DNA of 64,000 nt from Amyloporia xantha (taxonomy: Eukaryota; Basidiomycota; Agaricomycetes; Polyporales; Adustoporiaceae). The stretch lies in the NCBI GenBank assembly GCA_036971615.1, contig JAYKKR010000012.1:1-64000 (forward strand), in the 5' to 3' direction. Shown here piece after piece: positions 1 through 64,000 of this stretch. The translations under genes were made by a program, and so were the position numbers. The notes under the pieces were generated by a model. That model did no database searches, was not told the DNA's origin, and saw only the letters and a program-made list of their open reading frames with translations. Position 1 is the first letter of the stretch. Each line of letters opens with the position of its first letter.

Positions 1-655
1 CCGCCTTCGGAGTGGTCAATCGTGATTTTGACTTGATCCGCCTCTGCGGTCTCCCTGTCGATGAGCTCCTGAAAATTGCAATGTCAGAACAACGAGGACA
101 ATGTGATATTTGTAACACATGAACCTACCAGTGTAGGTGAATCCCACCACTCCGGATTGTCGTCGTCGCGGTCGGGCCACTCCCACCAGATTGTGTCGAG
201 GTGGTGCTCCGAGGATAGGATTTCCTCAGGAGGCGGCGCCACTTTATACGCGATTGGTACCGCGGCCAGCTTGTGAATGTCGAGGTCCCACTCGACATCG
301 AACCGCGTGTGCGCGACCGCGGCGTGTATAATCTGCGGCAACCTCACCTCCTTCCCCCCGCGGGCGAGCACAATCTCGCCGAGGTTCGCGAGACTGTCGC
401 GCTGTGTGTGGTTAATCAGCGCGATGAGCTCAACTTGTCAATGATAGTGACTAACGAGTTCTTTGATAAGGGCGACCTTCCAGCGATCATACTGGAGGTC
501 CGTCAGGGGAGATCACCGGATGCAATCCGTTCATTGAGCCTCCGTATGGCCTGCTCCATCCGCCACGCGCGGTAGCGGAACATCCGGGTCGCGGTCTTCT
601 CGAGTTGATGGGCGGATGCTTGGGCAGACATTTGAGCCGGGAGGACAGAAGACAT
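1..655 (-). pseudogene. KDZ cassette gene s, copy 1 (partial, frame broken)
   Basis: First of two tandem copies of a small three-exon gene of unknown function. Exon 1 (start ATG at 655) has a run of aromatic and basic residues (RMFRYRAWRMEQAIRRLNER). Exon 2 covers about 400-140 and ends with the family signature IWWEWPDRDDDNPEWW. Exon 3 is cut by the window edge. Comparison with copy 2 shows that exon 1 loses one base in the CCCC run near 511-515, which creates a stop. The product is a homologue of the genes at 1398-2162 and 35357-36111. No known domain is recognised. A role linked to transposition is inferred only from its constant place next to the transposase. Confidence 0.6.
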
Positions 656-1397
656 TGCGAAATGGGAAGAGGGTGAAATGAAGATGGAGCCCTGCCCCCG
701 CACACCTCGCCGAATATTTAGCATCTCGCACCTGGTCACCTCGTGGCCAAAGTGGTTCCCATACACGTGTCAACCGCGCGTTCGCGAAGCAGGGGAGGAA
801 GAGCGGTGATGCGCATGAGAAGCAGCGACATGTCACAAAAGGCCTTGGGCTTGGGCAGATGACCTGCCTGCAGGCTTCGCTGCAACTGTCCCAACTCGGT
901 AATAAGATCACTTTGGCGCGGATGGTTCGCGGCAATCCAAAAGGGTAAAAGCCCGCGCCGCGAGGTCTTGAGGATGTATTCGATAAGAGTTGCCTTGATC
1001 GCGCACTCCCCGCCGATCATCGCAGAAGCGACCGCGCCAAATGCGCGTTGAGTTGTGAGTGCCACTTATGGATCTGATAATCATTGCGAAGCTCGGCGTA
1101 TGAATGTGTGTGTCATGTCAGGCACTTCATGAACATTCTCTGATGTCCATGAACATGCTCGGCAAATGCTGTGCATGCTATTGTCCCCGATGTGTACGGA
1201 ATTTGCTATAGGCTCGGCGAAACGCGGTTGCCCATCGCTCTGACCGCGACCAATGGCCGCGAGCTCATCCGCTGATGTGAGAGTTGGGACCTATTGCCTG
1301 CCTTCGTGCTATGCATTACAATGATCCTCAATCTCATGGACACCGGGTGATCTTGCAACAACATTGTATTGAGACGCGAGAAAATACAACAGACGTG
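656..1397. other. Spacer between the two s copies (duplicated promoter region)
   Basis: Positions 700-830 match 2215-2335 (GTCACCTCGTGGCCAAAGT and neighbouring blocks), so the s gene and its upstream region were duplicated in tandem with a period of about 1.5 kb. From about 840 to 1065 a 110-codon minus-strand frame is open, but it has no counterpart in element B or next to the second copy, and I do not call it a gene. Nothing else is recognised in 1066-1397. Confidence 0.5.
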
Positions 1398-2162
1398 CTA
1401 CGATAAAGTCGACCCTCCAGCCGCGGTGGCAGGCGCATCCTCCTTGACAGCACCGAGCACGCGGAGAATTCCCTGCTTATCGCGCGTCCTCATCGCGAGC
1501 ATCCTCTCCGTGATGGTTGAAAGGTGCCTGGCAAGCTCCTCCGCCTGACGCAGGCAGTCGACGTCGAAGTTCTCCGTGACGACATAGTCCTACAGTGTGA
1601 AGAATGAGACTGAATAACTTACGGAGGAATATTGAAAGAACTCACCCCAGTTGGTGAGCGCCACCATTCAGGTTTCGAGTCATCTCGGTCGGCCCACTCC
1701 CACCAGATGCTGGACAGATGATCCTCCGAAGTCACCATGTCCTCCGGGGGAGGCGCGATAGGGAGCGCAATAGGGATCGCGGCGAGCGCGCGGATGTCGA
1801 TCGTCCACTTGACGCCGAACATTGTCTGGTCGATCATGGCCTGAATGACTTGGGGCAAATCGATTGCCTTTCCGCGCCGCGCGAGGACCAACTCTCCCAG
1901 GCACTGTCGAGTTTCTCGCTGTGCACGAGGTGGTCAGCAGCGTCATCATGTAACCAGATGGTGGTGACTCACAAATTCAAATGTGAGTGCCTCTCGCCAC
2001 CGAATGTACTGTAAGTCATTGCGCGGGAGATCCCCAGAGTCGAGACGCTCATTCAACCTGAGCAGTGCTTCCTGGATGCGCCAAGTGCGATAGCGGAACA
2101 TCCGCATCGCGACGCGATTCCATGTCCTGGGCAGACGCCGCGGAAGATGTTGCGGCCGGCAT
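1398..2162 (-). CDS. KDZ cassette gene s, copy 2
   Basis: Small spliced gene divergent from the transposase. Exon 1 contains FRYRTWRIQEALLRLNERL and reaches the donor near 1980. Exon 2 (about 1917-1640) contains DLPQVIQAM and IWWEWADRDDSKPEWW. Exon 3 (about 1591-1398) encodes an Ala/Arg/Glu-rich helix and ends in TAG. The gene at 35357-36111 in element B has the same three exons, with matching WWTWPDD and AWWKYP motifs. If translation starts at the ATG at 2162, one base is out of phase near 2112; a start at the internal ATG before RMFRYR avoids this. Function is unknown. Its constant head-to-head position with the transposase suggests co-expression from a shared promoter. Confidence 0.6.
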
Positions 2163-2607
2163 GGCAGGGAACAAAGATGAGGGCGATTGAACTGGGGCGC
2201 TGCCTCCACACACTTCGTCGAATATTTAGCATATCGCACCTAGTCACCTCGTGGCCAAAGTTATTCCCACCCACGTGTGTAACTGCGAGGTCGCCGCGGC
2301 ACGGTGGATAGAGCGGTGATAAACATGATAAGCCGCGCGTCTCAGTAACGATTGCTTTATCTTGAGCAGAATGACTATGGACCGGGGCTTGAGCCATCCG
2401 TCCTGCCTCGTTCATTGCAGCTATGAAACCGCGACCTCGCGGGACAATCATCCACGGTAGGGCGCGGTGTTCGCTACGGTACAAGACTCGAGAAGCATAC
2501 GACGCGGGGAGTTGAGTATGTATTCAGGGACAATCGCGAAGGGGAGCGAACTCTAGCCGATCACCTCAAAATCTCCAAGAAAAACACCAACTCGAGCGAA
2601 CACCGCG

Positions 2608-5600
2608 ATGCCGGCACCGGATGATATCCGCGAAGATCCGCCCATTGAAATGCCCCCACTGCGGCATAAGGTAAAACTGCTTTGAATGGTTGTCGAGCGG
2701 GATTGCTGATGGCGAGATGTGTCACAGGGCCAGAATGACTTTATGCGAGACTGGCTTCCCCACTGCGAGGCTTATCTCGCCTGCCTGTTGGAGCGAGAAG
2801 CACCGCCACTGAACAGACAATGTACTAGATGCCATTCCGCGGAAGGTGATTGGCGCTGCCTTGAGTGCTACGGATGCCCCGTGACATGTCAAGAGTGCTG
2901 TCAGATCTCGCACAGTACGATGCCACTTCACCGTGTCGAAAAGTGGAGCGGCGATTTCTTCTCGCCTCGCATGGCTGAATGGCACGCGGGCGTGCGTATC
3001 TGGTTGGGCCATCAGGGCAAGCAATGCGCGCAGGCTGCGGAAACAGAGTCGCGCGAGCACGCGAGTCCTGAGCTTGAAGTCCGCGACCGGCCTGATTCCC
3101 CTGTCGCGCCGCGACCCGTATTTACACCTACATTCGCCAGCCGCGCGACGGAAATCGTGGTTATTGTGGATGTTACCGGCGTGCACGAGATCGGAGTCGG
3201 GTGGTGCTCTTGTCCGAATGCAACTAGCCCGGACAAACAACTGCTCGCGATGGGCCTTTACCCGGGAGTACATTGCGCCCAAGAACCGCGTTCACGTTCA
3301 GAGTTCTGGACGACTTCCTGCTAACCAACAAAGAGTGCAAGACCTCCGCGATGAGCTACTATAGTAAACTCACGCACGTAACAAACAATGCATTTCCGGA
3401 TAGGGTGCCGGTCGGTCCCTTTGTCCTCTCGCACATCCATTCGCGCTGATGTTCTTGAATAGGACCGCTACCGCGAGCTACTGCGACTTTCGCGACAATG
3501 GCGGAACCTCAAGTATCGTAAATGGCACGGATATGGACATTCAGTCACAGCGCCCATACCACCAGGCGGGCTGGCCATCTTCTGTCCAACCTGTCCCCAA
3601 CCGCGTGTCAACATACCAGATAACTATCGCGAGGACCCAGAGCAGTGAGTTTTCTGTTCCTCAACCGGATTCGGGGCATAAACACCTCTTTGTCCAGGTG
3701 GAAGTACATGCGCTCTGTCGTCATGGATGGCAACTTCAGCGTGGAGCATTTGTGCATGAGAAACCCGAACGACAATGTGGCACTGAGCGATGGCCAAGGG
3801 TTCATGGTAGGCGAAAGACTATACAAGGAGCACCTAAAGGTGGCCTTGGAGTTCAAAGAGGTCCGTCACAGACCCTGGCGCGGTGGAGATACGCTCACAT
3901 TACGTGCGCGGCTGATGGCTATAGAAGTCCGATTGTCACGACCATCGCGCGGTCAATCAGGCCAACGCAGACCAGCATAATCTGGAGGCTACAGGGATTG
4001 GCGCGGCGGCCTGCGCTCGCCATGGGTGCTTTGTTCCACATGCTGTGGTAGATTTTCAGAAAGGCGAACGGTAAGCACCCGTCGCGGCGGCTGCGCGACC
4101 ACGACTGATCATATTCAACTCACAGTCAAATGAATATGGACTATGCGCTGAACAGCGTCTCTCGCGAGCCTCGGGGGATCAAAACGCTCCTGGTAATGTA
4201 CGACATTTATGTGCCAGTACAGCAAGAGACTGCACATCCGATTCAGTGGAAATCCATACCTAAAAAATGCCCGCCGGGCTGACAATACGGAGCGGCATTG
4301 GACTGTTCCACGTTCATGGCCATCAAGATAGTTGCTTCCCTCGATACTCTCCCAACTTCATTGAGGGCGCGGGGCAAATAGATGGCGAGGTAATTGAAAC
4401 CTTATGGGCACCGCTCAACAACATATCAGGAAGCACCCGCGGGATGTCCACGGCGCATAGGAAGGAGGTCATTGACGACCATATGAACGACTCCAACTGG
4501 AAGAAGTTGACGGGCATGGGTGCGTATTTTGTCGAGAAGGGTGTCGCGGCGCTGACATTATAGTGCACTCCTAGGGAACTCACTTGTCCGAAAGTGGAAG
4601 AAGGCCGCGGCCGGACGACAGGAAGAGCGCCGAGGTGCTGGCACAGATGGAGGCAACCACGAGCGATGAGCAGCTTGAATCCTGGACCGCGCAGGAGACC
4701 CGCGCCATGGGGAACCGCGACCACGACGTGAAAGAGATGGATGTGTATGATGTCCAGTTGAAGAAAGGGCAAGTGCCATCACGTTTTGCTGCTTCCTCGA
4801 CCACTAGTAATATTCCTCACAGCGCCAGGGAAAGTCGCGATCCAATTAGACCTCACCCGCGAGGAGACCAATGCCGGCCGCCGTCAAGGAGTGGCCCAAT
4901 GGCTCGCGAATGGAATGAAGATCCAGGAGACACAGTATGTCATATGCATTGAACGCCGGACAACACGTTGATGCTTCACAAAACAGACTCAACATACGTG
5001 CCTTGAAGAAGAAGTTGGGGCGTCATCCATTACTCGCAGATCAGCTGCAACTTGAAGAGAAGAGACAAAGGCTACAAAAGCAAATCGACACCTTTCAGGC
5101 ATTGACATCGACATTTCTGCCTGGCCTGGACGATGAAGACGCGGATTGTCTTCGTCCAACCGTATGATGGTGCAGAGTGGGTGGACCTTGAAGAGGAGAT
5201 AAATCCCCTGGACGAGATGGGTGAAGTCGAGAACGAGGCGCGATTTGAACCTGAGGAGGCCGCGCTCTGGCTGCCGTCTGAGTTAGGCAACGATGTGATG
5301 CATCGCCATGATCTCGGTGAGGTCGCGGAGGAGGAGCTGCGTCTCCGCGAAGGCCAAGCAAATGACGCGCTCCACCTGATTCGTCTCGCGATTGGCTTCC
5401 GCTCTGTACTCTACCGTACTGGAGTGAGAGCCGCGACGAGCCAACGTCTGAAGTTGCGCTCTTGGGATGATGTCGCGGTGGTGAACAAAACAGTGAATGA
5501 GAACGCGCGGATATACACCCAGGCGCGGCGCGCGATGGAAGGTCTTGGAGCAAGTGCCGCGACACTGCAGAAGTATCAGCGCTTGGTCCGCGAAAATCTC

Positions 5601-6012
5601 AGATCCATCACAGCACTCATGGATAATTCCATTCGCGGAACCCGTAACACTGGTCTCTCCTGGATTTGGACAGTAGACTTGCATGGAGATGGTGCACACT
5701 CAAATTGGATGGCAGAGTGTAAGTCTGAGCATTTAATTCCGATGACTCTTGCTAACCTCACAATCAGTGCACCGAGGTGAATTGGCTGAGAACGCAGCGC
5801 GCCCGCGCGACAGATGGCAAGAGGACTACACCATTCTGGTCGCGGAGATGGGGTGGACAGAAGTCAGCTTCCGTAAACGCGCATGCATGGTGGTCGCGCG
5901 GAAACGTCCCGTACATTGGCCCGGGCCACAAGTGCTAAGTGCCCTGCGACAAGCCGCGATGTACAATTCCTTGGGAGGCAGCGCGCTCAGTGCGCTTTGT
6001 GCTGACATGTAA
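2608..6012 (+). pseudogene. KDZ transposase with CxC2 cysteine cluster (element A, frame broken)
   Basis: Multi-exon transposase of the KDZ superfamily. Exon 1 ends at 2670; exon 2 begins at 2728 and holds the CxC2 zinc-binding region (GDWRCLECYG, then C..C and HRVEKW, and later WCSC). The core follows: MDGNF near 3725 (the first catalytic Asp region), the family block EATGIGAAACARHG near 3990, HVHGHQD near 4315, and DGEVIETLW near 4381. The C-terminal half is helical (LRLREGQANDALHLIRLAIG). Against the copy in element B there are apparent one-base insertions near 4208 (T run) and 4262 (A run), and a further frame change near 5130-5150. It is therefore probably inactive, unless these homopolymer changes are assembly errors. 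The start ATG is chosen from alignment of exon 1 with element B. Confidence 0.8.
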
Positions 6013-6096
6013 ATAATAATGTATCACGCTGGTTTTATTCCCGAAGTAAGAGTTTACATTGGCACTGTGTCATCCCCTAGCGGCCCAATTTATACT

Positions 6097-7352
6097 CTAT
6101 TTGTAGTACGATGTTTCCATCCAATGAGGTGCAGCCACTCCCATTGCGGTGTGGATAGCGTCTCGCATGAAATATGCATAACATACGCGATCCCCTTGAC
6201 ACGGCGGAACAGCATGCCGCAGCACCTTGCCACATAGCGCAATCACAGATCCCGGTGGGTAATGGACTGTCAGTCCAGGTCCGTCCATCTCGAAATGGAG
6301 GTCGCGGTAGGAGGCGAATGTCGCGAGGAGGTCATACCACGGCTTCCTCGAGTTGCTGTCGCGGTGGCGCGGTGTCTCGCGGTTGGATATTATCTGGACC
6401 GCGTTGAACGGTGTCGCCCATCCCTGCATGCTGTCCCTCAACGATGGGTCCTGCATCCAATCTACGCATGGTTTCGCGACCCGCCGCGTATAATGCGGGA
6501 TGAACTACTGCAAGGACCGCAGATAGGATAGCGGAAGTCTCCGCGATCGCAGCCATCCATTGCCGCCCGCTCACCAAGTTGGTGCCTTGCAGACTCGCGG
6601 ATGCATTGAGCGCATGCGGAGGCCCCTGCAAGTAATGTTTATTCCATTATTTTCTCCTGGCAGACATCAACTCACTACATGACCCTGCTGATACCATGCC
6701 GGGGATATATTCACACATCCTGGTGGTATTGAACATGTGGCTGGGTCGCGGAAAAGACTTCCCATCTGACGCCAACCCTTGGCATTTGCTCGCGGCCCAC
6801 TATGCCTGAGCTGCTGAGTTAGAACTCCTGTCGCGATGTCCATTTCACTCTGACCTCGATGTGTCAGTGCAGTGTCTCCACACAAGAGGTCTACCAAGTG
6901 AATACCTGACGTTGCGGTGATAATAAACCGGGAAGGAACCAACCGATGATGCGGTCATGCGCGTCGGTCCAGAATCGACGGCTGGTTAATACACATAACC
7001 TTGTCTGGAAGTATGCGCGCCCACTTCGCTTTCAACGCTGTCTTCCAGCTTGGCGTTCTGGCCGTTCGCTTGCAACCCTAAAGCATCTGAGTATCTGTCA
7101 ACATCCCAAGGGATTCGAACTGGCCAGACATGAGCAAAGATTTACACTCCGCAGCAGAATTGTTACGAAACCACGATGAAGGAATGCGCGCGCCAGTTGG
7201 TCGGCAATCGCGCTGCATTCGCCGACGAGATACGTGCTAATATTCAACGCCACAGGAGGTGGCGGTGCCACGCCGACATCGTGTCTCAGCAGGTGCAGTC
7301 TTCTACGGAACATGACTTGCATGAAAGCCGCAAGCTCGTCCGTCAAATCCAT
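6097..7352 (-). pseudogene. TET/JBP-like 2-oxoglutarate/Fe(II) dioxygenase (element A, frame broken)
   Basis: Counterpart of the gene at 30185-31450. It keeps the N-terminal helical exon (7352-7175), the CVNISPAWYQQGH region near 6700, and the catalytic core: NRETPRHRDSNSRKPWYD (HxD iron ligand pair), then KVLRHAV (distal His) and DRVCYAYFMRD (Arg expected to bind 2-oxoglutarate). By family it would oxidise 5-methylcytosine in DNA. Frame changes are needed near 7040, 6968 and 6475 to follow the homologous protein, so this copy looks dead. It converges on the transposase gene, with 84 bp between the stop codons. Linkage of TET/JBP genes with KDZ transposons is established in basidiomycetes. 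Confidence 0.78.
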
Positions 7353-7809
7353 GTTTGCTAACTGTAAACTGCTCGCGGACCATCAGGACACCGGTCGCGG
7401 TTGTTTCTCGACGCTCACCCAAATTCCTTCAGTGCGTGATATCGCGCGCAAGCTTTGTAGCGTCCCCGCCCAACATACAAGTTCGCAGAACAACTAGGAC
7501 ATCGGGACCACGCGGTTCCAGCATGTATGTCCTCATGACGACCACATCCCTGTTTAGATCTCATATTGGACCCGGCGCGGATGTCCGGAACTCAGCGATT
7601 CGGTGACCAATCATAGCGCAATGATATTAGGCCCCGCCGTTGGATGTGACTGTCGCGGTCAGTCGACATGAAACTGCAATCCGCTTTGGGACTGGTCGCG
7701 GTTCGTGAGTTGAGGAGCGCCTGGCAAAGCGCGTCCAATTCCACAACAGGAACTTGTCACTAAATTCCAACACTCATCTGCTCACGCGACAAACCATAAA
7801 ACGAACAGT
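7353..7809. promoter_or_regulatory. Divergent intergenic region T/H (element A)
   Basis: This 457-bp stretch separates the start of the minus-strand TET/JBP gene from the plus-strand H gene. It has several TCGCG words and no convincing coding frame. It probably contains both promoters, but I can point to no defined TATA element. Confidence 0.35.
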
Positions 7810-10800
7810 ATGAGTCTTAAAGGCATCCACACCAGCTCTTTAGGTGATGAGCTCGAGCTTTTCAAGCCTGCGGACAGGAACGCGCGCAAAAACATCATCG
7901 ACACGACCTTGATAAAATTACAGGGAGAGCATGCGACTCTTGCAAAGCAGGACAAAGGTGGCTTACGACGTGTATGTTAGCTGCAATTCTCTGTGCAACG
8001 AAGGCTGACAGTAGGGTAGCAACTCTCGGCATGGTTTCGCAACGGTGCTCGAGGCAGCGGGCGAAAGAAGCCAATGAGATGGGGGCGGAAAAGATCAGGC
8101 CCTGAGCAATTCGGGCTTGAGAACAGAGAACTCGTTAAGGCGGCTTCGAAGGAGATCACGAATGGAGACGGTATAGGCAACAAGAATATCGGCGCGTGGG
8201 CCAGCCGCGCAAGCTTCGGCTTTGGAAGGCACTCAGCGCAGATGAGCAAGCTGGATATATCGCGAGGGCGAATGCCCCGTCTGAGGCCAAGCGGCCTGCA
8301 AGCTTGCCGTCGCGGAAGTATGTGCCTCTCCGTTTCGGTCGCGCGTCGAGCTAAAAGTTGTATAGAGTCATTCAAAGGAAACTGGTGCAGCGCCTCAAAG
8401 CATTTACGACTCAAATCTATTGTGACTACGGTGTACGAATGGTCGCGTTTTCCGCGGTTCAAGTGGGACCTGAGGAAATCTTGGTGGATACGTGAGGTTG
8501 TACTTTGGCGCGACAATTTAATACTGACATGCATAGCAGGCACGATTACAATAAAGACTTAGAAGGGGCACCCCATTCACAGACATGCCTAACTGGGATG
8601 AAGACACACAAACCCAATTCGGATTATACAGTCGCAATGTGTTCCTGGATGGAGTGGTAGCAGATCAGTCACAAAGTGCAGCGATGAGGAAGGTGCGAAT
8701 AAGGGAAGCCATGGACGTGGATGCGGAAGGCCTTCCGCTGATTCCAGTGCCAAAGGCAGATGAAGGCCGCGAGAAGCTGGACGACTTGAAAGCCATGCTC
8801 CGCGAGTTCCTGAACATTCATTTTCGTGAGCTCGTATTTCCGCTCGCACACGCGGTCTCTAACGTTTTCGCAGAGGCCGCGACCGGCAGCGCAAAAGCCC
8901 GCGCGCCGTGGACCCATATCACGCAGAATCCGTCGCTTTATTTCGAAGACGAAATGACGCCGGACGGGATGGGTCTGCGCGATCCCTCGCACATGACGGA
9001 TGGACCCCTCAGGAGCTTGCTACAATACTGGCGCGACCGACAAGTAACCAACGGCGGCCACTCTCCTTCCGGTTCAAGGCGTATATGGTCAAGCGCGACG
9101 ATGCCGGCGATGCGATAATGGCGCGGGCCGAATACAGCGAGGCCTATATCGAGGAGCGGAAGAAGCCCGCGCGAAAGCATAAAAAGAACAAAGGGAAAGC
9201 GAGCAAGAAGGCGCGAGGAAAGCGCCCTGCCCGCGCAGTCCCCGGACGCGGTCGTGATGATGACTCTGAAGATGATGAGGTTGATCGCGACTTTGGAGAC
9301 GAGAGCGACGATGCCTCCGGTGATGAGAATGACCCCCTACTCATTTGCGAGAAGCCAACAAACTGGGCTTTGAAATTGCGGACACGTCGAGACAAGTTCC
9401 TCATGGCAATTGGAACGGGCGAGGTCTATTTTGAAGTGGTTCACAATTTGCAGAACTTTATGGTGAGTGGCGCGCGGTCTCATATCATACCGCGACTAAC
9501 CCTGAATCTGCAGCAGCGGCACTAAACCTGTTCCCCAGGCGCTGTGCCAACAGGGCTGGACGTCTTGGGAGTATACGGAAAGATACCTCCCGCCGGATGT
9601 GCACAGTGATCCGAATGGGCTCGACGAGATCCTCCAATGGATGGATGATGCACCGTATCTGGATGAAGAAGGTAACCTCCCGCGCGATAGCGCCGGGTAC
9701 AACGCGATCATTGAGCAGTTCATTCTCATCGCGGGACTAATCACGCGCGAGTTTGAGGTTGTTCAATTTGGGTGGGAGGAAGAGGAGGACGCCGCACAGT
9801 CAGGCATTCCTGCACATGTCGTCGGCACACAGATCGACTTTATGGACGTGGTCAATCGAATCGACCCAATGCTGAGGCTCCTCTGTGACGTAATGAGGGA
9901 GTCGGAGGCGCAGGCAGCTGCCCTGCCCGCGGCACACACGCTCACCACTGGTGGAGAATCATCGCGGTCCAATACGGTGCAACCGCCATCACCTAACATT
10001 TCGAGCGGTGACAAAGGTGGCAAATCTCAGGACGCAAGGTTCACAGATTCAGGAGCTACTGAAGAGCCTACCGCGGGATCCTCCACACAGCGCGAGCACC
10101 TTCACAATGAAGGAAAGTTGGGTCGCGAGGACGTGCGACAGTCCTTCTCCGCGCGCGACAGTCCTGGAGACCGCGATCAAGGGGAAGGCAGCCTCGAAGA
10201 TGCCGATGACGATTCCAAGTTGAGACAGCTCAATGAACACCTAGCAGCGACACAGAGGGCGCTAGATGCTATGAAGAAGTCGAAAGAGACGGCCAAGGCT
10301 GCCGTTCGAGCAAAACCTCCACCTGTTGCGAAGAAACAGCTCGCGCGTGTAGATCCAGACAACGCGCAAGGGATTCAAGAGGCCCGTGCCTCGAATAAAA
10401 AGGACAACCAGAGCGGGACAGAGCGGGAGGAACTGGCTATAATGAAAGAGAAGGAAAGGTTACAGAGGGAGGCCGAAGACGACCGGGCATGGGCGGAGGG
10501 ATTAGCGCGAGAGGCGGCCAAAAGGAGCGCGCTGCTGCACACCAGAAGAAGGTCGCGTCCCGCGCATTGAAAGAGCAAGAGATGGATAAGCAAACAAAAC
10601 AGAAGGCTGTCGACCACATCGCGCGGATCAATTTGGATCGTCAAGCCTTGAAGGAGAAAGCCATTGAGGACAAGCGGGCGCGCGTGGCCCTCGCGCAGGC
10701 GGGCCCTTCGCGACCCCCTCAAGAAGCAGCGGTGCCAGGGGCAGGTGGGCAACTGAATGCCAACTCCAATGCCATGGTTCCGACCAAGCGGACTGCAGCT

Positions 10801-11520
10801 CAGGGCCCTGGAGAAGCACGGCTCGCCTTGCTTAACAAAGTGCGAGACCGTCTTGGGAGCCAGCCGCCTGTCGCGGCAACCATAAAGCCCATCACCCAAA
10901 CTGCACCGCCTGCGCTGGGAGGAATGGAGTGGCGTACAGCTGTTGCGGGGCCAAGCGTGGCGCGGCCCGCGCGTCCTCAGCCGCGACCGCGATATCAAGG
11001 GGCCAGCGACGAGAATACTGCTGGCCCGTCATCCATGTATGTTCATAGAACTCCCAGTTCAAGCGACAAGGACAGTACCAAATCTAACGAGGATGGGTCA
11101 CCTTCGCGACCTGCTCCCGGCGCATGGACGAGGGCCAAGGCGCAGAAAGAAAAGCAGGCCATGCTTCAAGCGCCTACAGGAGGATCCGTGTCAGATGCGA
11201 TAGGACAGCCGCGAGACACGCGCAACGACGCGGAAACAGGATAAGACTGGGAAAGGTGATGCAAGGCCAGATAGCCAAGACGGTCAGGTGAAATCCAATG
11301 CAAGTCCTGCGAAGCGCGTGCCCGCGCAAGCACGCGCGCGTGCTACGGTTCGCGCCACCGGCGCGCGAGAGGTCGCGGTCGCGGTGCCGGGGGCAGAACG
11401 CCTGCTTTACCCGCTCTCGAGGAGGAGGATGAGGAGGACGAGGAGAAAGATTCAGAGGAAGATGATAATCCTCGTCCTAGGAAAGTGGCCAAACGTGGCC
11501 ATGGACAAAGAAGAAGATGA
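7810..11520 (+). pseudogene. KDZ cassette gene H: HMG-box-like, Lys/Arg-rich and coiled-coil protein (element A)
   Basis: Spliced gene. Exon 1 (7810-about 7970) encodes a short helical segment. Then comes an HMG-box-like region at 8115-8290, split between two frames (ENRELVKAASKEI then WKALSADEQAGYIARAN). Next is the block DAEGLPLIPVPKADEGRE near 8720, then FRFKAYMVKRDD near 9070, a basic stretch KKPARKHKKNKGKASKKARG, an acidic stretch, and a conserved helical domain LDEILQWMDDAPYLDEEGN near 9620. The second half is a charged coiled coil, ending in Arg/Gly-rich AT-hook-like sequence. Compared with A', this copy has one-base deletions near 9067 and 10512, so it is broken. Nuclear DNA binding is inferred from composition and the HMG-like region; the exact role is unknown. 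Confidence 0.65.
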
Positions 11521-11910
11521 GGCCTGTGATACCCATGCAAGGCGCGGCGCGTCACGCAGTCGCGGTTGTCCAGTGTCAGTTGCTGAGTCGCGGTTATTTA
11601 GTGGCGATTGTTGAGTCGCGGACGAGTTTTGGCCAGATATCTTAGAAGTCACCCCATATGTATTGCCTGTGGCGTCTGCTGTCTTATTTGTGATGTTCCA
11701 CCTAATGGGCAATCTAATGCATTGTAATTCCAGACCTGTACAGACTTGTGTTAATCAGAGACTATTGCTCCACTCTTTCACAACTTGAGTCGCGCGCATA
11801 AATTGGACTGGAATTATAATCATTTATATAGTAGTTTTTGGGACTGTTGAAGTCCCATGCGCTCGCGAGACTATGGTATGTACATCTAAATATTTGTCGT
11901 AAAAAGGAAT
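11521..11910. other. Convergent 3' intergenic region H/Z (element A)
   Basis: A 390-bp AT-richer stretch between the stop codons of H and Z, repeated at 52685-53075 in A'. It probably holds the 3' untranslated regions of both genes. I see no other feature. Confidence 0.4.
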
Positions 11911-14675
11911 CTATGCGGACGATGTGCCGCGCTGTGAGTCCTCCCCCTGCTGTTCTCCACCAGTGGCAATTTTGTGAACATCCGCAGCCTGGATTGAAAC
12001 TCGCGTCGCCGCGGTCGTGCTTGGATCCCGTGTTTGAACACTGTCCTGGCTGATGTTGCTCGCGAGGGCGGCGGTAGAAGTCGCGCGCGAAGCCGCGCCT
12101 TGGAACATGGGCTCTGGCACATAGGCCCGTCAAGCGCTGAGGTCCAGGACTTGTTTGCGGATGCCCTCCATCTGCCCCGCGTACCCGTCAATCTGCGCAG
12201 AGATGCTGTCCAGCGAGGCTTGCACGCTCGATGCGTTGAGGGACTGCTGCACCTTCTTGAACTCCTCGCAAAGGTTGATGATTGATGCTTGGAGGTGCTC
12301 GGGCTCGATGCAGGCGACCGCGCTGTTCAGTGCGTTGACCTGCGCACTTACCGTCTCGACGCGCGTGTCGAGATTCTCCATGGACTCTTCCATGTTCTCC
12401 TGTTGCTCCTCCACCTGCAAGACACGCGCCTCCATAGCGCTCCCAGCAACCTCGACCGCACCCATGCGCTCGGTCAAGCTCTCGAGCAGGACACGCGCCT
12501 CGCCCGTGCCCCCCGCAACCTCCACTGCCGCCAAGCGCTCCGTCAAGCTCGCGACATCCTCCTCATAGTCTCCAAACGATGTTTGGACCTTCTCCATGAG
12601 GAAGTCCCTGAGCTGCACGGCAACTTCGGTGGCCGTGTCTTCCATCTTCTCCAGGGGCACTATGGCCGCCTCATGCCTCCTCGCGATGTCCTCGAGCATG
12701 GCGACCTTTTCTTGCAAGGCCGCGACCGTCTCCTTCAGCTGCGCGGTCTCCGTTTGGTCCTTGGCGAGCTGCTCGTGGGAGGCCTCGGAGTGTGTCTCGC
12801 GCGCGCGATGGGCCTCCTGGTTGGTCTCCGCGAGACCGCGGTCCTCCTCTTCGCGCGCAATGGGACTTTGCTGCGGCTCGTCGAACCTTTCGAGTCGGTG
12901 ATGCTCCCACTGGTTCTCCTGGTCCTTGAGGTAGACGTAGGCGGGCGGTGTGGGGTCACGGCGAGGTGGCGCGGTCTTGGGCTTCTTCGCGCGGCTAGGC
13001 CCTGCGACTGGCTCGACTGGGTCCTCGGCGTCGATGTCGAGCGGCGGTGAGGTGCGCTCAAGGCGACTGTCTCGTTTTGGCCGCGTCTTCTTCACCGCCC
13101 CGCGAGTTGGTTTGCCGCCGGTTTTCTTCGCCTGAGCCAGGTCGGCCTCATAGTCCTCGAATAGCTGGCCGTTGGGGAGTATGTTCTTGCCGTCGCTGTC
13201 CTGGTGCAAGAAGCCCAGGTCTTTCACCCAGACGGTCCATGCCGGCGGCGCAACCTTGTTGCGGATGCATTTCTGCGCGTATTCTTGAAACGCTTTTGCG
13301 GTAGCCGTTGCGGTCTGGTGGCCAGTGATCGCCTTGCCGTTGGGTCGCCGAGGGACCAGAGAGCACTTGCCCTTGTTGCGCGCGCAGTACATGCAGCGCC
13401 CGAAGTGTGATGTCGCGACCATGCACACCTTTTTGGCCTGCGCGCATACACCACAGCTGACGACCTACAGACCAGGAGGTGAGCGTAAAACGGTCGCGAC
13501 GAGGCAAGGACTTACAGATTTGACTGCTACTGCAGATGCCTCTTCGATCCTTGCAGCCTCTGCAGCGGCCCTTGTGGTGTGCTCAGGCTGCTTCTCCTTG
13601 GTGCGTGTAGACCGGCGCGGCGCATTCTTGCCTGCGGTCTTCTTCTCGCCGTTGCGCGGAGGCGGCGTGTCCTCCTCGTCCTCCTTGTCCCCATTCTCAT
13701 CGTCCTCCTCTTCTTCCTCGTCGCGTCCACCCACCACTTCCGCCTCCACCTCTTCGTCACGCGCCCGCTTCTTGCCTTTTCCGTTCGACGGCTTCTTTCC
13801 TTCAGGTAGCGGAGGCACCCTCACGCAACCGGGAATGATCGGGCTGTCGTCCGAGTCGACGAGCGGCCTCTTCAGGGATGGCCGGACAACCGGGCGCTTC
13901 ATGCGAGGGGGCGCGTTTACTGGGGGCAGCGCGAACCGCGGTTTTGTCCTCTTGGGCTGCTGTGTCGTCTCCAAAGACGCCACGGTGGGCTGCGCTGTGG
14001 GTGCCGCCGGTGGGGGTGGGCGCGATTGGGTGGCAGCGTCTGCCTGAGCGGAGGGCTTTGCTGCCTTGCTCTTCGCGGTCTCGCTGTCCTGGTGCGCATC
14101 CGACTTCCGTTTCTGGACAGGGACGCGCGATGTCGACAGCTTCCGGCGTCGGAGCTTGCGCAAGCGTCTCGCGCGCCGCTGGAGGAGCTCCTGCTGTGAA
14201 AGATGTTAGCATTTGTCAGTGGCCTCGACAACTGACATGCGATGTGCTTACCTCTCTTGGCCCACCACTGATCGTTCCCCAGCTCCACCTCCTGAGTTGG
14301 CCCAGGGATGACGAAGTTCTTCATGCCGCTCGAGTAGATGCGAGGATCGTCGACTCTGATGTTGCGGAGGTCGGCGCCGTTGCGAGAGTCGGCGTACTCC
14401 TGAGTGCGCTGCACAGCAACATGGGCACGCGCAGAGACCCGCGCACATCCCGGGGAGCGTCACGGAACGCGTGCCAGCCCTTTTTCTAGAAATGAAAAGA
14501 TGTTAGCTGTTCTCATGTGAGTGGCTGTTATGTACTCACAAACTCGGAGTAGAAGGACTCCTCGTAGAGCACGTAGCCTTGTGTGCCCGGGGCGGGCGCG
14601 CAGGCGAGCGCGGCCGCCATACGGCCCGCGGTCGCGGTGTCGATGGTGAGCTGGGCGGACGACGGCGTCGGACAT
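11911..14675 (-). pseudogene. KDZ cassette gene Z: Zn2Cys6-like cluster plus long coiled coil (element A)
   Basis: The gene reads from about 14675 to 11911. Early exons encode ALREYADSRNGADLRNIRVD and NDQWWAKR. A Pro/Lys-rich, acidic linker follows. Near 13455-13400 is the cluster CGVCAQAKKVC then CMYCARNKGKC, spaced C-x2-C-x6-C-x9-C-x2-C-x6-C, which fits the fungal Zn(II)2Cys6 pattern. A conserved block (AWTVWVKDLGFLHQDSDGKN) follows, then about 250 residues of coiled coil with an internal repeat (LTERLAAVEV / LTERMGAVEV). The codon at 12128-12130 is TGA where A' has CGA, so the last 70 residues are cut off. The first ATG is also one base out of phase relative to A'; an ATG 50 bp downstream restores the frame. 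Likely a DNA-binding or scaffold protein. Confidence 0.7.
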
Positions 14676-15028
14676 TTTCAGTGAGAAGCGAGGTTAGGAA
14701 AGCGAGAGAGGCTGGAGTGGCGGTGATGGTAAGAGGAAGACAGAATGAACTTGGACGCGCGCGACCTTCAAGTGCTGAACGGGTTGCGGGTTATGTCAGC
14801 AACGCATCAACGCGCGCTCAGGTGATCGCCGATTTTCGATCGTCTTGTCACGTGGGCGCCTGAATCGATCGCGACCTCCTATCCCAAGTCAACTGCTACG
14901 CGTCTTTGTACTCTCATCCAGTCTTTCCGCTGCAAGTAGGTGCTAATACAAATTCCTATGCAATCTTCATAAGCTCATGAAAACAACTTAGCATTCCCTC
15001 CTTGTCGCGACCACACACACCGCGATCG
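14676..15028. promoter_or_regulatory. Divergent promoter region Z/X (element A)
   Basis: 353 bp between the starts of Z (minus) and X (plus), copied at 39219-39575 in A'. It contains CGATCG-rich palindromic words near 14835-14870. No coding frame is credible. It probably drives both genes. Confidence 0.4.
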
Positions 15029-16412
15029 ATGAACATGGACATGGAGAACCGTGAGGACCTCGTCCATAGCTGTGATGAGTACTGACAACCCATAGGCAAA
15101 TCCAATCGAAGGCGCGCACAGATCTCCCCCGACGTGCTCATGTCTGAGGCCCGCGGAACTCTTATGACTAGAGGTGAGTACAGTGATCGCGATCTCCACT
15201 TTGTGGCTGATGTTAATACGACCGAATTCCGATCTTGAAGACCGCGATTCAGTGCCCCGAGACGAGAACTCGGATGGCCGCGCACGCACCCTGATTGATT
15301 TGGATTTATTTGATTTGGATCCAGGTATGTCCTCATATCCACATGGAATGGGCACTTATCTAGCATTGGCGTGAAGATTTGAACCGCGCGCGAACCCCAA
15401 TCGACCTCGACCGCGACCTCGACCTCGACCGCGACCTCGACCGCGACCTCGACCGCGACCTCGACCTCCGCGACCTCGACCTTGACCGCGACCTCCGCAA
15501 CCTTGACTTCGACCGCGACCTCGACGTGCCCGACGCGGCCGCGGGAATTGTTCCAACTCACAACAATATTGTCCATCAGAGTGTGTGAGGAAGTTCCCCT
15601 TTTGGATCGAACTGATATTGATTGTAGCACTCTACCGTGACCGCTCACCTGTCGGCCTAAAAAGCGTGTTGAGGGAGGCTATGGAGGATATGGAACGCCA
15701 TGGGAGTGAAGGCAAGTGTGTTCCAATTGATATAATACCGTAGGGCGAACCTCTGATATACAGGAACAGAGCGCAGTCGCGAACGGTCGCCCATCCTTCT
15801 TGACGATCTTAGTGATGACTTTGATGAAGAACCTCAAGTAGTCGCCCGCATCAGCGCTGAGGCCAGAACCAAGAGGCAGGGTGGGGAGCGTCACGAAAAC
15901 TTCAATACCCACAGCACAATTGAACACATTGTGGACGAAGGCCATTCCGGAATTGCTCCTCAAGTCAAGACGAGAAATACAGATTCTGCCCCTGACATCC
16001 ATGATGCTCCGCGCCACGATGATGTCGCGGCAGGTCATCTGGGGGAAGTAGCACCTTTGCCACCTACTTCTCTCACCGCGCGCTACGCGCATATCAAGGA
16101 TAAAATTAGCAATGGTAGGCAAATGTTTCATGTTTTTGATTCAACCATTCATCCAGCATAGGATTTCCTATCGCGACCGAGGCCACATATCTCCGCGACA
16201 TGTGGCGACACGCTCGCGACCAATTGATCGCGGTCGACCATGACATCGACGCGCTCAACGACATCCTCTTGTTGGAGCGGGGAATTCGGCAGCACCTGAG
16301 CACAACAACCATAAAAAGTAGGATCTCCAAGGTGGAGACGAAGTTGTGGGTGCATGGGTCTCCGTCCTGGGACGAGCACGAGGACGGTCCTCCCGAGCAG
16401 ACACGACTTTAG
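15029..16412 (+). CDS. KDZ cassette gene X: Asp-repeat protein with conserved C-terminal helix (element A)
   Basis: Spliced gene with no recognised domain. Its 5' exons include a LIDLDLFDLDPG stretch and a tandem DLDRD-type repeat (15382-15535). A middle exon holds SPILLDDLSDDFDEEPQVVA near 15800. The last exon ends with LIAVDHDIDALNDILLLERG near 16220 and a stop at 16412. The last block aligns with LRRIEEDIDVANAILKLHQP in the gene at 21492-23229 of element B, which occupies the same place, so I treat the two as orthologous cassette genes. The start ATG at 15029 is tentative. The Asp-rich repeat resembles the LDFD-type repeat of the element B copy, suggesting a disordered N-terminal region with a short C-terminal helix. 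Confidence 0.55.
15382..15535 (+). repeat. In-gene minisatellite of CGACCTCGACCGCGAC type
   Basis: Twelve- to eighteen-base units built from CGACCTCGAC and CGACCGCGAC repeat through this stretch, encoding alternating Asp, Leu and Arg in the X frame. The same array is found inverted at about 20324-20477. The unit contains CGCGA, the word enriched throughout element A. Confidence 0.85.
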
Positions 16413-16906
16413 CCATGTACTTTTTTCCTGCAAACTTACCATGAAGTTCAGCTCCTGTATTCTTGGTATGTACCCTAGTTTGAGTTATGAAATGAATCAC
16501 TTCGGCAGTATACACATAACGGGGCCTTTCGCTACAAGTGGCCATGGTCGCGACAGCCTGAGTGGAGTTGTCGTGCTCGCGCGCGCGACTTCGCGATGGA
16601 CTTTCCTAAACTCGCGGTGGCCCTCTTGCACTGTTTATCCATTGATGTTTAATGGTGCTTATGGTTGCGAGCCGCTTGATGAACTGGCAGCGGTTTGGTA
16701 TGGGTTGTATTCCCGGGGAGAATATGCTCTCGCGAGCTCTCTATGGTGAACTCTGCCAGTCGCGATCTTCACCATTGTTTTGCGCGAGAGCCGCGAGTAT
16801 TGGCAATTAATTGTTCGCGGTGCAGGCAGATGATGGCATATACATGAGTAAAACAGGGGCAAGACTCACTTGCAATTTGATAGTCCCCACAGTGTGAAGC
16901 TGTCCG
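16413..16906. other. Region between gene X and the subterminal array (element A)
   Basis: About 490 bp rich in TCGCG and CTCGCGA words, with an AT-rich stretch around 16800. No supported gene. It is mirrored at 18954-19446 with very few changes. Confidence 0.4.
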
Positions 16907-17400
16907 CCAGCAAGCAATTTTGGGAGGACAGGGGCAGCCAGAGGGCAATTGTCGCCGAGGAAAATGTCACATTGCGCGAGCCTGCCAGACAGAGGACAGC
17001 AGCACCTCGGCCGAGGCAGGGAGACAGGGAAGAATTGTCGCGGAAAAACAGAGCACATCGCGCGAGTCTACAAGGCAGGGAGCAGCTCAGCCTCGGCCGA
17101 GCCAGGGAGACAGGGAGGAATTGTCGCGGAAAAACAGAGCACATCGCGCGAGGCTACGGGACAGGGAACAGCAGTGCATCGGCCAAGCTAGGGAGACAGG
17201 GAAGAATTGTCGCGGAAAAACAGAGTACATCGCGCAAGGCTACAGGACAGGGAACAGCAGTGCATCGGCCGAGCCAGGAAGACAGGGAAGAATTGTCGCG
17301 GACAAGCAGAGTATATCGCGCGAGCCTGTAAGCCTATATAGTGGTGAGAGCAACCGGCCGAGCCTGAATCTCAAGGCCCTGCTGCAGCGTCGGCCGACGT
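16907..17400 (+). repeat. Right subterminal array of element A, 86-bp period
   Basis: Tandem units share GACAGGGAAGAATTGTCGCG, then CAGAGCACATCGCGCGAG, then a TCGGCC(G/A)A word. These words start at 17007, 17093, 17179 and 17265, each exactly 86 bp apart. A variant CCGGCCGA follows at 17354 and a perfect TCGGCCGA at 17390. Such arrays near transposon ends commonly bind the transposase; that role is inferred here. An inverse copy occupies 18460-18953. Confidence 0.85.
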
Positions 17401-17436
17401 CCGGCGTCCCTTGGGTCAGGGCACATTGTCAACCAT

Positions 17437-17476
17437 ATATATCCTATGAGTCAGGTGAATATGACTGAACGGGCTC
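17437..17476 (+). repeat. Right terminus of KDZ element A
   Basis: Read inward, the tip begins GAGCCCGTTCAGTCATATTC. The right tip of element B begins GAGCCCATTCAGTCATTATA. The match over the outer 15 bases, and the abrupt change into a gag coding frame at 17477, define the end. Confidence 0.8.
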
Positions 17477-18383
17477 CAACCGTAGCTCGCACACCCTGGC
17501 GCGGAGTGTAAGGTTTGTCCTTGCAGGACGGGCAGTCCTTCCGACGATACCCCAGCTTCCCGCAACCGTAACAGGAGCCGTTGAACTTTCCATCACCAAC
17601 AGCCGCGATAGTAGAAGACGAAGCGGCGGTCTGTTGGCGACCCTGTGACGTACGAGCCCCACCGCGAGCGAACATATTGAGATCCGGACGGCGCGCGCGG
17701 CTTATGTCGAGGATCTGTTCTACTGCGAGGACTCGTTTTTCTGCGCTAACCCAGTCGTCGAAGGGTTCGAGCTCGATTTTGCGGTAGATGCGCGAGGGGA
17801 TACCGCTGAGGTACTTGTCACGGAGTTCCAGCTTTCCGTAGCCGGAACGGTCCGCCGGACCCTTGAATTGAGCGGAGAATTGTGCGGCAGTCCTCGAGTC
17901 GCGCAAATTGCGAGCACAGACTTTGGTCAGCTCGACTTGTGCAGCGGCTGTGTCGTCGAGATTACCGAAGCGAGCGGTGAAGGCGTCAGTGAAGGCTTTG
18001 CGCGTGGCGAAAGGAGTTCGGCCAGCTACGTAGTCCGCCAGGAAAGGAGTGCCCCATTCGCGGGCTTTTCCGTCGAGAAGGCTGATCGCGACCTGGACCT
18101 GTAGCTTGACGGTGGCTAGGTCCGTATTGTAGTCGAGATACTCCGAGAGTTGGGCGAGGTACCGTTGACATTCCACAACGCTTTCGCCATCGTAGCGTTG
18201 GGGAAGGAGAAGCTTCGCAATACCTTTGTCTACGGCCATTACCGTTGCGGGGGAGGTCGTAGTTTGCTGCGCGGGCGGAGGCGGTGGTTGTTGCTGTGAA
18301 GCGGTCGTGTGACGCGGGGTAGGACGGGTGGTTTGACGGCCGCGCGGCGCCGACGACGGGGCGGAGGTGACGGGCTGAGATAC
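17477..18383 (-). pseudogene. Fragment of a retrotransposon gag gene between two KDZ ends
   Basis: An open minus-strand frame runs through the whole 907-bp segment. It contains the capsid-like block LAQLSEYLDYNTDLATVKLQ, DGKAREWGTPFL, FGNLDDTAAAQVELTKV and LRDKYLSGIPSRIYRKIELE, then a zinc knuckle CYGCGKLGYRRKDC, in which the usual His is Tyr. Upstream of the ATG at 18239 the frame stays open through a Pro/Gln-rich region to the KDZ end at 18384. Downstream it runs into the other KDZ end at 17476. The gene is therefore truncated at both sides. It resembles Ty3/Gypsy-type gag genes of basidiomycetes. The rest of the retroelement is not next to it. Confidence 0.75.
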
Positions 18384-19446
18384 GAGCCCGTTCAGTCATA
18401 TTCACCTGACTCATAGGATATATATGGTTGACAATGTGCCCTGACCCAAGGGACGCCGGACGTCGGCCGACGCTGCAGCAGGGCCTTGAGATTCAGGCTC
18501 GGCCGGTTGCTCTCACCACTATATAGGCTTACAGGCTCGCGCGATATACTCTGCTTGTCCGCGACAATTCTTCCCTGTCTTCCTGGCTCGGCCGATGCAC
18601 TGCTGTTCCCTGTCCTGTAGCCTTGCGCGATGTACTCTGTTTTTCCGCGACAATTCTTCCCTGTCTCCCTAGCTTGGCCGATGCACTGCTGTTCCCTGTC
18701 CCGTAGCCTCGCGCGATGTGCTCTGTTTTTCCGCGACAATTCCTCCCTGTCTCCCTGGCTCGGCCGAGGCTGAGCTGCTCCCTGCCTTGTAGACTCGCGC
18801 GATGTGCTCTGTTTTTCCGCGACAATTCTTCCCTGTCTCCCTGCCTCGGCCGAGGTGCTGCTGTCCTCTGTCTGGCAGGCTCGCGCAATGTGACATTTTC
18901 CTCGGCGACAATTGCCCTCTGGCTGCCCCTGTCCTCCCAAAATTGCTTGCTGGCGGACAGCTTCACACTGTGGGGACTATCAAATTGCAAGTGAGTCTTG
19001 CCCCTGTTTTACTCATGTATATGCCATCATCTGCCTGCACCGCGAACAATTAATTGCCAATACTCGCGGCTCTCGCGCAAAACAATGGTGAAGATCGCGA
19101 CTGGCAGAGTTCACCATAGAGAGCTCGCGAGAGCATATTCTCCCCGGGAATACAACCCATACCAAACCGCTGCCAGTTCATCAAGCGGCTCGCAACCATA
19201 AGCACCATTAAACATCAATGGATAAACAGTGCAAGAGGGCCACCGCGAGTTTAGGAAAGTCCATCGCGGGTCGCAGCGCGCGAGCACGACAACTCCACTC
19301 AGGCTGTCGCGACCATGGCCACTTGTAGCGAAAGGCCCCGTTATGTGTATACTGCCGAAGTGATTCATTTCATAACTCAAACTAGGGTACATACCAAGAA
19401 TACAGGAGCTGAACTTCATGGTAAGTTTGCAGGAAAAAGTACATGG

Positions 19447-20732
19447 CTAAAGTCGTGTCTGCTCGGGAGGACCGTCCTCGTGCTCGTCCCAGGACGGAGA
19501 CCCATGCACCCACAACTTCGTCTCCACCTTGGAGATCCTACTTTTTATGGTTGTTGTGCTCAGGTGCTGCCGAATTCCCCGCTCCAACAAGAGGATGTCG
19601 TTGAGCGCGTCGATGTCATGGTCGACCGCGATCAATTGGTCGCGAGCGTGTCGCCACATGTCGCGGAGATATGTGGCCTCGGTCGCGATAGGAAATCCTA
19701 TGCTGGATGAATGGTTGAATCAAAAACATGAAACATTTGCCTACCATTGCTAATTTTATCCTTGATATGCGCGTAGCGCGCGGTGAGAGAAGTAGGTGGC
19801 AAAGGTGCTACTTCCCCCAGATGACCTGCCGCGACATCATCGTGGCGCGGAGCATCATGGATGTCAGGGGCAGAATCTGTATTTCTCGTCTTGACTTGAG
19901 GAGCAATTCCGGAATGGCCTTCGTCCACAATGTGTTCAATTGTGCTGTGGGTATTGAAGTTTTCGTGACGCTCCCCACCCTGCCTCTTGGTTCTGGCCTC
20001 AGCGCTGATGCGGGCGACTACTTGAGGTTCTTCATCAAAGTCATCACTAAGATCGTCAAGAAGGATGGGCGACCGTTCGCGACTGCGCTCTGTTCCTGTA
20101 TATCAGAGGTTCGCCCTACGGTATTATATCAATTGGAACACACTTGCCTTCACTCCCATGGCGTTCCATATCCTCCATAGCCTCCCTCAACACGCTTTTT
20201 AGGCCGACAGGTGAGCGGTCACGGTAGAGTGCTACAATCAATATCAGTTCGATCCAAAAGGGGAACTTCCTCACACACTCTGATGGACAATATTGTTGTG
20301 AGTTGGAACAATTCCCGCGGCCGCGTCGGGCACGTCGAGGTCGCGGTCGAAGTCAAGGTTGCGGAGGTCGCGGTCAAGGTCGAGGTCGCGGAGGTCGAGG
20401 TCGCGGTCGAGGTCGCGGTCGAGGTCGCGGTCGAGGTCGAGGTCGCGGTCGAGGTCGATTGGGGTTCGCGCGCGGTTCAAATCTTCACGCCAATGCTAGA
20501 TAAGTGCCCATTCCATGTGGATATGAGGACATACCTGGATCCAAATCAAATAAATCCAAATCAATCAGGGTGCGTGCGCGGCCATCCGAGTTCTCGTCTC
20601 GGGGCACTGAATCGCGGTCTTCAAGATCGGAATTCGGTCGTATTAACATCAGCCACAAAGTGGAGATCGCGATCACTGTACTCACCTCTAGTCATAAGAG
20701 TTCCGCGGGCCTCAGACATGAGCACGTCGGGG
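19447..20732 (-). pseudogene. Gene X of element A', 3' part (split by element B)
   Basis: Inverse copy of the X gene at 15029-16412. It keeps the C-terminal block LIAVDHDIDALNDILLLERG, the acidic exon and the DLDRD-type repeat. Insertion of element B after position 20732 separates it from its first exon, which is found at 39114-39218. The gene cannot be expressed as a unit unless 18.4 kb is spliced out. Confidence 0.75.
20726..20732 (+). repeat. Target-site duplication of element B, left
   Basis: GTCGGGG lies immediately left of element B and is repeated at 39114-39120. The uninterrupted element A has a single GTCGGGG-type site here (15127-15133 on the other strand), which confirms an insertion. 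An eighth base would match in A but not between the two flanks. Confidence 0.8.
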
Positions 20733-21289
20733 CACACCATACAGTCACCATAGCCTACTCTATAGGGAGAGATATGGGTGAAATTTTTATTACTTAGTAA
20801 GGAGAGCGGACGTCGGCCGACGCCATCGCTATAGCCTGCAGTGCAGGGTCGGCCGAGAGGGTATAATATAGCCTGTAGATACGGCGCGGCCGAGTGCGCT
20901 ATATTTCCGTAGTATATTCTCGCCTTCAAGTAGTGTCGGCCGAGAGGCTATAATATAGCCTTTAGATACGGCGCGGCCGAGTGCGCCATATTTCCGTAGT
21001 ATATTCTCGCCTTCAAGTAGTGTCGGCCGAGGGCTATAATATAGCCTTTAGATACGGCGCGGCCGAGTGCGCCATATTTCCGTAGTATATTCTCGCCTTC
21101 AAGTAGTGTCGGCCGAGAGGGTATAATATAGCCTTTAGATACGGCGCGGCCGAGTGCGCCATATTTCTGCGGTATATTCTCGCCTTCAAGTAGCGTCGGC
21201 CGAGGGCCATAATATAGCCTGTAGATACGGCGCGGCCGAGTGCGCCATATTTCCGTGGTATATTCTCGCCTTCAAGTAGTGTCGGCCGA
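20733..21289 (+). repeat. Left terminal repeat and subterminal array of element B
   Basis: After the terminal stretch comes a TCGGCCGA palindrome at 20813, a second at 20849 (36 bp on), then TCGGCCGA starts at 20936, 21023, 21109, 21196 and 21282, spaced 86-87 bp. The unit also carries GCGCGGCCGAGTGCGC and TATTCTCGCCTTCAAGTAG. The first 18 bases differ from the right tip at six positions. Confidence 0.9.
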
Positions 21290-21491
21290 TGGTGGATGCA
21301 GTGGTATTCATATCGCGCATCATGGCGCGCCGCGCTTATGGGCCTGGTATGCCCACTGGGATGGTATTTTTATGGCGCGGTATCGGCGCCGCCAGGTCAT
21401 GTGTTCGCGTATATTGGTAAAGCAACTCAATATTCTGTGACTACATTTTGTCCTTGATGCCAACGACATCGGAGTATATACTGTATACGAA

Positions 21492-23229
21492 TTATATCTC
21501 GCCATTCCACATCATGGCTTCAACCCCAGTGGTCCCGTCCTGCGGTGGCTTGGCTGTGAGCAAGGATTTGATGGGCTGGTGGAGCTTCAAGATTGCGTTG
21601 GCGACGTCGATGTCCTCTTCTATACGTCGTAACCTCTCGCTCAGGGATTGCGCTTGAAGGAACATCAAGTTTTCTTCGCTTCCGCGAGGAAAACCTTCTA
21701 TTGTTTTCTTTAGCGAATGGAAAATTGTGAGCGCAGAGTCATACCGAATTTAATCTCGATGGCGTTCATGGCGCTATTGGGGGAGTGGCCTCTGCCATCA
21801 TCAAAGTATGGATTCTCCAATTCTTTGCATATTTAAGTATGGTCAAAGGGTGAATTTTGCTGTACTTACTTGAGTCAATGATGTCCTCGTCGTGATCCAG
21901 AATGGGAGCGAGGGCGAAGGTACGAGGGAGATCCTGGCCACGGTCTCTGAGCCGCTGACGGTGTGCCTCCAAGTCCTGGAGTGGTATCAGCATGACGATG
22001 AAGGCGATGGAGGGCTTTCACTTACCAGAGGACCGCGGGGTATGTTGTGCTCGTCCAACACCTCATTTATAATGTCAAGGTACTGTCTATGAGTATTCAA
22101 ACACAAAGGCAAGAGAAAGCGAGGCAAAATACCTGGCGATTGAGTTGGATGAGGCGCTCATCCGCCATGTCAACATCGCCATCTTGGCTATGCGCAAGGT
22201 CGTCATCAAGTGCGCCGTCCATGCCGCCGTCCACGCCGCCGTCCACGCTGACCTGGACAAGAGGGCCATCCACGCTGCCGTCCACGACACCATCCATAGG
22301 CGCGCCTCTATCTTCAATAGTAGAGGAATGGAGTGTCAGTAGCAAATAGGTTTAAAAACATGAGTGTGGACATACCTGGGGATGGAGTGGCCGGGAGATC
22401 CAGCTGATCGCGGAGCTGGAGAACTGGAGACAGCGATGGCGACAAGTCGAGGTGTGCGCGATGAGGGACAGGCGACTCAAAGGTAGGCTGGGCGCTGTGC
22501 ACTCGCTCTGGAGATGCCTCCAGGTCAAGCCGTGGACGGTGCAACGGGATGTTTACCTGCGATGGCGAAAGGTCCAGGGCGGATCTAAAAGGTGAAGTCT
22601 GCATTCGCGATGGCGAGGTGAAATCCAACGGTTGTCTTGATAGCGAGGTATTCGGCGGTGAGGGCGAAATGTTGAGCGATGGACGGAAGAGATCTATATC
22701 ATGGGAAGATGCCGACTGCATTGTGGGCCTACGTAGTTGAGGGGACGTTAATTGGGGGAAGACGAGGTCCACACGTCTTTTTGAAGTAGGCGCGGACGGC
22801 GGTGGCGGCATATCGAGAGGAGTGCTACGTTGTGCAGATCCCCCCTGAACGTTGGCGAAGTCAGGCGTTGGCGACAAAGCAAAGTGAAAGTTTAGTGGCG
22901 GCGGGGATGGCGATGGCGATGCGGCCAAATCGCCAAGCGTACGCGCTGGTGGCAGAGTGCGTGAGGGCGAAGGCGAAGGCGAAGACACCACATCCAGAAT
23001 TGGGCGAGAAACATCCCCTCTGATGGGCGAGGAGTCGAAGTCCAGAGTTGGGCGAGGGACATCCCCTCTGATGGGCGAGGAGTCGAAGTCCAGGGTAGGG
23101 CGACGGGCATCACCTCTGATGGGCGAGGACTCGAAGTCTAGTATTTGGCGGGCTGAGGGGAGTGAGCGCAGGTTGGCGTGAGGATATCTACATGATGTGC
23201 TCACCTAGCTCGTCTGCGTGTTCCGACAT
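21492..23229 (-). CDS. KDZ cassette gene X: Ser/Pro and LDFD-repeat protein (element B)
   Basis: Multi-exon gene divergent from Z. The start ATG is at 23229 (MSEHADEL). The large exon 2 (about 23190-22375) is low-complexity, with three near-perfect LDFDSSPIRGD units (23025-23135) and many Pro/Ser/Leu/Asp motifs. A smaller exon has an Asp/Gly repeat (DGGVDGGMDGALDDDLAHSQ, 22300-22190). Later exons carry EAHRQRLRDRGQDLPRTFAL and ILDHDEDIIDSS near 21900. The last exon has LRRIEEDIDVANAILKLHQP near 21610 and ends with TAA at 21492. The last two blocks align with gene X of element A. Function is unknown; most of the protein is probably disordered. Confidence 0.62.
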
Positions 23230-23466
23230 GGTTTAAAGCAAGGCGGAAGGAATGCGGAAACGTGCCAAGTTCGTCTAGAGGCATCTAATATACCCATGAG
23301 CGCAACACGTGCGGTGCCGATCGAACGGGCGCGGATCTTTCCGCCAGGCGCCCGCCATCAACCAACGCGATGCACCGCGTGGGTCTGACTTCGTCTCTTC
23401 TTCTACCACCACCACCACCGCCATCACCACAGCTGTCAAATCCCATCTCGCTTTGCTTCTAGCACC
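23230..23466. promoter_or_regulatory. Divergent promoter region X/Z (element B)
   Basis: 237 bp between the two start codons. A CCACCACCACCACCGCCATC stretch just before 23467 resembles the pyrimidine-rich leaders common before fungal start codons. No defined promoter element is recognised. Confidence 0.4.
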
Positions 23467-26235
23467 ATGTCCGCCTCCAGCATCAACAGCGACATCATCA
23501 TCGCCGCAGTGCGCCTGGAAGAGGCGCTGAAGTTTCTGCCCGGGAAGCGCGACGCGAAGTACAAGGTGTTTGAGAGCAACTTCTGGGAGGAAGTGGTAAG
23601 TGATTGTAACACAATCAGGGTGAGCACTGTGGCGCTGAGTCTGTATAATGGCGCCTCTAGCAATCGATCTTCGCGAAGATCAAGGCGCTGGGAACACGCC
23701 GCGAGGGATTACAAGTGCCGCCGCTGTTGGTCAGCGCCATGGCGCAATACATGGTGGCGTCGCACAAGAAGCGCGGAGTGGACTTGTCTGCCATCAAGGT
23801 TGACGACCCCGCCATTCAAAGCCATGGCCTCTCCAAATACGTGTGGCATGGCGATTACATTGCCGAAGACCTCGGGGGCAACCTTTGGTGGAAAGGTGAG
23901 TGCACTGCGAAACCCTACGCCACGTCATCACTAACGGCCCAGCAGCGCTGTTGCGCAAGCGTACGAGCGAGGTTGCGCTGGGTGGGGATGGAGTTGCGGG
24001 GCCAAGTGGGGTGACGGAGGAGGCAGAGGCGGGCGGGAGTCGAGGGAAAGTGGCGAAGAAGGGGACGGATGACGACGCAGGGCGGCCTCTAGAAGGTCAA
24101 AGGGAACGACGCCAGCGACGGACGGCGATGAGGGCGTCGTCATCGCTGCACCAGTAACGAAGAAGCCACGGCGCGGAGGGGCTGCAACGACGGCCGGGAA
24201 CTAAGGCGGCATCCAAGGGCGGAGTGAAGACCACCACTGCGAAAGCGGCAGGAGAGGAAACGACGGCCGCCCAGTCTGAGCCGCGGACGAAGACGAAGGC
24301 GGGGCCATCGACGTCGAAGACGAACGAGAAGGCTTCATCGCGCAAGTCTCCTGCGGGAAAGGATGATGACGCCAGGCAGACGCGGTCGAAGGCGAAGGCG
24401 GGATCGTCGACGGGGAAGGGAAAGGGAAAGGCGAAGGCCTCGCCGGCGCCCGAAGATGACGACATGGACGAGGACGCTCAAGGCGAGAGTGAGGAGATGG
24501 AGGAGACGGAGACATTTGTCTCGGTGAGTACGTTTACCAGATGCGCGGCAAGCGACGCTGACTGACATGCCTTCAGGCGATGCCTTGCGGAAATTGCGCC
24601 AAGGCCAAAGCTGAATGCAGGCTTGCTGTCGTGGACGGTCGGCGTTGCATGCGCTGCCTGAAGCGCAAGATAGGCTGCTCGATTGTGCCACACAACCTGA
24701 GCGGCAATCCGATCAGGGGCCCCTACGGTGCAGTCCTGGCAAGCAAGTATCAGGACGTCATCAAGAACAGCCTCGCCGATGGCATCAAGCCTCCTCCACC
24801 GCGCTGGGACGAGGAGAGGAAGGAGTTTGTGGAGGATAGAGGCAAGCGGGGCAAAGCGGCGGCGAAGGGTTCGGAATCGAAGGCGAGCGATGAGATGGAT
24901 GTGGATGAAGAAGAAGGGGAAAAGGACGATGGCAAGGCGGGTAGCGCGGATGTCGATGCGAAGGACGACGCGGAGGTGGACAGCCAGCTGCGGGTGGCGT
25001 CAGCGACTAGCGATGCGGCTGCGTCCCGCCCAATAGCGCCGCTCCCGAAGACGTCGCTCAGCTCGATGAAGGCGTGGGTTGGGAAGCCACCTCCAGCGGT
25101 GGCTAAAGGGAAGGGCAAGGAGCGCGCGGACCGTCCTCTCCAGGAGGCAGAGGCCAGCAGCTCGAGCGATCGCCGGCGCGGCTTGGGCTCAGGCCTGGCG
25201 AGGTAAAATGTAAGTCGGCTTCACTCTTTCTGGACGGCGCGATCAACTGACCAAGTCAATGTGTGGCTGCCAGACCACCATGGCGAGTACCACCACTACG
25301 TAGGATTCTCCAAGGACCCCACCGCCATGGATGAAGGGCGCTACGCGCAGGACCAGGAGCTGTCTCATTTCCAGCCATTTACGGCGTACCTCACTGAGCA
25401 AGGCCACCGACTCGAGAAGAACATCAACATAATGACCGCGTGGCAAGACCGCTTCGGTAGCATGGTGGACAACTTCCAGCAGTCACTGCTCGCCATCAAC
25501 AGGCAGCAGGTCAACATGACCGAGCGCATTGATAACGCCGAGGGGCAGATTGGCGGCCTACTGGCAAGAGTGGAAGGCGCGGAGCAGACTCTGCAAGATG
25601 TGCGCTCTGAGGACTCCGTCGCTCGCATCGCCGCGCTCGAGGAGATGGTCACGGTTCTGCAGGACGATCTGCGCGCAGCCAAGGAGAACATGGCGATGGA
25701 TCGCCTTGGTGCGCAAGTCGCGAACATGGAGGTGCGCGTGGACACGTTGATGGACAACGTTCGCGATGAGAGCGAGAGGACGCGGCAGGCGATGGCGGGC
25801 ATTGAGGCAGGTGAGGCGAGATTACAGGGGCTCATCGCGCAGTTTGAGTCAGTGCGCCGTGACGTCGCTCGCCACAACGACACGGAGGCCGAGACGCTAT
25901 TGGACAAGGCGCATCTGTCGGTGGAGCTCGTGCAGAAGGCGGAACAGGACGCGCAACGACGGCGCAAGGCGAGGGCGATCATGGACAGCGCTCACGAGGG
26001 AGCCACTCCCATTTCGTGGTCTACATCAGAGCGGGGCTCGGTAGGAGATCAATCGGACTTCACGAGTGAAGCTCTGTCGACGCCCGCCGGTGGCTCCACA
26101 CCTTCAATCAGGCGTTTCTCCTTGGAGATCGACGACGACGAGATGGCGAGCGTGGCCGCGGAGGAGCAAGAGCCTGATGCCGCAACATCACCCGTCGCTG
26201 TCGACGACGCCGAGATGCCTCCCGCTTCGCCTTAG
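23467..26235 (+). CDS. KDZ cassette gene Z: Zn2Cys6-like cluster plus coiled coil (element B)
   Basis: Exon 1 (23467-23595) and exon 2 (about 23660-23894, with KYVWHGDYIAEDLGGNLWWK) form a conserved N-terminal region. A Lys/Ala/Ser-rich, then acidic linker follows. Near 24583-24690 lies CGNCAKAKAEC then CMRCLKRKIGC, spaced C-x2-C-x6-C-x9-C-x2-C-x6-C. The block PPPPRWDEERKEFVED matches the AWTVWVKDLG region of element A. The final exon (25261-26235) is a coiled coil of about 220 residues, ending in a Ser/Asp-rich tail and TAG. The linker shows apparent frame changes near 24085 and 24203, so the copy may be damaged or contain unrecognised introns. DNA binding is inferred from the cysteine pattern. 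Confidence 0.68.
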
Positions 26236-26458
26236 ATAATTGTTTTTGTAACTTCGCTGTAATTTCAAACGAATGTATTGTGTACACTCTCCAGCGACCA
26301 GTAAGATTGAGAGTGCGATGACGGCAACGCCCTCGGCATCACAGTGCGCCACGGGGGCTTGCACAGGGAGCGGCACGCCATCGCCATCCTTCGCAGCGCT
26401 GAGTTCAATCATCGCCATTGAATTTAAATGCGAGGTAGTGTACATGAGAAATAGTATT

Positions 26459-29400
26459 CTAACGGCGACCACGCGCTTTAGTGGGTCGGGGCTGAGCTCC
26501 CCTACCTGTCTTGCGCGATGACCTACGAATGGCGGGGGCAGGCTCGCCCTGCTCTTCCTCGCCATCGCTATTAGTCTCCGCCAGAGCTCGCTTTGAGCGA
26601 CCCGACTTTTTTCGCTTTTCACGAGGTTGAGGTGGTTTCTCTGCTTCCTCCTCCTCTTCCTCCTCTTCGCTCACGCGGTGACTTCGCTTTTTCAACTTTT
26701 CCTCCTTAGCTTTCGTCTTCTGACGAGTGTGGGTGGCGACCTTCATGTCGTTAAGAGCACCAGTGATCGAGGACCCGCCGGCCGTTGGCAGTGCCTGAAT
26801 ATTGATCTCCTTCGCCTGCCGAGCTGTATGGCGTGTCTTGCGCTTTGGCACAGGAAGTGAGGGAGAAGGACCACGATTGGCCTCGCCGTCGCTCTCGTCT
26901 TCACTGTCATGATTTTCACGGTCGGAGAAATGAACCTGTAGGCCCCTCATATCTCGAACGGGTGAGAGCTGATTGATCGCAATAGGTGGAGAGGAGGAGA
27001 AATCCATACTCCCGCGGCGGACAGTTGCGTCATTGAGCGCGATGGGGAGGATGGTGGTGCGCGCCCGGCGCCATTGGCGAGGAAGGCGGTGCGCCGTCAA
27101 TTGATGGCGGTCTCTCTTCTAGTTGTGGACGCGGTCTCATACCCAAGGCGCGCTTAGGTATGGATGGAAAGACCGATCTTCCCGTGGTCATTAGCGGCCT
27201 TGCTGGAGGCGGTTTTCCTGTGACTGGAAACGGAAGCGAATGTTTTTGCGTGCCTCGCAGAGGTTCCGGCAACGGCGAGCTGGATTGCTGAGCTACTTGG
27301 CCATTATGCGCGTCTCGCGATCGCCTTATCTTAGGGGATGTGAGGATTGGCGCGGCTTCCCTCGCCAATGCCGCTGGCGGGTCCGGCGTACGACGCTCCT
27401 GTTCCGCCCGCAGGGTTTGCAAATGGCGAGGCTTCGGGCGGAGTGGGGGAGGTGGACCCTTGTTGAGATTCCCAGTGGGCATCATGGGAGGGCGAGGTGA
27501 TGGCTTCCCCTGTCTGGGAGCGTGGGGCGGTGGTGGACCATATTTCAACGCAGGTGGTGGGGCCTCCAAAGGTGTTGGCTGCGCCGCGGCCGCAGTGCTA
27601 CTGCGGGTGACAGAGCTACCTTCCATGGATGGCGCATCGCCTTGCAAAGATTGGGCCTGCTTCACCAGGGCGCACAACGATGATACATGTGGGTCGAGTC
27701 TCTGGGCAATCACGGCGAAGGGTATGGCGCTCTCGCTGACATGGCGTGGAATATCCGAAGGCGGGGCGTCGGGATCCTGGAAGGCGAACTGTGCTGCCGT
27801 CAGATCGCGGCTTATCATGGCGATCACGAGGAGCACTTGTTCGATCATGCCGACGTCCCCTGTCAGCCTGCCGGACTTGTTCAAATAAGGCTTCGAGTCG
27901 AGCCACTTCAGCACTGGATCGAGCCCATTGGCGTGGCGATGAACCATATAGGACAAGTGTCGATGCGGGTTGTGCCAGGTCGCCCAGTCGGCGCCTTCCG
28001 GTGCCCGCTTTGTCGTCTTCAGCCCACTCTATCACTCGCAAGGTAAGCCTTAGTTTACGGAGAAAAATGAAGTTACTACCATCATGCGAGGCAGCGCGTC
28101 CACGATCACGCGAAATTCTGGCGATGGCGATGCCGCCTCCAGCCATTGCTGACGCCGTCTACGTGAAAGCAGCGCCCAATTGGGGGCGGCGCCTTTTGCA
28201 TCTTCGCTGTCATCATCTTCGTCGGAAGTTGACCCGACGTCGATGTCCAGATTGAAAGTCTCGTGCTCGGTGTCGTCGTCCACGGCGCTATCGTCATCGG
28301 TGCTGAGACGTTGCACGCCTTTTCCCTTGCCGCTTTTCACCGCCTTCTTTTTCTTCTTTTTGGGCCCGCCTTGCCTTTAGCGCCTTTGGTTGCTCTCGCC
28401 GCCTCATACACAGCAGGGATTAGCTCCGAATCCTCGTCCCCCTGCTCTTCAGGTATGCCTTGAAGCGGAACGCGCACTGCCCCTTGTTTGCCTCTTGCGC
28501 CGCTCTCCAATGATGCAGGACCGCGATGATGTCCTTCCTGACCATATGCGACGGATCGTCGGGTGGAAGCCGTCTGGCACCATTCCTGCTTCTATAAATT
28601 CAGCCCCACGCACTTTGAGCGCGCGCCAAGGGCACTTCTCTTTGGCGCTTCCTGCAGCCCGTTCTATGGCGCCATCAGCGTCTTTGTGAGCGCCGTGTGG
28701 ATCAAGACTTACGGTAGTGAGTAGACAGAAAGTCTCTGATCATGGATTTCATCACAGGCAGGGATGGCGCATCCTCGCCATCCATTGGCGGTATCAACGG
28801 GAGACCGCCATCGTCGACCAGCAGCTCTCGCCGTGTGCCGCGAGACGTTCCCTCTCCGTTGTCAACGCTCGCCTCGCGATTGCTATCAAATGCCTCTGTG
28901 CTGTACTTGGCCCATTTGACCATCGTATCTGCATGCCAATCGTCCACCTTGGAAAAGGCTTTTCCATTCTCCATCTCATCGTTGAAGTCGTGTCTGTGAA
29001 AAGCGGTCAGAGCGGTGAGAGGCGATACAAATTGCCTGCTCACTCCTGAATGACGACTCTCCCATCAGGAGATTTGTAGCTACTCAACGTAAAGATCCTG
29101 ACACCATGGCGTCGGTATGCCTCTCGAGCGTATTTCCTCAGAAACGGAATGAGCTCCTTGTCCGCTTTCCTGCGTCGCCATCAGCTGCCGTTAACTTAGC
29201 ACAAAGGTCGCGCTCCCACTCACGCCGAAGATCCAGCCTTGACCTCTTTGGCGTCATTGTTGAACGCATCCGCCTTCATCTGGTAGTCCGCCTTTGCGTC
29301 CTCATCCAGTTTGCCCCAATACTCGCTCACTACCTTGGTGTATGCGCCTATCTCCTGGTGGGCCAGACCTCGTCCTCCCGTCCTTTCGTTGGCCACCCTG

Positions 29401-29734
29401 AGCAGCTCTGTTTTGTGCTCCTCTTGATACATATCCCTCGCTGACCTTTTTTCGTTCCAGGGATGGGCACCTGGGGTTCTACGATTCGGTAGTGGTTGCT
29501 GAAATAGGTCCCCAGGGACTATAGAAATGTGTGAATGACGAAGATGACAATGCCATGAACTGTTGGTTTGACCTTTTTCAGGCCATTTTTATCTGTCAGC
29601 TCTGCAAATTGTTCCATGAGGATATTGACAGCCTCATCGACAATGGGTGCCCTCGCAGTGCCTTTCGTGTTGCGCCATCGCTCTATTTGCTCTGGGATCT
29701 TGTCTAGATATGCCTGCAGGATAGCTATTCCCAT
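26459..29734 (-). CDS. KDZ cassette gene H: HMG-box-like, basic protein (element B)
   Basis: Exon 1 (from ATG 29734) encodes DEAVNILMEQFAELTDKNGL, matching exon 1 at 7810. The next exon has the HMG-like segment NEKRSARDMYQEEHKTELLR followed by VVSEYWGKLDEDAKADYQMK (about 29480-29220), here in one frame, unlike element A. Further exons hold DDGGLPLIPPMDGEDAPSLP near 28790, an FRFKAYLKSR block near 28460, Lys-rich and acidic stretches near 28350-28200, and the helical domain LDPVLKWLDSKPYLNKSGRL near 27900. A Pro-rich region and a basic C-terminus (TGRGAQPRPTKARGRR) finish the protein. Start and exon borders are approximate. HMG-box proteins bend DNA; here the role is inferred. Confidence 0.65.
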
Positions 29735-30184
29735 GGCGAGGACAACAAGCAGACCGAGATGCTCTCAGGATGACAGACACTTGGGCACTCCCAACTGAAC
29801 ATTTGCCCAGACGTGTCTCACCTCCGGTGATACTTTCGTCCTGTTCTAACCCCGCTGATCTCTCTTACACTGCAAGCGTCCATGTCGGGGCAGACCCGAC
29901 CGGCATCCCTCCGGCGGAGCGCGGCATCTCACAGGCCGAGGCCCCGGCGTAATGGCGCCGTGGTCGAGAATCGCGGTCCACATGCCAATGACGCGCCTCG
30001 ATCACCGGATCACGCCTTGCCGATCGGCTGGGCCTGATCTTGCCGGCGCTTGCTCAACGATGTGATCGACCAAACAAGTGTGCAAAGCTAATGGACATGC
30101 TGTTGCAGCATGGTCAGTAGATGGCAGATTGAGCAATAATGCGAGATGGGGCGTGTATCTCCATCCATCTCTTGTCTGTAAGCC
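29735..30184. promoter_or_regulatory. Divergent promoter region H/T (element B)
   Basis: 450 bp between the H and T start codons, without a convincing gene. This is the equivalent of 7353-7809 in element A. Confidence 0.35.
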
Positions 30185-31450
30185 ATGATAGCGGGCAGCG
30201 GCTTGGAGCTCAGCGACACATTGGCAGCTTGCATGCGCGATATGTTTCAGTTTTGGCTACACAAGCTTCGGAATGCAGCCGGACAACCGAGAAACCCACA
30301 GCCTCCCACACATATCCGCGCCGATATCGTCGTCGAATGCAGCCAGATCGCGCACCAGCTCGCAAAGGCATATATCAAACCTGGTGTGTACTCTTGGATG
30401 CTGTGGGCATCTACTCATTCTGCGCTGACCGGGAAGTAGTGCGCTTATCCTGGGACATTGACCGCTATTCTGATGCTATAGGCGTGGGCAACACCGGACA
30501 GAACGTGAATCTGGAGGCGCAGCTCAAGACTAAATGGCCGCCTCTCCTCCCAGACACCACCGTGGTTCTAGATGAACCCTGCGTGCTCCTCGACCAGCAC
30601 TCGCGCATCCTAGCATGGGTGCTTCCGGGCGTCCTTCATGTGAATCGCCAGGTGGGCGCATTCATCTTCCGCCATGCACCGCGCTCACTACGCTGTGTCG
30701 GCAGAGAGAGATACAATTGGCGACGGCCCACCTATCAACACAACTGATGCGTAAAGCCCCGGGGGTCAGTTGGCGAAACCATGAAGCATATTTCCGCGAT
30801 CGATCAACCTGCACCACACCTCCGGGGACTGTCAATCTGTCTCCAGGATGGCACGCGCTGGGTCACACGGTACGCTGACGATCCGTTAACTCTGATGACT
30901 GGCGAATGACGGCGCATACATCCAGGGCCCATTGGACCCAATGCTGCCTTCGGCGAGCTTACGCGATAAAGATGGCCAGAGTGGATGGCGATGGTTGACC
31001 GCCATCCGTGAATCAGCCGCCATCCTATCCGCCATGATGTCCATCATGCATCCCGACCTGTATGCTGCGGGACATACATGCATGGAGTCGCTTCTTGGCG
31101 AAGTGGAGTATCCCGCAATAGTAAGCGCTTGGTCTTCGATCTTCAATGGCGTTCAGGTCATCAGCAATCGCGAGACGCCGCTACACCGCGACAAAAACTC
31201 GCGCAAGCAGTGGTTCGACCTTCTCACCACGGTAGGGAGCTACGGCGCATTGGAAATGCAGCTGGATGGTCCAAATATCGCTATAGACTACAAGGCGGGT
31301 AGCGTAGTTGCGCTTTGCGGAAAGCTTCTGCGCCATGGCGTTCAGAGATGCGATGGAGAGCGCATATGCTACGCTTATTTTATGAGGGACTCAGTGCACG
31401 CCGCGATGAATGTCAAGGCACCGCACTGGATGGAGTGGACTTATGGTTGA
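30185..31450 (+). CDS. TET/JBP-like 2-oxoglutarate/Fe(II) dioxygenase (element B)
   Basis: Four exons can be followed. Exon 1 (30185-30385) has MFQFWLHKLRNAAG and ECSQIAHQLAKAYI. Exon 2 (about 30437-30649) has RYSDAIGVGNTGQN and HSRILAWVLPGVL. Exon 3 (about 30705-30869) has LATAHLSTQLMRK and TVNLSPGWHALGHT. Exon 4 (about 30927-31450) has the catalytic domain: NRETPLHRDKNSRKQWFD (His at 31184 and Asp at 31190, iron ligands), KLLRHGV (distal His near 31334) and GERICYAYFMRD (Arg for 2-oxoglutarate). All core residues are present and the frame is open, so an active enzyme is plausible. Family knowledge: these enzymes oxidise 5-methylcytosine in DNA. It converges on the transposase, with only 67 bp between stops. 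Confidence 0.82.
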
Positions 31451-31517
31451 ATACACAGATCTGTATTTGTGTCAAGTCTATGTTTGTGTATCTAGTAGGG
31501 TCGTGAATGGCGAACCA

Positions 31518-34500
31518 TCACACACATGTATTAAAGCGAGAAGCGGCATGCTCCGCCATGCACGTCCACAGCGAGACCTGACGGCGCGCATAGCATACAT
31601 GACCTGGAGGCCCATAGAGGCGGGAGCGCCATAGGTTCGCCTTGTTATGGAAGCTCGCCTGCGTCCACGCCATCTCTGCCGTGACCATGACAAACTCCTC
31701 CGCCCACCTATCCTTACGTGATTTTGCACGGAACCAGTTGACGCGATGCACTGGCGCGCTGCAGTCAGCATTGCGGGCATTGGACGGACCACAAGCGCAC
31801 TCACACTCCGTCAACCAGTTGGACTGCGTTGAATCGCCCTCAATGTCTACGGTCCATATCCAGGACAACTTGTCCTGCCGTGTTCCTCGGATGGAGTTGT
31901 CGAGCAGCGCGGTGATCGCCTTGAGGTCATCATGTTGAATGGCACGGAAGCGCGCTTTGATGGCGTCAGTTGGATTCAGAGCGAGGATGGCGTGGCGGCT
32001 TTGACTGTAAATGCGCACGTTCTCTAGCACCGCCCTCTGCGTGGAGATGACCTCGTCCCAGGACCGGAGCTTTTGGCGCTGGCTCTTTGCATGACGAACC
32101 GCCGTACGAAACAGCACTGACTTGTAACCAATGGCGAGGCGAATCTGATGAAGGGCGTCATTGGCCTGCCCAATGCGCAAACTCAACTCCTCCGAAGCGA
32201 TGTCCTCTAAACCGCTGGCCACGACAACATCGTAGCCAAGCTGCGATGGTAGCGAAATGATGGCGCTCTCAGGCTGGATTCCAGAATCGATCTCACCGGT
32301 GTAAATCTCATCAAGAGGATTGACATCTTCCTCCAGTGCATCCCATTCAGACCCGTCATAAGCCTCTGCGGCGCCATTCCCATCGGGCTCGGCCACAAGT
32401 GGAACATACGAAGCCGCTTTGGACTCGAATGTCACTATACGCTTCTGAAGGCGCTGACGGCGCTCCTCCAGCGCAAGGCGGTCCGCCACCAGCGGATGTC
32501 GGCCCATCTTCCGTTTCAGTTGGCTAATGACCAACCTAAGACCTGTTGTGAGCTTGGCACCCGATGTTCAATGACGCTACCTACTGCAATTCCTGAATCT
32601 TCATGCCCGTGGCTATCCATGCAGCTACGCCCTGATGGCGATGTTGCGATGTTTCCGTTTGCGTTAGTTGAAGTTGGATCTGCATCCGGGTGGGTGCTGC
32701 GCCACATCATTAATCATGGCCGTACCCTATACTGTGCACTCTCACCCTTTCTCATCTGCACGTCAAAGACATCCATCGCGCTGATTTTAGCGTCACGCAT
32801 GGCGAGCGCCTCGCCCTCAGCGGCTCGCCACTCTCCTAGCTGCTCCTCCGTGCTCGATCTCTCAATGAACTCCAACACGTCCCCGCTCTCCATGGCGCCG
32901 GCTTTGGCCTTTCGCCATTTTCTAACAAGGGTGTTCGCTGTTGAAACCACAGTCAATCAACCTCTCCACCAATGTCAAGGTTGGCCCACCCATCCCGGTC
33001 AACTTCTTCCAATTGGAATCATTCATGTGATCGTCAATGACTTCCTTTCTATGTGCTGTGGTCATGCCGCGTGTGCTACCCGAAATGAGATTCAACGGCG
33101 CCCAAAGGGTTTCAATCACTTCGCCATCAATCTGACCAGCACCGGGAATGAAGTTGGGTGAGTAGCGAGGAAAGCATGTGTCTTGATGGCCGTGGACATG
33201 AAACAGGCCTATTCCGCGCCGTATCTCCACGTTCGGCGGCATGTGCAAATACTCACTCTCCCCAAACCGCTTCATGAGATTGATGCCGTATTGACACATG
33301 ATGTCGTACATCACCAGCAGCACCTGGATACCCGCCATGGTGGCGAGCACCTCGCTCAGCGCGTAATCCATGTTCATCTGTCTGATGGCGGGTGTAAGTG
33401 AACAAAGGAAATAGCAAACCACTTACCTCTCGCCTTTCTGGAAATCAACCACCGCATGAGGCATGAAAAACCCATGGCGCGCACAGGCCGCGGCGCCAAT
33501 CCCCGTGGCTTCAAGGTTATGGCGATCTGCATTCGCCTGGTTGACGGCGCGATGATCGTGACAGAAGGATTTCTACATAGGCTATGAGCGTCCAACGGTT
33601 CATCCACTAGGAGTCGATCACGGACCTCTTTATGCTCGATGGCGACAGCGAGATGCTTCTTGTAGGTGTCATCGCCCACCATGAAAGCGTCGCCATCGCT
33701 GAGAATGACGTCGTCCTCTGGGCGACGCATCTTGAGATGCTCCGCGCTAAAGTTGCCGTCCATTACGATGCTCCTCATGTACTTCCATCTGCTATCGCGT
33801 TACACATGCCGCCCCAAAAACGTCTTACATGGCTCACTGTACGGGGTCATCACGCCATCCGGAAGCGAGATTCTCGCCAGGCTTGGGACATGCCGGGCAC
33901 CCCAAAGCGAGGCCACCAGCTGGTATCGCGTTGGAGGCGCCATGACCATATCCATGCCATTTGCGGTATTTGAGGTTTCGCCATTGGCGGGACACCCGCA
34001 GAAGCTCTCTGTAACGGTTCTAGCCCCTTCTCAACGGCGAAAACAGCTTCATGTGCACATAGTGGCTTACCTGCACTGAATGCGGGAACGCGGAGTTTGT
34101 GACACGTCGAAGCTTGCTGTAGTAATTCATCCCCGAGGTTTTGCACTCCTTGTTGGTAAGCAAAAAATCATCCAACACCCGAAATGTGAACGCAGTGCGT
34201 GGCCGCTTGGTGCTCCCAGGATAGAGGCCCATGTCCAATAGTTGCAGGTCTCGAGTGAACCTGTTATCGCAACGACACCACACAACGTCCAGGCTATGCA
34301 TCCCCGTAACATCTACAATGGTCAAAGTGTCAAACGCGTAGTGACTTCGCGGCGCCGTCGAGTCCGCTTTGATTGGCTCTTCATCCTCTTCATTGTCCCC
34401 GGCGTCACTCACGTCGTTGTCTTCGCCATCGCTATCAGCATCCCCATCCAGCGGCGTGATCGGGGACTCCGCATCCACACATGGTTCGCCATCATGCCCG

Positions 34501-35081
34501 AGATGCATCCGCACCCCAACCTCCCGAAGCCACGCCGGTTCGAAGAACCCATCCGCCCACTTCTCCACCCGATGCAGCGGCATGCGGCGATGCGTCAACT
34601 GCAGGCAGTCCTCGCAATACACGGGGCGCCCAAAGCATTCCAAGCAGCGCCAATCGCCATGCGCATCAGCGCATTTGCTGCATCGTCTCTCACCTGGTGG
34701 AGCTTCTAGCTCGATGATGTGGCTTAGATACACATCGCGAAGTGGAAGCCATTCGCGCATAAAGTCGTTCTGCGACTGCCCCGCCTTCGGCGTTGACATT
34801 GAGCGACCCAAATAAGGCGACGGTACTCACCTTGTGCAGACTCTTCATCGGCATCACATCGTCAAACACCACATGCTCCTGCACGGGTTCTGAATATGCG
34901 TCATGAGACGCGGCTTTAGAGGGGATTTTGACGGCGATCTTGATGCGCTTGTCGGCACATGCGCACGCGGTAGCGGTGCTTCCTTGGGAACGTATGTGAC
35001 GGCGCCTCTTGCAGTTCGCCGTTCTTCGCGACGCACGAACACCGCATCGCCACTGACATGTTGCTTCTTCGTGCGGGCCAT
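31518..35081 (-). CDS. KDZ transposase with CxC2 cysteine cluster (element B)
   Basis: Multi-exon transposase read from ATG 35081. The N-terminus begins MARTKKQHVSGDA. Exon 2 (about 34790-34020) holds the CxC2 region (CSKCADAHGDWRCLECFG, then C..C, HRVEKW, and WCRC), an acidic insert and FRVLDDFLLTNKECKTSG. The core follows: WKYMRSIVMDGNF near 33780, a short intron near 33560-33590, then EATGIGAAACARHG near 33490, YDIMCQY near 33310, VHGHQDTCFPRYSPNF near 33180, and DGEVIETLWAPLN near 33110. The helical C-terminal half (SLRIGQANDALHQIRLAIGY) runs to about 31700. The first exon shows a possible frame change before the donor near 34851. The catalytic core has no break that I can see, so this is the likeliest functional transposase in the window. 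Confidence 0.82.
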
Positions 35082-35356
35082 GGTCGTATCACTGCGGACA
35101 GATGACAATTGGCTTATTGTGATCCATGACACCTTCCTTTTCATACTGAATGGCGATCTCTCACGCCCCTGCCTCCTGATCCCTTATCAACAACGGATCA
35201 TATCCACGCGATCACCTTCAGATACTTGGCCGATGCTTATCTCCGACGGATCTTCGCCATGACCTTCCCTCGAGGCGATCACCCGATCCACCATCGACTC
35301 CTCAAATTCGCCTTGCATTTCGCCTTGGTCTACCAACCCATTCACCCCAAGGCGCA
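35082..35356. promoter_or_regulatory. Divergent promoter region K/s (element B)
   Basis: 275 bp between transposase and s start codons. It is strikingly rich in TCGCC/GGCGA words (for example five between 35254 and 35368), which could be binding sites for element-encoded proteins. Confidence 0.4.
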
Positions 35357-36111
35357 ATGGCTCTCGCCTTGAAGAATCGCGAACAGTCCCTCTCCAGCCT
35401 CATCGCTATCAACCGCCGACTGATCTCATACTATGCCTGGCGCTGCGAGCAGGCGCTAGCGACCATCATGTCTGTCGCCGCCGGTAGAGACAAGGTGGCT
35501 GGCTTCGACATCACCTTGGCGCGGTGGGAGATTGGCCTCCGCATGGAAATGGTAAGCTTCGCCTTCCCCAACGTGTCTGCTCTGACGCTCAGCAGGAAGC
35601 CCTTCGCGACTGCCTTGGCCGCCTCGCCCTCGTCGGCGTCACCGACGTCGAGCTCCCCGACGTCGTCCGCAAGATCAGCGACGCCACCGTCTTTGGGGCC
35701 GTCCCACGGATCCACGTCCTCGAGATACAGCCGTTCACGCCGCTCGCCTCGCCGCCATCCTTGCAGCTACAGAAGCTGCGCACAGAAACCGAGCCCGCGT
35801 GGTGGACTTGGCCAGACGACCCTCCCAGTCACCTTCCAGCATGGTGGAAGTATCCACTGCATGACAGAGTAAGTCCCCACCCCGCTCCCACTTTTTCAAC
35901 ACATTCATTCACATAAATTGCATCGATTGCCGCATAGCGTCGCGGCGACACCTATCAAGTCAACTACCGCGATATGAGAGCGGTCAGCCATCGATTGGAT
36001 GACGTCGAACGCCTGGTCACCCGCTTCGCCGAGAGCCGCCATCGCGATGCCGGCGACCTCACAAGGATGTTGGACGCCTTCAAAGAGGTGCTGTTGCCAG
36101 ATGAGGAGTGA
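35357..36111 (+). CDS. KDZ cassette gene s (element B)
   Basis: Three exons: 35357-35551, about 35593-35868, and about 35939-36111 (stop TGA). Exon 1 ends GFDITLARWEIGLRMEM before a GTAAGC donor. Exon 2 carries WWTWPDDPPSHLPAWWKYP, the hallmark seen in the two s copies of element A. Exon 3 is a charged helix (DDVERLVTRFAESRHRDAGD). The predicted product is about 215 residues with no recognised domain, signal peptide or membrane segment. It is divergent from the transposase, as in element A, so co-expression is likely. The frame is intact. Confidence 0.7.
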
Positions 36112-37973
36112 GACCGGGTCTCTTCGCGCCATGTCGTAGGTGTATCTCGCCGTCGTCTGTATGTATTTCTTGTCGCTGCCTTTATGAGCATGAGTGCATG
36201 ACGTCCCCAGCGTCTGCCATTCGTCCAATGGACCTTGTATTTAAGCGGCTGAATCACATTACCATCCAATCATGTGGATGGCGATGCGATTCAGACGCTT
36301 AACTTCGGGGTAGCATTGACGAATGGCCCAGCTTCGAGGACGCCAGCAAATCATGCTCTTTGGACATCGCGCCATGTCAAAGGTGGGTGTTTTCAGGTGG
36401 CGTATGTATCCGTTTCGTCTGCGCGGTGAGTGCATAAATGCATGACGTCCTTCTGCGCCAGCCAATTCTTCAATGGCCTTGGTATTCAAGCAGCTGAATC
36501 GGATGGCCATCCAACAATGGTTGGATGGCGATTCGATTCAGATGCTTTGATCCAGGGTAGCATTGAAGAATCATGCAGGTCGAGAACGCCAGCACATCAC
36601 GCCGGCTGCGCACCATGTGCCTCGCCTGCGCGCGCCATGCACGGCGCCATCGGATGGCGCATATTGCCGCTGAACGAGGCGCCTTCATCTATGACCTTCG
36701 GAGCCACAGGTATGCGGCTCTGAAGAGCATAGATGAAGGCGCCCTGTCTGGCGAGCCATAGCGCCATCTCCCAACAGTGAGCATGAGCGCGCCATGCACG
36801 GCGCCATCGGATGGCGCCCATCGCCGCCGGACAGCGCAACCTCCATCTGTGGCCCTCTGAGCCGCAGGTATGCTGCTCCGAGGAACACAGAGGAAGGCGC
36901 CCTGTCTGGCGAGCGATAGCTCCATCTCCCAACAGCGAGCATCTGCGCGCATGCACTTCGCCATCGGATGGCGCCCGTTTCCGCCGGACAAGGCCCATTT
37001 GACTTATGTCCTTCTGAGCCACAGGTATGCGGCTCGGAGGAACATAAGTCAGGTCTTCCTGTCTGGAGTCTGACTCTCTAACGTGAGTTTCAAATTTATG
37101 GTCTGCATGGATGCGGGATTCATGCATGGCGCTGTTGGATAAAGCCATTAACTCCTTGCTCTCTACGTTCAAACAGTGGAATCGAGTTGCCCTCCGCGCC
37201 ATGAGTACTCCGGATGCAGCTGAATTGTCCATCAGCATCGGGGTACTCTCAAAACGTGGACGGTGATTCGATTCCTCTGGCTGACCCAGGGCAGCAAGGA
37301 TGAAATGGCGCAGTCCAACAGCGCCAGCACATCATAACACCTGCGTGCCATACGCCTCACAATGTGGCAGGCAAGGTACGTGGCGCATGGTTGCATAGCG
37401 CGTCTGGACATGGTGGCGCCATGGTTCCATAGCGCATGCTGCCGCTGGAGATGGCCATTGGATCTGTGTCCCACAGAGGGTCCAGACAGCTGGATCCTTT
37501 GAAGGACACATATCAGATGGCCCAGTCTCTGCGCGTGTCTTGGGTTGGGCGAGAATATGTATTAGATGCTGGTAGGTGGGTAGATCCAGTTCAAATGACC
37601 TTAGCGTACATGAAATATGTATAGCGGTAGAATATAGCGCGATGCTGCCGCTGGAGATGGCCATTGGATCTGTGTCCCACAAAGGGTCCACACAGCTGGA
37701 TCCTTTGAAGGACACATGTAAGATGGCCCTGTCTCTGCGCGTGTCTTGGGTGGGGTGTATGGAGCCGTCGGAAATGGCCAATCAGTCCTTGCGCTTTGAA
37801 TTGTAGTCACACCACTGACCTGACCACACACGAAACGTCGTGATGAATGACAGATTGCAAAGCCTAATGGATGGCGAGGCATTATTATTATTATACATAC
37901 AGCATGAGATTTATTGAAATGCATATAATTAAAGCGTAGAAAAGGAAACAATAGGGCGGAATATACTACTTCA
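36112..37973. repeat. Right internal flank of element B: hairpins and short tandem repeats
   Basis: No supported gene. Two clear hairpins: 36243-36268 with 36275-36300 (22 of 26 paired) and 36488-36515 with 36520-36547 (25 of 28 paired), each starting AAGC.GCTGAATC and each followed by GGGTAGCATTGA. A weaker third copy lies at about 37175-37280. Between 36590 and 37030, blocks with CCATCGGATGGCGCC and GAGCCACAGGTATGCGGCTC repeat at roughly 120-bp spacing. A block of about 110 bp starting ATGCTGCCGCTGGAGATGGC at 37437 is repeated at 37641. Confidence 0.75.
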
Positions 37974-39113
37974 AGGCGAGAATATACCACGATAATATGG
38001 CGCACTCGGCCGCGCCGTGTCTACAGGCTATATTATAGCCCTCGGCCGACACTACTTGAAGGCGAGAATATACTACGGAAATATGGCGCACTCGGCCGCG
38101 CCGTATCTACAGGCTATATTATAGCGCTCGGCCGACACTACTTGAAGGCGAGAATATACTACGGAAATATGGCGCACTCGGCCGCGCCGTATCTACAGGC
38201 TATATTATAGCTCTCGGCCGACACTACTTGCAGGCGAGAATATACCGCAGAAATATGGCGCACTCGGCCGCGCCGTATCTAAAGGCTATATTATACCCTC
38301 TCGGCCGACACTACTTGAAGGCGAGAATATACCGCGGAAATATGGCGCACTCGGCCGCGCCGTATCTAAAGGCTATATTGTAGCCCTCGGCCGACACTAC
38401 TTGAAGGCGAGAATATACTACGGAAATATGGCGCACTCGGCCGCGCCGTATCTACAGGCTATATTATAGCCCTCGGCCGACACTACTTGAAGGCGAGAAT
38501 ATACCGCAGAAATATGGCGCACTCGGCCGCGCCATATCTAAAGGCTATATTATACCCTCTCGGCCGACACTACTTGCAGGCGAGAATATACTATAGAAAT
38601 ATGGCGCACTCGGCCGCGCCGTATCTACAGGCTATATTATAGCCCTCGGCCGACACTACTTGAAGGCGAGAATATACCGCAGAAATATGGCGCACTCGGC
38701 CGCGCCGTATCTACAGGCTATATTATAGCCCTCGGCCGACACTACTTGAAGGCGAGAATATACCGCAGAAATATGGCGCAGTCGGCCGCACCGTGTCTAA
38801 AGGCTATATTATAGCCCTCGGCCGACACTACTTGAAGGCGAGAATATACCACAGAAATATGGTGCAGTCGGCCGCGCTGTGTCTAAAGGCTATATTATAG
38901 CCCTCGGCCGACACTACCTGAAGGCGAGAATATACCAGGGAAATATGGCGCAGTCGGCCGCGCTGTATCTGCAGGCTATATTATAGCCCTCGGCCGACCC
39001 TGCACTGCAGGCTATAGCGATGGCGTCGGCCGACGTCCGCTCTCCTTACTAAGTAATAAAAATTTCACCCATATCTCTCCCTATAGAGTAGGCTATAATG
39101 ACTGAATGGGCTC
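37974..39113 (-). repeat. Right subterminal array and terminus of element B
   Basis: About twelve units of 86-87 bp, inverse to the left array; TCGGCCGA starts at 38042, 38128, 38214, 38301 and 38387 and continues to 38990, then 39026 (36 bp on), exactly 80 bp inside the tip at 39113. The outermost sequence read inward is GAGCCCATTCAGTCATTATA. The array is more than twice as long as the left one. Confidence 0.9.
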
Positions 39114-39120
39114 GTCGGGG
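39114..39120 (+). repeat. Target-site duplication of element B, right
   Basis: GTCGGGG, matching 20726-20732. Sequence to its right resumes the inverse copy of element A at the position where the palindrome arm stopped. Confidence 0.8.
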
Positions 39121-39218
39121 GAGATCTGTGCGCGCCTTCGATTGGATTTGCCTATGGGTTGTCAGTACTCATCACAGCTATGGACGAGGTCCTCACGGTT
39201 CTCCATGTCCATGTTCAT
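39114..39218 (-). pseudogene. Gene X of element A', first exon(s)
   Basis: Reverse complement of 15029-15133, carrying the tentative ATG at 39218. It is separated from the rest of the gene (19447-20732) by element B. Confidence 0.6.
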
Positions 39219-40049
39219 CGATCGCGGTGTGTGTGGTCGCGACAAGGAGGGAATGCTAAGTTGTTTTCATGAGCTTATGAAGATTGCATAGGAATTTGTA
39301 TTAGCACCTACTTGCAGCGGAAAGACTAGATGAGAGTACAAAGACGTGTAGCAGTTGACTTGGGATAGGAGGTCGCAATCGATTCAGGCGCCCACGTGAC
39401 AAGACGATCGAAAATCGGTGATCACCTGAGCGCGCGTTGATGCGTTGCTGACATAACCCGCAACCCATTCAGCACTTGAAGGTCGCGCGCGTCCAAGTTC
39501 ATTCTGTCTTCCTTCTCACTTACCATCACCGCCACTCCAGCCTCTCTCGCTTTCCTAACCTCGCTTCTCACTGAAAATGTCCGACGCCGTCGTCCGCCAG
39601 CTCACCATCGACACCGCGACCGCGCTCGCTTGCGCGCCCGCCCCGGGCACACAAGGCTACGTGCTCTACGAGGAGTCCTTCTACTCCGAGTTTGTGAGTA
39701 CATACATCAGGAAAAACACTTTTTCTCCAAGATGCTCTGAGACTTCGTGACTTAATCAGAGCCTCTCAGACTGTCCTGGGTGGCTTTGGAGTCTCTGAGT
39801 TGCTCTGGTATACTCTGGGATGTTTCTAACCATAGTGTGCACTCTGAGATCACTTCAGCTGGCTCTAGATTGCTTCTATAATCTGTTATATTACCAGACA
39901 GTTTTGTATGCGTATAAACTGGTCCAATTATTAACAACAAATGTACTCATATTATCCAATACATTGTCCTTGGTCAAACCATGTTCAGCCGCTCTCCCAA
40001 AGTCTTGCGTGTGGCTCACACACCAAGGACACAGCTGGTCACTGGACAC

Positions 40050-40222
40050 TCAATGGGCATGGGTGAGAGCGAGCATGTCGAGCGCGTTGAGGGCGTGGGC
40101 GAGAGCGAGGGCATCGAAGCGACAGCGAGGGCGAAGGTGTCGAGGTGAAGGCGAGGGCGAGGGCGTCGATGCGAGGGTGAGGGTGAGGGCGTCAAAGCGA
40201 GGGCCAGGGCCAGGGCCAGCAC
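40050..40222 (+). repeat. GAGGGCGAGGGCG-type minisatellite
   Basis: Imperfect short units of GAGGGCG, GCGAGGGC and GTCGA. Open frames through it are by-products of the repeat. Confidence 0.75.
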
Positions 40223-40534
40223 ACGTTAGTGCAAGATATACAGTACTCCAGCCAACTCACGTTTACGTGTTTTCGAACCCTCCCTCTTCCTCTGCTGGCT
40301 CAGAAATGCCGCAGCGCGGTTCTTGACGAGCCTCGCCTCACGCTTGCTCAGCCCGACATGTCCGGGTGCACAAACTCCTGCATCGACATCCTCTCCCTGC
40401 CTGCCCGCACACCTTGCTCATGCTCGCCATGCTCCTGCTCCTGCTTCCACTCGGCCGTTTCACCAGCACCGCTGCAAGACCCAGTTTGATCGAGGTGCTC
40501 AGCCACGGCTGGTGCTGCTCCGTGGGTGCGAGAG

Positions 40535-40905
40535 ATGGCAAGCGCTAGCGCGAGTGCGAGGGTGAGGGCGGAGTGCAAGGGTGAGGGCAGAGGGCAAGGG
40601 CAAGGGTCGAGTGCAAGGGCGAGGGTCGAGTGCAAGGGCGAGGGCGAGGGCGAGGGCGAGAGCGAGGGCGAGGGCGAGGGTCGAGCGTGAAGGCAAGGGT
40701 CGAGTGCGAGTGCGAGGGCGGAGTGCGAGTGCGAGGGCGGAGTGCGAGTGCGAGGGCGGAGTGCGAGTGCGAGGGCGGAGTGCGAGTGCGAGGGCGGAGT
40801 GTGAGTGCGAGCACGAGGGCGGAGTGCGAGAGCGAGCGTGAGGGCGGAGTGCGAGAGCCAGGGCGAGCGTGAGGGCAGAGTGCCAGTGCGAGCGCGTGCT
40901 CGGAG
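40535..40905 (+). repeat. GAGTGCGAGTGCGAGGGCG minisatellite
   Basis: A purine-rich strand repeats a 12- to 18-bp unit of GAGTGCGAG and GAGGGCG for about 370 bp. A related array occurs at 43430-43555. No coding function is supported. Confidence 0.85.
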
Positions 40906-41033
40906 GACCTTCGGATTGTGCGGTGCACACTCTGTACAAGCACGCAATGCAGTTGCGCACACTCCGAAGCCCTCAGATCGACATCCGCAACACCCACGGC
41001 CACCCTCTGCTGGCCGTCTCACCGGTGTAAGGA

Positions 41034-42493
41034 ATGGGTATGCGCTACCCTATGAACGGACGGTAGGGCAGGACGAGACAGCGGAACGGAGGAGATGCGA
41101 TCACGCGGGACAAAGGAGCTCAGCAGAGCAAGCATGGCATTCGAACGGAACGACTACAGGACGGAACGCTAATCTACGGTCGACAAGTCGATGGGAGCGT
41201 CGGGCCCTTCCCCGCCGACGTCAGAGAACGAGCGATGGCGCGGGGGACGATAAATAGTCTCCCGGTGGTAACGGAAATCCTCCTCCGCAGGGGTACGGGC
41301 CCGCGAGGGACCTCCCTCCCGACGTCCTCCCCTTCCTCCCAGAGCATGAGCGGCGACACGGATCGAGTGCTCTAAGTCTTCGAACGCCCGCGGATAGGGA
41401 CGCATACGGTCCAAAGTGTCCGAGAACTGGCGGGCGATAAGTTCGAGCCGTTCCAAAGCCTCATCGGTACGTTCCTCGGTGACGCGGGGAGGGGTCCAGA
41501 AGGCCTCTTCCGTGTACAACGGGAGGGGAGGCGGAGTGCCAGCTTCGTCCCGCTGCGCATTAGAGCGGACCTCGTCGGGGCTCCAGGCGATCCCAGGATA
41601 AGGGACTGCACCGCGATGGCTCAGGGAGGAGCGGAAGATCGAGTCGATGTAGTGGACGAGCTCGCGGAGGGTGACGAAGGCAGTGAGCGGAGGGAGCGTG
41701 AGGTTCCCCGCGGCTATGGCTTGGGCTCGAGCCTCATAGGCAAGGCGCTGCGGGACGGGACGTGAGGGGAAGGGAAGAGAAGTAAAAGAGAAGGTGGACA
41801 AACCAGCAGCCAGCGCACTCCGTGCGCCCAGGCAAGCCAAGCAGCCGGATCGGAAGGGCGGAATGAAGGCTCAACAACGCATTCAGCGCGAAGCACGTCT
41901 ACGAGGAGGAGGTAGCGGCGGACGTGGAGGGAGCCGATGGGGTCGGTGGGTTCGGCAGGCTCAGACATGGCGAATGAGGCGAAGGGAGGGAAGAGCGCGC
42001 GGAAGGAGGATAAGTAAGTCAGGGGAAGAGTCGGAGGGGAGGCAGCGGGAGGTAGCGGGAGGAAGCGAGAGTGACGTGGCAGCGCACGCGGGACGAGGTA
42101 TATATGAGGAAGGGGGACGAGGCGGAAGGGGCATCTACCATCTGGTACGAGCTGCGACTGGGACTTTGACTTTGACGCGACCGGGTTTTCTTGCTCAGCG
42201 GAGCTACACTGCGTTTTACTTCTACGAGAGGGCGAGCAAGCGACTTGACCCATTATACTGCGATTCGGGATATCTACTGCGTACTTAGGACTGCGACTGC
42301 GACTTGACTGGGATAGCACACATAGAGCGTCCCCCATATACCTACGAGTCTCTAGCTCAATCAATTCTTTTCTCTCTTGCTCATCCTCCGTGCCAGACGC
42401 TGCGAACGTCTTCACTCCCCTTCCCCTTCGACTCATTGATCTGTTCCTTCCAGGTGTGCTTATCGCACAGCGGGAGGAGCACCAAGCCTTACA
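41034..42493 (-). mobile_element. Solo LTR of the Gypsy family at 55620, 1460 bp
   Basis: Inverse copy of 55620-57095. It begins TGTAAGG and ends CCTTACA, and is flanked by CCGG on both sides (41030-41033 and 42494-42497), so it is a solo LTR left by recombination between LTRs. It carries a complete copy of the LTR-encoded gene. Confidence 0.88.
41169..41968 (-). CDS. LTR-embedded gene of unknown function (solo LTR copy, intact frame)
   Basis: Start ATG at 41968 (MSEPAEPTDPIG). Exon 1 ends PAAWLAWAHGVRWLL before an intron of about 55 bp (about 41803-41748). Exon 2 runs RLAYEARAQAIAAGNLTLPP, FVTLRELVHYIDSIFRSSLS, and EALERLELIARQFSDTLDRM, ending PIDLSTVD and TAG at 41169. The product is about 250 residues, mostly helical, with no recognised domain. 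The N-terminal block and the intron position match the two antisense genes inside the Gypsy element (57409 and 59487), so the three are paralogues. The frame is intact in this solo LTR but disrupted near its end in the LTR at 55620. Confidence 0.6.
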
Positions 42494-43350
42494 CCGGATG
42501 ACAAGATATCCGATTTCGTCCAAACGGCTTGCGCGACGGGCAGGGGCTGTGTCGTTTGGACGCGGGCATGTGTTAAGAGCGTGGGGATGACGGGACGAGA
42601 ACGTCCGGTGCGTTCTGGACGCCCCTGACGATCTACACGCTGGCTGATGCGCTCCTCGAGCAGTGCTTGCGAAAGTATCCAGTAACAGTCGGACGGCCTT
42701 CCGACAGTGTAGGGTGCGCTCAGCATAGGCGAGCGATGGAGGTCAGCTTGCTCCGACGCCCTCGCAGGCTGGTCCTTGTCTTTGATGCGCGGTCTCCTCC
42801 AGCGGTTTCGCCGGACGACGAAAAATTTGATTTTCGTCCGGAGCGCTTGGTGAACAGGCAGAGTCCGTCCGTGCAATCCAGACGTGGATAAATGCTGAGA
42901 GCGAGAAAACCACGCTGTAGGAATGCAGAGTGCGTCCTCAATGCCCCCGACGACGTTCGTGTGCACTGACACACCCCTCAAGCAGCTGCTGCAGCCCTCA
43001 TGAATTCCGATCTGATGACCTTCGGATCGTGCGGGGCGTGTTTGCGACAAGCAAGCAATGGTGTTGAGCATGCTCCGAACGCCTCGGATAGAGCTCCTCG
43101 ATGCTCACATACGCCGTCTATCACACCTTGCGCTAGACGATAAAATTTGAACATTACGCCCAAGGCGCTTCACCCATGCGCGGCGATCATGGATGCGGGG
43201 AGACGACGACAGCAGGACCAAAGCTACGGAAACATTAAATATGTGCGTGACGCCGTCGACAACAGTCATACTCACCGACGCGCCTCTCCAGCAGGTACAG
43301 AGGGGATCGCGAAAATCGATCGGAGGCAGTTCGAACGTAGCGGGGCGCAC

Positions 43351-44835
43351 TAAACACAAGCCTATAGGACAGGCGAGCCCGCTATGACGCCCTCATGCTG
43401 AGATCCACGACACTCCTTCGAGTGCCAGTGCGAGCGCAAGGGTCGAGTGCCAGTGCCAGTGCGAGGGCAGAGTGCGAGTGCGAGCGCGAGGGTGAGGGCG
43501 GAGTGCGAGTGCGAGCGCGAGGGTGAGGGCGGAGTGCGAGTGCGAGCGCGTCGAATAGCTGGTGCGCCGGGAGGCACAGCGTCTGCTCGTACGCTAGGGC
43601 GGACATGCAGCTGCTTTTGAGCACGCGCGCAGCGGGGAGCAGTGCGGGCGCAGAGACCGGGAGCACCGTTTGAGATGAGCAGCAGCTGTGGCTTGAGATG
43701 AGCAGCAGCTGCGGTTCGAGATAAGTGGCGGCGGTGGAGACGAGACGAATGGTGGGGAATGGCCATGAGAAGCAGCAATCGAGACAAGTGGCAGGGTGTT
43801 TGAACAAAGGAGTGGTGTAGGCACAGGCTGTCGTGACAGCCTCAGGCTGCAGAGACGTGCAAATGTGCACGAGTCCACACCGACCCTAACCCTAGATCAG
43901 ACTCAGTCTGTCGCGACAGACTTTCGCCCGAATTGGGACTGCTCAGCGCTCATTTTCACTATCACGTCTCTTCCACAACACTCACTTGGCTTCAACTTCC
44001 TCCCTGCTACTTTACTGTTTCTGTCCATTTCTGCACACTCAGTTATTATCTTTCTGATCTCTGATACACTAGTTTGCTGTTGCCTCTTTCTGAGCAGTCC
44101 TGCATCACTGATGTGCTGGCATTTCTGCTGGTCATTGCGGCCTCAGGTAAGTCAATCTTTTCTTTCCCTTCCTATCTATTCCTACAAAACACTGACATCA
44201 GCTTCTGATTCAAATACCAATGTTATCTAGCACTAAATGTTAGCTATGTTTATGAATTGATAATGAAAGGTGAGCCGACTTCAAGTTATCTGTTGAAAGT
44301 AAACTCTGACGTGTCAACCATATATACTAGATATAACATCTACTTGGCATGCAACTGTCCTCCATGATGCTTCGGACACTGATGCATGCAGCCTATGTAA
44401 GTCATTTCTGAACTATGATTTCTCTTTCATTTTTTGACTTTGTTGCACCTTCTTAGATTCGCATTCTCTTGTCTTCTATCCATGTGCCCTCCCTCTCCCT
44501 CTGTCCTGTGCCATTCACCTGACTGCTGTAGCCACATCTTGTTGAGACATTGAGGTGAGTTCGAGTCCAATTGACTGATAACTGTATCTGATTGCAGTGT
44601 CTTCCAGCTTGCATTTATGTCAGGTATCTTCCTTACTGGTGCTTACTTCAATTGCTCAACATGGTAGGCAGTGGAGAATGGAATGTTGAATGCTGGATGC
44701 AGTGCTGGATCATGCTACATGCTCGACAGTTGATTTTATTGTAATACATACAAATATATTATATTTATTTTGCAATACTCTGTCTCTATCTAAGAACATT
44801 CTGTGATGATCTAGGAGCAATAAATATGCCTTTAA
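43351..44835. other. Interior of element D without a supported gene
   Basis: Contains a short GAGTGCGAG minisatellite (43430-43555), repeats of GAGATGAGCAGCAGCTG near 43670-43720, and from 43900 a low-GC stretch with pyrimidine runs and several GTAAGT and TAG sites. No open frame with recognisable similarity was found. Confidence 0.5.
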
Positions 44836-46455
44836 TGTCAGCAGAATGAATGGAAGATATGATCTGAGAGAGCACAAAGATGAGAAGCGAGAGATCACGA
44901 GAGGACGCAGACACCGACACCGACACCTAAGGCTCACGAGAAGTCGCGGAAGCAAGCGAACTATATTCGAAGGAGGCCATCGCGGATTGCGCTGGCCGTG
45001 TATGTACGTATTTGTACTACGGCGCTTAGCGCGCGAGCGTCTACTCTAACACTCCCACTACGTGAGCACGCTAAAAAGCTCCCACTGAACCAAATAAGTA
45101 AAATATCAAATCAGTTGGACAAAATCAATGGGACTGATATCATAGGCATCGGGGGAAGGTGTGCAAGATCGAGAATGTGGAAGACGAGAATTAGGATAAC
45201 GTGGAGAAGCAGGAGGTGAGTCCAAAGATTCAATAACAACGTGATGAGCAGAAGCAGAAGTGTACGTAACACTGGGATCCAGACCGTCCTGCGCCAACCG
45301 AGCACGCTCACCAGAATTCCAACCCATCGCCCAATCCTTCACGTGTTGAGGCATGTCATACATGCAGCGAGCAGCGATATGACCAGGTCGACCACAGCGA
45401 TGACACGTACCATCATTGTTCGTGTTGCACCAATGATAGCCTTTTTCATCAACCGGAAAGTTTGAGGAACTCCGCTGACCTGATCCACTTCTCCCCCTCG
45501 TTCCACGGAACCCCCTTCCACCATCTCGAGCAGCGAGAGCAGTGTCGAAAGACTCGGACTTGATATGCATGCCAACGTCATGACTGACAGCGATCGCAGA
45601 TCCAGCAAGAACAGACTTGATCGTAGCGAGATCGGGTTCAGTAGACTGAGAGAGGAGAGTCGCACGAATGACATGGTAGGAAGGATGAAGGTTCATCAAA
45701 ATGATGTCCTTGATTTCGGTGTCCTCGACGGTGTGGCCGATAGCTTTGAGCTGTGCCGCAGTGATCATGACAGCCTGGATGTAGACATCCATGGGCTTGC
45801 TGGGATCATGGACAGCGCCGTAAAGTGCCTTCCGCAACTCCACACGACGAGCCATAGTGGAGCTCTCGAACTTCTTCTTCAGCGCCGCAAATGCAGCCGA
45901 CCCCGAATTCTCCCCCTCGACAAGATGCTGCAAATCCTTGCTCACCAAGGCCCAGATTATAGGCAGAGCTCCTTCATTCTTCTTCACCCACTCCTCATCC
46001 TTAGACGCAGGCCTCGACTCCGTCCCATCAACAATCCCATGACTCCCACTCACTCGAAAGACCATCATGATCTGGCTTCTCCATTGATGCCAGTTCTTGT
46101 CGGTCAGAGGATCGACCTTAGCCATGAGGAGGCTAATAGTGCCAGATGAAGTCGACATGGTGGATGGATGGGTTGTTGATCGCAGTAGATAGGAATGTAA
46201 AAGATTGTCTCAGATCAGAGGAGCGCGGGGCTCATAACCTGTCAGCAGAATGAATGGAAGATATGATCTGAGAGAGCACAAAGATGAGAAGCGAGAGATC
46301 ACGAGAGGACGCAGACACCGACACCGACACCTAAGGCTCACGAGAAGTCGCGGAAGCAAGCGAACTATATTCGAAGGAGGCCATCGCGGATTGCGCTGGC
46401 CGTGTATGTACGTATTTGTACTACGGCGCTTAGCGCGCGAGCGTCTACTCTAACA
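44836..46455 (-). mobile_element. Gag-only Copia-type LTR element, 1.62 kb
   Basis: Two identical-length LTRs of 216 bp (44836-45051 and 46240-46455) begin TGTCAGCAGAATG and end CTCTAACA on the plus strand. TTTAA is duplicated at 44831-44835 and 46456-46460. The only gene is a minus-strand gag (46158-45106), so the right LTR is the 5' LTR. The sequence next to it, CGGGGCTCATAACC (46226-46239), matches the initiator-tRNA(Met) anticodon arm, fitting priming by a half tRNA as in Drosophila copia. GTGGGAG next to the left LTR serves as a polypurine tract. There is no protease, integrase or reverse transcriptase, so it depends on another element. Confidence 0.9.
45106..46158 (-). CDS. Copia-type Gag with CCHC zinc knuckle
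   Basis: A single open frame of 350 residues starting at the ATG at 46158 (MSTSSGTISLLMAKVDPLTD). The N-terminal 200 residues match the UBN2/retrotran_gag family of Ty1/copia elements: WHQWRSQIMMVF, IWALVSKDLQHLVEGE, FAALKKKFESS, and IILMNLHPSYHVIRATLLSQ. An Arg/Gly-rich stretch (about 211-232) is followed by a canonical knuckle CHRCGRPGHIAARC (C252, C255, H260, C265). It would form the capsid and bind element RNA. The frame is complete and lies neatly between the LTRs, without a following pol. That and the perfect target duplication indicate recent transposition with enzymes supplied in trans. Confidence 0.88.
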   Translation of the reverse strand: MSTSSGTISLLMAKVDPLTDKNWHQWRSQIMMVFRVSGSHGIVDGTESRPASKDEEWVKKNEGALPIIWALVSKDLQHLVEGENSGSAAFAALKKKFESSTMARRVELRKALYGAVHDPSKPMDVYIQAVMITAAQLKAIGHTVEDTEIKDIILMNLHPSYHVIRATLLSQSTEPDLATIKSVLAGSAIAVSHDVGMHIKSESFDTALAARDGGRGFRGTRGRSGSGQRSSSNFPVDEKGYHWCNTNNDGTCHRCGRPGHIAARCMYDMPQHVKDWAMGWNSGERARLAQDGLDPSVTYTSASAHHVVIESLDSPPASPRYPNSRLPHSRSCTPSPDAYDISPIDFVQLI

Positions 46456-47639
46456 TTTAAGTATACTGTCAGAGTAACTTAGGTACATACTGGGAGTACT
46501 CTGTGACGCTCTCAGAGATTTGAGCTAGAAGGGGTTAGTCTGAGGGAGACCTGGGACACTCTGAGCACTCTGGGCACTCTGAGTGCTCTGAGTGCTCTAG
46601 GACACTCTAGGACAGTCCTAGAGTGTCCTAGTACCACATGTGTTTTTCCTGATGTAACAGCCACTCACATGAGAACAGCTAACATCTTTTCCATTTCTAG
46701 AAAAAGGGCTGGCACGTGTTCCGCGACGCTCCCCGGGATGTGCGCGGGTCTCTGCGCGTGCCCATGTTGCTGTGCAGCGCACTCAGGGAGTACGCCGACT
46801 CTCGCAACGGCGCCGACCTCCGCAACATCAGAGTCGACGATCCTCGCATCTACTCAAGCGGCATGAAGAACTTCGTCATCCCTGGGCCAACTCAGGAGGT
46901 GGAGCTGGGGAACGATCAGTGGTGGGCCAAGAGAGGTAAGCACAGCGCATGTCAGTTGTCGAGGCCACTGACAAATGCTAACATCTTTCACAGCAGGAGC
47001 TCCTCCAGCGGCGCGCAAGACGCTTGCGCAAGCTCCGACGCCGGAAGCGTCAACATCGCGCGTCCCTGTCCAGAAACGGAAGTCGGATGCGCACCAGGAC
47101 AGCGAGACCGCGAAGAGCAAGGCAGCAAAGCCCTCCGCTCACGCAGATGCTGCCACCCAATCGCGCCCACCCCCACCGGCGGCACCCACAGCGCAGCCCA
47201 CCGCGGCGTCTTTGGAGACGACACAGCAGCCCAAGAGGACAAAACCGCGGTTCGCGCTGCCCCCAGTAAACACGCCCCCTCGCACAGCTGCTTATGTACT
47301 AATGGTGCACCATTTGATGGATGGGCCTACGCACCGTTATGCACCAGGCAGCGTTTCTGCCTGGCCACTGGTGCATCATTTCCTGGGGTATCTCCGGACC
47401 CTCCGGGGCCCCCTAGCGTTCGCCGTAGGGTCCCCTCGGCTTCGCGGCTTATTACTATATTGGGTAGGCACATAGTCTAGGGGCCCTAGATAATTTGTTT
47501 AATGTCGGAATATCTATGTCGGGTGCCACAGGCTCATCTGGGCACCAGAAAATGCACAAAAATAGTAATAAAATCTGATTTTATTTCTCATTTCAGTAGC
47601 TACGGGTACAATGGTATGCGAATCTATATACGGTAAGTA

Positions 47640-48300
47640 CGTCCAGAGAACGCGCACGGGCGGAGGAAACGGGGTGGCGTGCACGGGTGGGCGCAGCGTG
47701 TACGGCGGGGGCAGGGGCAGCGCGTACCGGCGGGGGCAGCGCGTACGGGCGCAGCGTGCACGGCGGGGGCAGGGGCAGCGCGTAAGGCTGGGGCAGCGCG
47801 TATGAGCAGGGGCAGGGGCAGCGTGTCGGGCATGGACAGCGTGTACGGCGGTGGCAGCGTGTACGCGCGGGGCCGCGCAGCGTGGACGGGCGAGCGGCCG
47901 GCATGCAGCGGACGGGCAGGGGCAGCGTGCACGGCACAGCGTGGACGGGCGTGGCAGCATGCATGGCGCAGCATGGACGGGTTAGCGGCCAGTGTGCAGC
48001 GGACGGGCGAGCAGGCAGCGGACGTGCAGCGGACGGACGAGCGGCGCGCGTACAGGAGCGAGGGGCAGGGGTGCAGCGAACGGGCGAGCAGCGCGGGGTA
48101 GACGTTGGGGAGCGGATTCGGGCAGGGGCGAGAGGATACGGGAAAGGGGAGCACTCGGGCGGGGACGGCGGGCTTGCAGCGGGGATGGCGAACGTGCAGC
48201 GGGGACGGCAAACGTGCAGCGGGGACGGCGCGCTGCCAGCGGGGATGGGGATCGTGCAGTGGGGGACGGAGGTCGTCAGCGGGTGGGTGCGCAGCGTCGA
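47640..48300 (+). repeat. G-rich minisatellite arm of element C
   Basis: Units such as GGGGCAGCGCGTACGGGCG and GCAGCGGGGACGGCGAACGT repeat irregularly. The long frames through it are repeat by-products. Confidence 0.8.
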
Positions 48301-49329
48301 GCAGGCAGGGCAGTGGCCTTGCAGGGATGACTGCTGTCGGGCTGGGGCTGCAAACAGCAGGTCAGTAAATGTGAATAGATATACTTTTGAAGAACTTACT
48401 ATATCGCACTGCTCGCGGGCAGCAGCGGGACGTCGTCGACGTCGTGGACGACGTGGACGACGTCGAGGAGACGACCAGCAGTGACGCGTCGCTGTTGGCG
48501 CGCACTACGGAACAGCCGGACTACCCGATTTGGGTGTGTGGCTGAAGTCCTACTCACGCTGAACAGCGAGTAGGAACGTTTTGATTCGTGAATAAGGCAC
48601 ATGTAGTACTTAGAATATATTTAGCAGTACATTTACTGATTTCCTGAATGTTTCTGCACTTCCTTAGAGAGCTATAAGCAAAACATATCTATTTTGGGCC
48701 AAGAAAGACCGAAAATTGGCATGTTTTGGTGAATATCATCAGTACTAGGCCATGCCCTAGTAGAAGAAAACATACACTGTAATATAGGGTATATACAAAT
48801 AAAATATATTTATGTTTGGTGTGGATAGATCAACGTTTGAGGCCGCGATGCTCGAAACAGCCGTATAGGCAGGCAAGCGAACGTTTCGAGCATCGAGTCG
48901 CGCCTGGCTGAGCGCGCCACCTGATTGGCTGCGCCGAGCCGGCCGACTCGGGACTCTTCCTGTACACGCTGTCTTCGCCTCATACTCCTCATATTTGGTG
49001 AGTCCATTATAATACTAATATACTATGCTGACATAAATTTTCATTGGGATTGAGGCACTACTGAGCGCATAGTAATGCTCTCAAAGTGCTGTAAGACGAA
49101 TATAAGACGACTAAGACGCCTTCCACATTGGGCAGTCCGGCACTTCCCGGACTGCCCATTGTGACGCGTCACCCTAGCCTCTGCTGGACGACGACGACGA
49201 CGACGACGACGGCGCCGTCGTCGTCCCGCTGCTGCCTGTGAGCAGCGTCAAAAAGTGAGTCTTTATTCTTGGGTCTATAAATTTTAACACTACTAACGTA
49301 GTGTTCGTCGCTGCGCTGCCCGTCAGCAC
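48301..49329. other. Centre of element C
   Basis: No supported gene. It contains two facing GACGACGACG/CGTCGTCGTC simple-repeat segments (48430-48480 and 49185-49235), both bordered by CCCGCTGCTGCC-type sequence and therefore also inverted, and an AT-rich middle around 48600-48830. Confidence 0.55.
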
Positions 49330-50330
49330 CCTCTCTCGCTGTCCCCGCCCTCTCGCCATCTCCATCCCTCCGACCCTGCACCCACGCCGTCCTGCCGTGC
49401 TCACCCCTTTCGCCCTCTCCAACCCTCCCGCCGTCCCCGCTGCACATTCGCAGTCCTCGCTGCACATCTGCCGTCCCCGCTGCGTACGCGCCGTCCCCGC
49501 TACACACGCGCCGTCCCCGCTCCAAGCGCACCGTCCCCGCTCCACACGCGCCGTCCCCGCTCCACAGGCACCGTCCCCGCTACCCATTCGCCGTCCTCGC
49601 TGCGCATCCCCCGTCCCCGCTGCGCATCTGCCGTCCGCACGCGCCGTCCCCGCTGCGCATGCGCCGTCCCCGCTGCACGCACACGCCGTCCCCGCTGCGC
49701 ATACGCCGTCCCCGCTGCGCATACGCTGTCCCCGCCCCTTCCTGCTGTCCTCGCCCCTTCCTGCTGTCCCCGCTGCGCATGCGCCGTCCCCGCTGCACGC
49801 ACGCGCCGTCCCCGCTGCCCATACGCCGTCCCCGCTGCACGCACGCCGTCCCCGCCCCTTCCTGCTGTCCCCGCCCCTTCCTGCTGTCCCCGCTGCGCAC
49901 GCGCCGTCCCCGCTGCACATGCGCCGTCCCCGCTGCGCCGTCCCCGCTGCACATACGCTGCCCGCTCGCTCGATCCGCACTCGCTGCCCCGTCGCTGCTC
50001 GCTCAATCCGCGCTCAATCTGCGCTCGCTGCCCCGTCCCTGCTCGCTGCGCCCTCCCTCGATCCGCGCTCGGTGCCCCGTCCGCACTCGCTCGATCCGCA
50101 CTCGCTGCGCCGCCCCTGCACGCTGCGCCCGTCCGTCCACGCTGCGCCCGTCCGTCCACGCTGCGCCTGCCCGTGTACGCTGCGCCTGCCCCTGCATGCT
50201 GCCCTGCCCGTGCACGTTCCCTCCGCCCGCGTACGCTGCCACGCCCGTGCACGCTGCGCCGGCCCGTGCACGCTGCGCCGCCCGTCTACGCTGCTCCCGC
50301 CCATCCACGCTGCGCGTACCCTTCGCACGC
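49330..50330 (-). repeat. C-rich minisatellite arm of element C
   Basis: CGCCGTCCCCGCTGCGCAT-type units of 18-20 bp repeat for most of 1 kb, then CGTGCACGCTGCGCC-type units. The mirror image is at 47640-48300. Confidence 0.85.
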
Positions 50331-53075
50331 TCGCCGGATGTACCTACAGTATATAGATTCTCATACCATTGTACCTACTGAATTGAAAATGAAAATATGA
50401 TTTTTCTGCTATTTTAATACAGTTTTTAGTGCCCAAATGAGTCTGTGTCACCAAAATAGAAATTTCGCTGTAGATTAAATCACCTAAGGCCTTTCTAATA
50501 GATACTTACTACATATGGTAATAAGCCGCGATGCCGAGGGGACCCTACGGCGAACACTAGGAGGCCCCGGAGGGTCCGGAGATAGCCCAGGGATTGATGC
50601 ACCAGATGCCAGGCAGAAACGCTGCCTGGTGCATAAGCGTTCGTAGGCCTATCCGTCAGTTGGTGCACCAGGTATACATAAGTTGGTGCCTCGCATGAAG
50701 CGCCCGGTTGTCCGGCCATCCCTGAAGAGGCCGCTCGTCGACTCGGACGACAGCCCGATCATTCCCGGTTGCGTGAGGGTGCCTCCGCTACCTGAAGGAA
50801 AGAAGCCGTCGAACGGAAAAGGCAAGAAGCGGGCGCGTGACGAAGAGGTGGAGGCGGAAGTGGTGGGTGGACGCGACGAGGAAGAAGAGGAGGACGATGA
50901 GAATGGGGACAAGGAGGACGAGGAGGACACGCCGCCTCCGCGCAACGGCGAGAAGAAGACCGCAGGCAAGAATGCGCCGCGCCGGTCTACACGCACCAAG
51001 GAGAAGCAGCCTGAGCACACCACAAGGGCCGCTGCAGAGGCTGCAAGGATCGAAGAGGCATCTGCAGTAGCAGTCAAATCTGTAAGTCCTTGCCTCGTCG
51101 CGACCGTTTTACGCTCACCTCCTGGTCTGTAGGTCGTCAGCTGTGGTGTATGCGCGCAGGCCAAAAAGGTGTGCATGGTCGCGACATCACACTTCGGGCG
51201 CTGCATGTACTGCGCGCGCAACAAGGGCAAGTGCTCTCTGGTCCCTCGGCGACCCAACGGCAAGGCGATCACTGGCCACCAGACCGCAACGGCTACCGCA
51301 AAAGCGTTTCAAGAATACGCGCAGAAATGCATCCGCAACAAGGTTGCGCCGCCGGCATGGACCGTCTGGGTGAAAGACCTGGGCTTCTTGCACCAGGACA
51401 GCGATGGCAAGAACATACTCCCCAACGGCCAGCTATTCGAGGAGTATGAGGCCGACCTGGCTCAGGCGAAGAAAACCGCCGGCAAACCAACTCGCGGGGC
51501 GGTGAAGAAGACGCAGCCAAAACGAGACAGTCGCCTTGAGCGCACCTCACCGCCGCTCGACATCGACGCCGAGGACCCAGTCGAGCCAGTCGCAGGGCCT
51601 AGCCGCGCGAAGAAGCCCAAGACCGCGCCACCTCGCCGTGACCCCACACCGCCCGCCTACGTCTACCTCAAGGACCAGGAGAACCAGTGGGAGCATCACC
51701 GACTCGAAAGGTTCGACGAGCCGCAGCAAAGTCCCATTGCGCGCGAAGAGGAGGACCGCGGTCTCGCGGAGACCAACCAGGAGGCCCATCACGCGCGCGA
51801 GACACACTCCGAGGACGTGCATGAGGAGCTCGCCAACGACCAAGCGGAGACCGCACAGCTCAAGGAGAAGGTCGCGACCTTGCAAGAAAAGGTCGCCATG
51901 CTCGAGGACATCGCGAGGAGGCATGAGGCTGCCATAGTGCCCCTGGAGAAGATGGAAGACACGGCCACCGGGTTGCCGTGCAGCTCAGGGACTTCCTCAT
52001 GGAGAAGGTCGAAACGTCATTTGGAGACTATGAGGAGGATGTCGCGAGCTTGACGGAGCGCTTGGCGGCAGTGGAGGTTGCGGGGGGCACGGGCGAGGCG
52101 CGCGTCCTGCTCGAGAGCTTGACCGAGCGCATGGGTGCGGTCGAGGTTGCTGGGAGCGCTATCGAGGCGCGTGTCTTGCAGGTCGAGGAGCGACAGGAGA
52201 ACATGGAGGAGTCCATGGAGAATCTTGACACGCGCGTCGAGACGGTAAGTGCGCAGGTCAATGCGCTGAACAACGCGGTCGCCTCCATCGAGCCCGAGCA
52301 CCTCCAAGCGTCGATCATCAACCTTCGCGAGGAGTTCAAGAAGGTGCAGCAGTCCCTCAACGCGTCGAGCGTGCAAGCCTCGCTCGACACGATCTCCGCG
52401 CAGATCGATGGGTACGCGGGGCAGATGGAGGGCATCCGCAAGCAAGTCCTGGACCTCAGCGCTCGACGGGCCTATGTGCCAGAGCCCATGTTCCAAGGTG
52501 CGGCTTCGCGCGCGACTTCTACCGCCGCCCTCGCGAGCAACGTCAGCCAGGACAGTGTGCAAACACGGGATCCAAGCATGACCGCGGCGACGCGAGTTTC
52601 AATCCAGGCTGCGGATGGTCATGAAATTGCGACTGGTGGAGAACAGCAGGGGGAGGACTCACAGCGCGGCACATCGTCCACATAGATTCCTTTTTACGAC
52701 AAATATTTAGATGTACATACCATAGTCTCGCGAGCGCATGGGACTTCAACAGTCCCAAAAACTACTATATAAATGATTATAATTCCAGTCCAATTTATGC
52801 GCGCGACTCAAGTTGTGAAAGAGTGGAGCAATAGTCTCTGATTAACACAAGTCTGTACAGGTCTGGAATTACAATGCATTAGATTGCCCATTAGGTGGAA
52901 CATCACAAATAAGACAGCAGACGCCACAGGCAATACATATGGGGTGACTTCTAAGATATCTGGCCAAAACTCGTCCGCGACTCAACAATCGCCACTAAAT
53001 AACCGCGACTCAGCAACTGACACTGGACAACCGCGACTGCGTGACGCGCCGCGCCTTGCATGGGTATCACAGGCC

Positions 53076-55618
53076 TCATCTTCTTCTTTGTCCATGGCCA
53101 TGTTTGGCCACTTTCCTAGGACGAGGATTATCATCTTCCTCTGAATCTTTCTCCTCGTCCTCCTCATCCTCCTCCTCGAGAGCGGGTAAAGCAGGTGTTC
53201 TGCCCCTGGCACCGCGACCGCGACCTCTCGCGCGGCCGGTGGCGCGAACCGTAGCACGCGCGCGTGCTTGCGCGGGCACGCGCTTCGCAGGACTTGCATT
53301 GGATTTCACCTGACCGTCTTGGCTATCTGGCCTTGCATCACCTTTCCCAGTCTTATCCTGTTTCCGCGTCGTTGCGCGTGTCGCTCGCGGCTGTCCTATC
53401 GCATCTGACACGGATCCTCCTGTAGGCGCTTGAAGCATGGCCTGCTTTTCTTTCTGCGCCTTGGCCCTCGTCCATGCGCCGGGAGCAGGTCGCGAAGGTG
53501 ACCCATCCTCGTTAGATTTGGTACCGTCCTTGTCGCTTGAACTGGGAGTTCTATGAACATACATGGATGACGGGCCAGCAGTATTCTCGTCGCTGGCCCC
53601 TTGATATCGCGGTCGCGGCTGAGGACGCGCGGGCCGCGCCACGCTTGGCCCCGCAACAGCTGTACGCCACTCCATTCCTCCCAGCGCAGGCGGTGCAGTT
53701 TGGGTGATGGGCTTTATGGTTGCCGCGACAGGCGGCTGGCTCCCAAGACGGTCTCGCACTTTGTTAAGCAAGGCGAGCCGTGCTTCTCCAGGGCCCTGAG
53801 CTGCAGTCCGCTTGGTCGGAACCATGGCATTGGAGTTGGCATTCAGTTGCCCACCTGCCCCTGGCACCGCTGCTTCTTGAGGGGGTCGCGAAGGGCCCGC
53901 CTGCGCGAGGGCCACGCGCGCCCGCTTGTCCTCAATGGCTTTCTCCTTCAAGGCTTGACGATCCAAATTGATCCGCGCGATGTGGTCGACAGCCTTCTGT
54001 TTTGTTTGCTTATCCATCTCTTGCTCTTTCAATGCGCGGGACGCGACCTTCTTCTGGTGTGCAGCAGCGCGCTCCTTTTTGGCCGCCTCTCGCGCTAATC
54101 CCTCCGCCCATGCCCGGTCGTCTTCGGCCTCCCTCTGTAACCTTTCCTTCTCTTTCATTATAGCCAGTTCCTCCCGCTCTGTCCCGCTCTGGTTGTCCTT
54201 TTTATTCGAGGCACGGGCCTCTTGAATCCCTTGCGCGTTGTCTGGATCTACACGCGCGAGCTGTTTCTTCGCAACAGGTGGAGGTTTTGCTCGAACGGCA
54301 GCCTTGGCCGTCTCTTTCGACTTCTTCATAGCATCTAGCGCCCTCTGTGTCGCTGCTAGGTGTTCATTGAGCTGTCTCAACTTGGAATCGTCATCGGCAT
54401 CTTCGAGGCTGCCTTCCTTGATCGCGGTCTCCAGGACTGTCGCGCGCGGAGAAGGACTGTCGCACGTCCTCGCGACCCAACTTTCCTTCATTGTGAAGGT
54501 GCTCGCGCTGTGTGGAGGATCCCGCGGTAGGCTCTTCAGTAGCTCCTGAATCTGTGAACCTTGCGTCCTGAGATTTGCCACCTTTGTCACCGCTCGAAAT
54601 GTTAGGTGATGGCGGTTGCACCGTATTGGACCGCGATGATTCTCCACCAGTGGTGAGCGTGTGTGCCGCGGGCAGGGCAGCTGCCTGCGCCTCCGACTCC
54701 CTCATTACGTCACAGAGGAGCCTCAGCATTGGGTCGATTCGATTGACCACGTCCATAAAGTCGATCTGTGTGCCGACGACATGTGCAGGAATGCCTGACT
54801 GTGCGGCGTCCTCCTCTTCCTCCCACCCAAATTGAACAACCTCAAACTCGCGCGTGATTAGTCCCGCGATGAGAATGAACTGCTCAATGATCGCGCTGTA
54901 CCCGGCGCTATCGCGCGGGAGGTTACCTTCTTCATCCAGATACGGTGCATCATCCATCCATTGGAGGATCTCGTCGAGCCCATTCGGATCACTGTGCACA
55001 TCCGGCGGGAGGTATCTTTCCGTATACTCCCAAGACGTCCAGCCCTGTTGGCACAGCGCCTGGGGAACAGGTTTAGTGCCGCGCTGCAGATTCAGGGTTA
55101 GTCGCGGTATGATATGAGACCGCGCGCCACTCACCATAAAGTTCTGCAAATTGTGAACCACTTCAAAATAGACCTCGCCCGTTCCAATTGCCATGAGGAA
55201 CTTGTCTCGACGTGTCCGCAATTTCAAAGCCCAGTTTGTTGGCTTCTCGCAAATGAGTAGGGGGTCATTCTCATCACCGGAGGCATCGTCGCTCTCGTCT
55301 CCAAAGTCGCGATCAACCTCATCATCTTCAGAGTCATCATCACGACCGCGTCCGGGGACTGCGCGGGCAGGGCGCTTTCCTCGCGCCTTCTTGCTCGCTT
55401 TCCCTTTGTTCTTTTTATGCTTTCGCGCGGGCTTCTTCCGCTCCTCGATATAGGCCTCGCTGTATTCGGCCCGCGCCATTATCGCATCGCCGGCATCGTC
55501 GCGCTTGACCATATACGCCTTGAACCGGAAGGGAGAGTGGCCGCCGTTGGTTACTTGTCGGTCGCGCCAGTATTGTAGCAAGCTCCTGAGGGGTCCATCC
55601 GTCATGTGCGAGGGATCG
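53076..55618 (-). pseudogene. Gene H of element A' (5' end removed by Gypsy insertion)
   Basis: Inverse copy of 8985-11520. It keeps FRFKAYMVKRDDAGDAIMAR in one frame where A has a deletion, the basic and acidic stretches, the LDEILQWMDDAPYLDEEGN domain, the charged coiled coil, and the C-terminus with GRARGRGRGARGR (AT-hook-like), stopping at 53076. Two bases missing near 54420 shift the frame between the first and second halves. The 5' part with the HMG-like region is cut off by the LTR at 55620. Confidence 0.75.
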
Positions 55619-55619
55619 C

Positions 55620-57095
55620 TGTAAGGCTTGGTGCTCCTCCCGCTGTGCGATAAGCACACCTGGAAGGAACAGATCAATGAGTCGAAGGGGAAGGGGAGTG
55701 AAGACGTTCGCAGCGTCTGGCACGGAGGATGAGCAAGAGAGAAAAGAATTGATTGAGCTAGAGACTCGTAGGTATATGGGGGACGCTCTATGTGTGCTAT
55801 CCCAGTCAAGTCGCAGTCGCAGTCCTAAGTACGCAGTAGATATCCCGAATCGCAGTAAAATGGGTCAAGCCGCTTGCTCGCCCTCTCGTAGAAGTAAAAA
55901 CGCAGTGTAGCTCCGCTGAGCAAGAAAACCTGGTCGCGTGAAAATCAAAGTCCCAGTCGCAGCTTGTACCAGATGGTAGATGCCCCTTCCGCCTCGTCCC
56001 CCTTCCTCATATATACCTCGTCCCGCGTGCGCTGCCACGTCACTCTTCCTCCCGCTTCCTCCCGCTACCTCCCGCTGCCTCCCCTCCGACTCTTCCCCTG
56101 ACTTACTTATCCTCCTTCCGCGCGCTCTTCCCTCCCTTCGCCTCACTCGCCATGTCTGAGCCTGCCGAACCCACCGACCCCATCGGTTCCCTCCACGTCC
56201 GCCGCTACCTCCTCCTCGTTGACGTGCTTCGCGCTGAATGCGTTGTTGAGCCTTCATTCCGCCCTTCCGATCCGGCTGCTTGGCTTGCCTGGGCGCACGG
56301 AGTGCGCTGGCTGCTGGTTTGTCCACCTTCTCTTTTACTTCTCTTTCCTTCCCCTCACGTCCCGTCCCGCAGCGCCTTGCCTATGAGGCTCGAGCCCAAG
56401 CCATAGCCGCGGGGAACCTCACGCTCCCTCCGCTCACTGCCTTCGTCACCCTCCGCAAGCTCGTCCACTACATCGACTCGATCTTCCGCTCCTCCCTGAG
56501 CCATCGCGGTGCAGTCCCTTATCCTGGGATCGCCTGGAGCCCCGACGAGGTCCGCTCTAATGCGCAGCGGGACGAAGCTGGCACTCCGCCTCCCCTCCCG
56601 TTGTACACGGAAGAGGCCTTCTGGACCCCTCCCCGCGTCACCGAGGAACGTACCGATGAGGCTTTGGAACGGCTCGAACTTATCGCCCGCCAGTTCTCGG
56701 ACACTTTGGACCGTATGCGTCCCTATCCGCGGGCGTTCGAAGACTTAGAGCACTCGATCCGTGTCGCCGCTCATGCTCTGGGAGGAAGGGGAGGGACGTC
56801 GGGAGGGAGGTCCCTCGCGGGCCCGTACCCCTGCGGAGGAGGATTTCCGTTACCACCGGGAGACTATTTATCGTCCCCCGCGCCACCGCTCGTTCTCTGA
56901 CGTCGGCGGGAAGGGCCCGACGCTCCCATCGACTTGTCGACCGTAGATTAGCGTTCCGTCCTGTAGTCGTTCCGTTCGAATGCCATGCTTGCTTCCGTCA
57001 AGCTTCCTTGTCCCGCGTGATCACCTCTCCTTCGTTCCGCTGTCTCGTCCTGCCCTACCGTCCGTTCATAGGGTAGCGCATACCCATTCCTTACA
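55620..57095 (-). repeat. Gypsy 3' LTR, 1476 bp
   Basis: Begins TGTAAGG and ends CCTTACA (7-bp inverted tips), with a second copy as a solo LTR at 41034-42493. The following 57096-57106 reads GTGGGTAGGGGG on the minus strand, a polypurine tract, which fixes this as the 3' LTR of the minus-strand pol. The LTR is long because it contains a spliced gene on the opposite strand. Confidence 0.87.
56152..56945 (+). pseudogene. LTR-embedded antisense gene (copy in Gypsy 3' LTR, frameshift near end)
   Basis: Same gene as 41968-41169. Exon 1 runs from 56152 to about 56316, ending AWLAWAHGVRWLL; exon 2 starts near 56372 (RLAYEARAQAIAAGNL). The frame is open through EALERLELIARQFSDTLDRM, but near 56790 a small deletion moves it out of phase. 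The original C-terminus is seen in another frame, ending near 56945. Transcription would run opposite to the retroelement. Confidence 0.55.
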
Positions 57096-57408
57096 CCCCC
57101 TACCCACTTAAATTCCGACCGTCCTCGGTCGGTCCGCCGTCCTAATCTCCGAGCAAATCCCCGGGCCTTCAGGTCGTCCGATCATCGCAGATACACGCGA
57201 TCGGGCCGCGATCGCGTTAAGATCGATAGCGCTGGGGCACGCGCCCACCTCGAGGCGCTCCTGCCGCGCATCCCGCTGCTCCCACAGAGGCTGCCAAACG
57301 AGGGAAACGGCACCCGCTTCTTCATCCCTAACGTCCTCTCTTCCCCTCCGACCTCGCCCTTTACCCCCCACTCTCCCTTCCCGACCTCGACCCACTCCCT
57401 CCACCACC

Positions 57409-59159
57409 ATGTCCGTCGACCTCACCAACCCCGCCGCTGCTCGCCGCTCCCTCCCTATCATCGAACAGCGCCTCGACACGCTACGCGGCGCGGAACCAGA
57501 GCTCGGCGACGACCCCTCGCCGCGGGACCTACAGGAGTGGCTACGGTGGGTGAACTCCTTGGGCCAGGCCTGGGTAAGTGGCTCGTTCGCGATTCCCGTC
57601 GCGCCGTCGCTCCCTAACCTTGACGTTCCTGCTAGGTGGCGCTGGCGGCGGCCCATGCAGTGGCCAGCCACGAAACCACGCCGCGCAGTGCCCCGGCCCT
57701 GGAGCTGCAAACCTGGCTCGCAGCCACGCGCGGCCGACTCATGGCCTACCGCGACGAATTTCCCGTCGCGGATCAGTACTACGACTCCCTCCTGCAGCGC
57801 CTTTCTCCCGCCCACAGCGCCACCTTCCTCGCCGGCACTCAAAACTTCACCTGGAATCGCCACTCGCGCACCCTCCATAACCTATGGCCCCCAGCCCCGT
57901 TCCCTCCCACCGACGCCGATACGTCCGCCTCGGGGTCCCGCTACACCTCCCCGTCGGAAACGGATGAAGTAAGTTGCAACGCCTCTTCAGGCGGAAGCGT
58001 GCCGCTAACGCCGTCGACCGTGGAGTTGGACGATGACGAAGGTGAAGATGAAGTAGAACCCTCGTCCGACCTCGCCCCGCCGTCCCCGCCGCCCCCGCGC
58101 ACCGTGGGTGGGAAGAAGCGGCAGACGAAAGGTAGAACGGCCGCCCCGAAACCTCCCAAAGCCCCCCGCCTTTCGATCAAGGTTCCGCCTCGTCCCGCCA
58201 CCGCCACCAAGAAAAACCTCGCTGATCGCCCGAACCGCGATCGGCGGGGTCCCATCGTGTACCTCAACCACCCTCCGTGCGCATACTGCGCCCGAAAGGG
58301 CTATCGCTGCGCAGGAGATGGCACCCGCCGCCATGTTTGCGAGTCGTGCATGATCGCGCGGGCGAAGTGCACCATCCGAGACGATCCCCCCGCTAATCGT
58401 AAGTCCCGCCCCCGCTCTTCCGTCCGCAGGTACACTTCATCGCGCATCCGCAGAGCAAATCGAGTTCGTCGGCCCGCAGTCTGACGAGGACGACGACGAG
58501 CCACCTTACCCTCCCGAATTCCCGCTCACCACCCGGGCCCGTCCTGTCGTCCTCATCCCACCCCGTCCGCGCGCCACCACCATCCGTCCGCCCATCGCGT
58601 CTCCTGCCGCTGCGCCCGCGACGCCCTCACCACGGCCATCCGCACCCCCGCGGCCCACTGAGGAACCCCTGTTCCTACCCATGACGCCCGAGCAGCCGGA
58701 TTCCTTTCCGTGGCAACCCTCCAGCCTCCTACCGGCCTTCTCCCCCCTTCCGCTCCGCTCTTCCCCCGCCCTCATTCGTCGCCCCCGCAACCTCGACCTT
58801 TTGGACGTCGCCGCGGAACCCCGTGCGAGCCGCAGACCGAACTCGAGGAGTGGCTCGTCGCGCGATTAGCGGCGACCACAGAGTTCCTTTTTCAGATGGC
58901 GGATCGAGCCCGGGACCTGGGGTATGCAGAGCAGTTTGGCATCCCCGACTACCCCTCCCGCTCCGAAAGTCCTGCCCCCGATTTTGTCGAAGGGTCCTCG
59001 AGCGGCCCCGCTCCCCATCCGGCTCCTGACAGCGACGACGCCGTGGCTGAGCTCCTGGCTGCTGAGCTCGACTCCCCAACACTCCTGCCACTGTCGCCCA
59101 CCGACGAGGACATGGTAGACCTCACCGGGGCGTCCAAAGGGAAAGGGCGCGAGACGTAG
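57409..59159 (+). CDS. Antisense gene 2 of the Gypsy element, with Zn2Cys6-like cluster
   Basis: Start ATG at 57409 (MSVDLTNPAAARRSLPIIEQ). Exon 1 ends DLQEWLRWVNSLGQAW before a GTAAGT donor, and exon 2 begins VALAAAHAVASHET near 57637. Next come LQTWLAATRGRLMAYRDEFP and an acidic, Pro-rich, basic linker. Near 58278-58372 lies the cluster CAYCARKGYRC then CESCMIARAKC, spaced C-x2-C-x6-C-x9-C-x2-C-x6-C. Further exons encode FVGPQSDEDDDEPPYPPEFP and ELEEWLVARLAATTEFLFQM, ending TGASKGKGRET and a stop at 59159. The exon border near 58780 is unclear. The cysteine pattern is that of fungal Zn(II)2Cys6 DNA-binding domains and equals that of KDZ gene Z. Function is unknown. Confidence 0.6.
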
Positions 59160-59486
59160 CGCGGGCCCCTCCCTCCCTGATTCGCGAAGTGTACGAAATG
59201 TAGCATTATCTCGTAGTCGTAGTACCCGTCAGTCTGTCGTCTGTACCGCTTGTCTTGTATGTACGCGCCGCCGCCCGCCGTTGATCGGCTAGAATCAATG
59301 CATGTCAGTTACTCGTCCCACAGTCCCCGTCCGCCCCGTGTGCCCCTGCCGCGTGTCTCCTCGCGTTCTGCGTAGAAGCCGCCTCGCGGCCAGCGCGTGT
59401 TGCGCCCCTAGGTATAACTACCGCCGCCCGTCCCTGATTTCCCTGAGTTTCTTCCACCTCGCCTCCCTGCCTTCCTGCCCAGCCTC
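59160..59486. promoter_or_regulatory. Spacer between Gypsy antisense genes 2 and 3
   Basis: 327 bp with no coding frame supported. It follows the stop of gene 2 and probably holds its 3' end and the promoter of gene 3. Confidence 0.35.
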
Positions 59487-60286
59487 ATGAGCGCGACGCC
59501 CCCGGTGTTTTCTCCTGAGGAGGCCCGCGAAAGGTACCTGCAAGTCCTCTGTGACACCCCCATCCCCTCCGATCCACCCGCACGCATCGCGTGGGTCCAC
59601 GCCGTAGACACCGCCGAGGTACGTGCTCCCCTTCCGCCCACACCACACTTTGTCCTCAAACTCCCACCTAGGCCATCCTTCATTCCACGCTCCCGGAGGA
59701 CTATGATCCTTCGTCCCCGTCGGAGCCCGTCCCCGGGATCGATGTCCTTGCCCGCCGCGCAGTGGTGGACTCCTTCCGCCTGCGGTACCTCCCGCATCCC
59801 CCGCCGGTCCCTATCCGCCTAACCGCCTTAGAACTCCAAAACGTCCAACTCCAAGCCCGCATCGACCAACTCGAGCCCGCTCTCGCTCAGATCCTTCAAG
59901 TGCAAATGGACCCGCTGCGCTCTGACGTCATTGCCCGCGCCCTCGAGATCCTCGCAGAAGTAGATCACCGTTTGTCTCTCCAAGACACGGCCCTTTCTTC
60001 CGCGCTGGGTACGTCCATGTCCCTTCTTCGTGCCGAGGTCCACGCGCGTGCCCGTGATTCCTCGTCCGCCTTGCGTATCCTCCAAGACCAGGTCGCCCAC
60101 GGATTCGATCGAGCCGCCTTCTCCCTCTCTACCCACAACACCGTCATCCAGTCCCTTCTTCGCCGCGTCCTCGCCCTGGAAGCCCGCCTCCCTTCCCCCG
60201 ACCCTCCTCCCGTACCTTACTCTTCCCCCCCGTCATCGGATCCTTCCTCCCCGCTCGATCCCTCCCCTCCCGTTTCCTCCCCATAA
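59487..60286 (+). CDS. Antisense gene 3 of the Gypsy element, coiled coil
   Basis: Start ATG at 59487 (MSATPPVFSPEEARERYLQV). Exon 1 ends PPARIAWVHAVDTAE before a GTACGT donor. The intron is about 51 bp, and exon 2 starts near 59673 with AILHSTLPEDYDPSS. Then come VVDSFRLRYLPHPPP and a coiled coil from about 59835 to 60180 (LELQNVQLQARIDQLEPALA, VDHRLSLQDTALSSALGTS, STHNTVIQSLLRRVLALEAR). The tail is Pro/Ser-rich and the stop is at 60286. Exon 1 and the intron position match antisense gene 2 and the LTR gene. Its 3' end overlaps the last 70 bp of pol on the opposite strand. Confidence 0.6.
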
Positions 60287-61550
60287 TTCTTTTGCTCACT
60301 GTCCCGACCCACATCTTCCTCCCCCGCTTCCATTTCGTCCAATACCCCTTTTTGCGCTTCTTCCGCTTCCTCGACGATTTTGCGCACGTCTAGTGCAACC
60401 TCTTTTCGCGCCTTATACGGTACCACACGGAAAGCTGCATACCGTAGTCTCGACACCGCTCCCGTTAGTTCCGCGAGTATGTAGGCTCCTCCTTTTGTAC
60501 GCCGTACGACAATCATAGGCCCGAAATACCGGGGTTTTGATTTCCTGCTATGTTCCGTCTCAATCTGTGAGTTCCGCACGAGCACCAGATCCCCCGCCGT
60601 GAACACAAAATCCTTGATTGTCCGCGCGAACCGCCGCTCGAAATCCTTGACTGACGCGTATCGAGCCGCTAGCACCCTCCGCTGTACGTCCCGCAAATCC
60701 TCTGCCCGTTTGAGCAGCTGCCGCCCCCAGATTTCAAGTAGGTCCACATCGCTGATCTCCTTCCGGTCGGGCGGCACCAAGTAAGTAGCTTCCGCCAAGT
60801 CGAAAGGGAAAACTGGCTCGATCCCGTGCGCGATATAGAAAGGCGAGGTGCCCGTCGATTTCTGAATCGTCACCCGTTCCGCCCAAAACACGGCATGCAT
60901 CACCTTAGGCCACCCCTTCTCGTTTCCTCCACAAAGCTTAACCGCCGCTTCCCGTACGTCCCGGTGCCTCCGCTCCACGATCCCGTTCGCCTGTGAGTTG
61001 TACGCGGAGATTCGAATATGGTTGATTTTGTACCGTTCCCGCAAGTGTTCCAACGCCGCGACAAACGGTGTCCCGTTATCCGTAACAATTTCCTCCACTG
61101 CTCCCCACCGACACAGCAGCTCCTCGTAGATGAAGTTCCCAATCGTAACTCCTGTCTCCTTCCGCAGCATCCGCCATTCTGGGTAAGACGACAGGGAACA
61201 ACGCGCTTGGACGATATGCGTGTACCCGTATGCTGTTGGCATGTGCATCGAGTCCATGTGCACCTTCGAAAACAGCCCCCCCGGCATAGGTACCGTCGGT
61301 GGGATGTGGTACTTGTGCGCCTTGCGGAGCTGACACTCATGGCAACTTCCCACATACCATTTTACGTCGTGATCGAGACTAACCCACCAGAATCGTTCGA
61401 GGAGCCGGGCGCGCACCGTGAAGATCCCTTTGTGCCCGAGGGAGTCGTGCGCCTCTTTCATCAGGCCGTACCGCTTCCCTTTCTCCACCACCACCTTGTG
61501 CTTCCCTCCTTTATCTTTCTTCCAGAGCCTCCCCCTTTGACAAAGAACTT
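60217..61550 (-). CDS. Gypsy pol, integrase part
   Basis: The frame opens near 61550 and stops at 60217. The zinc-binding HHCC is visible (AHDSLGH, then CHEC, about 40 residues on). The catalytic triad is D in HMDSMHMP, D in IVTDNGTPF and E in NGIVERRHRD; the last two are separated by 34 residues. A GPY/F-like module follows (KPRYFGPMIVVRRTKGGAYI), then an acidic tail. It would insert the cDNA into the genome. It is one base out of phase with the RT/RNase H frame, which it overlaps; the switch point is near a GGGGG run at about 61545-61555. Confidence 0.85.
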
Positions 61551-64000
61551 GCTGGCGTAACGGACGAACGAGGTGAACTGCCTCTCGTCCATTCCTTCCG
61601 GCCGCCTCGGGTCTCGTAAAAATTCATCTACCTTCCGCACCCTTTCCTCCCGCGCCCCTCCGTTGCTGACCTCTGGGATCTCTACCCCCTCTCCCGCGTC
61701 CAGCGACCACACCATGAGTCCCTCTTCGTCCCTCTTCCTTCCCGGCGTATTCAAGACCTCCATGGTGAACGCGTAGGCCTCGTCAATCCACTCTTCGAAG
61801 TCATCTTCCTCTTCCGGGTCTTCTTCTGCTGCTCCCCGCCGCGAAAGCCCATCCGCCCCCGCATGTCGTTCCCCCGGCACGTGTACCAGCTTGAAGTCGA
61901 ATAGGAGGATCCCAGCGATCCATCTGTTGATAGTGGCGTTTGGTTGGATGTCTGGGTTATTTAGCATCCCCTTAATATATTTGGCGTCGACTTCGACGAC
62001 CAGCTTCTTCACTCCGATAATGTAGATCCGACACGCTCGCAGTGCCCGGAACAACCCAAACAGCTCCAGCTTAGCTTGCGAGTATCGGGATTCGCGTTCG
62101 TTCCACGTTATGGACCCGAACCGGTTTGGCCTTCTCTTCCCGTCCTCCCCTTTCTGTAAGATCACGAACCCCACCCCGATCCACGACGAATCCACCGCCA
62201 GAATTACCTCCCGTTCGGACCCATAGTCAATCGGGACGAGCGCGGGCGAGTTGATTACTGCGTCCTTCAGCTTCCGCATAGCGTCCTCCTGCGCCTCCTC
62301 CCATACGAAGTCGGCTCCCTTCCGAAGCAGGTCGTTGAGTGGGCGCGCCATTTTTCCGAAGTCCTTTACGAACATCCGCACCAGCCCGCAGGTCCCCAAA
62401 AATCCTCGCACGTTTGTTACCGTCTCGCACCGCGGCCAATCCTTGATCTTCTGCACTCGGGACTCCTCCGGGACCCTCCCCTTGTACGTGCATCGGTGCC
62501 CTACCACCACCACCTCTGGAACGCACAAATACGCCTTCTTCCCCGAGAACGTCCCTCCCACGTTCCCGATCCGTTGCAACACCCGATTTACGTTCTGTAG
62601 GTGTTCCCACACGAATCGCCTTATCCCTGGGTTCCCCTCGATTGTCTCATACCCCCCTTCCAGCTCGTACCGGGTCTTTGGCCCTTTAATTGGTACGTCG
62701 TCGATGAACGGAACCGTGACATGCGGAATCTCGTCCTGCAGGATGAAGGTCACGTCCCCATGCATAATTTGCGCAGAATTGGTATACCCCATCGGAATCG
62801 AGGTCAGCCGGAATGCCCCCAGCGGCGTCTGGAACGAGGTGATGTCCCGAGACCGGGCGTCCAGGGTCCGCTGGTCGAAAGCTACGTATAGGTCCAGGAT
62901 CCCATAACATCCCCTTCCCCCAAAGGACTCCGCCAAATGTTCTACCAGTGGGGGAACCGCCGCGTCCTTGATAGCTACGCCGTTTAGGGGTTGTAGATCG
63001 TGCACCAACCGGAGGGACTTCCCGTCTTTCTTTACCACGCAGAACCACCTGGACCGGTACGACGAGTTCGAAGGCTCGTACACCCCCGAGGCGATCTTGT
63101 CCTTGATGATTTGTACGACCTGATCAAAGATTCCCGGCGGGATAGGGATGTTCTTCAGCACCCACGGAACGTGTTCCACCGTCGGGATCATGACCGGGTC
63201 GAAGTATTCGTCCGAGAACCTTCCCTTCTCCGTCTCGTCCCAGGCGAACACCCGCTCGTGCTGTCCCACTAAAAAGTCCACCAACTTCACTTCCTCCGGC
63301 CACAGGAATCCCCCTCCCCCTACGTCCAACGCCTTCCTCCGCTCGTCCGTATAACGCCCCTGCGGGTGGAACTCGGGCGGCCGACGAGGCAGTTCCGGTA
63401 GGTTCCTCAGGGGGTCCCCTGGCGCTCTTCGTACGATTCGAAATTCTTCAGGTAGCGTCGTCGCCACCGGCCTTACCTTGTTCACTACCTTCTTGTAGGC
63501 GTACGCATGTACCACCTCGTCTTCTTCTACCCAGAATCCTTCCTTCCCACTCCTTCCGCTCCCTTCCGGCACTACAAGCCCTCCCTCCCGCGTTAAGTGT
63601 ATCCTCTTCTTCCCTGCTCGCACCACCGGTGGTCGTTCGTTCATCTTGGGTTCGCGCGGCAAATACGAGGAAACAGAAATGCATTGAGACTGAATATCCT
63701 TGCCGATACATGATATGTGCGAATTGTCCAGACGAGATGACGACACCCGGGTGCGATTACCCCTCTCTTCTTCCCCCCGCGCAGTGCTCCTCTCCGCCGA
63801 TTTGCCTGCTCTATCTATCGGGTCGGAAGGGGTATACAGAGAGTATAAACGTACGAGTGCGTCTCCGCGAGCGTTGCCCGCATCCTCGACTATTGAAAAC
63901 CCGCCGCGGATGGCTTCCGTCGACCGTTCCGCGGTTTCGTCGCCACCATCACCCGCTCCCCTGTCTCCGGGTCCGTAAGAGTGATTTGTTGTTCGCCGGA
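61461..64000 (-). CDS. Gypsy pol, reverse transcriptase and RNase H part (open at window edge)
   Basis: A minus-strand frame open from the window edge to 61461. From the first in-frame start-like codon at 63746, the reverse transcriptase covers about residues 200-370 (VKKDGKSLRLVHDLQPLN, ILDLYVAFDQ, TSIPMGYTNS, and FIDD in place of the usual YxDD, near 347-350). RNase H covers about 513-630 (LAVDSSWIGVGFVI, KLELFGLFRALR, VEVDAKYIKGM, and HVPGERHAGADGLSR). It copies element RNA to DNA and degrades the template. The region beyond 63746 is also open and probably belongs to the gag-protease end; no protease motif was recognised. Confidence 0.88.
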   Translation of the reverse strand, partial: RRTTNHSYGPGDRGAGDGGDETAERSTEAIRGGFSIVEDAGNARGDALVRLYSLYTPSDPIDRAGKSAERSTARGEEERGNRTRVSSSRLDNSHISCIGKDIQSQCISVSSYLPREPKMNERPPVVRAGKKRIHLTREGGLVVPEGSGRSGKEGFWVEEDEVVHAYAYKKVVNKVRPVATTLPEEFRIVRRAPGDPLRNLPELPRRPPEFHPQGRYTDERRKALDVGGGGFLWPEEVKLVDFLVGQHERVFAWDETEKGRFSDEYFDPVMIPTVEHVPWVLKNIPIPPGIFDQVVQIIKDKIASGVYEPSNSSYRSRWFCVVKKDGKSLRLVHDLQPLNGVAIKDAAVPPLVEHLAESFGGRGCYGILDLYVAFDQRTLDARSRDITSFQTPLGAFRLTSIPMGYTNSAQIMHGDVTFILQDEIPHVTVPFIDDVPIKGPKTRYELEGGYETIEGNPGIRRFVWEHLQNVNRVLQRIGNVGGTFSGKKAYLCVPEVVVVGHRCTYKGRVPEESRVQKIKDWPRCETVTNVRGFLGTCGLVRMFVKDFGKMARPLNDLLRKGADFVWEEAQEDAMRKLKDAVINSPALVPIDYGSEREVILAVDSSWIGVGFVILQKGEDGKRRPNRFGSITWNERESRYSQAKLELFGLFRALRACRIYIIGVKKLVVEVDAKYIKGMLNNPDIQPNATINRWIAGILLFDFKLVHVPGERHAGADGLSRRGAAEEDPEEEDDFEEWIDEAYAFTMEVLNTPGRKRDEEGLMVWSLDAGEGVEIPEVSNGGAREERVRKVDEFLRDPRRPEGMDERQFTSFVRYASKFFVKGGGSGRKIKEGSTRWWWRKGSGTA

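Follow-up and report, generated by a model that had tools for sequence, protein, structure and literature searches.

The ends of TET/JBP-bearing KDZ transposons in Amyloporia xantha were found to carry trains of short CGGCCG-type palindromes, which start at a fixed distance from the tip and follow a regular ruler in which pairs spaced 35–38 bp apart alternate with gaps of 41–54 bp between pairs. This ruler is obeyed in five lineages, and the trains are linked with genes for a six-cysteine protein, Z. On the sequence evidence, the trains probably act as an end-recognition array for Z.

Two related KDZ transposons in the window

The window (the whole stretch of 64 kb analysed, beginning at contig position 1) contains two KDZ transposons, A and B, the features of which are listed in Table 1. 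Element B was inserted within a copy of A (A2), with the sister copy A1 representing the empty site. The tips of B, read inward, are CACACC on the left and GAGCCC on the right, and an in-frame stop at 25204–25206 of its Z gene probably sits in an intron. The left end of A1 was not found in the window and is presumably located ahead of the contig start. A1 and A2 are inverted copies, their tips at 17476 and 18384 facing each other across a 907-bp spacer, which contains a gag-like frame whose match to Retrotrans_gag (E 0.0083) is under the cut-off. A2 can be traced to position 55619, being interrupted by B and by inserts at ~39705–46654 and ~47285–50688. Positions 41024–42496 and 55617–57097 are inverted copies of another repeat. 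A large inverted duplication in the window was also considered and was dropped, as two facing copies of transposon A provide a simpler reading.

Table 1. Coordinates of transposon features and palindrome trains in the window
Feature	Position	Strand	Details
KDZ transposon A, copy A1	1..17476	.	Tip GAGCCCGTTCAGTCAT ending at 17476
A1 CxC2	2710–3324		
A1 KDZ domain	4267–4497		PF18758, E 3.6e-20
A1 TET/JBP	6097–6504		PF12851, E 9.5e-14
A1 Z protein	12130..13464	-	444-aa open frame, six-cysteine cluster and coiled coil
A1 palindrome train	16968..17397	-	86-bp units with TCGGCCGA and TCGCGCGA
Copy A2, end portion up to B insertion	18384..20732	.	Mirror of 15127–17476, 99.8% identical
A2 palindrome train	18463..18891	+	
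TSD GTCGGGG of B, left copy	20726..20732	.	
KDZ transposon B, 18.4 kb	20733..39113	.	7-bp TSD and both tips seen by direct reading; A1 shows the empty site
B left palindrome train	20813..21289	+	12 CGGCCG sites; gaps 36, 37, 50, 37, 50, 36, 50, 37, 50, 36, 50
B Z protein	24580..26235	+	Six-cysteine cluster CX2CX6CX9CX2CX6C (24580–24714), then coiled coil
B TET/JBP dioxygenase exon	30899..31450	+	Pfam PF12851, E 1.6e-16
B KDZ transposase exon	32922..33422	-	Pfam PF18758, E 1.6e-31
B CxC2 cysteine cluster	34020..34826	-	Pfam PF18803, E 5.3e-27; adjoins transposase exons
B right palindrome train	38007..39033	-	Gaps from tip 36, 36, 50, 36, 50...
TSD GTCGGGG of B, right copy	39114..39120	.	

The window contains 28 exact copies of TCGGCCGA, compared with 1.91 expected, and none of 100 shuffles contained as many. 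The positions given for the palindrome in A and B by the original prediction all held on direct reading of the sequence. Two of the A sites, at 17179 (TCGGCCAA) and 17354 (CCGGCCGA), are one-base variants, the remaining named A sites being exact TCGGCCGA. On the left of B exact copies start at 20813, 20849, 20936, 21023, 21109, 21196, and 21282, and on the right they lie at 39026 and 38990 with 11 more inward in 86–87-bp steps. The palindromes had been described as lying in otherwise unrelated satellites with a basic step of 86 bp. However, A and B are transposon ends belonging to two related lineages of TET/JBP-bearing KDZ transposons, and each unit holds a second site (GCGGCCGA 36–37 bp in for B, TCGCGCGA at ~35 bp for A), so that 86 bp resolves into 36 + 50. 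A CCT-containing motif was observed ~21 bp (two helical turns) past the palindrome start in many 36-bp modules (20813–21289 and related ends), and a stretch near the tip resembles this motif.

Ends and palindrome spacing across the genome

The 46.8-Mb genome was searched using the reversed pattern as control. Two copies of TCGGCCGA separated by 78 or 79 bases were found 759 times compared with 0 in the control, and an end motif was present no more than 1084 bp from each of the 50 listed occurrences. Pairs of CGGCCG spaced 35–37 bp apart numbered 986 (control 12), and pairs at the 25 spacings from 10 to 34 bp together numbered 95 (control 100). The outermost 16-mer, CGGACGTCGGCCGACG, was identified at 116 + 119 places when up to one mismatch was allowed (control 2 + 4). 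From 100 listed places of this 16-mer, 60 regions were examined, made up of 28 facing end pairs and four others. A perfect 7-bp TSD was present in 22 of the 28 pairs, with a match at six of seven positions in one and none in five. In 27 pairs one end begins with CACACC and the other with GAGCCC, giving elements of the form CACACC...GGGCTC with imperfect inverted repeats of ~28 bp. The sole pair with CACACC at both ends (L011/L012) is a 3.2-kb element, the 12-base flanks of which are exact reverse complements of one another.

Paired elements possess the train at both ends, where it is oriented alike with respect to the tip. It is also retained on TSD-flanked elements of 4.8–6 kb for which no KDZ or Z match was listed (L035/36, L039/40, and L059/60). 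Among 56 ends, the shortest train has 3 sites and the longest has 37. Trains were longer at GAGCCC ends than at CACACC ends (median 15 vs. 12 sites, 27 and 29 ends, respectively; Mann-Whitney p 0.009).

The first CGGCCG is 79–80 bases from the tip, starting (tip = 0) at 80 in A and at 81 in B, C, D, E, and F, with the variant CGCCCG occupying this position in G. The gaps which follow are 36, 38, and 51 bp in A, 36, 37, 50, 37, and 50 in B, 35, 35, 51, 35, and 51 in C, and 36, 36, and 50 in D. In F they are 36, 36, 36, 41, 36, 54, and 35 when the variant CGCCCG at 117 is taken instead of CGCGCG at 124, and in G, counted from the variant site, they are 36, 36, 36, 50, 36, and 54. Where a site has been lost the adjoining gaps sum, to 121 in A and to 86 in C. 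The five lineages which obey the ruler include F, whose 166-bp unit decomposes into 36 + 54 + 35 + 41, and G, in which TRF detected no tandem array. Three of the five gaps between exact sites of G are 35–37 bp, as in 94 of 200000 random placements, and four of six are so in F with CGCCCG at 117 counted (8 of 200000). Exceptions were found in E (L062), where the second site is 80 bp on and the tip is duplicated, and in L069, an end of A type with TCGACCGG at both outermost sites. In lineage C the spacing is retained, but the inner sites are TCGGCCAA and TCGGCCCA, which are non-palindromic.

The sequence between palindromes, said originally to differ completely between A and B, nearly does so in the array filler, for which 34 and 48 of 1000 shuffles scored equally well in gapped alignment. 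This does not extend to the 58-bp stretch at the tip, ahead of the first palindrome, which is a diverged homologue: no shuffle of 1000 was equally good for A/B or F/G, one was for B/F, two for C/F, and eight for A/C. As the tip stretch can be aligned and the filler is near shuffle level, the lineages are taken to be diverged relatives in which the sites and their spacing have outlasted the rest. Such constraint is visible only between lineages, because within family B (376 near-identical units) most filler columns are conserved like the palindromes. The two CpGs of the inner palindrome show no transitions in the 376 B units, compared with up to 120 at other CpGs; however, as these units are copies of one another with subfamily-like variants, no conclusion on methylation is drawn from CpG decay. 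The observed/expected CpG ratio is 1.42–1.53 in the B arrays, 1.02 in the B interior, and 0.91 in the A array.

Linkage with Z and possible readers of the palindromes

Zn2Cys6 (GAL4-type) regulators follow the cysteine spacing CX2CX6CX5-16CX2CX6-8C, read CGG triplets, recognize CGG half-sites arranged as palindromes, and form coiled-coil dimers. Z, encoded by both A and B, consists of a CX2CX6CX9CX2CX6C cluster followed by a coiled-coil-like stretch. It is also encoded in C (where the central spacing is CX8), F, and G, with the six cysteines invariant across these five lineages and their spacing agreeing with that of Zn2Cys6 proteins in each. All five Z clusters matched Pfam Zn_clus (PF00172) under its cut-off (best 19.9 vs. 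21 bits), and other families outrank it for A and F. A profile search of the PDB with the cluster (E up to 10) returned only LAC9 and LEU3, at non-significant E values of 1.7 and 6.8. Like LAC9, LEU3, and Rds1, Z has two CX2CX6C halves, but in the alignments to LAC9 and LEU3 its second half falls on their first half and vice versa (12130–13464, 24580–24714). These matches hint at a Zn2Cys6-like cluster with swapped halves. Yeast Rds1 is reported to bind CGGCCG (PMC3534124). When the whole A Z protein was compared with PDB sequences, five chains were returned with E values no better than 0.054, and none is a zinc-cluster protein; the AlphaFold model of the cluster (four sequences) is too low in confidence to be usable (pLDDT 53.8). 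Two homologue searches with Z yielded one and two proteins that all come from a single source, and genome searches with the A and B Z proteins returned 107 and 120 matched pieces, respectively.

A train was present in all nine regions taken 2.7–5.4 kb upstream of Z genes (nine of the 10 chosen regions existed). Eight of these have a complete tip and the ninth, L069, meets the contig end one base before it. Z lies within 6 kb of 24 of 26 F/G-type CACACC ends. On contigs C1–C22 an end was found within 12 kb of 49 of 54 Z loci; Z lies within 15 kb of 40 of the 73 KDZ places, each of these 40 having an end within 20 kb, and 10 of the 33 Z-less KDZ places have an end, some of which may be cluster neighbors.

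The 17 kb around each of two KDZ genes lacking a Z match, on C30 and C58, contained 0 and 1 copies of TCGGCCGA, respectively, and no regular train. For the C30 element, no ends were identified. The C58 gene belongs to a complete element of 7.6 kb (L082:7001–8601 and L083:1–5991; KDZ domain E 6.2e-73), with inverted repeats of 339 bp that are 98.5% alike and a 7-bp TSD (TCCTGTG). Its lone TCGGCCGA is internal, ~2.1 kb from the nearer tip, and eight of its 11 open frames of at least 130 aa were scanned with no CxC2 or Tet_JBP match. The train is therefore a property of Z-bearing lineages and not, as first supposed, of KDZ elements at large. The full-length C58 element lacks the spacing, which by the original prediction's own refuting condition counts against it for KDZ elements as a whole, though not for the Z-bearing lineages.

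The proposal of a fixed protein-binding array at the ends, with Z as candidate binder, fits the recurrence in five lineages, the linkage with Z, and the spacing kept despite drift of the filler, and on balance we favor it. Z dimers would occupy the palindromes and, so bound, would assemble into a complex at the element ends for the transposase. Against this, the Zn_clus and PDB matches of Z are weak, the five lineages share ancestry, the inner sites of lineage C are not palindromes, and E and L069 deviate; the linkage of Z with the ends could also stem from common descent alone.

It is also conceivable, although we consider it unlikely, that the KDZ transposase itself reads the palindromes via CxC2, leaving Z to other work (bridging or regulation, for instance). 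Transposases often recognize subterminal repeats, CxC2 occurs in A as well as in B, and the train-less C58 element, which is without Z, gave no CxC2 match in the frames scanned. However, it is the Z cluster that weakly resembles a CGG-reading fold, and nothing here points CxC2 to CGG.

Passive minisatellite growth, in which tandem duplication spread a chance palindrome and the spacing was inherited with the repeat unit, would agree with the near-identical tandem copies in B and the wide range of train lengths. This explanation is disfavored and appears very improbable, as A and B keep their sites and spacing in filler of near random similarity, G has the ruler without a detectable tandem array, and the gaps between pairs vary whereas those within pairs stay at 35–38 bp.

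A host-side function, with the trains being promoters, nucleosome-phasing DNA, or sites for host Zn2Cys6 regulators, is similarly given little credence. TATA-like stretches are present in B and C units, and both a pair of 86-bp units (172 bp) and a single unit of 166 bp approximate the nucleosome repeat length. In addition, TCGGCCGA (e.g., 20813–20820) is the core of the fission yeast meiotic recombination hotspot motif 4156, WNTCGGCCGA, and in budding yeast the hotspot at this motif was reported to be unchanged by rds1 knockout (PMC3534124). The presence of the train at both ends in one orientation to the tip and its retention by short elements speak against a host role, and a promoter would leave the 36-bp ruler and the 80-bp tip offset unexplained.

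Relation to known systems and possible role

Subterminal repeats bound by an element's own protein are already known from CACTA and VANDAL elements. TnpA, the accessory protein of CACTA/Spm, has many short sites within the subterminal region of each end. The elements here are similar in combining an accessory protein with many short subterminal sites at both ends, but differ in transposase superfamily and TSD length, and we know of no regular 36-bp ruler in CACTA/Spm. In VANDAL elements of Arabidopsis the element-encoded VANC protein targets short motifs in the element's own noncoding tandem repeats (PMC10398659), a part for which Z would be the candidate here. However, VANC motifs are reported to vary by family (PMC10398659), whereas here most lineages retain the palindrome and its spacing as the filler diverges, and these elements, unlike VANDAL, carry a TET/JBP enzyme.

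TET+ Kyakuja (KDZ) DNA transposons have been reported from Agaricomycetes with a 7-bp TSD (Kojima, 2025; PMC12730594). The elements here share with them this TSD length and the presence of a KDZ transposase together with a TET/JBP gene, but the termini described for Kyakuja are CA..TG without TIRs (PMC12730594) and those found here are CACACC and GAGCCC with short imperfect inverted repeats. The elements are called KDZ transposons here, and the Kyakuja label is not claimed for them. The main text of PMC12730594 makes no mention of subterminal, satellite, spacing, or zinc. No description of subterminal palindrome arrays in KDZ elements was found in the literature searched, and as far as searched the literature on KDZ transposon ends and partner proteins is sparse.

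As a further guess, Z might bring TET/JBP to the CpGs of the palindromes. Extended, this would give a self-addressed epigenetic system in which a swapped-half Zn2Cys6-like Z binds the CpG-bearing end palindromes and recruits the element's own TET/JBP or reads its oxidized products, with the 36-bp ruler tying assembly of the transposition complex to sequence-specific demethylation; we regard this as a tentative scheme with a fairly low chance of being correct. Oxidized methylcytosine has been reported to be rich around Kyakuja elements in Coprinopsis (PMC12730594), and two mushrooms are reported to show enrichment of 5hmC/5fC in their TIR elements (PMC8889193). These reports would suit, without showing, delivery of TET by Z. 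A conserved site ruler with a linked candidate binder allows a concrete and cheap binding test, for which the 4.8–6 kb elements offer a short substrate.
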